From Xestospongia bergquistia (taxonomy: Eukaryota; Porifera; Demospongiae; Haplosclerida; Petrosiidae): 64,000 nucleotides of DNA. Made by a program: the position numbers and the translations under genes. The notes beneath the pieces are model-generated. The model saw nothing but the letters and a program-made list of their open reading frames with translations. It was not told the DNA's origin and did not search any database. Shown here one piece after another: positions 1 to 64,000 of this stretch (positions are counted from its first letter, which is position 1; every line of letters begins with the position of its first letter). The DNA lies in NCBI GenBank assembly GCA_963965975.1, contig OZ014416.1, positions 5,022,001-5,086,000 on the forward strand, read 5' to 3'.

Positions 1-2430
1 GAAATAATGACATATTCAATACAATACTTATACTGGAATATTGCTGATTCCTCATAAACTGTGAGAAATCTAGAAATATCCAGTACAAAAAAGACATGTT
101 GAATTATGAGATACTAATAAGCTGCCATTAGCAAAATACTTGTCTTTCAACACAGTGCAATATAGTAGAGATGACAATTGTATCATCTCTACATAATAAC
201 ACAAGTGACACAACAAGTAAGGATATACACTAACTATATATCTGAATCACTTAAAATAATATCAGTGATATATTATGGTATTCTTTGCCTGTGTTATTAT
301 GTAGGGATGATGTACTTACTATCCCTACTATCTTGGTTCCAATCTTTGTATTGGACTGATATTCCTTCATTTTGGAAAATGTTTTTATTTACTTGTATAT
401 CTATGAATATACACAGCCTGGATATAATTTAATTGTATAATCAGAAAGCACTCAAAAGTCAAACATCTATAATTAGTACTAGTTAACACTATTATAATTT
501 AAATATTAATATATTTCTGTAAAAAATTCTATTAAATTTAAATATAATATAATATAAAAAATATGGAGCTTTCTGGTACTGATATATTGTAATAGCTACA
601 GTTATGTTCTGAACAAATAGTCCCTTTACAACATCCAAAATGGTGTTTCAAATGACAGAAGTACCTTTACCTTGACCACATTCATAAATGGTCTTGTGAG
701 TAATGTTGTTAGATTTGAGTAATTTGGTTGAGCCAAATATTGAAAGTCACTGTAACTCACTCGAGAGGACTCTCTAAAGGAGAAATGACTAAGATTCATT
801 ATACTCTTGCAAGAATGTCTGTATTACAATTATATGTAATTTCATGAATAAATGTACCCTTGTATCAAAGCTGGTCGAATCCCAAAAAAACAAATAATGT
901 CACTATTATCTTAAAGATAGTATGGATTATAGGGGAAAATGTCTAATAAACTGTCTAATAAAATGTATTGACATTCTTGATATGTCACTCAACTGAACTC
1001 AAAACTCATCACAATTTGTCAATTATTTCTAGTTTTTAAACATTCAAATATATTTCTTAATTCCAAACACATACACTAAGTACATGTAAGTCTATTGACT
1101 CACATAACAAACTATTAATGGAATATAATCAAATCATTGTTATGTACACAACACATACTAGATAACATTATGTCATCTATTCCAATATTACTTACAGAAC
1201 ACAGATACATAGATTATGTATCTATTATATACATGTGCAATTAGTAATTTAATAATTATGGCTACTTAACTTTTATATGACAATCTCAATGACCGTAGAC
1301 AGTTATATTATATAGATGTCCCTATCAAGAGGAAGCAACAGATACCCTATCTTTGTTTATTACTGAAATATAATAGAGACTAGAATGTAATGATATAGAC
1401 TACATATACATTGTTCATATAGAAGGTGACAATTACCTAACTAATGAAACATTACACAAAATCTTATATTTCTAACAACTAATCAATTCTACAACTAATG
1501 AACTACATGACTTGTCATTAGTTTATTATTAATAAGAGCAGATGATGTGTACTACTTTACAGTATCATATTATATATTATTCAACAATAAAGATCATGTA
1601 TTGATTAAATTAACTGATTAATTTACTATTCTAGTTGTTTTATATATAGATGAAAGATTCAATTAACAAACGAACTTTATTGCATTAACTTTAAAATTGA
1701 GAAATTATATTTCATTGGACAGTATTATTTATTTTCCTATGTTTATTAAGATCAACATAATGTTTAATATTATGATAATTATAATTAGGACATAATTTAT
1801 AGGGAATAGTATGATGGATTCCTGACCAGCTGTGACACATACCACAAATATTTAGTGAAATTCAGCATGCTTCTCCTCAAACTCTTCACAGTATTGCTTT
1901 GTTGTCATTCTTTAATTTTTCCTATTGTCCTTTGTCTGGGACCAACCAACATCTTCCATCAATTCTGAAATTCTCAAAAAAATCAGCACTTTGCTTAAAA
2001 GATGTGCTCTCGTAAATAGGACAGTGGTTACTTGTCTCTTTTCTCAGTTTTTAACCTTCCATCCCTCTCAATTAGTTGCTCTGTTTCTAAGTTATGTCTT
2101 CTCTTTAAAATTATTAACAACCTCCTTTATTTTCCTTCTGATATTTCATCAACCAATCTTCTCCAAGTCATGCTTCTCGTCACTTTGATCCTCTCACCTT
2201 TATCATCCCTTTATCTCACTCATCTGCTACACAAAACTAATTTGTCCCTTCTGTTCTCTCTCTGTGGAATGTCATGTCAATTATTTATGAGTCAGATTAA
2301 AAAAATGACATCATCATATAAAGGTAGTACAGACCTCATATTAAGTCAAATGTATATGTACAATTGTTCCATGTACTTCAGGAAACATAGTTTCAATATC
2401 AGTAAATTTACTACATGAGTTCATTAATTA
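1..2430. other. A+T-rich stretch, no gene recognised
   Basis: I see no convincing exon here. The longest open frame, at 2,032-2,418 on the + strand, is low-complexity Leu/Ser-rich and has no recognisable domain. The opposite strand of about 1,900-2,300 reads as a Lys/Arg/Glu-rich peptide broken by several stops, which could be an old transposon protein, but I cannot name it. The rest is short-period A+T-rich sequence. Confidence 0.4.
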
Positions 2431-4001
2431 CAAGCCTGGTTATTAAATTACTCCATACCTGTTCTATATGGTATTCTCATAATGAATCTTACCAACATTA
2501 CCTATGTACTCTTAACAGAAGGAATTTATCTTTTATTAATAAATAAAGTGACTTACAGTGATGTGTCTTATAGTTCATAAATGTTATATCAATATTGTTT
2601 GATATTTGTTCCATTAAGTTGATTATAATAATTTATAATTAGTTCATTATATTTAGAGGAATAGTATATGATCATTAATGGACATAATCTACTTCATATG
2701 ACAGGATTAGTGGGTAATTTAGGTCCTCTTTCCTTTTGAAGCAATGAATGAAGACTTACTACAATATTATCATGGATCACAATCATTGGGAAAGTATTCT
2801 TGTAATAAAATTACAATTAAATTAATATTATCATAATCAAATACATTCCTATATTACAAAAATGACTATTACAGATAATTTCAAACTTTATATTACAAGC
2901 AATAACTGTTTCTTAACATATTCTGACATTTCTGGGAGGAGACACCACAACTACTTTTATAATTGCCACGGCAACATCCCTATGCTTAGAAGAGTCATAA
3001 CAATATCTATTATAGACAACTTTACAAACCTTACCTTGTGAGCAAAACTGTTTCTTTAACATATTTCACCATTTCTGGGAGGACACACCCCACCCACTTT
3101 TGAAATTATCCTGATAACATTACTATGTACAGAATATTTATAAAACTTACTACTACAGACAACCTTAAACCTTAACTTACCAGCAATAACTATTTTTTTA
3201 ACGTTTCTGACATAGCTGGCTTGAGAAACCACACCTACTTTTAATACCCACAACAACAGTTCTATATTTAAAAAATGACTATTATAGACAACTTTAAACC
3301 TTAACTTACAATAACTGTTTCTTTAACATAGTCTTCCATTTCTGGGAGGAGACACCACACCTACTTACAGAATTGCCATGACAACATTCCTCTGTATACA
3401 ATAGTCAGAAAAATGACATTTACAGACAAACTTAAAAACTTAAGTTACCAGCAAAAAACATACTTAACATATCATGACATATATGGGAGGGGACACCACA
3501 CCCATTTTTATAATAACCATGACTACATTCCTATACGTAGAAGAGTCATAAAAAAGACTATTTAAAAGTATTTGTCTAAATTAAAATCCAGTTTTCTCAG
3601 TTTGGTGTCAGGTCTGATCTACCACCCACATGACACTAAAATTTTAAAATTCATAGTAATAAATGAAATTTTTTCAGTTTGGGTGCTAAAGACCACACAG
3701 TAGTAAGATACAATGGGATATATCATAGATTGTTCTGTTTGGTCTATAAGTTATACAATTATTTATTGTGTTTTTCAACTTGACACTCATAACATTGTTT
3801 CTTACAAGTCATGTACGTGTCAGTTTGTACATGTGTTCTATTAACAATAACAACTATTAATAGTTACAAGTAATTAGGTGTTGTTATTTTTCTAACAACC
3901 TTATCACTACCTTTATGACATCTATAATGATACAATGAAATAAAATTTCTACATGTATATATTAAGCTCATGAATTTAAAGCCTGGTTACTACACTACTC
4001 C

Positions 4002-4430
4002 CAGAGTTTAATTTAGGGGGGGGGGGGGGAGGGGACATTTGTCCTCCCATTGCCAGAGTCTTGCCCCCCCCCCCCCTTGGAAATTAGGTTAGCCATTTTT
4101 AAAGGGGTAATTGGATGTAATGAATACAGAACTGAAACGTAACACAAGGAATATCCAGCATAAGATAACCTTAGGCTAAACACAAGGAGAATGTACAGTT
4201 TTAACCTAAACACCTATTCTTCTACTCTTTCTGTTCCATGTCATTTGAAAACCACAAATAGTCTGAAAATGTGCCGGAAGCAATCTCAGAGGGTCTAAAA
4301 TTCAAATTTTTCTGGGGGGCATGCCTCCAGACTCCCCTAGAGGGTGCACTGTTGCACTCTATCCCTTCACCCCCCTAAATTTTCTCTAAGTATTATTTTG
4401 CCCCCCTCCCCTTGTTCTAAATGAACCCAG
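4002..4430. mobile_element. Short hAT-type non-autonomous element (MITE-like)
   Basis: The left end is CAGAGTTTAATTTAGGGGG. The reverse complement of the right end is CTGGGTTCATTTAGAACAAG, so imperfect terminal inverted repeats are visible. The element is flanked by a perfect 5-bp direct repeat, actcc (3,997-4,001 and 4,431-4,435). The paralogous segment at about 6,131 reads ctactccacaaatg with no insertion, which is what an empty site should look like. The inside carries long runs of G and C (about 4,017-4,072) and no transposase. The hAT assignment rests on the CAG-type ends and G-rich subterminal sequence and is less certain than the insertion itself. Confidence 0.7.
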
Positions 4431-5669
4431 ACTCCACATCTGTTCTATATGGTAATCTCTTGATGAACACTACCAACACCATCTATGTACTCTTAGTAAA
4501 AGGACTTTTACAGTTCCCATGACAACACTCCTACATATAGGATAGTTATAAAATTACTTATAGACAATTTCAAACCTTAACTTAACTGTTTAAAATTTTG
4601 TTATCTGGGTGGAGACACCACGCCTACTTTTACAATCACCATGACAACATTCCTATATATGGAATAGTTATAAAAATGACTATTATAGACAACTTTAAAA
4701 CTTAAGTTACCAGTAATAACTCTCAATATTTTCTTATTTATTGTAAAGACACCACACCCACTTTAGCAGTTGTCATAACGACATTTCTATGCAGACATCT
4801 GCAAACTTTAGGTTAATTAGCAATAACTGTTTAATATTTTATATTCTGGGTGGACACACCACACCCACTTCAACAGTTGCCATGACAACATTCCTACAAA
4901 TAATGTAGTCATAAAAATGACTATTACAAACAAATTCTAACCTTGATTTACCAACAAAAACTGTTTCTTTAACTTATTGACTTTTCTGGGAGGATATACC
5001 ATACCAAATTCACGCCAACATTCCTATGCATAGAAAAATCATAAGAATGATTACTACACCTTACATTACTGGCAAAACATATTCCGACATTTCTGGGAGA
5101 AGACACCACACCCACTTTTGAAATTGCCACAATAAATTCCTATGTGCAAAATAGTTACTATTACAGACAACCTTAAATCTTAAGTTACTAGCAATAATTG
5201 TTTCTATAACCACTTCACCCATTTCTAGGAGGACACACCACACCCACTTTTAAAATCACCATGACAACATTCCTATTCATAGAATACTCATAAAATGACT
5301 ATTACAGACAATTTTAACCCTTAACTTACCAGCAATAAATGTATCTTTAACATATCTGGGTTGAGACACGACACCTACTTTTTAATAGCCACAACAACAT
5401 TTCTATATTAAAAAATGACTATTATAGACAATTTTAAACCTTAACATACCAACAATAACTGTTTCTTTAACATATTCTTTCCTTTCTGGGAGGAGACACC
5501 ACACTTATTTACGCAATTGCCATGACAACATTCCTATGTATTGAACAGTTAGAAAATATTTACAGACAACCTAAAATCTTAAGTTACCAGCAAAATATCC
5601 TTCTTTAACATATTATGACATATCTGGGAAGAGACACCACACCTACAACTATAGAAAAATCATAAAAAT

Positions 5670-6240
5670 GACTAATTTATCTGAATTAAAATCCAGCTTG
5701 GTGTCAAACTGTCAATTCAGATCTAGCACTCACTTGACACTAAATCAATGAGTTATTTTAAAATTCATAGTAATAAATTAAATTTTTTCACTCTGAGTGC
5801 TAAAGACCACACAGCAGAAAGATACATTGGGTGGGATATACTATAGATTTTTAATAAGGTTGCTCTGTTTGGTCTACAATTTGTAAAATTAGTTACAGTC
5901 TTTTTCAACTTGACACTCGTTGCATTGTTTCTTATAAGTCATGTTAACATCAGTTTGTACATGTGTTCCATTAACAATAGTAACTATCAATAGTTACAAG
6001 TTACTAAATATAATTAAGTGTTGTTACTTTTCTAACAGCCTTATCACTACCTTCTATAATGATACAATGGAATAAATTTATTATATGTACATATTAAGCT
6101 CATTAATTACAAGATTGGTTACTACACTACTCCACAAATGTTCTATATGGTATTCTCATAATGAATACTACCACCATGATCTATGTACTCTTAGTATAAG
6201 GACTTTTATAGTTGCCATGACAACATATAGAATAGTTGTA
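5670..6240. repeat. Second copy of the 3,560-4,500 segment
   Basis: The segment starting near 5,680 (aattaaaatccagcttggtg) repeats the one near 3,580 (aattaaaatccagttttctc). The similarity continues through ctaaagaccacacag, the tttctaacarcc stretch and the gttctatatggta stretch. The two copies are about 2.1 kb apart and clearly diverged. The copy here has no transposon where the first copy carries the 4,002-4,430 insertion, so it serves as an empty-site control. Confidence 0.75.
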
Positions 6241-6720
6241 AAATGACTTACAAACAATTTCAAACCTTAAGTTATCAGGAATAACTGTTTAACGTTTCTG
6301 TTAATCTGGGTGGACCCACCACACCCACTTTTACTTGTATAATTTTAATAAAACGACTGTTATAAACAATTTTAAACCTTAAGTTACCAGCAATAACTCT
6401 TTTTTCAACATTAATTTTTCTAATATTCTGGGTAAAGAACCACACCCACATTTACAGTTGCCATGACACCACTTCTATGTATAGAATATTACTTTTGTGG
6501 ACAACTTCAAACCTTTTCTTATCAGGAACACCCACTTTTACAGTTGCCACAACAACATTCCTATGTATAGAATAGTCATAAAATGAGTATTACAGACAAT
6601 TTCAAACTTTAAGTTACCAGCAATAACTGTTTAACATTTTTGTTATTCTGGGTGGAGACACCACACCTACTTTTAGAATTGACATGACCACATTCTTGTG
6701 TATTCCTATGCATTCCTAGA

Positions 6721-7534
6721 CACTTGTTATACAACACATAAATATCACATTTAGGTCAATCTAATGGAGTATGATCTACTTCTGTGTGTCATAAATCATG
6801 ACAGCTGTCATTGGACATTACTGGTACTATCTGTTAGTTACTATTCATATCAGTAAAAAGATGTTATCATAAAGTTAACAGATCTTAATAAGAAACATGT
6901 AGAATACTTTGACTCATACAAAGGCTCAATTCAATCTTAGTGGACAAAATATAGAAAATACAAGTAAATTAATTCTACATGTACAAACAGATCATTTATG
7001 GAGTCTTGTTGTAAAGACCAGAACTTGTCTGTGCTAAAATGGGATCAGTGACAATACATTCACAGAACAGTGAGTAGTGAAGACCATATAATATTTTAAT
7101 TAAATCCTGACAGTATTAATATGAACGTTTGGTAGTTTGACTTTAAAGTGTCACAACTACAATAACTTCAGGTTAGAATTCTTTCATTGACAGAACTGAG
7201 AGCAACAATAACAAATTGACTAGCCTTCACTTTCAGGTCAAAGTGCAATAATAACAATGACAGACAACTAATCATGCAAACAATTAAAGCCCCCCTCACT
7301 TAGAAGTAATCAAATGTTAACAACCTTAACCTGTTCTTTTTGCAACAAGACCTATCCACATAAGACTACAAATTCTTAACACACATTTACAACAATTATG
7401 AGAGATTTTCACTTATTTTAACACAAACTATTATACAAGGTTACAACATTGGGCTACTTGCTAGAGTGGGATCTGCAGTAAATACAAATACATTTTCAGA
7501 GGCTTTTCATAGAGTTTAACAATAAGAAACTTAC
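6721..7534. other. Gap with no recognised gene
   Basis: A+T-rich single-copy sequence between satellite array 1 and a weak - strand exon candidate. I found no splice-bounded open frame with coding character, no terminal inverted repeats and no RNA gene. Confidence 0.4.
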
Positions 7535-7602
7535 ATCAAAACAGAATAAACATGTCGATAGTCTTAATGTTGTCTTGATCAAGATGTACAGAAATTCAGC
7601 GT
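7535..7602 (-). CDS. Weak candidate exon of an unidentified - strand gene
   Basis: On the - strand a possible acceptor (cttcctcaattctttaag) is followed by 68 bp open in one frame, then a consensus donor, gtaagt. It begins with two bases that complete a codon left over from the candidate exon at 9,722-9,845, so the two are phase-compatible. The joint would read KLY followed by AEFLYILIKTTLRLSTCLFC. The peptide is hydrophobic and matches no family I know. A hAT element lies in the 2.1-kb intron between the two. An exon this short could arise by chance. Confidence 0.22.
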
Positions 7603-7981
7603 CTTAAAGAATTGAGGAAGGCAGAAATAGGTAAAAATAGCCACAGAAATTGTGAAATTATGAAACAGGATCAACCAACCAAGATATTATCTCCAAGTTC
7701 AATTATATCTTTAAATAATAACAAATAGAATGTAAGAGCTCAGAATATGCAACACGCACATTATGTAACAGAAAGTTATAATTGTAAAATTATGTGTCAT
7801 GACTGTGAGTGTGTCCACATGCTTATATGTGTACAAGTTTAGATACTACTGTATATGTTACTATATGTAAACAAACTAGTGACAACATTGTCTGTAAAGA
7901 CAGAACATCAACAGATACTGACTATTCATATTTTATTGATGAAACAAAGAGAGACAACGGAGAAAAAAATAGACTTACAAG

Positions 7982-8182
7982 GGTAATCTCTATCTCTTAA
8001 AAGAGCAGAATATTGAAAGGAGAGTCTTGTTTGTGGAATTAATAAGTAGCCATGAAATTGAAAAGGAAGTAAATGAAGATATTAAAGAAGATACCAGTTC
8101 AACAGTACATAAAGTTGGAGCCAGAATGGAGTCATTAATACTGAACAGAAAGCTATTAACACATAAGTTGTCATTGTTTTGA
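7982..8182 (+). pseudogene. Coding-like fragment ending in a stop, unidentified
   Basis: After a possible acceptor (ttacaag) there are 66 open codons and a TGA stop. Composition is unlike the neighbourhood: many Glu, Lys, Ile and Val residues (for example ISSHEIEKEVNEDIKEDTSS), as expected of a helical protein rather than random A+T-rich DNA. There is no initiator in the open part. About 48 bp around its start (aatagacttacaag and neighbours, 7,940-7,990) recur imperfectly at 10,807-10,860 in intron 3 of the ankyrin gene. It may be a terminal exon or a relic of a duplicated gene end. I do not recognise the protein. Confidence 0.3.
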
Positions 8183-8517
8183 AGCATAATGGGTAGAAGT
8201 TAAATCTAACTGTTGAAGCCAAATTATGCTACATCTATTGAATAATAATAACTTAAAGTTATTGTTAATAAATTATGACTTTAATATTATTTATGAATAT
8301 GCATTTTATATCATTATTACCATACTTAACACAACATTATCATTTAATGGCAAAATCTGTAATCTGTAAATATAAATTAAGGAGCAATAACTTACCATGT
8401 CATCCATTGTTTAGGAGTAAAGCCTTTACTTTCTTCAATACAATTTGGCATTCAGTACTCTAAAGAGATAGTACATATATGCCAATCACATAAGTAATAA
8501 ATACAACATGTATAAAG

Positions 8518-9334
8518 CAGGGCCGTAGGAAACCGACAAAAAGTGGTAGGGCCTTGAGTTGTTTTGCGCACGAAGCACACTGCGAAATTTTTGGGCCTAT
8601 TTAGTATTGATGAGGGTGTGATTAATAATTAATTATGGCTAAAATCGTCCAAAAAAAGTTTGTCTTCTTTCTGTACAAATTAAATATTGTGCTATGTTTA
8701 TCAAGTCAATATCATCTGTTTCCTCTTTGTACACATTAAGTACCATACAGTGATTTAATCTTTCTTGAGACATCGTTGATCTAATCTAATGCATTTCAGG
8801 GTAAGAAGCAACATCATTCGATTGTGCTTCTTTTCTTTTTCATACTCAGATACTAGCATCTCCGCAACATCCTGGGTTTTGTGGAAAAACCCTTTCAATG
8901 GCTACACGATGACAAGTGCTTTTCTCATGACTTCTGAATCTCATCAGTGCATCTTTCCAATTCGAAAAAGCCAGTAGTAATGAAAAATGGCTCTTTGGAT
9001 GGAACAAGTTTATTCTGATGTTCAACCAGTCTACAAGTATGACAATAAACGACATCTTTGGCTTCATCATAGTCCAACCACACGAAAATGTCAAAAACAA
9101 ATGTTTCTGAAATGACCTGTTTTTCTTTCCAAATGATCTCCTTGGGAAATTGATTGACTTCGGTTGGTTAGGCTTGGCACTGAGGGTGCTTGTGTCACAG
9201 GTGGTGATGCCATCAGACATGTGCTGTCATGCTTGTTTGCAGAAGGAGGTGTGTCTTTCAATAATAATTATTATCAATGAATTTAATTAATTCAGTCTCT
9301 GGCCTACCCAGCCCACCCGCTTCCTACGGCCATG
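8518..9334 (-). mobile_element. hAT-type DNA transposon, internally deleted
   Basis: The terminal inverted repeats are CAGGGCCGTAGGAAACC at the left and, reverse-complemented, CATGGCCGTAGGAAGCGGG at the right. The flanking 5-mers taaag and aaaag differ at one base, so a 5-bp target duplication is likely. Inside, the - strand carries the N-terminal part of a hAT/ZMYM1-like transposase (next entry). At 817 bp the element lacks room for the catalytic and dimerisation regions, so it is non-autonomous. It lies between two weak - strand exon candidates. Confidence 0.8.
8846..9220 (-). pseudogene. hAT (ZMYM1/TTF-zinc-finger type) transposase, N-terminal fragment
   Basis: A 124-residue open frame contains words typical of the N-terminal TTF-type zinc-finger region of animal hAT transposases related to ZMYM1. 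Near residues 23-40 it has INFPRRSFGKKNRSFQ. Near residues 85-105 it has FSNWKDALMRFRSHEKSTCH, the usual (F/Y)xNWKDA...F..HE.S.CH block. The Cys pair expected between these blocks is missing, consistent with an internal deletion. Family knowledge predicts DNA binding at the element ends, but this copy cannot be functional because the RNase-H-like core is absent. The frame ends inside the element and has no promoter or splice context. Confidence 0.7.
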
Positions 9335-9721
9335 AAAAGAATACATATATACTATGTGTATATATGCAAATAAAGATATAAAAACTCAAATCAAGTTACT
9401 ACAAAATGTGACATAGGTTTTGAACTGCTAGCATTTTTATGTCAAGTAACCAAACAATATCAATATGTACTTCAATAGGCGTATGTTTCTGGTGTGAAAC
9501 CTAAAGGAAATTATCAAACTATATTGAAAAACACTACATACTGACTGGTATGAGACACTTGCTGTACAATATTTTTGTCTATAAGTATTAATATATGTAT
9601 GTAATGAGGTACATGTTATAATAACTTTATAACCTATAAATTTGAATTAGGCAAATTTATATAGCTTTGAGTGCTTTTTGAGCAATAGTAGCATAGTATG
9701 ACTGTCAGAGAATCTACTTAC

Positions 9722-9845
9722 ACAGTTTGGAATTACTTGACACTGTATTCTCATCAATGTGACCTGCTTCATTCCTTTTGTGATAGCGGATTTGAATAGT
9801 CATAAATTCTAGCGTTTTCTGTTTCCCATCTTGTTCAAAAAGACA
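9722..9845 (-). CDS. Candidate exon of an unidentified - strand gene
   Basis: A - strand acceptor (ataattatag) leads into 124 bp open in a single frame, followed by a consensus donor, gtaagtag. The translation is charged and protein-like: it begins CLFEQDGKQKTLEF and continues MTIQIRYHKRNEAGHIDENT. It ends one base into a codon, which fits the weaker exon at 7,535-7,602. No start codon is present, so an upstream exon would have to lie between here and about 10,000, close to the start of the + strand ankyrin gene. I do not recognise the family. Confidence 0.38.
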
Positions 9846-10003
9846 CTATAATTATAATAATAGTAATTAAATCGTATTAACTTAAAATATGCAATTGGCC
9901 AATTACATTTTTAGTGTTAACGGATATCAAGTAGCACTCTAAGAGACACTATGCTATCACTGTGACTCTGAATGGAAAACGAAGACACATTACAGAGAAA
10001 TTG

Positions 10004-13000
10004 ATGATGTACGGCCTTCTCAACTTAGTAGAAGGGCTAGGAGATCTTTTTTCCTCCATATCCAAGGCTATTGACGATGCTACTATCTTTGAAGAAGCAG
10101 ACTCAAATCAGATTTCTATGCTAATGGCGTTCCAAGTCAACCACGTGTCCTGCCTACTGGCCGAACTCGACGCACGCATAGATCGCAGTGTACTGCCTTC
10201 TTGCCTTACACAAGAGGATACAATTCAATGGCAAAGACTTCAATTGGTATTATCATTAAATAGAAAAATAGTTCATTATCATTAAATAGAAAAGTTAAAT
10301 GAATAGAAAAAAATTTCCACAAAATCCCTTTTCTCTATTGTATATATAAAATACTGTATTCCTTCATTAATCAACAGGCAGAGCTACAAAAAATTAAAGC
10401 TAGTGGCAAAATGATAGAAGACAGGTTACAATGCACTATGTCAAATTAAGAACTCCATAAGTGGTTTCAAGGTCAAAGGTTTTAAATGAGACAAGAGTTT
10501 CATCGGATGTTATAGTAAGCTTAGTAAGTAAAATAAGTTTATTTTAATCATTAAAATACCAGAATATCATCGGAAAATCATATAAAACACTATAGGACAG
10601 AAGATGTTTAATGGACATTTGAGTATAGCTATCCTTATTTAGCAAACCATTCAAGAACTAAGTGAATGTGAACATTACAATGACAATTATTGCTGAAGAA
10701 AAATCCCTAGTAGATGATTTTATCACTGAAATAAAAGATATGTTCTTGTTTTTTTCTGAATAAACTTCATTTTAATTATAACTAATAGGGACATATATCA
10801 TACATACAAAAAATAGACAACAGAGAAGAAATAGACTTACAAGGATAATCTTTGATATCCTTAATAAAAATAAAAATATACTTAACTATTGACGTATAAA
10901 GCTGTTTCTATGACCAAACAACATAATACTAATTGTCCATTACTTTGTTTGCATGATAAAAATTATGAACTATATCTATTTGTTTAGGAACTTATTGATA
11001 TAATCAATCTAGTAGATGTAGAGCAAACAAAATACAGAAAAGACCAACTCCAATATGGTACATACTGTATGTAGCTTTAATATACATTAATATACATTGT
11101 ATTGTTGTATTTATTACTAACACTAGCAAGAGATAGTTTTGTCTAGTTTAGAAATGTAGTAGTCATGATTTATACTATTCTTATCACTTGTCAACATGAT
11201 TCTGTTATTTACATGAGTTTTCCATGTACAATAATATTATAAGGACTAATTGTTTGCTCAAATTTATTCAGCTATGGTAGTGACATTCCATGTACATGAA
11301 AACATGCTAAATAAAATAGATAACAGAGGTTGTTTAGAACAATGCAATATCATAATATCTATGAAAATATGCAAGTTACAATGGCAACTATATCACAAGT
11401 GTGACAATTGGCAATGTATTTTAACTGTAATGGATATTTACTTCTCTTTTACACTGAAGTACTTCTCCGTTAACTGCCTCCCAGATTTCCTTGTATATAT
11501 CCTCTTACCATGGATTCATAGGAATAGCTAGCCATTCTTTGCAAAAATCATACTATTATTAACGGAACACATGTACAAACTCAATTAAATCTTATTGTTT
11601 ATGTTGTTATATATCAAGACCATATGTAATAAAACTCACTTAGCTTGTTCATTTTATTGTATTGTATTTTCTCTCTAATTATAGCAGCAATAAAGACGAC
11701 AAAATGTTTAAATAATGTAGTGATCAATGATTACTTTTAAGAATTTTTTTTTTAATCTGCTCATAACTGTTATTTTTTCTATTCAAACAAATCTTAATTG
11801 TTTATATGTATTTTTTTCTGGTCATATAATTTTTAAAGGAAATAAGTATGACATATATTTAAAGTCATTAATCCTAAACTAATAGTCTTGATATTATCTT
11901 ATATAACTGTGTTATTATTAAAATGTTTTCTACTTTGACGCATGTATTTGTAACACCTTTATAGTGAGGGCGTGCTACCATACATTAATTGGTGTGTACC
12001 ACGACAACAGTCCACTGATAAAAGTTATGAATATATTCACTTGTGTTGGTGTGGAAATACGTGACATAGACCTAATAATTTGAAAACCATTCAAGTTCCA
12101 CCCATATTGCATTATTAAGGCATCATGTGATAAATTCTATACCATATATGATATACTTTTGTGTGGAGACAACAGCAAAGAAGGCTCTGAATCAAACAGC
12201 ATTTGTGATTTAGTTGTTGATATAAGTAAGTAAACTACTATATCTTATTATTAACTGTATTGATATTTAGACAAATATATAAATTATAAGATTATATTAT
12301 ATTTATATACTGCATGTGTCAGCTTGCAGGTGCTTCATATGTATTGAGCCCTCCTCCTAGTAGTAGAGGTTTTGACAGTTTTGACGGTACCAAGATAATG
12401 TAGTATGTGATTTATATATCCTCAGTGGGACAGCCTAAGATTAGCATATTTTGATCCCTAGCGCTAGCGCATAAACCTTAAATGTTCAATGTTAAACTAT
12501 ATTGTCTGAATCCAAAGCTTGTGCTATCTTGCTTGATTTCAATCACTGCTTTAGATATACTGTGCTGATGTTTGTCCATCAAGATTGGCTTATTAGCATT
12601 AGCTAACATACAGAAAGATTGACATTTTCTTTGCAGTGCAAGAAATATATTATGCACTTGTCTACAATACACAACAGTATGAAACTTTTGGATCTTCCAT
12701 GCTGTGGGACAGTCCAAATGTTTGAGCACATACTTTAATGCTAAATGTTTAGCATTAGGGAAAAAGATGGAGGTCCCTATACGTCACTGACTGGACCTGA
12801 ACTAACCCTAGCATTGGATGTTATGCAGATTCTGTAAGAAAACTTGCCACAATAATTTGTCATTAAAGTGATCCGTGCCTCCTTACCTTAACACTCTAAT
12901 GTGTTAGAGCAAACTTGAGATCCAGTCATGTTAATGAAGTAGATTATCATAAAACTTCATGATGTTCCATTAGAAACGACATCAAGTATCTCTGTATGAG

Positions 13001-16000
13001 TGTGTACCTAGGTTTTAGGAAGATTGGGTTAGGAAAACTTTTAATATAATAGGCCCACTAGCCAATGTAAGGCAAGCAATCCGTAACAAAACTTAAATAT
13101 CTCATTCAAGTTTTGCAATATCTAAGGTGCCGCGGTCCCTCTACTATCACTAATGGGACCCATACACAGACCCACCGAGACGGCCCAGGGAAATGTGTAC
13201 GCGTGCGCTTGACGCGTAAAGCGCGCCGCGCAAATTTTGATAATTAAGGTTATGGAGGCGTGGTTTTCAACAAGTCATTAATTATCACATATTTCACGTC
13301 TTGCAAATCGTTATTACAACCACGTGTGAAGTAACTAAAGGTAAGCTGTTGTCAAGTATGTCAATTCTTTTACTTACATGGCTCTGTCTGGCTGTCTTCT
13401 ATATTGATTAAACTTTTAATCGCAAGTGATCAATGCAATAAAGTAGTTTAAGTTCGAAATACAACTTTGATTGTTGAATTGAGCAATGTTGAGATCTCGT
13501 TATAAGACTTACAAAAACTACAAGACCACTGGCCATCAATTCTATCCGAATCAAAACTAGTTGCAAATCAGTAGGAATAACAGAAGAGCTCCCATCAAAA
13601 AGAAAATCTAAAAGGAAGCTATTCCATGATAATGACAAGTCTGATCATTATTCTGAAAGTGAAAAGGTGAAGCAATGCAAATAAAGGAACCAGCTTTGAA
13701 CTTGAGGTTTTTTTAAAAGTTTTTAGATGCTCTCATTCTTGGCAAAAGAGGATGACCAATAACAAAATCATTACAAAGTTCATTTTGAAGTTTTGCTGTC
13801 AAGTAACGAATTTTATTACACCTCTGTGTTGTAAGAACACCAAAAGGATAAATTAAAGTATTATCTACAGTAAATGAATACCCATATACAAATTTAACAG
13901 GAAGGGAGAGTGAATGCCAATCATAACAAATACATATTGCATCTCTATAGTCATGCACCTTTTTAAAGATGAAAGTCATGTTCCTGAATGGTCAAAGCTG
14001 ATAATCAGGAAGAAATTTCCCTCTCCATGGCAATTAACATCCTTCAAATATTGACAATCAATAGGTAGTGTATTATGAAGGTCACAAGCAAGATGGGTAA
14101 ACTCCTGAGCAGTAGTTGTCTTCAGATTTTTCTTCATGTCTTGTTGTTCTAACTGAATCTTAATTGGAAAACACTTGGTCTGATTGAACACTAAATGTAC
14201 AGGAGGAGGTGTCACCTGAGAAGATGCTCTGTATTGTAAAATAGATGATTTATAAATGTTATATACTACCCATGCTTTCAAGATGACTGGAAAGGGTATA
14301 TCAAATCTCAGAGCATCCTTACCACACAACTGTGGAATTAGTCCAGATTGGATAATTCTTCATAGATCCTGAATATTATGACAAGTTCTGAAAAAATAAG
14401 TCCACATATCAAACATATCATGAATAAGAGCACTGCAGGCTGCCTGAGGGTACATTTTAGCAATATCTAACATGCTTCTGAATTCAGTAATTTAATTATT
14501 AATGAATGATATTGTTCACTTAACAATATATTTGGTACCAATTGGACAACCCAAAACATTTCTACCATCAGAAGTAATTGAAACATCTGTGAATTCAAAG
14601 AGTGGACTTGCTGTCACGAGAAAGTCCTCCTTCACCTACAGCTAATTCTTAAAAGGATTAGGATATGTTTCTTTGAAGAGCATCACAATGAAGATTCCTC
14701 AGGAGATATCAATGAATTCAACGACAAAGGACTATCAATATTCCTTCGAGGCTTGTTAAGGCGTCTATGAGCTGCATGCCTTAACTCTTTCTCAAGCATT
14801 AAATGAGACAATGAAGATAGAAGAATGTCCCCATTAAAATTATTAGGCCCAGCTGATATCACCTTTTTTTGGATAGAGCAACATTCAAATAAAGTTCATT
14901 AAAGGTACTGTTTACCCCACAGCTATAGTTAACAAGAGCAGAACTCTCAATATATGCTGAAAATATTTTGGTGAATTCCTTAACAATGGTTTTATCAACA
15001 CTACCTAAGGGACCTTGAATAGATTCCTTGTTGAGTAAACAGCTCCAGCATAACAAGACTAAATTGAATCAATACACTCATCACTTGAAATTTCTACCAT
15101 AATGAAAGATGGCTCAGGACAGAAGCAGGACCAGCACTGACAAACAACTCACTGTTAATGTTCCATATCTGACAAAAGATTAGATTATTTCTCACCCAAA
15201 ATGTCTGGAGAGTGTCCAACAGCATTAAAAATTAAAAATTCATTAGAAATTAAGCAAGTATCATCAGAGACAGCAGCTGTTCAAGAAGAGTGAGCAAAGC
15301 CATTATCTTGAATAGCAGAATTGATAATTGCAGGACAGAGAACACTAGAGGTAGATATTTGTGTAATAGAAACAGGAAGAAAAACAACATGGCAAAAACA
15401 TCCACTTTTAGCAGAAACATAGCCTTTATATAGCCCTCAATTGTTGCAGGTGCAGCAAGCTGTTATCTTCATCTCACATGAAATTACCATCTTATGCATT
15501 TACCCATCATGTGCATGATAAGAGCTGCTAAATTAGGTGCTCCCCCACAAAGAGAAGTAACCTGTATTAGCAATAACTCAGTAACAACTAAGTAACTAAT
15601 GTAAATTAATAGTTAATGTCTAATTTCTGAGGAAATATAGTCTTTTTAGTAATTTAGTGTATTGTTGAGCTAATTCTGTTGCCTTGTCAGTTACAAAATA
15701 GTGTAATCCTATTCAGGTTATATCTTTTGTTTTCATTACCATTTCCAACTTAACTATCAATGTTGAAAAAGATAATACTTCCAGCCACTATTTTTTTATT
15801 GTTCAAGTTATTGATCTCATGACATGATGATAATTGAATTATTGTTATGATGTTGTATACGATTTTACAACAGCAATAAATGAAAACATACATTTTATTC
15901 TCTTTGTTATATAAAGTGATATATTATAATACATTGTAATATAACTGATATATGTACATTAATATAGAGAGGTAGATCAGGTGAATAGTATCAGCCAAAG

Positions 16001-16067
16001 GCTGTCAGCCCTCCTGGCTATGGCACTAATGGCAGCTCAACTTTCAAAGAAAGAGCAAGAAAGAATT
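10004..16067 (+). CDS. Exons 1-5: helical N-terminal region of the ankyrin-ROCO protein
   Basis: Exon 1 (10,004-10,246) opens MMYGLLNLVEGLGDLFSSIS. The next exons give AELQKIKASGKMIED, then RSKVLNETRVSSDVIVSL, then ELIDIINLVDVEQTKYRKDQ and, after a 4.9-kb intron, EVDQVNSISQRLSALLAMAL. Together about 170 residues are predicted to be mostly amphipathic helix; I do not recognise a named domain. The exon set was chosen because phases run 0, 2, 0, 1, 0 without a stop. Without the small exon at 10,472-10,523 the frame breaks at exon 4. A stop lies upstream in frame at 9,932, so the first or second ATG at 10,004/10,007 is the natural start unless a further 5' exon exists. Confidence 0.6.
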
Positions 16068-19000
16068 GTAAGTATATTATCAAGTTATCCAGTATACTAC
16101 ATGTGTTAGTGTACAATTAATGTATTACTTTTTATATGATAAATATGATGATGTAGTAAGTGAGCACCGGCGTATTTACGCGTGTAGGAGCCGCACGCGT
16201 AGCTAAATTTTAAAGTCCAAATTAATAATCATAAATTATTCATAGCACACTTTAGTGTGGTTGCTATGAATATAGTTAAAGTAATAATTATATACCATTG
16301 GGTGTGACCTGATGATTAACCATGAATATTATTATACAATAAGTGTGCACCCAGGCACCCCTCCCCTAGATCCGTTAGTGGTGAGTACTCTAACTCTTAT
16401 AGTAGACTAGTGTCTGGTATTGTTATTACTAGTTGTATCCTTTGTTGTCTAGTTCAAGTGTTATGAAATGAAACTACTGTACAAATATTGTCACTTTGTG
16501 TATTTGACCTGTCCTATAGTGTTATTAGTCTCATATAATACATGTAGTTGTGTATGATTTACTATTTCTAAATGTAATGACTTGTTTTATTATTATATAG
16601 GACAGGAAACTTTGGGAGTCTGCTATAGAGGGAAACGAAGACAAAGTGAAACAATTAATCCAGAATGGAGCCAACTTCAAATCTCGTCATCATCATCATC
16701 ATTATTATAATGTAAGATCTCATTAGTTTATTATCTAGTCTGCTATTATTTGTATATACTAACTACATTAATGTAATTAATTCAAAATATGTAGATTTAA
16801 TGAGTATTAATTGTGTTTAGCTGTGTTTGTATTGTGTATACACAGATATGTAATTAGATTTATTTCATATATTATAATGTCTTTGTTCATCATATAGATT
16901 TTTGTTGAACCTCCTACAACACCTCATACTATAGCTCACATCAAAGGTCATGACATAATAGTAGGTCTTCTTGAAAATGCAGGAGCTACTCCTGATTATG
17001 TAAGTGTATACAAGTATAGTATGTAGTTGATGTCAATATTTATAATTACTAGAATACTTGTTTGTTATATTGATATCATGTACATGTACATACTTGTATA
17101 CTACATGAAAATGTCTCCTAGTTATTATCAAGTCCTAATACACATATCAATACATATATTGTTTATGTCTAGTTTTCTCCATACTACCTTTCTTATCCCT
17201 AGCTACTAATTATAGCATTAGTTTAAACCATATAATATCACACTAATGTACAGTATACAGTGTCAGTAATTACCTTCATATAACATCTGCAAAAGAAACT
17301 GTCACAGATTGACTAAACAATTACATATCACAGTAGCCTCACCCACATTCATTCCTCACATGTATTTTAAATTATAACTATAATACTACTAACTTTAATG
17401 ATATATTGTAGTACACAGTAAACATGCTTTGTTACCTTATCTTACATCTTGTTAGAAGACTAAATTTATTCCATATCAATATCAGGAGCTGTTCATATAA
17501 CAGACACAATATTAATTTTAATAGAGATCCTATCATTCCATCTACATTTAGAATAATATGTAGTCATCTTTGAGATTTAGTACAAAGTATTCAGTAAAGC
17601 TGATAGACTTGTGTCAAACATTTATACAATAATTATTAGAAGAATACATGTATATATAAAGAACTGGGAAATTAATTAGTGGTTTGTTGTACTAGTCACA
17701 ATTATATGTAATTAAACTCAACACTTGTATATACTGTTGTATTTATTATGATGTATATTATCTGTATTTACTTGCTATGATTTATTAGAATGAAATTATG
17801 TTAGCAGCTGCTGCAAGAGGACTAGTAGACATAGTGAAAGAAACTATTCAAAAGGAGACAAATGTAAATTATCAGGACAAAGATGAAGTAAGTTATTATC
17901 TTATAATAATAAACGATTGTTTACTAGTAATAGATAGTTTTGTTGTCATTAATTTGATAATTACAAGTTTGTAGACAAGTTTTAGTTTGTTAATTATTAA
18001 ATATTATTTATTATTGAAGTTTTAGGTATAGCTATATATCTAAAAAAAGTAAATAAAAAGCATTTTCTAAAAATAAAGTAAACTTAGTGATGAGTAACAT
18101 CATTCCAATACAGAGAATACAAACAAGACAGTAGGAATGACAAATCCATTTTCCCTACATTATAGCATAGTCATGCAATGCAAGAATATATCACTGATAC
18201 TTTTTAAGTGATTTAAATATAATTGGTTAATAACTTAATATCCTAAATTGTTTGTGCCAACTGTGCTATTATGTAGAGATAATGCAGTCACTATCCTTAC
18301 TAATCCTAGTCTATGAAAGATGCTAGAGTTCTTTCTATGAACATTCTATCAGCTTTATTGTTTCCATTACAAGGCTAACTAATGTTTCAGATGTTTTCTT
18401 GTTGTGTTGTACATAGAAGTTTGGACATATACTTGTGACACCTTGTCTACACAGACAACAGTATGTCAGTATAGATTTCTCTGTGTATTCATAGTACACT
18501 TTTAAAACTCACCTATATAGATAAGAGGTTACAACCCACAAGCCACAAATAAATTTTAATTTTATCAGTTATATCCATATATGGAAATACATATAGCTGT
18601 AATTTCAATAACAGCTAATTATGAAGTTATATGCTCCTTCATGATGCTCATGTACTTCTGATAATAAACAGCAATTATTCTCAATGTCATTCTCTACTAT
18701 CCACTATTAGGATATGAATATTATCAGTCATAGTTTTAGTAATATTCCTAATAATATAAAGAGAGTTAGTTGCTAATTCGATTAGGTTTTGAGATAATCA
18801 TTGTATATTATAATAACCACAATGTAAACAAAAGATATACTTCTAGTAAAACCTCTAACATTCCCTTTTATGACAAATAACTTGTAATGTTGTTATGATA
18901 TAGATATTGTCACTGTAATGTAACTGATTGACTTTATACATTCATCTACTGTAGTGTTGAATAGTTATTAATAATTAATTTGTAGCCACATTATTTACTG

Positions 19001-22000
19001 TTTATTCTTTCTATAGAATCATTGGACTGCTTTGCATTATGCTTCACTGGCAGGACACAATGAGGCAGTCAAGTTACTATTAACAACTAAGGCAGACCCC
19101 AATATTTGTGACAAAGTTTGTATTATGCATAGAGATGTTTCCTATTCCATGTAGTTGTGTATTGTGTTCACTCCATGTACATGTATGTAATACTACTAGT
19201 ATGTATTATATCAGTACAGGATATTATAATAATATATATGTACATGTACATCACTAAACATAATATAGACAACCTAGCTAAGAGATTATAGCACACAAGC
19301 TATAAAAAACATTAAACACTTCTCAGTAATATCCATTTCACAGTGCCTCAAAACAAGGTCATCTTATGATGGCCGAGTTACATTTACACAATGATATGAT
19401 GCTGATCCTAATATTCATGTATTGTGCGTAGTTTGTATTTTATTTGTTGTCTCTACTACATGTACATATATGTAGTACTACTTGTCTAGTAGGACATGAT
19501 ATATACCCTTGATAAAAGGCCAGTGTGTTAGGTACAGTTGAAATAGCTTTAAATAGTCAAAGGTGTTATGGAAGCATAAATTGTAACCTTCTATAATATT
19601 GTATTTATTTTTCTTTATATTTTGGAAATGTCAATAAACTTCTCTAAATTAATGATTTTAATTCCATTGACCTAGTCAAGATTATATTTGATACCTGTAG
19701 TTTGATTACTACTCCTTGTTTGACTTTACTACTTACTATATAATGGATTCCAGTATATTTATTGTCAGTTCATTTGTGATAAAGGGAGCAATATATTAGC
19801 AATATCTCTATAGTCTAGTTGATATGTTATTGACACTCACACAACAACTCTCCAATTTATAGTATATGTAACTAATATCATACATAATGTTTGCTTTAAT
19901 TTAACACACTACAGTTACAATTTGTAATAGATGTTGTTATTCTTTTAGTAATAATTATATATGTAAGTATATTGTAGGAAATCATAGTATGGAATAGAAT
20001 CCTTTAAACATTGTAGTAATTGTTAAATAATATAATCTCATTTTATAGTTGGGACATAGTCCACTTCATATAGCATACTGGAATAATAATCATAACATTG
20101 TTAACCTCTTGTGCTCTTTTGGAGCAAGAGCTATGGACCAAGTTAGAAGTGTAAGTGATAAATATAATAATATATCTACAGTATATGATGACATGGACAT
20201 AGTGATCTTACATGTTATGATATATTATAAACATGACCTAATTATATGTGGGTACATGTCACAGTTATAATGCATTATTTATTTTAACAGGATGACTTAC
20301 TTTTGACTTCAGCTGAAAATGGTGATATAGAAAATGTAAATGTAGCACTTACATCAGGTGCTAATGTCAATGTTCGTCATGGTGTCAAGGTTAGTATACT
20401 TATTATATTATATTTATTGTTAGTAGTACTTGTGGTCTGTTAGTACTTTAAAGTACTACTATAAAGGTGGGTTCACAAAACTACACTTGTATATGTGTCA
20501 TGTATTCTTAGTTTTGTGTTACATAATGTAGCATTATTGCTGTTCATATAAACAAGAGGAGGTATGTAAACTGAAACTCCACCCTTGTTATTACTCTATA
20601 AACTCCTAAAATGGGGACTGAAGTGTTGTTTGCTTGCTTTGTTTTACAGATGATAAAGAAGGCAATAGAAATGACTAAAAAAGTGGGTGTGTCCTATACT
20701 TACTCAACGGCTGCAACAAGGAGAGTTTCACAATTTGCTTTAAGAAATGTGCCTGGCTGGCCATTTTCTTCCATGCATTTTCTCTTGCATCATTGTAGCT
20801 TTTGCTAGATACTTGCCATAAGTAAAGGAAACAGCAAACATCCTCAATAACCTTCAAAGAAGTCTCTATATTAGAAATTGTAAAATAAAATGTCACCAGT
20901 ACTACCTACTATTATAGTTATTTAAACAGTTGATAACCTTTACCTTTTTCATTTTAAACAAGAGGGAATTAGTGTTCTATTAGTTTGAAGTTTGTTCATT
21001 AGGAACAGAAAACATTGACAATTGTCTACTATCAGAATTTGAATATTATCAGTCATAGCTTTAATAATACTAATAGTAGACTAATATCTTCACCTTGCCG
21101 CTGCAAATTAGTAGTGTATGTAAGTAGTATACATACCACATACAACAGATCATAAATTACATATTTGTGGTGTTATTCTTATATTACATGAAAATAAAAG
21201 CCCACGTGTCTGTGTGTATAAAGTTGATTTTCTTTTCTTATAAGAACAAATTTATTAACTACAGTAGTATAGTACTTTTGTCTATATCTATATGATTAAC
21301 GTTTTACAGTTAGTATGAATTTCTGACCATACTGTGTTCTCTCTTTAAACAGCAGCCATTTTATTGATTAATAAATTCACGATATCACATTCCTCATGGT
21401 CAATGCCATCTCGTATACTTTGCTTGTGGAAAGTACAGCAAGTCTTGTTCTTGTGGGTCCTATCATACACTTGACTTTTAAATTTAGAATTTAGTCTAAT
21501 TTGAAAGTTATGATAATTTTTTTACCAGCAAGGTGAACTCAAACATACCTTAGTAGGGTTCAGTTTTATTGTCTGTTATAATAACCACAATGTAAAAAAA
21601 CGTACTAGTAAAATTTAAAGCTGTCATTACTGTAACAAATAATTTGTATGTTATGATTTAATACTGTCACTATGATGTAACTGATTGTCTTCATACTAAC
21701 TATTTATTATTTCTATAGTATCATCAGACTGCTTTGCATTATGCTTCAAGTGCAGGACACATTGAGATAGTCCAGTTACTCTTAACAGCTAAGGCAGATC
21801 CCAATATTTGTGACAAGGTTTGTATTATGTCTAGCTAGAGATGGTTCCTATTCCATGTACTTGTGTATTGTGTTCACTCCATGTACATGTATGTAATACT
21901 ACTAGTATGTATTATATCAGTACAGGATATTATAATAATATACATGTACATGTACATCACTAAACATAACACAGAAAACCTAGCTAAGAGGTTATAGCCC

Positions 22001-25000
22001 ACAAGCTATAAAGACATTAAACACTTATTAGTTGATTCCATACATGGAAATAGATATAACCTTGATTTCAATAACAATTAGATATGGTAGTTGTATATTC
22101 TTTTACAACAGTAATGTGTCCCTGATAGCACACAGGGCAAAACCAACCTATATCCACTATTAGGATATGAATATCATCAGTCATATTATTATTAATATTA
22201 AATATTGGGCAGGTATAACATCTTGACTGTATTGCTTTGCTTCAGTCTTGACATTTTTAGACATTGAGCTATTATTTTAAAGAGTAAATACTTTAAACAG
22301 TCTAAGGATATAATTATAAATTAAGATTGTTTTAGATAATAAAAGTAGCAAGCCAAGTATTTTGAAACTTAGACTATAGGTAGTCAATACTTAATTTTCT
22401 TAGTTTCATTGTTAATGTATACAAGTACTGTATTATCAAAGATACATTAACATAACGTATGTACATGGAGTGAATACATCATTAGCTCATAAAGGGTTTT
22501 TAGAAACTTTTGTTTACTAGTATCTTAATGATTATCAAAGTTGTATATGAACATTTTATAAAACATTCTATAAACTGACCACACAGTGACTATAATATAT
22601 GTAAAAGTTATTCAAAAGATTTTACCACAAGAAGATGGAAATGTAGCAATAGTATACAGATACAACAAAGTCATGACTTTATCTCTGTACTCATATATTT
22701 TCAATTGCCACTAACTTCATAACAAGCATATGTAATTCTACATGTACCATCTATGAATAATTCCCTTTAATATTCTTTAAATAACACTACTAATGTGTGA
22801 CTATTTGTAATGTAAATTTTATAGAATCAGGAGACTGATTGCACAGTGGTTTAAAGCAAGGTCATCTTATGATGGCCGAGTTAGGTTTACACAATGATAT
22901 GATGCTGATCCTAATATTTATGCATTGTGTGTAGTTTGTATTTTATTTATTGTCTCTACTACATGTACATATATGTAGTACTACCTGTCTAGTAGGACTT
23001 GATAAAAGGCCAGTGTGTTAGGTACAGTTGAAATAGCTTTAAATAGTTAATGATGCTATGGAAACATAAATTATAACCTTCTGTAATATTGTGTTTATTT
23101 TTCTCTATATTTTGGAAATGTCAATAAACTTCTCTAAATTAATGATTTTAATCCCAATGACTTAATCAAGATTATATTTGATACCTGTAGTTTGATTACT
23201 ACTTCTTGTTTGACTTTACTGCTTACTATATATTGGATTCCAGTATGTTTATTGTCAGTTCATTTGTGATAAAGGGAACAATATATTAGCAATGTCTCTA
23301 TAGTCTAGTTGATGTGTTATTGACACTCACACAACAACTGTCCAATTTATAGTATATGTAACTTATATCATACATAATGTTTGCTTTAATTTAACACACT
23401 AATATTGTAATTTATAATAGTTTTTATTTTTTTAATAATGATTATATGTAGGTATATTGTATGAAGTCATAGTATATAATATTGTATTAATTTGTTATAT
23501 AATATATCTCATTTTATAGTGGGGACATACTCCAGTACATATTGCATATTGGAATAATTTATATAACATTCGTGAGCTCTTATGTTCTTTTAGAGGAGAT
23601 ATGGACCAAGTGAGAAATGTAAGTGATAAATATAATAATATATTTACTGTATATAATAACATGGACATAGTGACCTTACATGTTATGATATATTATAAAC
23701 ATGACCTAATTATATGTGGGTACATGTCACAGTTATAATATATTATTTATTTTAACAGGATGACTTACTTTTGGCTTCAGCTGAAAATGGTGATATACAT
23801 AATGTAAATGTAGCACTTACATCAGGTGCTAATGTCAATGTTCATCATGGTGATTTATCGAAGGTTAGTATACTTATTATATTATATGTATTGTTAGTAG
23901 TACTTGTGTTCTGTTAGTACATACTTTAAAGTACTACTATAAAAGGTGAGTTTACAAAACTACACTTGTGTATGTGTCATGTTGTGTTCTTAGTGTTGTG
24001 TTACACAGCTTCATTGCTGTTCATATAAACAGTGGAAACATGTAAACAAAAACTCCACCCTTGTCATTACTTTATAAACTCTATTACTGCAAAATGGTGA
24101 CTGAAGTGTTGTTGCTTGCTTTGCTTTACAGATGATAAAGAAGGCAATAGAAATGAATAACAATGTGGGTGTGTCCTATATTTACTCAACATATGCAACA
24201 AGGAGAGTTTCAAATTTGCTTTAAGAAATGTACCAGGCTGGCCATTTTCTTCCATGCATTTTCTTTTGCATCATTATAGCTTTTGCTAGATACTTGCTGT
24301 GAAGTTTGCAACTCAACAACAACAACAACTCTCTTTTAAACAAAATGTATATACTAATCAAAATCATGAATATTATAATTCAAGTACAAAGTGCAAAGTC
24401 CAAGGGATACTACATCTCCCCCCAGTTCTGGTGGACACAGTTCAACCAGACTCCATATTGGTCAGGTGGTTTTGACTGTCTCGAACTTCTCCTTAGTTGA
24501 GATGTATCACTGGAAGTAGTAAACTGAGTAATGGATGTCTCATCTCTACTCGAGTGCTCATCTTGACTTGGAAGTCTGTTTAAGTCACGTCTATTTTTTC
24601 TGACAACTCCTGTTGATATTTGAACTTGGTATTATCTTGGTCCTTGTTCATTATCCACCTCTCCAGAAATTCCTTGATCAAATATCCAGACTTCATCTCC
24701 AGGTTCTAAAATACATTGTTCATGCAGATGTCTTACACTCATACACTTCTTCTTTCTCCTCCCTTGCTGAATTTCCTTTTTCCATTTCTGTAGTGTTGGG
24801 TCTTTCTCTTGATGTTCCTTTATCTCAGTTAATCTTCTATCTGTTGCTGGCAGATTGCTCACTATAAGATTGATATATGCTTCTGCCTCTTCTTGTAATT
24901 CAGAAATTCCAGTGTTTGGTAATGGTGATCTTGATAGGAAATCAACAGTATTCAGTTATTTTCCAGGAATGTGTTTAATGTCATATTGGTATCTCATCAT

Positions 25001-28000
25001 CCGGAGATGAAATCTTTGTATTCTTATAGGTAACTTCCAAGTTTTTCGCTGACAGCAAAGAAACTAATGTTTGTGATCTGTTTCTAGTAAAAACGTGGAC
25101 CCCAGAAGGTATTGATTGAGTCTTTCACAGGCCCAAGTCAGTGCTAGTGCCTCTTTTTCTATTTGGGCATATCTTTGTTCACACTCAGTCATAGCTATTG
25201 ATACATATGCAATTAGTCTCGAACTTCCATTTGGTTGTTTCTGACATAACACAGCACCTAGTCCATATGCAGATGCATCAGCAGACATATTGTTTGTCTA
25301 TTTGGTTCAAATAATGCCAAACATTTCTCTGTACATAATGATTCTTTCAATTCTATGAATGCTTTCTCTTGGTTTGGACCCCAATACCACTGCTTCTTAT
25401 TTGAGAGTAGGTCTTGAATTGGCTTAGTTCATTCTGCTAAATGAGGAGAAAACTTGTTCAACTGGTTCAACATCCTTAGGAAACGTGTCGTTTCTGATAC
25501 GTTGGTGGGTCTTGGAACATTTTGAATTGCTCTTGTCTTTTCAGGATCAGGTGATACTCCCTTTTCATTTACGATATGTCCAAGAAAGGAAATCTCTGTA
25601 GCATAAAATTGGCACTTCTCTTTATTGAGTGTCACTCCTTCTCTCTTAAGTTTTCCTAAAACCGTGACAAATTGTCTGTGATGTTCTTCCTCAGTTTTCC
25701 CATATATCAACAGATCATCAATCAGTCCAACTACACCTCACATTCACTTAAAATTTCCAACATCTTTTGAAAAAATTCGGGTGCTGAGGAAATACTGAAT
25801 GGTAGACAATTAAATTTGTAATGTTCAAAGGGTGTTATAAATGTTGTGAGTTTAGATGAATCAGGTGACAGTTCAATCTTCCAAAATCCTGAATTTGCAT
25901 CCAATTTTGAGAAGAATTTTGCATCTCCAATTTGAGCTAAGACGTGGTCAACAGAGGGTAGGATGTGTCTCTCTCTCTTGATGTAACGGTTCAACTTTGT
26001 CAAGTCAACACAGATTCTCACTCAATTGTTCGGTTTTGGCACAACGACCATTCCTGAACACCAGTCAGTTGGTTCATTGATTTTAGAAATCACACCTTTC
26101 CTTTCCATCTTTTCTAATTCACATTTAACTTTTGGTAGCAGAGGGATTGGTACTCTCCTAGGTGCCATAATAGAGTATGGTTTCGCTTCTTCTTCTAACT
26201 CAATCTGGTAACTGCCTTTAATAAATCCTAGTCTGTTAAATAATTCTGGAAATTGTGCCACTATGTCTTCTTTACTTTTGTCTACAGAGTTGACTTCAGA
26301 GATCAAGTTCAGTTTCCAAATAATAGATATTTCAAACCTTCTACGATATATACAGTTTTTTTCACTTCATCATATCCTTTCTTACAGGTTCCCTCAAACC
26401 ATCCACTAACCTTCAACTCATTCTGTCCTGGTCCAACCAGAGGCGTCTTAGTAGAGTGGAGTGGTCCACCATAGTATAGGTCATATGTAATTGATGGGAT
26501 CATGGTAACATCAGCTCCCGTATCTATTTTGAATTTAATCATTCGTCGATTCAGTTTCAGTTTAGTCATCCACTGTTTGATTACGTTTCTTCCAGTAACA
26601 ACTCCCAAAAACTTCCAGTCACTATCAATATTAGAGTTCTCTGAGTCACTTCTTGTCCTAGTTTCAACATTATTAACAGTACTCCTACACAAACGATGAA
26701 AGTGTCCTATCTTATCACATTTAAAGCATTTGGATAGTCTACCTGGGCATGATTCTCTTCCAGTGTTATGGTTCTTTCCACATCTTGTACAAACTGTTTC
26801 TCTTTGATGTGACTGTTGGGCTGGTTTACTGCTGTTAACCAACCAATGGGCAAATCTATTTCTTGTAGAGATTCTCTTTGATCTGTTTTGATAAGTACTT
26901 GTACCGTCTCTGCTGGTATTTCTTCTTATTACCTCAACTTCTTTCTTGTTTCCTTCTCTTAGCTGTGGTTGTTGCTTCCTTACAGCTTCGCTCTCTCTAG
27001 CCATTCTGGCTGCCTTCTCCAGTGTCAGAGTCTTGTCGAGTTGCATTTTCTTGGACAGGGATTGGTTCCTTAACCCCACCACAATTTTGTCTCTAATCAA
27101 TTCATCATTCAATGTTCCATAATCATATTTCGATGCTAAGTTATACAATGCAGTTATGAATGCATCCACTGGTTCACTTTCTTCTTGTCGTCTCATGTTG
27201 AATTTGACTCTCTTGTAGATTACGTTTTTCTTCTTAATGAAGTAGTCGTCAAACTTTTTTTTCACCTTTTCATGACTTTGTAACTGCACTCTTCCTCTTC
27301 AGTCAAACGAAAAGACTGGTATATCATCTGCAGCGTCTCCCATGGAATATATCAAAGTGCTAATTCGGTTCTCTTCTGACTTTCTGTTAAGTTCGGATGA
27401 TTGTCGATGATGATAAGTTCATTGATGACGCAGACAGACAACTTATTGACCGAGCTTTATGTGAACAATCTACAACATGTACAAGCACAAGTGACATTTG
27501 GACTGACTCCAGACAAGAAAAATTAGACATTGCTTCCTTAACAGCTTTGACCCAATTTTCCTACAAAATGTTCTTCCTGACTGACTGTACTTATATTTAA
27601 CATTTGAAGAATATTATAGCTATCATATACTGTATAAATTAGCCTTCAAAACTAGCTACTTACGGTAAAATTTTTTCTTTTATGTCTGCGATAAAACTTC
27701 AATCCTAGTGCCATTTTCATCGCTGATGACACCCAATATACATGTGAACAATTCCAGTGGTCAGTGGCATCCTTATACTTCATTTATACACGATAGAGCT
27801 AACTTCAAAGTATACATTCTGAGGTGATTTTTGAAATTATTAGTAGATACGCAAGTTAAAAGGGATCAATACCGTGCTTGAAATTTTGAGAAATCTGACA
27901 TGTAATAAGGAAGTTACAGTGAAAAAACAAATTGCCAGGTGAACGCAAATGGACTTTAGTTACATTGACAATATAGTTTACTGTCTAATAGTTTATGTAC

Positions 28001-31000
28001 ATATGATGTTCATAAGATATTGTTTCGTCATCTGTACCTTGTAAGGTTGTGATTATTGTCTATTACATAAGCAGCTTGTTTGCTTGGAAGATCAGGTTTC
28101 TTTTGTTTAATCCTTACATTATTTTACTTATTTATTGATAACTGGTTACATTGACTGTATAGTTTATTGTCTAATAGTTGGGTTTTTTTTGTATTTAAAT
28201 AACCTTGTCTGTTATGTTCCTAGTATGTACGTACACCTGCACATCTTGCAGCAAGGAATGGACATAATGACACAGTAAAACTGTTAATTGAAATTGGACA
28301 AGCTGATATCAACACTAAGGATAATGTAAGTCACAGTAATTGTATTACATGACATATCATAGTACCAAGTTATGACCAATGAATTAATTCAATTTGTTTC
28401 ATTGGAGGTTAATAAATCAATAAGACACATGTTTTGATGTGTATTGCTGATTACTGAAACCTGCACTCTACAGCAACTGTTCTTTACCAGCTCAAGATTA
28501 TTTTAATATGTTTTTACAAAATATTTCAATAGTAATACTAATGTGTATTATTGATGAACTAGCAGTTAGCAAATGTGCAAAAATAGTTCTCTCATTATAT
28601 GACTTGTAACAAGACTATTCTATATTTATATATATATATATATAACACGAAAACTAACAAATAATGTTCAATGTTTCTCTCTGTTAGTCATGATACTATT
28701 AATCATAGTCATTTATCTAACAAATAGTATAATCTTATCTGATATCCATACTTTGCTTCCCTTGAGTTAGCTACCAAAACGTCTTAAAACACTTCATCAG
28801 ATACTATTTGTTGCAGTAGCTATAAACAAATTTCTCAGAAACAACTCAAATGTTTCTAGATGTTTAATTTATATGCATTCGTCAATCACTATGAAAATTT
28901 TGCAAAAATTTCTTAAACCAAATGTACTTATGAAATCATAAAATCCAAGGTATCAATGTCATCATAGAAGAAAGCAACAGCACATAATTTATTATAGTAA
29001 TAGCGCATATGTCATCATAGCAACAGTTGCTAAGCAAAAGAAAGTACATCACCATAAAATGAAGAACTATAGTAACAGCATATATGTCACCATAGCAACT
29101 GTTGCAGTAGCAAGAACATGTGTGTAATGATGGAAATTATTACCTTGATGTCTATTGCCAGGAGCGCATGAGCGTCGCTAAGTGATCCAAAGGAGCATCA
29201 AACTCCCTTAACTATCTGTTGTCGAATCAAGGCTTAGAACGTGTGTCCATATATGGACATAACTGCAAAGTCTTCTGTATTTTAATAGCTTCTGGGATGT
29301 AACCTCTTAGTTGGTGTGCTTTAAATAGATAAATTTAAGAGAAGTCAAGAAGATGGTCAAGCGACCTTCTGAAGACACGGAAGTCCCTGCTACATGAAAA
29401 CAACAGCTGAGTGTCAATGGACCCACGAATGGCTGAACAAATTGGTCATTTCAGGCTTACTGTTGGCAAACCTGGTACTTACTCAGGCTCATGTATTATG
29501 ACTTTAAGAAGTTATGTGCTGATTTCACTTCTCCTCACCCTGGGTACACAATATATCCAGGACATCTCAATGGTTGTGCAGTTGAGACTTTCTTTAGCTA
29601 GGTCAAGCATGCCACCTCAGGCCAATTATGATCACTGAACTATGCTATTACCGAAAGAAGTAGTAACTTTTCATTCTTTTAATAATGTTATAATATCAGA
29701 TAATATTAACCTTAATAGGAAAAGGAGGTTTGATAACACAGGTGAATAAAGAGATATGTTGTTCAACTCTTTCCGCCTCTTTAATGACAAAAGCCTCCAT
29801 AACTTCCATGTCTAATTCTTTTAAACATATCTTGATTTACATAACTTCTTTCATTTTTAGTTTTTTCATTTTACTCATCATTGATTATTATAATAATATT
29901 CATTGCTCCATCACGTACTTAACAGTACTTATGCTATTAAGTGTATTTTCATTATATGGAATAATCCCTGACCATGTTTCGACAATGGTTTGAATACAAA
30001 TGTCATGGCAGTTTGACGCTCCTTTGCGACGCTCATGCGCTCGTGCTATTGCCATTTAATGACTATAGTATAACAACAATTACCAAGGTCTATAGTTACC
30101 ATAGTAACATAGCTATAGCAATTAAGTATATGTCCATCACAATATCATTAATTTTCATAGTAACAGTTGTCATAAAATCGTTGCTATAGCAGAAACATAT
30201 AGATATTTTAGTATATTAATGTTACTTATAACACTATGACAATTGAGCTAATTGTTGTTTTGTAGGATTATGATTTAATATGTTTACAAACCTTGTCAAA
30301 GTCTATAAAATATCTAATTAATGACCATTATATAATTCTATACATAATTAACAACTTTTGCCCAAAAATTTTTCTCTAACAAAAAGTATAAAAAGTAGTC
30401 ACTGTGACCATTTTATACATATTTTTACACAAAACAATTTAATGCCATAGCTATTCCAAATTTGTTAAAAACAATGTCAAAATATGCTATACCTTCATTT
30501 CATATGTATTCATAAATCTGTATGAAAGATTTATAAATTTCAAAAGCATTTGTACCAATGCAATCACAAAATAGAAGGAGTCCTATAATCAGCAACAGCG
30601 TATAATTCACTATAGCAACAGTATGTAATGTCACCATAGCGCAATCACTATTGCAACAGCATTAATGTCACCATAACAACTGTTACTATAGCAAATAATA
30701 GTCATAACGGTTGTTATTAATGTTTATCAAATCTTTAATTTAACTTGCTATAAAAACAACCTAATGGCAAGCCCATTCTCATTATAGTGAGTAAATAAAA
30801 TACTTTTGGTCAACCATAGTGAATGGATCATAAAGTCACAGTTTACTTGCAATAAGAATTTTAGCACTATGTTCCCATTGTTCTTATTAGCAATGAAATG
30901 TATATACTACAATATTTATTTTTCACATTACTCTATACTCTATCAATAATTAATTCAGTAATAATATTGGTTCTCTATTATGTATTAATAGAATAGTAAA

Positions 31001-34000
31001 CTTAATATTGCTGATAGCAATAATGAAATAAACTCTGTACCTTTGTTACATACTTTGTAGTTGCATTGTTGGCTACTGAGATGAAAAATCTCCATAGATG
31101 TATCTGATATCTTTAATTATACAATTATTACATCATCAGTTCTTTAGATACATACTTGATTGAAAAAAAATGATTGTGTATGTTACATGTTGAAAGTATA
31201 ATAAGACAATTGACTAGTCCTTAAAAATTGCCACTTCCATCATTTATTCCTTGATATATCTGATCTTCAATTTGGGTTCTTCACTTCTAAATCATCATCA
31301 TTTGCTATTCCTTCACTTTCAGTATCCTCTTTAATTGTAAGTAATCTTGTTGTGTAGCATTGACTACAAGGATAGCAATAGACACTTTGTGAATTGAAAT
31401 ATCTTTGTAAAAGAGATTGTTATGTCTCAACCAATGTAATTTTTCCAGAACATAATGTCTTTAAATAGGGGAATCATGATTAGCATTATTTTGCCATAAC
31501 ATTGAATCTCATGACATTATTGTGAAGTTAATTAGGAACTTCACCTTTCAGATTCTTAGTGCCTTTCATAATCTCCTTGCACTGATTGATTCACATATCA
31601 TTAATTTCATTTCTACTTTTCTATGAACACAGTTGTTATGGACAATTAGGGTTAAAAGGAAAAGGACCACATATTCACTAGGTATTCCCCAAGATAATTA
31701 TTCCTTTTAAGTCAAAACATTTTCAATTTTACTGACAATGTCAGAACTTGCTTCCTTGAAGGAATCCTTTTGTGTAGCTCTATATTGGTAATATTGGTAA
31801 TTTTAAACAGTTCTAATTTTTCATGTACTGTGACACTATTAAATCAGCTACATCATGAAGAGCATTTTTATGATCAGAATTTCTAGCTTCAAAAAACACC
31901 TGCATTGAGTTCACCTGTTTGCTAGTCTTGTAAAGTTGTATGGTGTCTGTAGAACAAATGTATACTTATTAATACAGTCTGTATTTGTTCTTAGAGATGG
32001 CACTGAAGACTGGACATTGAATATTAATAATTGATGAACCCAAGATAGTGATGTCCCTGTTAAAGTTCACAATATTAGAGCTATTCATGTATTAAAGTAA
32101 AGATTTTCAGCACTATGTTGTCAATGTTCTTATTAGCAATGAGATGCATGTATAACATTATTTATTTTTCACATTACTATATTATAGTAATACAAATACA
32201 ACATATTTTAGAACACACTGTTGACTGTGAACCCACAAGCATTGTGAACTGTTGTATAATATAAATATATCACTATTGATTGAGAGTGTACTCATACAAC
32301 AAAGTACATGTAATATAATGTTCCAAAGATATTCTTATACCATCTGTACCTTGTAAAGTTGTCATTAATGTTTACAGCTTTTTCGATTGGAAAAACAGGA
32401 TTAGTTTCTTTAAAACTACATAACAGTGACTTCATTTAAGTAGTGTACATTTGTATAATGTATTATGATTGATGATGTGAACCATTTGCTGACATAATAA
32501 TGATGTAATGATGCTCCATTAGTACACTGGTCATACATTTCACTTCTTACTAGCGTTTGTGATATAAAAAAGCATAAATTATCTTTTATTTGTATCCTTA
32601 TATTTACTTATTTATTGATAACTGGTTACATTGACTGTATAGTTGATTGTCTAGTAGTTGTACTTTTGTAATTAAATAACCTTGTCTATTATGTTCCTAG
32701 TATGGACGTACACCTGCACATCTTGCAGCAAGGAATGGACATACTGAAACAGTAATACTGTTAATTGAAATTGGAAATGCTGATATCAACGCTAAGGATA
32801 ATGTAAGTCACAGTAATTGTATTATAAGACATATCCCAGATTTTCTTGTATATATGGTGCCCTCTCACCATGGATTCATAGAAATATTTAGCCACACTTT
32901 GTGAAAATCACACTTGTGTTCACAACACGTGTCTGATACCACACCCATTAATTAGTACTTCACACCCAATAAACACGAAAGTTAATACCCACGAAATTTA
33001 AATAATGAAGCAAAATTTTAAAAACACAAAAATTTATACACTAGAAAATTGTACTCTTACTGTAGTTTATTGTCTAATAGTTGTTCTTTTGTAATTAAAT
33101 AACCTTGTCTGTTATGTTCCTAGTATAGACGTACACCTGCACATCTTGCAGCAATGAAGGGACATACTGACACAGTAAAACTGTTAATTGAAATTGGACA
33201 AGATGATACCAATTTTAAAGATAATGTAAGTCACAGTAATTGTATTACAAGACATATCATTGTACCAAATTATGACCAATGAATTAATTAAAATTACTTC
33301 ATTTGAGGTTAATAAATCAATAAGACACATGTTTTGATGTGTATTACTGATTACTGAAACCTGCACTCTACAGCAACTGTTCTTTACCAGCTCATGATTA
33401 TTTTAATATGTTTTTACCAAACATTTCAATAATAATAATACTAATGTGTATTATTAATAATTTTAATTAGCAAATGTGCTAAAATTGTACCATTATGCCT
33501 TATGTTAACAACAAAAACTTTTTGTAATTATTTTAGCAGAAACTGTTTATTGACATAACTATTCCAAATTTCTTAGAAACAATGCCAAAAGTTTCTAGAT
33601 GTTTAACTGTATGTATTTATCAATCACCATGAAAATTTTCCAAAAGTTTCTTAAACCAATTGTACCCATTAAATAATAAAATCCAATGTATCATGTCATC
33701 ATAGAAGAAAGCAACAGCACATTATTTATTATAGCAACAGCACATATGTCATCATAGCAACAGTTACTAAGCGAAAGAAAGTATGTCACCATAAAATGAA
33801 TTACTCAGTAACAGCAAATATGTTGCCATAGCAACTGTTGCTATAGCAATAACACATGAGTATAAACAACTATAGCATAACAAGAATAAACAATGTCATA
33901 GTTACCATAGCAATTAGGTATGCATCTATCATGATAGCAATGATCTCCATGGTAACAGTAGTCATAAGATCATTGCCATAGCAACAACATATAGATATAT

Positions 34001-37000
34001 TATTGTATTAATGTTACATATAACACTATGACAATTGAGCAAATTGTTGTTTTAAGATGAAAATTATAGCACTGTGCTTTCATATGTTTACAAACTTTAT
34101 CAAAACTTATAAAATATTTAATTATTGACCATTATTTAATATCTATTCATAGTTGGCAAGTTTTGCCAAAAAATGATTTACTAACAAAAAGTATAACATA
34201 TAGTTACTGTGACCTTTTTATATATATTTTGGCACAAAACAATTTATTACCATAATTATTCAAATTTTGTTGAAAACAATGCTAAAACATACTATATCTT
34301 TAATTCATATATATTCATCAAACTCTATGAAAGATTTATAAATTTCAAAAGCAATTGTACCAATGAAATCACAATATATAAGGAGTCATACAATAAGCAA
34401 CAGCATATAATTCACTATATCAATGGTATGTAATGTCACCATAGCAACAGTCACTATAGCAACAGCATTTATTTCACCATAGCAACTGTACTATAGTGTG
34501 ACAGTGTTTGTTATTAATGACTATCAAATCCCACAATCTACTTAAAAATAATGCCATTTTGATCATTGACCACACCCAGTATACATGTGAACAATTCCAG
34601 TGGTCAGTGGTATCCTTATACTTCATTTATAGACAATAGAGCTAACTTAAAGTATACATTCTCAGGTGATTTTTGAAATTATCAGTAGATACGCAAGTTA
34701 AAAGGGATCAATACCGTACTTGAAATTTTGAAATCTGATGTGTAATAAGGAAGTTACAGCGAAAAAACAAAGTGCAAGGTGAACGCGAATGGACTTTAGT
34801 TACATTGACTATATAGTTTACTGTCTAATAGTTTATGTACATAAGATGTTCATAAGATATTGTTTCGTCATCTGTACATTGTAAGGTTGTGATTATTGTC
34901 TATTACATAAGCAGCTTGTTTGCTTGGAAGATTAGATTTCTTTTGTTTAATCCTTATATTATTTTACTTATTTATTGATAACTGGTTACATTGGCTGTAT
35001 AGTTTATTGCCTAATAGTTGTTCTTTTGTAATTAAATAACCTAGTCTATTATGTTCCTAGTATGGACGTACACCTGCACATCTTGCAGCAATGAATGGAC
35101 ATACTGACACAGTAAAACTGTTAATTGAAATTGGACAAGATGATACCAATTTTAAAGATAATGTAAGTCAAAGTAATTGTATTACAAGACATATCATTGT
35201 ACCAAGTTATGACCAATGAATTAATTCAATTTATTTCATTTGAGGTTAATAAATCAATAAGACACATGTTTTGATGTGTATTGCTGATTACTGAAACCTG
35301 CACTCTACAGCAACTGTTCTTTACCAGCTCATGATTATTTTAATATGTTTTTACCAAACATTTCAATAATAATAATACTAATGTGTATTATTGATGAACT
35401 AGCAGTTAGCAAATGTGCAAAAATAGTTCTCTCATTATATGACTTGCAACAAGACTATTCTATATTTATATATATATATATAACACGAAAACTAACAAAT
35501 AATGTTCAATGTTTCTCTCTGTTAGTCATGATACTATTAATCATAGTCATTTATCTAACAAATAGTATAATCTTATCTGATATCCATACTTTGCTTCCCT
35601 TGAGTTAGCTACCAAAACGTCTTAAAACACTTCATCAGATACTATTTGTTGCAGTAGCTATAAACAAATTTCTCAGAAACAACTCAAATGTTTCTAGATG
35701 TTTAATTTATATGCATTCGTCAATCACTATGAAAATTTTGCAAAAATTTCTTAAACCAAATGTACTTATGAAATCATAAAATCCAAGGTATCAATGTCAT
35801 CATAGAAGAAAGCAACAGCACATAATTTATTATAGTAATAGCGCATATGTCATCATAGCAACAGTTGCTAAGCAAAAGAAAGTACATCACCATAAAATGA
35901 AGAACTATAGTAACAGCATATATGTCACCATAGCAACTGTTGCAGTAGCAAGAACATGTGTGTAATGATGGAAATTATTACCTTGATGTCTATTGCCAGG
36001 AGCGCATGAGCGTCGCTAAGTGATCCAAAGGAGCATCAAACTCCCTTAACTATCTGTTGTCGAATCAAGGCTTAGAACGTGTGTCCATATATGGACATAA
36101 CTGCAAAGTCTTCTGTATTTTAATAGCTTCTGGGCTGTAACCTCTTAGTTGGTGTGCTTTAAATAGATAAATTTAAGAGAAGTCAAGAAGATGGTCAAGC
36201 GACCTTCTGAAGACACGGAAGTCCCTGCAACATGAAAACAACAGCTGAGTGTCAATGGACCCACGAATGGCTGAACAAATTGGTCATTTCAGGCTTACTG
36301 TTGGCAAACCTGGTACTTACTCAGGCTCATGTATTATGACTTTAAGAAGTTATGTGCTGATTTCACTTCTCCTCACCCTGGGTACACAATATATCCAGGA
36401 CATCTCAATGGTTGTGCAGTTGAGACTTTCTTTAGCTAGGTCAAGCATGCCACCTCAGGCCAATTATGATCACTGAACTATGCTATTACCGAAAGAAGTA
36501 GTAACTTTTCATTCTTTTAATAATGTTATAATATCAGATAATATTAACCTTAATAGGAAAAGGAGGTTTGATAACACAGGTGAATAAAGAGATATGTTGT
36601 TCAACTCTTTCCGCCTCTTTAATGACAAAAGCCTCCATAACTTCCATGTCTAATTCTTTTAAACATATCTTGATTTACATAACTTCTTTCATTTTTAGTT
36701 TTTTCATTTTACTCATCATTGATTATTATAATAATATTCATTGCTCCATCACGTACTTAACAGTACTTATGCTATTAAGTGTATTTTCATTATATGGAAT
36801 AATCCCTGACCATGTTTCGACAATGGTTTGAATACAAATGTCATGGCAGTTTGACGCTCCTTTGCGACGCTCATGCGCTCGTGCTATTGCCATTTAATGA
36901 CTATAGTATAACAACAATTACCAAGGTCTATAGTTACCATAGTAACATAGCTATAGCAATTAAGTATATGTCCATCACAATATCATTAATTTTCATAGTA

Positions 37001-40000
37001 ACAGTTGTCATAAAATCGTTGCTATAGCAGAAACATATAGATATTTTAGTATATTAATGTTACTTATAACACTATGACAATTGAGTTAATTGTTGTTTTG
37101 TAGGATTATGATTTAATATGTTTACAAACCTTGTCAAAGTCTATAAAATATCTAATTAATGACCATTATATAATTCTATACATAATTAACAACTTTTGCC
37201 CAAAAATTTTTCTCTAACAAAAAGTATAAAAAGTAGTCACTGTGACCATTTTATACATATTTTTACACAAAACAATTTAATGCCATAGCTATTCCAAATT
37301 TGTTAAAAACAATGTCAAAATATGCTATACCTTCATTTCATATGTATTCATAAATCTGTATGAAAGATTTATAAATTTCAAAAGCATTTGTACCAATGCA
37401 ATCACAAAATAGAAGGAGTCCTATAATCAGCAACAGCGTATAATTCACTATAGCAACAGTATGTAATGTCACCATAGCGCAATCACTATTGCAACAGCAT
37501 TAATGTCACCATAACAACTGTTACTATAGCAAATAATAGTCATAACGGTTGTTATTAATGTTTATCAAATCTTTAATTTAACTTGCTATAAAAACAACCT
37601 AATGGCAAGCCCATTCTCATTATAGTGAGTAAATAAAATACTTTTGGTCAACCATAGTGAATGGATCATAAAGTCACAGTTTACTTGCAATAAGAATTTT
37701 AGCACTATGTTCCCATTGTTCTTATTAGCAATGAAATGTATATACTACAATATTTATTTTTCACATTACTCTATACTCTATCAATAATTAATTCAGTAAT
37801 AATATTGGTTCTCTATTATGTATTAATAGAATAGTAAACTTAATATTGCTGATAGCAATAATGAAATAAACTCTGTACCTTTGTTACATACTTTGTAGTT
37901 GCATTGTTGGCTACTGAGATGAAAAATCTCCATAGATGTATCTGATATCTTTAATTATACAATTATTACATCATCAGTTTTTTAGATACATACTTGATTG
38001 AAAAAAATGATTGTCTATGTTACTAGTTACCATAGCAATTAGGTATGCATCTATCATGATAGCAATGATCTCCATGGTAACAGTAGTCATAAGATCATTG
38101 CCATAGCAACAACATATAGATATATTATTGTATTAATGTTACATATAACACTATGACAATTGAGCAAATTGTTGTTTTAAGATGAAAATTATAGCACTAT
38201 GCTTTCATATGTTTACAAACTTTATCAAAACTTATAAAATATTTAATTATTGACCATTATTTAATATCTATTCATAGTTGGCAAGTTTTGCCAAAAAATG
38301 ATTTACTAACAAAAAGTATAACATATAGTTACTGTGACCTTTTTATATATATTTTGGCACAAAACAATTTATTACCATAATTATTCAAATTTTGTTGAAA
38401 ACAATGCTAAAACATACTATATCTTTAATTCATATATATTCATCAAACTCTATGAAAGATTTATAAATTTCAAAAGCAATTGTACCAATGAAATCACAAT
38501 ATATAAGGAGTCATACAATAAGCAACAGCATATAATTCACTATATCAATGGTATGTAATGTCACCATAGCAACAGTCACTATAGCAACAGCATTTATTTC
38601 ACCATAGCAACTGTACTATAGTGTGACAGTGTTTGTTATTAATGACTATCAAATCCCACAATCTACTTAAAAATAATGCCATTTTGATCATTGACCACAC
38701 CCAGTATACATGTGAACAATTCCAGTGGTCAGTGGTATCCTTATACTTCATTTATAGACAATAGAGCTAACTTAAAGTATACATTCTCAGGTGATTTTTG
38801 AAATTATCAGTAGATACGCAAGTTAAAAGGGATCAATACCGTACTTGAAATTTTGAAATCTGATGTGTAATAAGGAAGTTACAGCGAAAAAACAAAGTGC
38901 AAGGTGAACGCGAATGGACTTTAGTTACATTGACTATATAGTTTACTGTCTAATAGTTTATGTACATAAGATGTTCATAAGATATTGTTTCGTCATCTGT
39001 ACATTGTAAGGTTGTGATTATTGTCTATTACATAAGCAGCTTGTTTGCTTGGAAGATTAGATTTCTTTTGTTTAATCCTTATATTATTTTACTTATTTAT
39101 TGATAACTGGTTACATTGGCTGTATAGTTTATTGCCTAATAGTTGTTCTTTTGTAATTAAATAACCTAGTCTATTATGTTCCTAGTATGGACGTACACCT
39201 GCACATCTTGCAGCAATGAATGGACATACTGACACAGTAAAACTGTTAATTGAAATTGGACAAGATGATACCAATTTTAAAGATAATGTAAGTCAAAGTA
39301 ATTGTATTACAAGACATATCATTGTACCAAGTTATGACCAATGAATTAATTCAATTTATTTCATTTGAGGTTAATAAATCAATAAGACACATGTTTTGAT
39401 GTGTATTGCTGATTACTGAAACCTGCACTCTACAGCAACTGTTCTTTACCAGCTCATGATTATTTTAATATGTTTTTACCAAACATTTCAATAATAATAA
39501 TACTAATGTGTATTATTGATGAACTAGCAGTTAGCAAATGTGCAAAAATAGTTCTCTCATTATATGACTTGCAACAAGACTATTCTATATTTATATATAT
39601 ATATATAACACGAAAACTAACAAATAATGTTCAATGTTTCTCTCTGTTAGTCATGATACTATTAATCATAGTCATTTATCTAACAAATAGTATAATCTTA
39701 TCTGATATCCATACTTTGCTTCCCTTGAGTTAGCTACCAAAACGTCTTAAAACACTTCATCAGATACTATTTGTTGCAGTAGCTATAAACAAATTTCTCA
39801 GAAACAACTCAAATGTTTCTAGATGTTTAATTTATATGCATTCGTCAATCACTATGAAAATTTTGCAAAAATTTCTTAAACCAAATGTACTTATGAAATC
39901 ATAAAATCCAAGGTATCAATGTCATCATAGAAGAAAGCAACAGCACATAATTTATTATAGTAATAGCGCATATGTCATCATAGCAACAGTTGCTAAACAA

Positions 40001-43000
40001 AAGAAAGTACATCACCATAAAATGAAGAACTATAGTAACAGCATATATGTCACCATAGCAACTGTTGCAGTAGCAAGAACATGTGTGTAATGATGGAAAT
40101 TATTACCTTGATGTCTATTGCCAGGAGCGCATGAGCGTCACTAAGTGATCCAAAGGAGCATCAAACTCCCTTAACTATCTGTTGTCGAATCAAGGCTTAG
40201 AATGTGTGTCCATATATGGACATAACTGCAAAGTCTTCTGTATTTTAATAGCTTCTGGGCTGTAACCTCTTAGTTGGTGTGCTTTAAATAGATAAATTTA
40301 AGAGAAGTCAAGAAGATGGTCAAGCGACCTTCTGAAGACACGGAAGTCCCTGCTACATGAAAACAACAGCTGAGTGTCAATGGACCCACGAATGGCTGAA
40401 CAAATTGGTCATTTCAGGCTTACTGTTGGCAAACCTGGTACTTACTCAGGCTCATGTATTATGACTTTAAGAAGTTATGTGCTGATTTCACTTCTCCTCA
40501 CCCTGGGTACACAATATATCCAGGACATCTCAATGGTTGTGCAGTTGAGACTTTCTTTAGCTAGGTCAAGCATGCCACCTCAGGCCAATTATGATCACTG
40601 AACTATGCTATTACCGAAAGAAGTAGTAACTTTTCATTCTTTTAATAATGTTATAATATCAGATAATATTAACCTTAATAGGAAAAGGAGGTTTGATAAC
40701 ACAGGTGAATAAAGAGATATGTTGTTCAACTCTTTCCGCCTCTTTAATGACAAAAGCCTCCATAACTTCCATGTCTAATTCTTTTAAACATATCTTGATT
40801 TACATAACTTCTTTCATTTTTAGTTTTTTCATTTTACTCATCATTGATTATTATAATAATATTCATTGCTCCATCACGTACTTAACAGTACTTATGCTAT
40901 TAAGTGTATTTTCATTATATGGAATAATCCCTGACCATGTTTCGACAATGGTTTGAATACAAATGTCATGGCAGTTTGACGCTCCTTTGCGACGCTCATG
41001 CGCTCGTGCTATTGCCATTTAATGACTATAGTATAACAACAATTACCAAGGTCTATAGTTACCATAGTAACATAGCTATAGCAATTAAGTATATGTCCAT
41101 CACAATATCATTAATTTTCATAGTAACAGTTGTCATAAAATCGTTGCTATAGCAAAAACATATAGATATTTTAGTATATTAATGTTACTTATAACACTAT
41201 GACAATTGAGTTAATTGTTGTTTTGTAGGATTATGATTTAATATGTTTACAAACCTTGTCAAAGTCTATAAAATATCTAATTAATGACCATTATATAATT
41301 CTATACATAATTAACAACTTTTGCCCAAAAATTTTTCTCTAACAAAAAGTATAAAAAGTAGTCACTGTGACCATTTTATACATATTTTTACACAAAACAA
41401 TTTAATGCCATAGCTATTCCAAATTTGTTAAAAACAATGTCAAAATATGCTATACCTTCATTTCATATGTATTCATAAATCTGTATGAAAGATTTATAAA
41501 TTTCAAAAGCATTTGTACCAATGCAATCACAAAATAGAAGGAGTCCTATAATCAGCAACAGCGTATAATTCACTATAGCAACAGTATGTAATGTCACCAT
41601 AGCGCAATCACTATTGCAACAGCATTAATGTCACCATAACAACTGTTACTATAGCAAATAATAGTCATAACGGTTGTTATTAATGTTTATCAAATCTTTA
41701 ATTTAACTTGCTATAAAAACAACCTAATGGCAAGCCCATTCTCATTATAGTGAGTAAATAAAATACTTTTGGTCAACCATAGTGAATGGATCATAAAGTC
41801 ACAGTTTACTTGCAATAAGAATTTTAGCACTATGTTCCCATTGTTCTTATTAGCAATGAAATGTATATACTACAATATTTATTTTTCACATTACTCTATA
41901 CTCTATCAATAATTAATTCAGTAATAATATTGGTTCTCTATTATGTATTAATAGAATAGTAAACTTAATATTGCTGATAGCAATAATGAAATAAACTCTG
42001 TACCTTTGTTACATACTTTGTAGTTGCATTGTTGGCTACTGAGATGAAAAATCTCCATAGATGTATCTGATATCTTTAATTATACAATTATTACATCATC
42101 AGTTTTTTAGATACATACTTGATTGAAAAAAATGATTGTCTATGTTACATGTTCAAAGTATAATAAGAAAATTGACTAGTCCTTAAAAATTTCCACTTCC
42201 ATCATTTATTCCTTGATATAACTGATCTTCAATTTGGTTCTTAACTTCTAAATTATCATCATTTGCTATTCTTTAACTTTCAGTATCCTCGTTAATTGTA
42301 AGTAATCTTGTTGTGTGTCATTGACTACAAGGATAGTAATAGACACTTAGTGAATTAAAATATCTTTGTAAAACAGATTGTTATGTTTCAACCAATATAA
42401 TTTTTCCAGAACATAATGTCTTTAAATATGGGAGTCATGATTAGCATTATTTTGCCATAACATTGAATCTCATGACATTATTGTAAAGTTAATTGGGAAC
42501 TTCACCTTTCAGATTCTTCAGATCCTTTCATAATCTCCTTGCACTGATTGATTCACATATCATTAATTTCATTTTCTACTTTTCTATGAACACAGTTGTT
42601 ATGGACAATTAGGGTTAAAAGGAAAAAGAAAATAGGACCACATATTCACTAGGTATTCCCCAACATAATTATTCCTTTTAAGTCAAAACATTTTCAATTT
42701 TACTGACAATGTCAGAACTTGCTTCCTTGAAGTAATCCTTTTGTACAGCTCTTTATTGGTAATATTGGTAATTTTTTCAGTCTTCCTATATTTCATTTCA
42801 GTGAGGTCCTTGATAAAGGTGTCTTACAGTATCAACACAGGGACAATGGTTTTATGTGGTAATGTAGTCATCTGTAACCGAAGATATGTTTTCTTTGAGT
42901 TTACTAGTAGCCACTAAACCATGTACTAGACATGACCTACATCACTTTCTCTGTCAGTTCTAAGGAGTCAGTTAACTTTCTTTCTCCAATATCAAAATTA

Positions 43001-46000
43001 TATAAACAGTTCTACTTTTTCATGTACTGTGACATTATTAAATCAGCTGCATGATTAAAAGCATTTTTATGATCAGAATTTCTGGCTTCAAAAACACCTC
43101 CATTCAGTTCACCTGTTTGCTAGTCTTGTAAAGGTGTATGATGTCTGTAGAACAAATGTATACTTATTAATATTAATCTGTATTTGTTGTTAGAGATGAC
43201 TAGGCATTGAATATTAATAATTGATAAACCCAAGATAGTGGTGTCCCTGTTAAAGTTCACAATATTAGAGCCATTCTTGTATTAAATATAATTTAGTCTA
43301 CTGTAGAAGCTGCTGCTACAAAGAAGAGGATTGAAACATAATTGGAATGCTTTTCCGAAATGCCAATATACACTTTTGCTAGAGAGTAAAGAAAGACTTT
43401 TTGTCAACCATAGTGAATACAAAAATACAATAGTATTAAACATGCACTATTGCTATATGCAAGTAAAGAATTAAAGTCACAGTTTACTTGCAATAAGGAT
43501 TTTTAGCACTATGTTCTCATTGTTCTTATTAGCAATGAAATGTATGTATTATTATATTGTTTTTTGAAATTACTATATATAGTAACGTAAATAACACATA
43601 TTGTAGTACATACAATTGACTGTGAACCCATAAGCATTGTAACAGTATGTAATGTCACTGTAGCAACAATCACTATAGCAACAGCGTTTATTTCACCATA
43701 GCAACTGTACTATAGTGTCACAGTGTATGTTATTAATGTTATCAAATCCCACAATCTACTTAAAAATAACACAGTGGCAAGTCTATTCTAGCTATAGAGA
43801 GTAAACAAAGACTTTTTTGTCCAACATATTGAATACCAAAATACAAAAGAAATAGACATGCACTCTTGATACAAGCAAGTAACATATTAAAGTAAAGATT
43901 TTCAGCACTATGTTGTCAATGTTCTTATTAGCAATGAGATGTATGTATAACAATATTTATTTTTCACATTACTATATTATAGTAATACAAATACAACATA
44001 TTGTAGTACACACAGTTGACTGTGAACCCACAAGCATTGTGAACTGTTGTGTAATATAAATATATCACTGTTGATTGAGAGTATACTCATACAACAAAGT
44101 ACATGTACATATAATGTTCCAAAGATATTCTTATACCATCTGTACCTTGTAAGGTTGTCATTATTTTATACAGCTTTTTTGATTGGAAAAACAGGATTAG
44201 TTTCTTTAAAACTACATAACAGTTACTTCATTTAAGTAGTGTACATTTGTATAATGTATTATGATTGATGATGTGAACCATTTGCTGACATAATAATGAT
44301 GTAATGATGCTCCAATAGTACACTGGTCATACATTTCACTTCTTACTAGCGTCTGTGATATAAAAAAGCATAAATTATCTTTTATTTGTATCCTTATATT
44401 TACTTATTTATTGATAACTGGTTACATAGACTGTATAGTTGATTGTCTAGTAGTTGTACTTTTGTAATTAAATAACCTTGTCTATTATGTTCCTAGTATG
44501 GACGTACACCTGCACATCTTGCAGCAAGGAATGGACATAATGAAACAGTAAAACTGTTAATTGAAATTGGAAATGCTGATATCAACACTAAGGATAATGT
44601 AAGTCACAGTAATTGTATTATAAGACATATCCCAGATTTTCTTGTATATATTGTACACTCTCACCATGGATTCATAGGAATAGTTAGCCACACTTTAAGC
44701 AAGTAACATATTAGTAAAGATTTTCAGCACTATGTTGTCAATGTTCTTATTAACAATGAGATGTATGTATAACATTATTTAATTTTCACATTACTATATT
44801 ATAGTAATACAAATACAACATATTGTACACTCAGTTGACTGTGAACCCACAAGCATTGTGAACTGTTGTATAATATAAATATATCACTGTTGATTGAGAG
44901 TATACTCATACAACAAAGTACATGTACATATAATGTTCCAAAGATATTCTTATATCATTTGTAACTGTTGATCCAATAACTTGCATGCTGTAAAAATAAC
45001 ACAAAGATGAGAATGTTTCACTATAGGGAGTGGAAAAATACTTCTTGTCAACCATATTGATTATAAAATACAATACAAATACGTATACACTGTGTGGTAC
45101 AAGCAAGTGACATAAAATCATAGTTTACTTGCAATAACAAGTGTCAGTGCTATTACTTAGACATTTAAAAGGTGTTTAGTTGTCATAGTTACATTGGCTC
45201 CTATGATGATTTTGAAAGATTGATTCAGACCATTAATGAGACAGTTACATACCACTGATGTCTATCTCCACTAGTCACAGCTATTTCAGATTTTACTGTT
45301 CCTAGAAAAGTGTTCTTTTCAACTTCTCTGACTCTTTTGCGTCAATGACACATAACCTCATAATGTCCCCATCTATAGCACTTTTACAAATACTTTCCTG
45401 AGCTGGACATATCAATCTGTTCTGGCTAGAGGTAACTTTCTACACCTTGTACATCTATACTATTAGAGTCTACTGATCCTTTCCTCTTGACTTTACTATG
45501 AAAATGAGTTCATGTCCCTCTTGATCTTTTTCTTGACTGGGCAATACAGCTTTATGAAAAGTTTTTGAATCTTTTCCACGAACGATGGTCTGTCATTTTT
45601 AACAGGTTTACTTTGTCTAATATCAATAATAGCTGTCTATAACTTGAGTTCAGCATCTAACTGTTTTGCTCTGACAGTTTACAAATCAAAATTTAGACTA
45701 AAATCTGATCTCAAATCATCTCTTCTCTGAGATCACCATATGTACGGTTTAGCATACATCTGTAACATATTAACATCACAGTTTAGTTTCCAATAAAAAT
45801 TCTCAGCGCTATATCTCTCATTGTTCGTATTAGCAAGTAAATGTTAAGGATTCAGTAATGTCTCAATACTTGTATGTACTAAAATATTTTTTCACAGTAC
45901 TATGTATAGTAATATATATAAAACATTGTTATATATATAGTTGACTGTTAACCCACAAGCAATGTGAACTGTTGTATAATATAAATATATCATTGTTGAC

Positions 46001-49000
46001 TGTGAGCGTATTCATACAAACAAGGTACATGTACATATGATGTTCATAAGATATTGTTTTGTCATCTGTACCTTGTAAGGTTGTGATTATTGTATATTAC
46101 ATAAGCAGCTTGTTTGCTTGGAAGATAGGTTTCTTTTCTTGAAACTTTATTTAAGTAGTGTACATTTATATAATATAATATAATTATTAATGTCAACCAT
46201 TTGTTGAAGTACCAAGTCATGGTTTGTTCATTATTGCTGATATTTACAATAACATTGATAGTGTTTGTTTTGTTTATAAGATGATTATGATGAATAATAA
46301 CAAAATATTACAATTAAAGTATGTTCACTTAGCTCACTATTACAAACATAGCATTGTGAAACAAAAATCATGACATTAATCATATAATGATGCTTAAATT
46401 TGGTAACTGGCTGTACATTTCACCTCTTTGTGTATCATCAAGTTAATATATTACATAATTGTATGTGTACTCATCAGTAGTAGACTGAGTAGCAGATATA
46501 CCATTTCTTGAGTACTGTAATCATGTTTGTCAATTCAACATAACATTGTACCTTGTAATGTCTTACAAGTATTATTGTTGTTGCCGTTGTGATCAATACA
46601 GGAGTTAAAAATTGGTGATAATAAGTTCTGAAAGATGGTTAACCATTTGCTGCATATTTTGCCATATATCTACCATAAGTATTTATATCAATAATTAATT
46701 CAATATTAATATTGGTTCTCTATTATGAATTAATAGTAATAATAATCTTAATATTACTGATAGCAATAATGAAATAAACTCTATACCTTTGTTGCATACT
46801 TTGTAGTTCTTCGTTGGCTACTGAGATGAAAAATCTACAAAGATGTATCTGATATTTTTAATTATACAATTATTACATCATCAGTGCTTTAGATACATAT
46901 TTAATTGAAAAAATGGTTGTCTATGTTACATTTCAAAGTATAATAAGAAAATTGAGTAATCCCTAAAAATTGCCACTGCCATCATTTATTCCTTGAATAT
47001 ATCTGATCAAATCTTTAATTTGGCTTCTTTACTTCTAAATCATCATCATTTGCTATTCTTTCAATTTCAGCATCCTCTTTAATTAAAAGTAATCTTGTTA
47101 TGTAGCATTGACTACAAGGATAGCAATAGACACTTATTGAATTGAAATATCTTTGTAAAACAGATTGTTGTGTTTCAAACAATATAATTTTTTCAGAACA
47201 TAATGTCTTTAAATATGGGAGTCATTATTAGCATTATTTTGCCATAACATTGAATCTTGACATTATTGTAAAGTTAACTAGGAACTGTACCTTTCAGATT
47301 CTTAATGCTTTTCATAATCTCCTTGCCCTGTGGTTTTAGTCTCTATAATCTAAAGAGTAAAGTTATCTAACATTTTATAGGATCATTATATTTACTCTCT
47401 TGGGCTCTGTTGTCATCTTTGATACTCTTTTTGCCTTGTTTATTTCAGTTTCTGCACTTGTTGATCAAATATTCATTAGACTAATCTCTTTCTCTTTGTA
47501 TCTTTTTCTATAACCAGCTAAATGTCATAAGTAGCTATGGGTTGGCTTAGCAAAATCAATAACAGAACTCAACCTTGTATCCTTTATATTTAACCTTTTT
47601 TCTGACATGTTGCAGTCTGCTTGATCTTTCGACATGATGTTGTCTGCTTGATGTCAAAGGTATTATTAGTTCCCCTTCTTTTATCTTGTTATTTTTCTGT
47701 CAAATTCTAACATTGAGCTATAAAAGTGATGGACCAATATAAATGTCAATCCAATAGACACAGTACAGGGGAGGCTGTTGATTTGTACTTTAGGCATATC
47801 AAAGTTATCATCCTGGAGACTACTTTAGATATGAAAACCTATACAAACTTCCTATTAGACACATTTTCCGGCTTTAGATAATGTCTGCTATAAATGTCAA
47901 TACATTCACTACAAGTAGTGTTGTCCCAAGACTAAGAATGATTTATTTTAGGCAATGGAATATACTTAGAGCTGATTGATTCACATATTATTAATTTCAT
48001 TTTCTACTTTGCTATGAACACAGTTGTTATGGACAATTAAGGTTAAAAGGAAAAAAAAATAGAACCACATATTCACTAGGTATTCCCCAAGATAATTATT
48101 CCTTTTAAGTCAAAACATTTTCAATTTTACTGACAATGTCAGAACTTGCTTCCTTGAAGTCATCCTTTTGTGCAGCTGTACCAGGAATATAGGTTATTTT
48201 TTCACTCTTCCTACATTTCATTTCAGTGACGTCCTTGATAAAACTGTGCTACAGTATCACCACAAGGACATCGATTATATGTGGTAATGTATACATCTGT
48301 AGCCGAAGATAGGTTTCTTTGAGCTTGCTACTAGCCACTTAACCATGTACTAGACATGACCTAGATCACTTTCTCTGTCAGTTCTAAGGAGTCAATTAAC
48401 TTTCTTTCTCCAATATCAAAATTATACAAACAGCTCTAATTTTTCATATACTGTGACATTATTAAATCAGCTACATGATGAAGGGCATTTTTATGATTAG
48501 AATTTCTGGCTTCAGAAACACCTGCATTGACTTCACCTGTTTGCTAGTCTTGTAAAGTTGTATGATGTCTGTAGAACAAACGTATGCTTATTAATATAGT
48601 CTGTATTTGTTGTTAGAGATGGCACTGAAGACTAGGCATTGAATATTAATAATTAATGAACCCAACATAATGGCGTCCCTGTTAAAGTTCACAATATTAG
48701 AGCTATTCATATATTAAATATAACTTAGTCTATTGTAGAAGCTGCTGCTACAAAGAAGAGGATTGAAACATAATTGAAATTCTTTTCTGAAATGCCAAGA
48801 TACACTTTTGCTTGAGAGTAAAGAAAGACTTTTTGTCAACCATAGTAAATACAGAAAATACAGTAGTATTAAACATGCGCTATTGCTATAGGCAAGTAAA
48901 GTATTAAAGTCACAGTTTACTGTTGATTTGTTTATAAGATGATTATAATGAATAATAACAAACTATTACAAATAAAGTATGTTCTCTTTGTACACTATTA

Positions 49001-52000
49001 CAAACATAGCATTATGAAACAAAAATCATGACAATCATCAGATTCGTTAATCATGTAATAATGCTTAAATTGGTAACTGGCCATACATTTCACCTATTTG
49101 TGTACCATCAAGTGAATGTGTTAAAAAATTGTATGTGTTACTCATCAGTAGTAGATTGAGTAGCAGGTATACAATTTCTAGAGTATTGTAATCGTGTTTG
49201 TCAACACAACATAACATTGTACATTGTAATGTCTTACAAGTATTGTTGTTGTTACCATGGTGATCAATACAGGATATAAAAATTGGTGATATAAGTTTTG
49301 AAAGATGGCTCACCTTTTGCTGTATATTTTGTCATATATCTACCATAAGTATTTACATCAATAATAATTCAATATTAACATTGGTTCTTCAATGTGTATT
49401 AATAGTAATGGTAATCTTAATATTACTGATAGCAATAATGAAATAAATGCTGTACATTTGTTACATACTTTGTAGTTCATTGTCAGCTACTGAGATGAAA
49501 AATCTCCAAAAATGGATTTGATATCTTTAATTATACAATTATTCAATCATCTGTACTTTAGATACATACTTGATTGGTTGTCTATGTTACATGATCAAAG
49601 ACTAATCAGAAAATTGAGTAATTCTTAAAAATTGCTGCTTCCATCATTTTTTCCCTTGAATATATATGATCAAATCTTTAATTTGACTTTTTCATTTTAT
49701 TGGAAGTGAACATATGAACAGTCTTGACTTCTAACTTATCTTCATTTGCTATTCTTTCACTTTCAGTATCCTCTTTAATTGTAAGTAATCTTGTTGTATA
49801 CCATTGACTACAAGGATAGCAATAAACACTTAGTGAATTGAAATATCTTTCTAAAATCGATTGTTGTGTTTCAACCAATATAATTTGTGTCTTTGAACAT
49901 AGGAGTCGTTATTAGCATTGTCTTACCATAACATTGAATCTTATGACATTATTGTAAAGTTAATCAGGAACTTCACCTTTCAGATTCTTGGTATCTTTCA
50001 TAATTTCTTTGCCCTGTGTTTTTAGTTTCTGTGCAAAGTTATCTAACATTTTATAGGATCCGCCTTGTTTATTTCAGTCTCTGCATTTGTTGATGAAATA
50101 TTCATTAAACTAATCTCTTTCTCTTTGAATCTCTTTCTATATCCAGCTATATGTAATAAGTAAATGTGGATTGGCTCAGGGAAATCAATAATGGAACTCA
50201 ACCTTGTATTGTTTCCATTTAATCTTTTTCTGACATGTTGCTGTCTGCTTGATCTTTGTACATGATGTTGTTTGCTTGATGTTGAAGGTAATGTTATTTC
50301 CCCTTCTTCTATCTTTTTATTTTTCTGTCAAATCCTAACATTGAGCTATAAAAGTAATGTACCTATAAATGTTAATCTCAATACACATAGTACAGGAGAG
50401 ACTGTTGATTTGTACTTTAGGCATATCAAAGTTATTGCTGGGAACTGCTTTAGGTATGAAAACCTATACACACCTCATGTTAGACACATTTTCTGGCTTT
50501 AGATAATGTCTGCTATAAATGTCAATACATTCACTACAAGTAGTGTTGTCCCAAGATTGAGACTGATTTGTTTTAGGCAATGGAATATACTTAGAGCTGA
50601 TTGATTCACATATCATCATAGGTGTAGAAACAATTTTGTCATTGGAGGGAACATAACATTTTAACGTTATTCAGTTTAACAATGAAGTATTTCATAAACT
50701 ACCAAAATAAAACCTTCTGTCGTCTACACTGGCAACACTTTTTGCAATATCAGTAAGGTCCATTGATTCAGTTAAATCTCTGTGAACATAAATGCATTTA
50801 ACCAGGGCTGTGTCATCATAGATCTAAGAAAGGTTTTAAGCCATTTTAATAAAGAATATGTTCACTCTACTGTGGCTGTTGTGACTGGTATAGTGAAGAT
50901 TTGTATTTAGCGGTACACTTCTGATGGCATTGTTGTGCTACTTTCAATTTCATTCATAATGCTGCAAATGGTTTTCACACTGGTGACTGTCTTGATCTGA
51001 GATGAAGAAGCCAAGTTCGTGTTTCTTGTCTTAATAATGTCAGGAAGCATCTGTAGTTGAATACTCAATCTACCAAGATCGAGATCGTTCTTATACATTT
51101 CCAGATCAGACAAGTGTTATCTGAAGTTCCATTAGAATGATCAATAAGTGTCTTTTCAATCAGTCCTGCAATAGGGATTCCTCTTTTCTGTTGAAATCTT
51201 CATTTAAGCTCAAGCTAATCTAAATCAGTTGATTGTGAAACCATCTCACAATATACCAGAAATATTGGAGGGGGGGGGGGGGGCATGTGCCCCCTGTTCC
51301 TACACCTAAGATCATTAATTTCATGTTCTGCTTTGCTATGAACACAGTTGGTGTGGACAATTAAGATTTAAAGGAAAAAGAACATAGAACCACACATTCA
51401 CTAGATATTTCACAAGATAATTATTCCATTTAGGTCAAAACTTTTTCAATTTTACTCACAATGTCAGATTATCCAGCCTTGAAGTGGTCCTTCTTTACAG
51501 CTGTTCCAGATATATTGGTAATTTTTTCACTTTTCCAAAAATTTCATTTCAGTGAGGTCCTCAATAAAGATGTTTTACAGTATTACTACAGGGACATTGG
51601 TTATATGTGGTAATGTAGACATCTATAGACAAAAATAGGTTTTCTTTGATTTTGCTTGTAGCCACTTAACCATGTACTAGACATGGCTTACATCACTTGC
51701 TCTGTTGATTCTAATGAGTCAGTTAACTTTTCTTCTCCAATATCAAAATTAGTTCTAATTTTTTATGTACTGTGACATTATTAAATCAGCTGCGTGATGA
51801 ATGGCATTTTTAGTGATCAGAATTTCTGGCTTTGACAGCACCTTCATTGATTTGTATGATGATGGCTGTAGAACAGATGTATACTTATTAATATAGTCTG
51901 TATTTGTTGTTAAAGATGGCACTGAAGACTTAGTATTTAACCTAACATTACAGCATTCCTGTTGAAGTTCACAATATTATAGCCATTCTTGTGTAGAAAA

Positions 52001-55000
52001 TAATATAGTCCATTGTAGAAGCTGCTGCTACCAAGAAAAAGAGGATTGAAAAATAGTTGGAATGCTTTCTGAAATACCAAGATACGCTCATCCTATACAT
52101 TTTTAGTTGGCAGTTAGCAAGCATTGTAAACTTGAACCATTGTCACATATGAAAACTTCAGGTACTTAGTTTCAAGGTATTGTTTAGTGTCAATTTAAGA
52201 GACATAAATATTATGCTTCACATCTTTGTTGCCATCAAATGTAAGAATACAGGTACAGTGTTAACATCAGCCTCGACAATTCTAATTTTAACAAACTCTT
52301 CTGTAACCACTCATGTATAAACTGGCGGATTGGCCATTGGACTCTCTTACTACATCCTCCCTAAATTTTTTGCTTGCATTGTCTTTGCTTTATGCTTAAC
52401 TTGTTAGACTCTTCTCAAAATAAAATTTGTGTTGTTGTGTGAGATAATGTACAGGTCAGAACATTTTACTATTCCCTCAAATATGATTATTTTTATCTGA
52501 TAATTGGAAATTGTCTACAATTGCAACAACTCTAGTAATACAACTAGAATCACGGAGGTGTGTGTTGAAGTGACTTGAGATCACGATTAGCCATTATAAC
52601 AGTGTCATCTCTCCATAATAATACATTACTAGAGAAAATCTGTCAGATTATTTCCAAGCTCTGTAAAAATCATTACTTTCTTCAACAAAGTATTCAAAAC
52701 TAAAAGAGATCGCATAAACATAAAAGCAAACTAACCATTAAAACAACATCTCTCCTTTATAAGAACACATGACAACTAAACTAGCAATCAATGGAAATCT
52801 GAATAATCAAAGCAATATTATTTTTCAGTAATAGTTGTAACTAATATACAAATAGATAAACCTATTTTTTAATCATGTTTTCAGTTTAATATTTTTTCTC
52901 ACTTTCTTGTTAAGAAGCCATGAAATATTAATGATGATATAATTATAATGAATAGAATGTTATAACAAAATATCTGCTCCATGTACACATGTGCTATATA
53001 TTTATTTTTTCCCCTAGACTGGCAATTCTCTACTGCATTCTGCCTGCTTGTGTGGTGGATTTTCTTCACCACCACGTTCTGAATCCCCAACTGGCAGTAA
53101 GGACACAATACAATACCTGCTAAATGATGTAAACTTAAATCCACTGACTCTTAACAACCATCAGCAAATACCATTAGAACTTATTCCACCGAATCTCAAA
53201 GACAGATTCCAGTTACTAAAGTTGTTTCAACCATTTCTTCAACATAATATAGAGTATCCAGTACAGTCATATGCCAAAATATTTATCTGTGGAAAAAGAA
53301 ATGCTGGTAAAAGCTCTTTAGCTGCTGTTATATCTTATCGTGCTAACAAAGGACAACACCACAACTATAATCCAGAAAAATGTATTGAAGGTGTTAAATT
53401 ACAAACCACTGGAATTGACTACCACAGCATTCAAAGTAGGGAAATAGGAAACGTTGTAATTTTTGATCTTGCAGGTCATGCTGAATATTACAGTAGTCAT
53501 GCTGCTGTGTTGGAAACACTTCTATTAAGGTCACCAGCTGTCTTTGTTGTTGTCAGTAACCTTGATGATGACAAGGAGACCATTAAGAAGGATCTCTATT
53601 TTTGGTTCAATTTTGTGGAAAGTGTTAGCACAAACTTAAATACTTCAAGTCAACTCATCATTGTTGGAAGCCATATCGATCTTGTACAGGATGTGATGAA
53701 CTTTCAGTCCATTGTTGATGAAGTTGCAAATGATGGCAATCGCTTTCAGAATTATAAGGGGTACCTGGCAATGGAATGTCATCGACCAGGAGGGAAGGGT
53801 GTTAAAGAATTTATGGCTAAATTAAGAGAGAGCTGTGAAGCTGCTATGGACAGGAATGATAACATGAGCTACTACTGTCATTGTGTAAATGCTTTTCTAC
53901 AAAATCTTGAGGTTGTTGCCATTAGCTTAGATGATCTTTGTTCATTATTTAAGGAAAGAAATGAGCCCTACCCTTTGTCTGATAGATCTTGTTTGAAGGA
54001 ATTCTTAACCATCCTTGGAGAGAAAGGTCTCATTTTGTACCTAGGTGACTGGTTGATTGTTGACAAGAAAGCCCTATTGACTGTAGTTAATGGTGATCTA
54101 TTCAATAAGAGTGTCACTCGTGTTCAAAAACCTGTTGCCAGTAATACTGGAATAATGCCTCTATCTACCCTAGCTAAACTTTTTCCCGATTACAATATTG
54201 ATATGTTAGTTCGTTTTTTAACTAGTTTACAATTCTGTCACCAAATGGATGCACATGCTGTCAGTACTATCACTAACAATATAACACCTGAAAAATCATC
54301 TATAGAAAAGGATGACAAGTTCTTATTTTTTCCTTCTCTTATAAATGAGAAGAGACCTCCTTCAGTGCTTACCATGAAGCATGGATTGGGTTGGTGCTTA
54401 TGGTGTCCCAATCCTCATCAATTTCTATCTACAAGATTTTTACATGTCCTTCTCTTTCGTATAGCTTACAAATATTGTCTTCCTCATTATGAAGCTGGCT
54501 ATGTGGATACCAGTCCAGCAATTCTAGAGTTACAACGTGACTGCACTATGTGGAAAAATGGGATACTATGGAAAGATGAGAACAATACTGAGGTTATGGT
54601 TGAAGTCTCTGAAGACAACAGATGTGTTACAATACTTGTGTCTGATAATGAGTCAGTACAAACTTGTCAATTGCGTACATCTCTCATTAAAGATGTCCTT
54701 AACCTTAAGAATGAGTTATGTCCATGCAAAGCTCGCCAGTTTGTTATTCCTCGTGGAATTGCTAAGGATGTGATTGATAAGGAAGTTAGACATCGCACTC
54801 TTTATGCCCTTGGAGAAGTAGCACGAGGTGTTATACTTAGAGGTCATGTTCGTGATAACAATAGACTCTTAGATAAAGCTCTCAATATAAAGGCTATCGT
54901 TGGTGAAAATGAGCCATTCTTATGTATTGACCCCCAAGTGACCATTGCTCTTTTGGATGACAGTAAGAGAGACTTGCGTTTACCAGATAGTCACATTCAA

Positions 55001-57520
55001 CACATCCAAGAAGTCTGTGGACAGTCTTTTTCATTGCCTGCTGATTTAACTCACCACTCGATAGTAGAACACCTCAATACATTTAGTGTTTTTGCTGGCC
55101 GTAATCCTTTGGTAAGTCAGTATTACCTGACATGAACATGTTAGAGGGTTTATTGCATTTCCTTTTATAGAAAATAGCCACCCCATGTATAAGAGAAGAA
55201 GAAATGGCTATCCTTCCAAATAATGTTTTAGTGACAAAGAAAGGTAAAATAATGATGGTTCTTCAAATGTAACCACTTTAGTCCCAAAACATTCATTATC
55301 TTAATTATAATGGAGTTATCAATAATTGTTTTCTTGTCAGTAGAAATGTTGGTAGAGACTGTGTTTTTATCTAATGCTTTACTAGCTTTCAAGTTGGAAT
55401 CACATGATTGGCTTGTTAGTATTGAAAGTACTGTAGATCGGGAAAGTTTCGTTGTTAAAAAAATTCGAACATTGGACGATGTACGAAAATAAATTATTAT
55501 TGAACATTGAAATAATAGGGTTAATAAATTTTTGTGCACTCCTCTTATGTTCAAAATCTTTTTAACACGTACATGAAACATTTGTAACGTGAAAGTTTCC
55601 CAATCTACGATAGTTATTGTTTGACTGTTCAATAGTACTCTGTCAGAAATGTTTGAATAGCTTTTGTTTTTCATTTAATACGATGTTACAGGTAATCAAG
55701 AGTCAAAGCAATTTGCATCCATTGATGATTTTAGTCCCTTTCCTAAATTATGTAAGTTAATAGAGTCATTTTTGACAATTGTTTAATTTACTTTCTTTTT
55801 AGCTGTTAAACCTACAAGACATGAAGTTTTAATTCAACTAGCATGTATTGATGCTTCATGGCGTAAAATTGGAGATGGCCTTGGAGTGAGTTATAATAAA
55901 CTTCGAGGTTTGGCTCAATCCAATGATGAAAATCAAACAAGACTTAGTGAAGTTATTCAGCAGTGGCTTGACATGAATGGTCAAGGTGGAGGTGCTCCTG
56001 TCACATGGATCACAATATTAGATCTTCTAAAGGGACCATTGGTTAACAACAAAGACCTAGCTACAAAGATATACCACTCATTGAAAGAAGAAAGTTCTAA
56101 AGAAGAGATAGCTCCAAGTAAATATATAATAAGGTTATGATGCTGATACATGAATATTTTAGTTTTGATTCAGTTAATAGTTGTGATGGTCGTATTATTA
56201 ACATTAGCATTAACCTGCTCTGTAGGTCCTGACATACTATTGTTTATGTTTCAGTTTTTGTGATGAATTGAAAAGCTAATATATTTTTAGTGATTTTTGT
56301 TGCTCTGTCTGTTGCATAGATATCTTTGTTCTGACTCTATAAGGATTGAATGTATATTTTTATAGCTGCTCACGTATCATATATATTTTAATGTACATAT
56401 TAATTATAATTAAAGGCTATGCAACTATCCACATATGATGTTTGTATTGTGACATTGTACAAGAGATTTGTATACAACTTGTCACATTTTATGACGTTAA
56501 CTTTATATCCTATAGAACCTGCTAAGGAATCAGCTACTGCTAATACAATTGAAGGATATAATCCTGACAAGTTACCTATAGGACATCAGGTATGATTTAT
56601 CTTATGTTATAGGTCATGTTAATGTGGTCATTCATAAATTCAGTTCCTTAACAATATAATAGACAATGGTTACATCATCAAATCTTTCCTATTGTAAACA
56701 TAAAACACTATTTATGACATAATTATACTCTACTCAATAGCAACAATTCTCACAAGAACTTTCAAATGAGCCCAAAGAAGCTCTCCTTATAGCTAGTGAT
56801 AGTACACAGCAAGGTAATGTAAGACATCTAACTAATAATCACTGCATATAATATGTGTGAAAACATCAACTAATCAATTGTTCCACCTCTATAGTCTATG
56901 TTGTTATCATTAACATAGTGATATTAAGTAGTTTATTTATGTTGATAAAATGTTGTATTGCTTGTTGAAATGAAAAGGTATTAATTCTCTTTTGTGTTCA
57001 CTAAGTAACCTTTGACTCAGTTACTACATGTACTCCTTTTCTTGGTATATTGTATAGGCACTTCTGAGCCATCAGAAATATTTCTGGATTATTTTGCTGA
57101 TATTTGTGAAGCCATTGAAGTTAAACCCCTTCCCATCGTTAACCGACTCCTTACTGCTAGATTGATATCATCAAATTTTAAAGATGATGTAGAAAGTATG
57201 AGTGGTGATAATTATGACAAAGCAAACAAAGTAGTTAATGAACTACAACGACAGGTCAAAGAAAAAGGAATTGACTTTTTAAGAGCTATCTGTGATTTCC
57301 TTTTGAAGCAGAACCATACGTTAAAAGACATTGGTGTGAAAATGAAATGTCAACTAGAAAGTAAGATGTTATATTGTAAAAATCTAGAATGACTGGCTGT
57401 TATTTTACAGTATATATACATATATATTTTATAATGTAATTACTTGTTTTAAATGATATTATACTCAAGCAATCTATTGTATGTCTTTCTTTTACTGCAG
57501 GCTTAACTCCACCTACTTAA
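10004..57520 (+). CDS. Ankyrin-repeat ROCO (Roc-COR) protein with C-terminal death domain and CARD-like domain, 28 exons
   Basis: Exons: 10004-10246, 10378-10424, 10472-10523, 10988-11057, 15970-16067, 16601-16711, 16898-16999, 17789-17887, 19017-19115, 20049-20150, 20291-20389, 21719-21817, 23520-23618, 23759-23863, 28224-28325, 32701-32802, 33124-33225, 35061-35162, 39186-39287, 44497-44598, 53018-55111, 55171-55243, 55692-55751, 55803-56117, 56516-56589, 56741-56813, 57058-57360, 57501-57520. Every junction has GT-AG ends and matching phase, and the total is divisible by three (1,682 residues). Layout: helical N-terminus 1-170, ankyrin repeats 171-679, Roc-COR 680-1377, death domain about 1422-1526, CARD-like about 1576-1677. 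The order ANK-Roc-COR-death is that of DAPK1 minus the kinase. By family knowledge this is an intracellular GTP-binding scaffold for death-fold signalling; the ligand is unknown. The start (ATGATG, second ATG with A at -3) and exons 2-4 are the least certain parts. Confidence 0.85.
11058..12440. other. First part of intron 4, no gene seen
   Basis: A+T-rich intron sequence. The open frame at 11,250-11,531 overlaps a dispersed repeat (about 11,481-11,550) that recurs near 32,835 and 44,630 in other introns of the gene, and part of it resembles 61,080-61,150 near PPCS. It has no recognisable protein domain. Confidence 0.4.
12441..13400. repeat. Probable transposon debris with a CpG-rich patch
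   Basis: Positions 13,120-13,260 form a GC- and CpG-rich island in very A+T-rich surroundings (for example acgcgtgcgcttgacgcg and aaagcgcgccgcgcaaattt). Similar CpG-rich words followed by aaatttt occur at 8,565-8,600 inside a hAT element and at 16,165-16,215. I therefore read it as a subterminal region of a hAT-type element without recognisable ends. A - strand open frame at 12,478-12,729 has no domain I can name. Confidence 0.4.
13700..15060 (-). pseudogene. Degenerate non-LTR retrotransposon (RT C-terminal part and endonuclease-like tail)
   Basis: Read on the - strand from about 14,620 downward, broken frames follow the order of a known invertebrate retroelement ORF. First comes FTDVSITSDGRNVLGCPIGT, then a block with AACSALIHDMFDMWTYFFRT, then a segment ending in the frame 13,976-14,329, and finally 13,713-13,979 with YRDAICICYDWHSLSLPVKF. 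The last part resembles the Cys/His-containing endonuclease-like tail after the reverse transcriptase, but the expected Cys and His residues are replaced (FVYGYSFTVDN, then RCNKIR). Stops and frameshifts are frequent. The piece at 14,859-15,056 may be more of the same element. The exact clade is not decidable by eye. It lies antisense inside intron 4. Confidence 0.6.
15061..15969. other. End of intron 4, no gene seen
   Basis: The - strand of 15,060-15,560 gives broken frames that may be further retroelement debris, without a recognisable motif. From 15,560 to the acceptor at 15,969 the sequence is ordinary A+T-rich intron. Confidence 0.35.
16160..16380. mobile_element. hAT-type MITE or element fragment in intron 5
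   Basis: The right end, reverse-complemented, reads CACTAACGGATCTAGGGGAG and is followed by GGGTGCCTGGGTGCAC. This is the common hAT/ZMYM-type end form CAGTGGCGGATCTAGGGGGG. The left side has a CpG-rich subterminal patch (tttacgcgtgtaggagccgc). A matching left terminal repeat is not evident, so the copy may be truncated. No coding sequence is present. Confidence 0.5.
16601..23863 (+). CDS. Exons 6-14: nine single-repeat ankyrin exons
   Basis: Each exon is 99-111 bp, starts and ends in phase 0 and encodes one ankyrin repeat of 33-37 residues. Examples: exon 9 has NHWTALHYASLAGHNEAVKL, exon 10 has LGHSPLHIAYWNNNHNIVNL, exon 11 has DDLLLTSAENGDIENVNVAL. Exons 12-14 (21,719; 23,520; 23,759) are diverged copies of exons 9-11 and share intron sequence with them, so a three-exon module was duplicated. 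Exon 6 ends in five His codons followed by Tyr-Tyr-Asn, an unusual insertion at the hairpin between repeats. Symmetrical phase-0 exons can be duplicated or lost without breaking the frame. Ankyrin repeats bind protein partners; the target here is unknown. Confidence 0.9.
18790..20815. repeat. Segmental duplication, copy A (exons 9-11)
   Basis: This stretch, with exons 9, 10 and 11 and their introns, is repeated at 21,575-24,297. Shared intron words include ataataaccacaatgtaaa near the start, acaaggtcatcttatgatgg in the middle, and gtgttgtttgcttgctttg near the end. The copies are clearly diverged, so the duplication is older than those of exons 15-20. Confidence 0.85.
19341..19432 (+). pseudogene. 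Decayed ankyrin exon in intron 9
   Basis: The run caaggtcatcttatgatggc, then gctgatcctaatattcatg and a gtagtttgtatt donor-like end, aligns with the live exon 9 (ending aaggcagaccccaatatttg). The ORF is broken by stops and its 5' part is lost. It matches the better preserved relic at 22,824-22,928. Confidence 0.5.
21575..24297. repeat. Segmental duplication, copy B (exons 12-14)
   Basis: Diverged copy of 18,790-20,815 carrying exons 12-14. It is about 0.7 kb longer, mainly between 22,080 and 22,800. Similarity to copy A stops abruptly at tagatacttgc (24,297), exactly where the LTR of the gypsy element starts. The retrotransposon therefore inserted into copy B, or the break was fixed there. 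Confidence 0.85.
22824..22928 (+). pseudogene. Decayed ankyrin exon in intron 12
   Basis: An intact-looking acceptor (ttttatag) is followed by aatcaggagactgattgcac, which matches the start of live exon 9 (aatcattggactgctttgc). The 3' end keeps gctgatcctaatatttatg and the donor word gtttgtatt. Frame-shifting indels and in-frame stops make it non-coding. It shows that the ancestral duplicated module had four ankyrin exons, not three. Confidence 0.58.
24298..24414 (-). repeat. Single LTR of the gypsy element
   Basis: The segment begins TG and ends CA on both strands (+ strand tgtgaagtttgc to gggatactaca). It follows the polypurine tract on the - strand. The left edge is fixed by the end of similarity between duplication copies A and B. 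At 117 bp it is short. The partner LTR is missing, so the insertion cannot be dated by LTR comparison. Confidence 0.75.
24500..24862 (-). pseudogene. Gypsy Pol tail with integrase core deleted
   Basis: The frame starts with SNLPATDRRLTEIKEHQEKD and LQKWKKEIQQG, the spacer that normally precedes the integrase zinc finger. It then passes within a few residues to MSVRHLHEQC and LEPGDEVWIFDQG, which belong to the C-terminal integrase tail. Roughly 300 residues of zinc finger and DDE core expected in this family are absent. After 24,630 the frame shifts again but still shows tail-like words (STGVVRKNRRDLNRLPSQDE) before the polypurine tract. Confidence 0.8.
25064..25288 (-). pseudogene. Gypsy RNase H fragment
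   Basis: The residues SADASAYGLGAVLCQKQ, RLIAYVSIAMTECEQRYAQI, EKEALALTWACERLNQYLLG and LETDHKH form the standard Ty3/gypsy RNase HI domain with its Asp-Glu-Asp acidic residues. It is out of frame with the reverse transcriptase upstream, so another frameshift lies between 25,288 and 25,429. Downstream to about 24,970 the connection region continues with stops. Confidence 0.9.
25429..26306 (-). pseudogene. Gypsy reverse transcriptase, broken
   Basis: The fragments are collinear with Ty3/gypsy reverse transcriptase. VPIPLLPKVKCELEKMERKG and DWCSGMVVVPKPNN come first, then an in-frame TGA near 26,019-26,021, then ICVDLTKLNRYIKRE and DAKFFSKLDANSGFWKIELS. A one-base frameshift near 25,727-25,733 falls just before the catalytic Asp-Asp (GVVGLIDDLLIYG). 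The thumb region follows (NKEKCQFYATEISFLGHIV). The catalytic pair is thus present, but in another frame. The enzyme would copy element RNA into DNA; this copy cannot. Confidence 0.9.
26309..27289 (-). pseudogene. Gypsy Gag and aspartic protease
   Basis: This is a 326-residue open frame. The first part is a retrotransposon Gag core (KKKNVIYKRVKFNMRRQEES, then AFITALYNLASKYDYG). Two zinc knuckles follow: CTRCGKNHNTGRESC and a canonical CFKCDKIGHFHRLC. After them the protease active-site triad appears in MIKFKIDTGADVTMIP. Gag would package the element RNA and the protease would cut the polyprotein. Upstream Gag residues are present but out of frame, so the N-terminus is broken. The next part of Pol is in a different frame, which could be natural for this family or a mutation. 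Confidence 0.9.
27401..28223. other. Intron sequence between the gypsy element and exon 15
   Basis: The open frame at 27,397-27,600 (+) starts in Gag debris and then gives a Ser/Thr/Asp-rich peptide that I do not recognise. From about 27,690 the sequence (for example acatgtgaacaattccagtg, then gtagatacgcaagttaaaag) is repeated upstream of exons 18 and 19, so it belongs to the duplicated exon unit. Confidence 0.5.
28224..44598 (+). CDS. Exons 15-20: six near-identical 102-bp ankyrin exons
   Basis: Exons at 28,224, 32,701, 33,124, 35,061, 39,186 and 44,497 are each exactly 102 bp, phase 0-0, and encode the same ankyrin repeat. The shared core is RTPAHLAA, then GH, then LLIEIG. Upstream, all share the acceptor ttatgttcctag; downstream, all share gtaagtcacagtaattgtat with small changes. 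Exons 18 and 19 are identical. Exons 16 and 20 form one subtype (LLIEIGNADIN); exons 17, 18 and 19 form another (LLIEIGQDDTNFKDN); exon 15 is intermediate (LLIEIGQADIN). The array is clearly the result of repeated tandem duplication of exon plus intron and should be prone to copy-number change. Confidence 0.92.
28326..31165. repeat. Duplicated intron block, copy 1 (after exon 15)
   Basis: This intron block recurs after exon 18 (35,163-38,010) and exon 19 (39,288-42,135). From about 28,553 onward the copies are almost identical, while the first 230 bp next to the exon differ at several percent of sites. A TA microsatellite at 28,627 differs in length between copies. The block contains the P-element-like transposon and many ccatagcaac words. 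Confidence 0.9.
29160..30045. mobile_element. P-element-like DNA transposon relic, copy 1
   Basis: Ends are inverted repeats: AGGAGCGCATGAGCGTCGC at the left and, reverse-complemented, CACGAGCGCATGAGCGTCGC at the right, followed internally by a second matching block (AAAGGAGCRTCAAACT). The 8-bp direct repeat ctattgcc flanks it exactly (29,152-29,159 and 30,046-30,053), the size known for P elements. Inside, on the + strand, a broken frame near 29,500-29,640 reads KKLCADFTSPHPGYTIYPGH and then LNGCAVETFFS, stop, VKHATSGQL. This resembles the C-terminal part of P/THAP9-like transposases. At 886 bp with stops it is non-autonomous and dead. Confidence 0.7.
30941..32090. repeat. Intronic repeat block B, copy 1
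   Basis: The block starts near ttggttctctattatgtatt and runs through ctctgtacctttgttacata and agtaatcttgttgtgtagca. It occurs five times: here, 37,785-38,022 (cut by the tandem junction), 41,910-43,400, 46,690-48,930 and 49,360-52,090. The - strand of the longer copies gives broken transposase-like frames, so the block is probably an old DNA transposon spread by segmental duplication. Confidence 0.75.
33898..38022. repeat. 4,125-bp tandem duplication, unit 1 (exon 18)
   Basis: The unit runs from tagttaccatagcaattagg to gattgtctatgttac and carries exon 18, a P-like element and duplicated intron. It is followed directly by unit 2 with no spacer. I found only a handful of single-base differences (for example at 34,071, 35,868, 36,013, 36,078 and 36,226) and no length change, so identity is above 99.5%. 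Confidence 0.93.
35998..36883. mobile_element. P-element-like transposon relic, copy 2
   Basis: Almost identical to 29,160-30,045, including both ctattgcc flanks (35,990-35,997 and 36,884-36,891). Because the flanks and surrounding intron are copied too, it arrived by segmental duplication, not by a new insertion. Confidence 0.7.
38023..42147. repeat. 4,125-bp tandem duplication, unit 2 (exon 19)
   Basis: Second unit, carrying exon 19, which is identical to exon 18. The junction at 38,022/38,023 shows the break point: block sequence ending gattgtctatgttac jumps to tagttaccatagcaattagg. At 42,147 the original continuation (atgttcaaagtataataag) resumes, as it does after the equivalent point near 31,185. 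Confidence 0.93.
40123..41008. mobile_element. P-element-like transposon relic, copy 3
   Basis: Exactly 4,125 bp after copy 2, within the second tandem unit. A few point changes separate the copies (for example gcgtcgct against gcgtcact near the left end). Confidence 0.7.
41910..43400. repeat. Intronic repeat block B, copy 3
   Basis: It follows exon 19 and the end of tandem unit 2. It retains more of the block than copy 1, including the catgtactagacatgacctac stretch and the aagctgctgctacaaagaag stretch near 43,300, which are also found in copies 4 and 5. Confidence 0.75.
43880..44600. repeat. Copy of the exon 16 unit carrying exon 20
   Basis: The stretch from gtaaagattttcagcactat to exon 20 repeats 32,092-32,802 (exon 16) with about 11.8 kb between copies. 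A third partial copy, without exon, follows at 44,705-44,960. Confidence 0.85.
44599..46689. other. First part of intron 20
   Basis: This holds a partial copy of the exon 16/20 upstream region (44,705-44,960) and a short dispersed repeat at 44,630-44,700 (caccatggattcatagraat) shared with 11,481-11,550 and 32,835-32,910. I found no further ankyrin exon and no gene. Confidence 0.5.
46690..48930 (-). repeat. Intronic repeat block B, copy 4, with transposase debris
   Basis: This is the longest uninterrupted copy. The - strand reads in broken frames, for example EARNSNHKNALHHVADLIMS and FDIGERKLIDSLELTEKV, a style seen in hAT-type transposases, but stops are frequent and I cannot fix the family. 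At about 47,975 the site acatattattaatttcattt is uninterrupted where copy 5 carries a hAT insertion. Confidence 0.6.
50617..51310 (-). mobile_element. hAT-type element inserted in block B copy 5
   Basis: The terminal inverted repeats are CATAGGTGTAGAAAC and, reverse-complemented on the right, CTTAGGTGTAGGAAC. A perfect 5-bp duplication, atcat, flanks it (50,612-50,616 and 51,311-51,315). Block B copy 1 near 31,595 reads cacatatcattaatttc and shows the empty site. A long G run followed by catgtgcccc sits near the right end. It carries the C-terminal part of a hAT transposase on the - strand. Confidence 0.82.
50680..51113 (-). pseudogene. hAT transposase C-terminal dimerisation region, decayed
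   Basis: The open part (50,907-51,113) reads LGRLSIQLQMLPDIIKTRNT and SVKTICSIMNEIESSTTMPS. Beyond a stop it continues IFTIPVTTATVE, then YSLLKWLKTFLRSMMTQPWL and NAFMFTEI. This is the hAT C-terminal dimerisation signature (IPVTTATVERxFSxLxxLKTxLRSxM...RLN). Stops interrupt it, and the N-terminal zinc finger and catalytic core are absent. It belongs to the ZMYM1-like hAT group, as does the N-terminal fragment at 8,846-9,220. Confidence 0.75.
52091..53017. other. End of intron 20, no gene seen
   Basis: A+T-rich intron up to the acceptor tttttcccctag. The - strand open frame at 52,899-53,144 overlaps exon 21 in the opposite direction and is a chance frame. Confidence 0.5.
53018..55111 (+). CDS. 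Exon 21: Roc GTPase and COR domain
   Basis: This single 2,094-bp exon (698 residues) starts with a last partial ankyrin-like stretch (TGNSLLHSACLCGG). The Roc domain follows. Its P-loop is GKRNAGKS (protein about 771-778), the G3 motif is DLAGH (829-833), and the G4 motif is SHID (897-900), a ROCO-type variant of NKxD like the THxD of LRRK2. The COR domain follows with DDLCSLFKERNEPYPLSD, a winged-helix block GLILYLGDWLIVDKKALL, GIMPLSTLAKLFPDYNIDML and the C-terminal COR block FLSTRFLHVLLFRIAYKY. COR domains mediate dimerisation and GTPase regulation. The frame continues to a chance stop at 55,135, but the donor gtaagtcag after 55,111 joins in phase to exon 22. Confidence 0.93.
55171..56117 (+). 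CDS. Exons 22-24: linker and death domain
   Basis: Exons 55,171-55,243 and 55,692-55,751 encode a linker (KIATPCIREEEMAILP, then GNQESKQFASIDDFSPFPK). Exon 24 (55,803-56,117; 105 residues) is a death domain. It has SWRKIGDGLGVSYNKLRGLA for helices 1-2, LSEVIQQWLDMNG for helix 4, the buried Trp in TWITILDLL, and LATKIYHSL for the last helix. Death domains assemble with one another in apoptosis and innate immune signalling. Phases 1-1-1 join the three exons without a stop. The intron 55,244-55,691 contains an inverted repeat listed separately. Confidence 0.9.
55430..55613. repeat. Inverted repeat in intron 22
   Basis: The left arm (ctgtagatcgggaaagtttc, from about 55,430) and the right arm (gaaagtttcccaatctacga, ending about 55,612) are complementary over about 25-29 bp, with roughly 120 bp between. 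It may be a small MITE or a hairpin. Overlapping open frames at 55,310-55,492 (+) and 55,228-55,674 (-) have no domain. Confidence 0.5.
56516..57520 (+). CDS. Exons 25-28: linker, CARD-like helical domain and C-terminus
   Basis: Two linker exons (56,516-56,589 and 56,741-56,813) lead to a 303-bp exon (57,058-57,360). Its product is an all-helical domain of about 100 residues: SEIFLDYFADICEAIEVK, LPIVNRLLTARLISSNF, YDKANKVVNELQRQVKEKG, IDFLRAICDFLLKQNHTLKD. Spacing of hydrophobic positions and the final FLLKQNHTLKDIG resemble CARD or related death-fold domains; I cannot decide between CARD and another death-fold subtype by eye. The last exon (57,501-57,520) adds SLTPPT and a TAA stop. Two adjacent death-fold modules suggest recruitment of more than one adaptor. 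Confidence 0.75.
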
Positions 57521-59248
57521 TTAGTGTGCAGTCCCTCTCTCCCTTTACTTTTCACATTTGTTGCTTTATATATTTCATTATTATAGTTAATTAATTTATG
57601 TACACTTTAATTGTCTAAGATGATTTTTTGGCTTTATTATTGGTGATTTTTCTGAAGTATAATTGATAATCTAGAATGTTAGTTTTAATCTGTTAAATGA
57701 TTTTAGCCCATGAGGTAACAATGCTAAAAATAAAAACACTCATTTGTTAAGCACTTTAGAAATTGATTTACTATCTCGAAAAGCTGACCCTGCTGTGCTA
57801 CATTTACAGATCTTTGCTAGTAATATAAATTTTAACTAAAATATCAGATCCAAAGCTTTTGCCGTACCAGTAGTCAATGAAAGTTAGCTACCTTGGGGAA
57901 TATTTTGATAGAACAGATGTCATTCAAGATTTGTTCAATTATACATTGCAAGAGAGAGAAATGACATATTAAAATTGATAACGTTTTGACAGAAAAATAT
58001 CCTTAAAATGTTAAATCTATATTGTTTCAAAATACTGTAGAGGATTACTAATATAAATAAGAGACAACAATGTAAATATTATAATACTATACATCTTTAT
58101 GTGAGTAACTAGAGATATATATTGTAAAATTAAACTTCTAAGACATTTGCCAATACTGCAATACATAAATAAACACTCAATAGTATAAGCTAATATAATG
58201 CCCCATGTCTGATTATTAGAGATGATAACACTTGATATGAATAAACACACTCAATGACAGAGCAGTTTAGGATGAGAAGAGGTAGAAAAAATAGCAAAGA
58301 TTTATTTTTTTATTTTGAGACAGTTAGGTATTTAGTTTTTTGAGAGATAATTTTAGAAGTTGAGCAGAAATTCATTTCTTAATAATACTAATATCAGATT
58401 AAATGATAGTGAAGTCAGCAGATGATGAATGATGACAGAAGAATGTTATCAGTGTAGACAATTAAAATTCATTAAGAGAGAAAGAGGGACTTTAGTGATG
58501 TCATTTAAATATAGAATAAAAAGAAATGGGTCTAGAATTTAATCCTGGGAAATAACATAATTATATATAAAAGAAGCACAAACTAACATTATCTATGAAG
58601 ATTGTTTAGAGATACATAATTTTATATTTCTCTTATTATATATTCTTATTTTTATATGGTACAGTAGTAACCATCAGCAATAATTTATACATAATAATAA
58701 TACCAAACCTTATAAAGTGATTAAGACATTGAAAATGAGAGCCACATTCAAATGACAACAATGACCTGTATATTCTATTAATACAATACTCAATAATAAT
58801 CTGACTACTTGTAACCTAATTTGAAATAAAAACCCACTTTTGTAAAACATTTGTGACCTGGTTTGTCAAACAGGACCATTGTTAAAACACATCAAAAAAC
58901 AGCTTTGACACATACAGTTACCATATATATGCACAACTACTCATTTTAACTATATATATATATATTCAAATGTTTTTGAGGTGCTTAGTGTTCCCTTTTC
59001 ACTAATAGGTTGCAAATATTTAAATCAGTTCCCAATTATTCTGTAGCAATCACATTTCATCCTGCTTTGTAAATCCTAATATTATCTTCATTCATATTGC
59101 CAATAGAGGTTGATAATAACAACTTAGGTATAACAAAATCCATATAATAAAAATTAATAAAAGTAAAATATTTCAGAGGGTAATAATATCAAGTATGACA
59201 ATTCATAATAAAACATTAAATATATGTAACATATACGTGTACATCAGT
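57521..59248. other. Convergent intergenic region
   Basis: This holds the 3' regions of the ankyrin-ROCO gene (+) and PPCS (-). I see only A+T-rich sequence, a TA run near 58,950 and chance open frames (for example 58,017-58,250 -). Confidence 0.5.
57729..57734 (+). terminator. Possible poly(A) signal of the ankyrin-ROCO gene
   Basis: AATAAA lies 209 bp after the TAA stop. In such A+T-rich DNA the hexamer is common, so support is positional only. Confidence 0.3.
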
Positions 59249-62232
59249 TCAATGTTGCTTATGTACATGACACAAATAAGATATCAATTTTTCTTCAATG
59301 ACCACACCCTTCTCTTTCTCCTCTACAGAGAGACAAAATACTTCTTCATTAAGTTTATCTCTTTCGATAACAGTCACTTTCTCTTTCCTTTGTACTAGTG
59401 TATTAGCAACTACAACCTATATAGAGGAGTATAGTGGTCATATGTCAATGTAGATATTATATAAAGACGCATATAGTTAATTATAAATTATCACTGTATC
59501 ATTCATACAAGGATAATGGACATAAATATGTCCATAAGTACATAATGAGATAAGATGAAAGGAGATAGGTACATAAAACTTCCAAGCTATTAATTAAAAT
59601 GTCAAGTAGAGGTCTTGGAAGTCATGTTGGTAAATAATATTAATTAATTCTAAATATTAATGTTGTGATTTTACATTAATGTCATCTAGGTAATCTAGCT
59701 TCAACAACACTCATCTTTATGTATGTTCATGACTAAAAGATCTGTTCTGCCTTAAGACAACTACTATCATAGTCTATAACAGGAACTATTTATGACTATT
59801 TGTGATACATTATACTGGTAAGTCACATGACTACTTTATTGTTGTCTAGTCTAAATATATTAATTCCTAAAATCTTAACCTGGCATTTTAATGAATGACA
59901 TCTTTCCTCATGGTTCACTCTTAATATGTCTTAGGCAGTGAAAACAATCATATTGAAAACTCTCACTGACATTGACTGTTAAAATGTGACGTTGTACATG
60001 TACATATACTAGGTCATATTGTACATGTTAACTGTATGCTTTGGTGACAACTTTACTAGAAGGCAAATAGCATACATTCTTTTACTTTACTGACTTACTT
60101 GATGTCCATATTTTGTCAGAGCTTTTCTAGCTCTACTAACTAAAATACTCTCATCAGTTTCTAACTAATAACAGACTAATATCATATAATATCAATAGAA
60201 TAGACATACTTTAAAGGAGACAATGAAAGCATTAGGTGACCAATGTTGAGTTAATACTGCTATTAACTTTGGTACTTGTTGTAAGTGAAGACTCAGTGAT
60301 GTTGATGATGATATCTTATGTTCAACCTAATGAGAATGTAGGAGGGATTATGTTTGTATACACAACAATGAACATCAAGTTCCTCTTCTGATGTTAGTAT
60401 TATATCTATAGTATACTTATTAAAGTGGTTTAATATTACATGTATACTAATTATGGAACCTATTTAAAATTATTTCCATTGCATAAACAACTACATTTAT
60501 TACATTTATTAGATGCAAGTAATAATAGTAAGTTCAAAGTACAGGTACAACTCTACTTGTTCTCATATTATAACATACAACACAAGTATCTTTTATTAAC
60601 ACATAGTCTAGTTAAGTAGCTCTTCCCTTTGAAATGGGTCTAGAGCGAAAAAGAATTCCATTAAGATCTAATCTTTATAATGCCTTTGCTAAATTATTAC
60701 AAACACTACATACCATGTCATCAGGATGTATAAAGAAGTCGGACACAGCTGCTGCCAGATATATCATATATTGAGAGGTGTTCATTAATGGACTAATAAT
60801 ATTAAGATAATGTACATAGTCAAATATAGTAGTGAATGGGACACAATATAACAGGTTAGTTGACTTGATCTAGAGTAGGAAAAATAACAATGTCAGAGAA
60901 TGATGATAAAATTAAAAGCACTAAAGTACAGAACCCTTACTACAGCCACAGTATATCATTATGTTAGTTAGCCATATATTTTATTCAGCAGAATTTCAAG
61001 TATTGTGGCTGCGATCACTGACACTATACATGAAAATCTGCTGAATAATATAGGTAACATAAGTTGTTTCAAAACTGATGTAATACCATAACATCTATGA
61101 AAATATGTAAACTGGAGCTATACCACAGCTGTGGTAATTGACAATAGTGTAATCACCATGGATGTGACATAAACAGTGTTGAGCTGCTAATAGGAGGTCT
61201 TTATAACTTTATTTGTTAACCTAATAAGTCACTTCACTCATTTCAAGCCAAAACAGAAAATAGTTTACAAGTCAAGTGTCAATCCCAAATTACTTTTGGC
61301 ACAACATGATATTAGCTCTTCATAAACCAAATGTGCAAGCAAATGAAAACCAAACTCAAGAAATACTTCTCGAACAAGTCACTAACATGGACAAGTAAAA
61401 TGATCACATGATACATAAAATGATCACATGATACATATAGATATACATGTGCTTGTTGTTTATGTTAGTGGTTTGTGGAATGTAAAATATGCTGACAAAA
61501 AATAACTGTATTACCCCAGTAAGTAGAGAGAGAGAGAGAGTTCTAAAGATAGAATAATAGATATACATGTGTATACCCATGTACTACATTCTTCTGTTAT
61601 AGGGTACACCATTCATGGCTAATCTTGCAATATGTCTACAATATTATATACATGATAGAATGAACAGTATCGCAGCATGGAAGGGTATCATTAACACAAT
61701 ATGGGTGTGGTCTTATAGATTGGACACAATATTTAGGACCCAAATTGAACTTTTTCAGTTCTAGTCTTGTTTTAGTTGTCAATATAATTATTATACTTAC
61801 TTGTTTATATTTCTCTAATATATGTTTTATTTTATCACTGACAATAATGTCTCCAGTACTACTGATATCTATTAAGTCAAGAAGTGAAGATACAGTAAAT
61901 GGACAATTGAAAGGTCTAAAAGAAGACTGTCTATATAAAAAGATGACTGCATAGCCTTGAGAGAGAAACTGTCTGACAAAAGTATATAATAGTTAAGACA
62001 ATAGAATGATTAATTAAACATGATTAATGTGTATAACTACCTTTAACAGTGTCTATGTACCATACTCCATCAAGTATAGCATATAGTATATGTACATATG
62101 ATCTACTAAACATGACTTGTGTAATGATAGTGTGTTAGGATACTCTGCTGATAGAGAACCTCTAGTTCCTATACTGAAGTTGTCAAGATATCGAACTGTT
62201 TGTTTTTCTAGAGGTACTGTTGTGCTACCAGA
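59249..62232 (-). CDS. PPCS: Phosphopantothenoylcysteine synthetase (phosphopantothenate-cysteine ligase), first exon not found
   Basis: Six - strand exons join in phase: 62232-62144, 61972-61801, 60869-60714, 60326-60210, 60164-60099, 59416-59249 (TGA at 59,249-59,251), giving 255 residues. The enzyme ligates cysteine to 4'-phosphopantothenate in the second step of cytosolic coenzyme A synthesis. Visible family motifs, in order, are [20 protein letters not shown] with [65 protein letters not shown] with SFKLETDESI, and [20 protein letters not shown]. All splice sites are GT-AG. The usual length is about 310 residues, so an N-terminal exon of some 50 residues is missing, probably upstream of 62,232 in or beyond the satellite array. 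The motif usually written SGGT reads SGST. The acceptor of the first visible exon sits on a CT microsatellite. Confidence 0.93.
60978..61051. repeat. Short inverted repeat in PPCS intron
   Basis: The arms attttattcagcagaatttc (60,978-60,997) and gaaaatctgctgaataatat (61,032-61,051) are complementary at about 17 of 20 bases around a 34-bp loop. Possible hairpin or tiny palindromic element. Confidence 0.5.
61528..61542. repeat. GA microsatellite
   Basis: Uninterrupted run of GA dinucleotides in the large PPCS intron. Confidence 0.7.
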
Positions 62233-62244
62233 CTGTACATGTGT

Positions 62245-62276
62245 GGAGAGAGAGAGAGAGGGAGAGGGAGAGAGAA
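62245..62276. repeat. GA/CT microsatellite forming the polypyrimidine tract of a PPCS acceptor
   Basis: On the - strand this reads as a CT-rich run just upstream of acatgtacag, the acceptor at 62,233. Its length could influence splicing of the following exon. Confidence 0.7.
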
Positions 62277-62449
62277 ACAATTAAAGGTCTATTTTGGTAA
62301 TATTATGCAACAATTTTACTCTCTTTGTGATATCAGCGATTGCTTTAATTTTATAGACTCTTTCATTTTATGATTGCTACTATTTTCTGAAGTAAATTGC
62401 TAAATTTATAGCGCTATTTATTCCTAATATTCAGCGTAAAGTCACTATA

Positions 62450-64000
62450 CCCAACTTTACAGTTGCCACGACAACACATCTATGTATAGAATAGTTATAA
62501 AAATGACTATTAAAGACAACTTTAAACCTTAACTTACCAGCAATAACTCTTTCTTCCTGGTAAAGACACCACACCCAATTTTATAGTTGCCATGACAACA
62601 CTCCTATCCATAGAATAGTTATAAAAATGACTTTTACAGACAATTTCAAACCTTAACTTAGCAGCAATAACTTTCTTTCTAATATTCAGAGTAAAGACAC
62701 CACACCCAATTTTATGGTTGCCACGACAACACTCCTAACAGTTATAAAATAACTATTACAGACAACTTTAAACCTTAAGTCACCAGCAATATGCATAGGA
62801 TAGTTATAAAAATGACTATTATAGACAATTTCATACCTTAAGTTACCAGCAATAACTCTTTCTTCCTAATATTCAGGGTAAAGATACAACAATCAATTTT
62901 ACAGTTACCACGACAACTCTCCTATTCATAGAATAGTTATAAAAATGACTATTACAGACAATTTCAAACCTTAAGTTACCAGCAATAACTCTCTCTTTCT
63001 TCCTAATATTCAGGTTAAAGACACCACACCCAATTTTACAGTTACCACGACAACACTCCTATGGATAGAATAGATATAAAAATGACTATTACAGACAATT
63101 TCAAACCTTAAGTTACCAGCAATAACTCTTTCTTTCTTCCTAATATTAAGGGTAAAGACACAATACCAAATTTTACGGTTGTCATGACAACACTCCTATG
63201 CATAAAATAGTTATAAAAATGACTATTACAGACAATTTAAAACATTAAGTTACCAGCAATAACTCTCTCTTTCTTCCTAATATTCAGTATAAAGACACAA
63301 CACTTAATTTTATGGTTGCCACGACAACACTTTTATGCATAGAATAGTTATAAAAATGACTATTACAGACAATTTCAAACCTTAAGTTGCCAGCAATAAT
63401 TCTCTCTTTCTTCCTTATATTCAGGTTAAAGACACCACACCCAATTTTACAGTTACCACGACAACACTCCTATGGATAGAATAGATATAAAATTGACTAT
63501 TACAGACAATTTCAAACCTTAAGTTACCAGCAATAACTCTCTCTTTCTTCCTAATATTCAGGGTAAAGACACAATACGCAATTTTACTGTTGTCATGACA
63601 ACACTCCTACGCATAGAATAGTTATAAAAATGACTATTACAGACAATTTCAAACCTTAAGTTACCAGCAATAACTCTCTCTTTCTTCCTAATATTCAGGA
63701 TAAAGACACCACACCCAATTTTACAGTTACCACGACAACACTCCTATGGATAGAATAGATATAAAATTGACTATTACAGACAATTTCAAACCTTAAGTTA
63801 CCAGCAATAACTCTCTCTTTCTTCCTAATATTCAGGGTAAAGACACAATACGCAATTTTACTGTTGTCACGACAACACTCCTACGCATAGAATAGTTATA
63901 AAAATGACTATTATAGACAATTTCAAACCTTAAGTTACCAGCAGTAACTCTTTCTTCCTAATATTCAGGGTAAAGATACAACAATCAATTTTACAGTTAC
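62450..64000. repeat. Satellite array 2, unit 137 bp, continues past the window
   Basis: The word caaaccttaagttaccagca and its neighbours recur regularly. The cc of accttaag lies at 63,517, 63,654, 63,791 and 63,928, a spacing of exactly 137 bp. Units contain ctctttcttcctaatattca, gggtaaagacaccacaccca, a cagttgccacgacaacactc palindrome-like core and atagttataaaaatgactat. In the last 0.6 kb two variants alternate, giving a 274-bp higher-order period. Units before about 62,950 are more irregular. The family is the same as array 1 at 2,880-6,720 but much better preserved here. Confidence 0.92.

Follow-up and report, generated by a model that had tools for sequence, protein, structure and literature searches.

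A predicted ankyrin-Roc-Death-like gene of the sponge Xestospongia bergquistia with six duplicated single-repeat ankyrin exons

DAPK1-type proteins carry their domains in the order ankyrin, Roc, COR and Death. The NLRs of Podospora anserina, as portrayed in sections of one report (PMC4986451), possess highly conserved ankyrin, TPR or WD repeats and a NACHT/NB-ARC switch, and their repeat number is polymorphic between isolates; diversifying selection in fungal NLR repeats acts at concave, β-hairpin and inner-helix positions. In brown algae, sections of another report (PMC11378527) describe LRR-ROCO genes in which each LRR is encoded by one 72-bp phase-2 exon and splice variants are documented.

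We analyzed 64,000 nucleotides of contig OZ014416.1 from Xestospongia bergquistia (positions 5,022,001 to 5,086,000; hereafter the window), in which a preliminary description had reported six near-identical 102-bp phase-0 exons, each encoding one ankyrin repeat and lying in copied introns. A scan for AG...GT candidates of 96, 99, 102 or 105 bp with ankyrin consensus scoring confirmed six array-type exons, all 102 bp, phase 0 and open (exons A to F, Table 1). Upstream, between 19017 and 23863, the scan returned a further six ankyrin exons, of which one measures 102 bp; the same scan of the window's minus strand found nothing. At 33160-33261, an additional candidate was exon C read with a shift. 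The six array exons do not make up the whole repeat domain: a further nine phase-0 exons of ankyrin or ankyrin-like type are located upstream (16601-23863), and the Roc exon at 53018 begins with an ankyrin-like end. The e4-e6 region contains an older duplication, with 90% identity between 18997-19327 and 21699-22032 and 88% between 19335-20816 and 22838-24297.

Table 1. Positions of the exons, open frames and copied units in the window.
Feature	Position	Strand	Length and phase	Basis
Upstream ankyrin-like exon	16601..16711	+	111 bp, phase 0	AG/GT, open frame DRKLWESAIEGNEDKVKQLIQNGANF...
Upstream ankyrin-like exon	16898..16999	+	102 bp, phase 0	Frame and splice-site inspection, as for 16601 exon
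Upstream ankyrin-like exon	17789..17887	+	99 bp, phase 0	Frame and splice-site inspection, as for 16601 exon
Upstream ankyrin exon, type e4	19017..19115	+	99 bp, phase 0	Exon scan; occurs in paralog stretches too
Upstream ankyrin exon, type e5	20049..20150	+	102 bp, phase 0	Exon scan, paralog comparison
Upstream ankyrin exon, type e6	20291..20389	+	99 bp, phase 0	Exon scan, paralog comparison
e4, second copy	21719..21817	+		Exon scan, self-comparison
e5, second copy	23520..23618	+		Exon scan, self-comparison
e6, second copy	23759..23863	+	105 bp	Exon scan, self-comparison
Array exon A, one ankyrin repeat	28224..28325	+	102 bp, phase 0	Exon scan, alignment
Array exon B, one ankyrin repeat	32701..32802	+	102 bp, phase 0	Exon scan, alignment
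Array exon C, one ankyrin repeat	33124..33225	+	102 bp, phase 0	Exon scan, alignment
Array exon D, one ankyrin repeat	35061..35162	+	102 bp, phase 0	Exon scan, alignment
Array exon E (identical to D), one ankyrin repeat	39186..39287	+	102 bp, phase 0	Exon scan, alignment
Array exon F, one ankyrin repeat	44497..44598	+	102 bp, phase 0	Exon scan, alignment
Older copied unit carrying exon A, resembling 34549-38023 and 38674-42775 at 97-98%	27706..31804	+		Self-comparison
Youngest tandem unit, first copy, with exon D	33899..38023	+		Self-comparison
Youngest tandem unit, second copy, with exon E	38024..42148	+		Self-comparison
Inserted cassette with exon F, ~97% like 32090-32900, bracketed by direct repeat	43873..44696	+		Self-comparison
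Long open frame after AG: ankyrin-like end, Roc GTPase, possible COR	53018..55135	+	phase 0	Pfam
Death-like domain frame	55787..56140	+		Pfam Death E 7.2e-4, 20.1 bits, under cut-off 22.6
C-terminal frame, kept in paralogs	57009..57392	+		Paralog comparison

Over approximately 196 bp (61 upstream, 102 of exon and 33 downstream), array exons A to E were 91-97% identical to exon F, and larger copied blocks surround them, so the copied introns are real. The term near-identical suits the DNA but is a little strong for the encoded repeats, which showed 73-91% identity to the last copy (F), D and E being identical; the fungal-type definition of highly conserved repeats is more than 85% between-repeat identity over at least 100 aa.

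Three copying events are visible in the gene: a 4125-bp tandem duplication, a 98% copy and the exon F cassette. The youngest unit lies exactly head to tail (33899-38023 and 38024-42148), with six mismatches and no gap (99.86% alike). Its outer ends, when compared, revealed no common sequence, and homology-driven unequal crossing-over is unsupported for this unit. The second event is evident between 27706-31186 and 34549-38023 (98.1% identity). In the third, 32090-32900 with exon B corresponds to 43885-44696 with exon F (96.8% identity), and the exon F cassette was missing from all seven paralog stretches containing its flanking region. Because the units are phase 0 and cassettes are copied both in tandem and between positions, the array changes with the frame unbroken; the earlier proposal that gain or loss of a unit is frame-neutral is thus borne out, such changes being recent within this gene and recurrent among its relatives.

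The frames downstream of the array predict an ankyrin-Roc-Death-like protein with a ROCO framework. In particular, the Roc match in the window reached 28.0 bits in Pfam (cut-off 27), all six aligned family members matched Roc at E up to 1, and comparison with the PDB gave a weak match to LRRK2 Roc (E 9.4e-4 as a single sequence, 0.0064 as a profile). No NACHT or NB-ARC family was present among the Pfam matches of this GTPase frame, which matched Roc. COR-B remained sub-threshold at 15 bits (cut-off 27) and was matched in one of six family members. The Death match was weaker in two paralogs (E 0.031 and 0.083), and the Death-like frame used as a profile against the PDB found no Death domain. 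Neither Pfam nor profile comparison with the PDB assigned a family to the C-terminal frame, and its single-sequence structure model was poor and mostly helical (mean pLDDT 47.8); a CARD identity is unsupported by all three.

The predicted protein resembles the DAPK1 type in its order of ankyrin, Roc, COR and Death, with COR and Death being sub-threshold matches here, and the Pfam description of Roc names DAPkinase; it differs in its array expansion, extra C-terminal domain and large gene family. In comparison with fungal NLRs, as far as the sections of PMC4986451 describe them, we found closely similar ankyrin repeats in an NTPase family, changes in repeat number and diversifying selection at concave positions, the last being family-wide here and not in the window's six. 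In contrast, the switch domain here is Roc, every repeat has an exon of its own within copied introns, and the number differences are known between related genes of one assembly. The brown-algal genes in the sections of PMC11378527 share the ROCO GTPase, variation of the array, selected ligand-side sites and in-phase exons of equal length that each encode one repeat, whereas the repeats here are ankyrin instead of LRR and the exons are 102-bp phase 0 instead of 72-bp phase 2. A Death-like domain is predicted here, while none is mentioned in the parts of that report on LRR-ROCO genes.

The window gene belongs to a large predicted ankyrin-Roc-Death-like family on its contig, where 150 of 452 candidates were scored in the gene search with the Pfam Roc profile. 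Related genes have about 1 to 7 cassettes each, and the five best-covered contain 2, 2, 5, 6 and 7 array-type exons. The closest relative by Roc DNA (96%; best among 40 of 135 candidates scored) has two array exons versus six in the window and is collinear with window positions 44697-52579 at ~95%. Additionally, the genes near 4.79 and 6.39 Mb have three exons in common in the same order, with extra copies in the 6.39-Mb gene. Plus-strand matches to five seed cassettes in nine stretches gave 33 exons (31 of 102 bp and two of 105 bp), and since every one is open, spliceable and frame-preserving, pseudogene decay was rejected. The 33-nt intron start that follows array-type exons had 64 genome matches at up to three mismatches and its reversed control had none, which places this exon type far beyond chance.

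For the analysis of selection, we took the binding positions to be those randomised in DARPins, with an assumed set of exact positions. The dN/dS values were calculated from all pairs of 31 exons and bootstrapped over nine stretches, that is, nine groups only, and the pairwise counts are not independent because the genes exchange sequence. Family-wide, dN/dS was 2.8 at the seven DARPin positions (bootstrap 1.95-3.9), 3.9 at a five-position core chosen after the exon alignment had been inspected (2.6-5.6) and 0.73 at the remaining array-exon positions. At the core, dN was 0.662 versus a dS of 0.168 between stretches (414 pairs) and 0.365 versus 0.105 within stretches when pooled (51 pairs). Core codon differences were 555 non-silent to 6 silent, compared with 620 to 218 elsewhere, and the core excess occurred in each intron-defined class. 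An excess at binding positions was also present inside three other multi-exon arrays, outside the window gene. Judged from these exons, the putative binding-side residues of the family far outpace both silent sites and introns in their rate of change, with the scaffold kept. The window's own six copies showed no such excess (dN 0.078 core, 0.091 rest; dS 0.054), nor did the two-exon 6.16-Mb gene at the core (dN 0 core, 0 rest; dS 0.047), and in the 5.90-Mb exon pair core dN approximately equaled dS (0.276 and 0.266). The preliminary view that copy number could alter the binding surface fits the family, where variation sits on the expected surface, but the window's six repeats hardly differ there, so this array would change length and avidity more than specificity. 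As in DARPins (PMC8683736, PMC8229355), variable residues lie at mostly the same repeat places; DARPins are designed proteins, whereas this pattern arose naturally, in repeats longer by one residue.

Taken together, the array is probably (at roughly 0.62) the repeat arm of an expanded family of predicted intracellular ankyrin-Roc(COR)-Death-like proteins that has changed in length and surface over evolution; the differing exon numbers and altered binding-side residues in related nearby genes make it look like a sensor protein with an evolving arm. Each array repeat is one phase-0 exon that travels with its intron edges. The ankyrin arm may bind variable partners, either microbial or self molecules, with the Roc GTPase as a putative switch; a death or inflammatory signal may be relayed by the Death-like and C-terminal modules. 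Over evolutionary time, changes in arm length and surface would then shift both avidity and specificity. We infer the receptor role from Roc, the Death-like domain and selection. If tandem copying had built the array neutrally, in a scaffold or signaling protein, with introns carrying it along and copy number irrelevant to recognition, this would account for the absence of surface-specific selection in the window's six copies and, through ordinary rearrangement, for the youngest junction without common sequence. We consider this rather unlikely given the 33 of 33 intact copies and the strong binding-side excess both family-wide and inside the three other arrays. An assembly artefact, in which a duplicated haplotype or misjoin would underlie the 4125-bp unit or a larger part of the array, is suggested by the exact head-to-tail arrangement of two copies that are 99.86% alike; it is highly improbable, as the other copied blocks are ~82-98% alike with distinct breakpoints and related genes carry arrays of their own.

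The youngest duplication, differing at only 0.15%, is also compatible with diversification at the individual level, in which copy number segregates, exons are alternatively included, or both, so that the arm differs per individual or cell. The uniform intron start has the appearance that a splicing element might have: its 33 nt were exact in 39 of 64 matches, and intron positions 7-33 changed at about one fifth of the silent-site rate (0.031 versus 0.160). One cassette class had low intron-edge duplex energies (z of about -3 to -4; the 33 copies averaged -1.8), and its edges paired in 13 of 13. However, covariation did not support pairing of the two intron edges into an RNA helix; partner shuffles reached the observed total 1039 of 2000 times, and the helix was therefore dropped as a sign of regulated splicing. 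With one assembly of genomic DNA as its basis, such diversification is unlikely. A broader form is quite unlikely: an inherited ankyrin 'ruler', varying from individual to individual, in a family of animal ROCO-Death-like receptors, in which ~64 cassettes in one 2.4-Mb cluster would form a shared pool copied between genes, with segregating copy number and selective inclusion through the uniform 33-nt intron element.

The preliminary description had called the system undescribed, which can hold for this gene family only, the principle being published for fungal NLRs and brown-algal ROCO genes in the sections cited (PMC4986451, PMC11378527). Titles and abstract openings among the matches listed in the open-licence literature contained no description of an animal ankyrin-exon ROCO family, and the passages searched in two papers on sponge immune repertoires (PMC8242945, PMC12909245) contained nothing on ROCO genes. 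If the evolving-arm reading is true, this ankyrin exon-cassette ROCO family would be an animal ankyrin counterpart of the repeat-swapping receptors of fungi and brown algae, built on a ROCO rather than an NLR framework. This gene set makes two ideas directly testable: that the length of the repeat array is under selection in the innate recognition of invertebrates, and that exon cassettes carried by introns generally allow receptors to change fast while keeping the frame.

The window, at C6:5022001-5086000 of a 146-Mb assembly in 21 contigs, carried six ankyrin exons (A-F) exactly where the preliminary description had placed them; each was 102 bp long, bordered by AG and GT, in phase 0, and encoded a single ankyrin repeat. 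This array was the final portion of a larger repeat domain preceded by nine more phase-0 ankyrin or ankyrin-like exons, six of which belonged to an older duplication. Downstream of the array, a phase-0 exon opened with an ankyrin-like end and continued into a Roc GTPase domain, which scored 28.0 bits in Pfam against a cut-off of 27. After it came a Death-like frame at 20.1 bits, below the cut-off of 22.6, and then a conserved C-terminal frame without a Pfam family; a COR domain was no more than hinted at. The predicted gene model was drawn from splice signals and paralogs. The intron preceding the array held broken retroelement-like frames, judged by eye, in a region common to three paralog stretches at 92-93%; a single frame scanned against Pfam matched no family. 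Both window ends carried related tandem arrays, roughly 64-77% alike.

Features in and around the ankyrin array (window positions)
Feature	Position	Remark
Terminal tandem array	2840-6700	
Upstream ankyrin and ankyrin-like exons	16601-23863	nine exons
Retroelement-like frames	24632-27298	minus strand
Older copy, first member	27706-31186	
Exon A	28224 (start)	
Intron start after exon A	28326-28358	GTAAGTCACAGTAATTGTATTACAAGACATATC
Exon B	32701 (start)	
Exon C	33124 (start)	
Youngest unit, first copy	33899-38023	exon D, start 35061
Older copy, second member	34549-38023	
Youngest unit, second copy	38024-42148	exon E, start 39186
Exon F insert	43873-44696	exon F, start 44497
Part collinear with the 6.18-Mb gene	44697-52579	
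Roc exon	53018 (start)	
Death-like and C-terminal frames with introns	55616-59520	
Terminal tandem array	62414-64000	step near 137 bp, judged from self-match offsets

Self-comparison of the window revealed that array copying was nested. In the youngest step, 4125 bp were duplicated head-to-tail, and the two copies showed six mismatches, five of them transitions and none inside the exon. The outer ends of this unit, when compared, had no sequence in common, which is not like ordinary homologous unequal exchange. The members of an older copy matched at 98.1%. Exon F lay in an insert of ~824 bp that was bracketed by a direct repeat and was 96.8% alike to the surroundings of exon B. Eight paralog stretches were compared at this site, and in all seven that held both sides the flanks overlapped without the insert; the stretch at 4.86-4.88 Mb carried the flanking region twice, and the eighth (6.60 Mb) gave weak, scattered matches only.

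The exon with its intron edges (a cassette) was found in at least 41 places, all on contig C6 among the matches listed (scoring covered the best 40 of 239 candidates). Pieces of the Roc exon and of the C-terminal frame each matched at least 40 places (135 and 84 first-look candidates, respectively), mostly on C6 with some on C3, C5, C7 and C13 among the matches listed. At C13:3.41-4.05 Mb, matches to Roc and to the C-terminal frame came in four sets ~0.2 Mb apart whose scores were equal or almost equal, which suggests either recent segmental copies of very large size or a repeat in the assembly. C14 (about 0.6-5.6 Mb) and C3 carried clusters of open ankyrin frames that were very long, reaching 2968 aa.

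When the window and eight fetched paralog stretches were mapped together, their plus strands contained 33 array-type exons, every one with an open frame and bordered by AG and GT, 31 of 102 bp and two of 105 bp. Five genes were covered from the upstream ankyrin exons to Roc and had 5, 6 (window), 7, 2 and 2 array exons, the Roc position of the last being taken from the Roc-exon DNA search; the four partial stretches had at least 4, 2, 3 and 2. The first 33 nt of the downstream intron matched 64 sites genome-wide, all within C6:4.38-6.77 Mb, while the control gave 0. Pairing each of the 57 forward matches and two indel-bearing exons with the next Roc on the list, at most 60 kb away, yielded 14 genes with 1 to 7 cassettes each, one assigned cassette sitting 38 kb from its neighbours, and left 13 cassettes without a Roc among the best 40 Roc matches; by the same rule, one of the seven reverse matches was assigned. 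Steps between cassettes were nearly constant, at ~2.55-2.57 kb near 4.80, 5.80, 6.17 and 6.39 Mb and at 5.24 kb in the 5.95-Mb gene, which suggests that several genes have a standard unit of duplication.

The 33-nt intron start was exact in 39 of the 64 matches, changed about five times more slowly than the silent sites of the exon, and contained a small GTAAT-TGT-ATTAC hairpin.

Comparison of close relatives revealed gain and loss, with signs of exchange. By Roc DNA, the nearest gene to that of the window was at 6.18 Mb (96%; the next reached 78%, among the best 40 of 135 candidates); it was collinear downstream of the array at ~95%, yet had two array exons against six. The 4.79- and 6.39-Mb genes had three exons in common in the same order, the pairs differing by 0.5%, 0.5% and 3.6%, but the first type was present three times at 6.39 Mb and once at 4.79 Mb, and the 6.39-Mb gene had one extra exon at the end; the 4.79-Mb stretch was cut upstream, where the 33-nt matches list no more cassettes for 37 kb. 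Of the 33 cassettes, 13 had their nearest counterpart within their own stretch, against a mean of 3.9 after shuffling (13 or more in 3 of 5000 shuffles), so tandem copying and sharing between genes both occur. The region of the Death-like and C-terminal frames was 93% identical to C6:6404107-6407996, despite only 63-64% identity between the Roc proteins of the two genes, which points to exchange or conversion within the family. The window gene thus looks like a mosaic, its tail resembling the 6.18-Mb gene and its last frames the 6.40-Mb gene.

Selection was analyzed over all pairs of the 31 exons of 102 bp, leaving out the two of 105 bp. Through the TPLHLAA motif, we mapped the positions that we take to be those randomised in DARPins to 34, 1, 3, 11, 12, 32 and 24. 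These seven positions showed a dN/dS of 2.8 (1.95-3.87 when the nine stretches were bootstrapped), and their non-silent differences were equalled in 85 of 200,000 random position sets. The core of five (34, 1, 3, 11, 12) reached 3.9 (2.6-5.6), its non-silent differences being equalled in 8 of 200,000 sets; because this core was chosen after the alignment had been viewed, the set of seven gives the fairer measure. The remaining positions showed 0.73, and the trend was present in all three classes set by intron edge.

Core dN exceeded dS both between stretches (0.662 vs 0.168) and within them when pooled (0.365 vs 0.105), as well as in single arrays of at least four exons at 4.79 Mb (0.467/0.168), 4.86 Mb (0.457/0.058) and 6.38 Mb (0.584/0.154). 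Counting against this reading, no core excess was found in the six window copies alone (dN 0.078 core, 0.091 rest; dS 0.054), the 6.16-Mb pair (0, 0; dS 0.047) or the 5.90-Mb pair (core dN 0.276, dS 0.266). The window's core residues were Y, R, R/M, N/K and N in every copy, so this array multiplies one surface. The split by place strengthens within-array diversification in other genes, not in the window's array, and for that reason the odds on the overall reading were left unchanged.

In fungal ankyrin NLRs (PMC4986451), selection falls in inner helices and beta-hairpins, the same regions as here. The window family works like those repeat-diversifying receptors and like the brown-algal ROCO genes with one repeat per exon (PMC11378527); however, it has neither NACHT/NB-ARC nor an LRR exon and thus belongs to neither group. 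We found no description of an ankyrin-exon ROCO family in animals among the open-licence papers listed. The sequences themselves show the anatomy, the changes of the array and the selection across the family. Most likely, an intracellular ankyrin arm would bind variable partners as ligands, Roc would act as the switch, and Death-like signalling would be the output, possibly in immunity. The exon border lies inside the variable hairpin, with position 34 in one exon and 1-3 in the next, so any rearrangement may also create new hairpin combinations.
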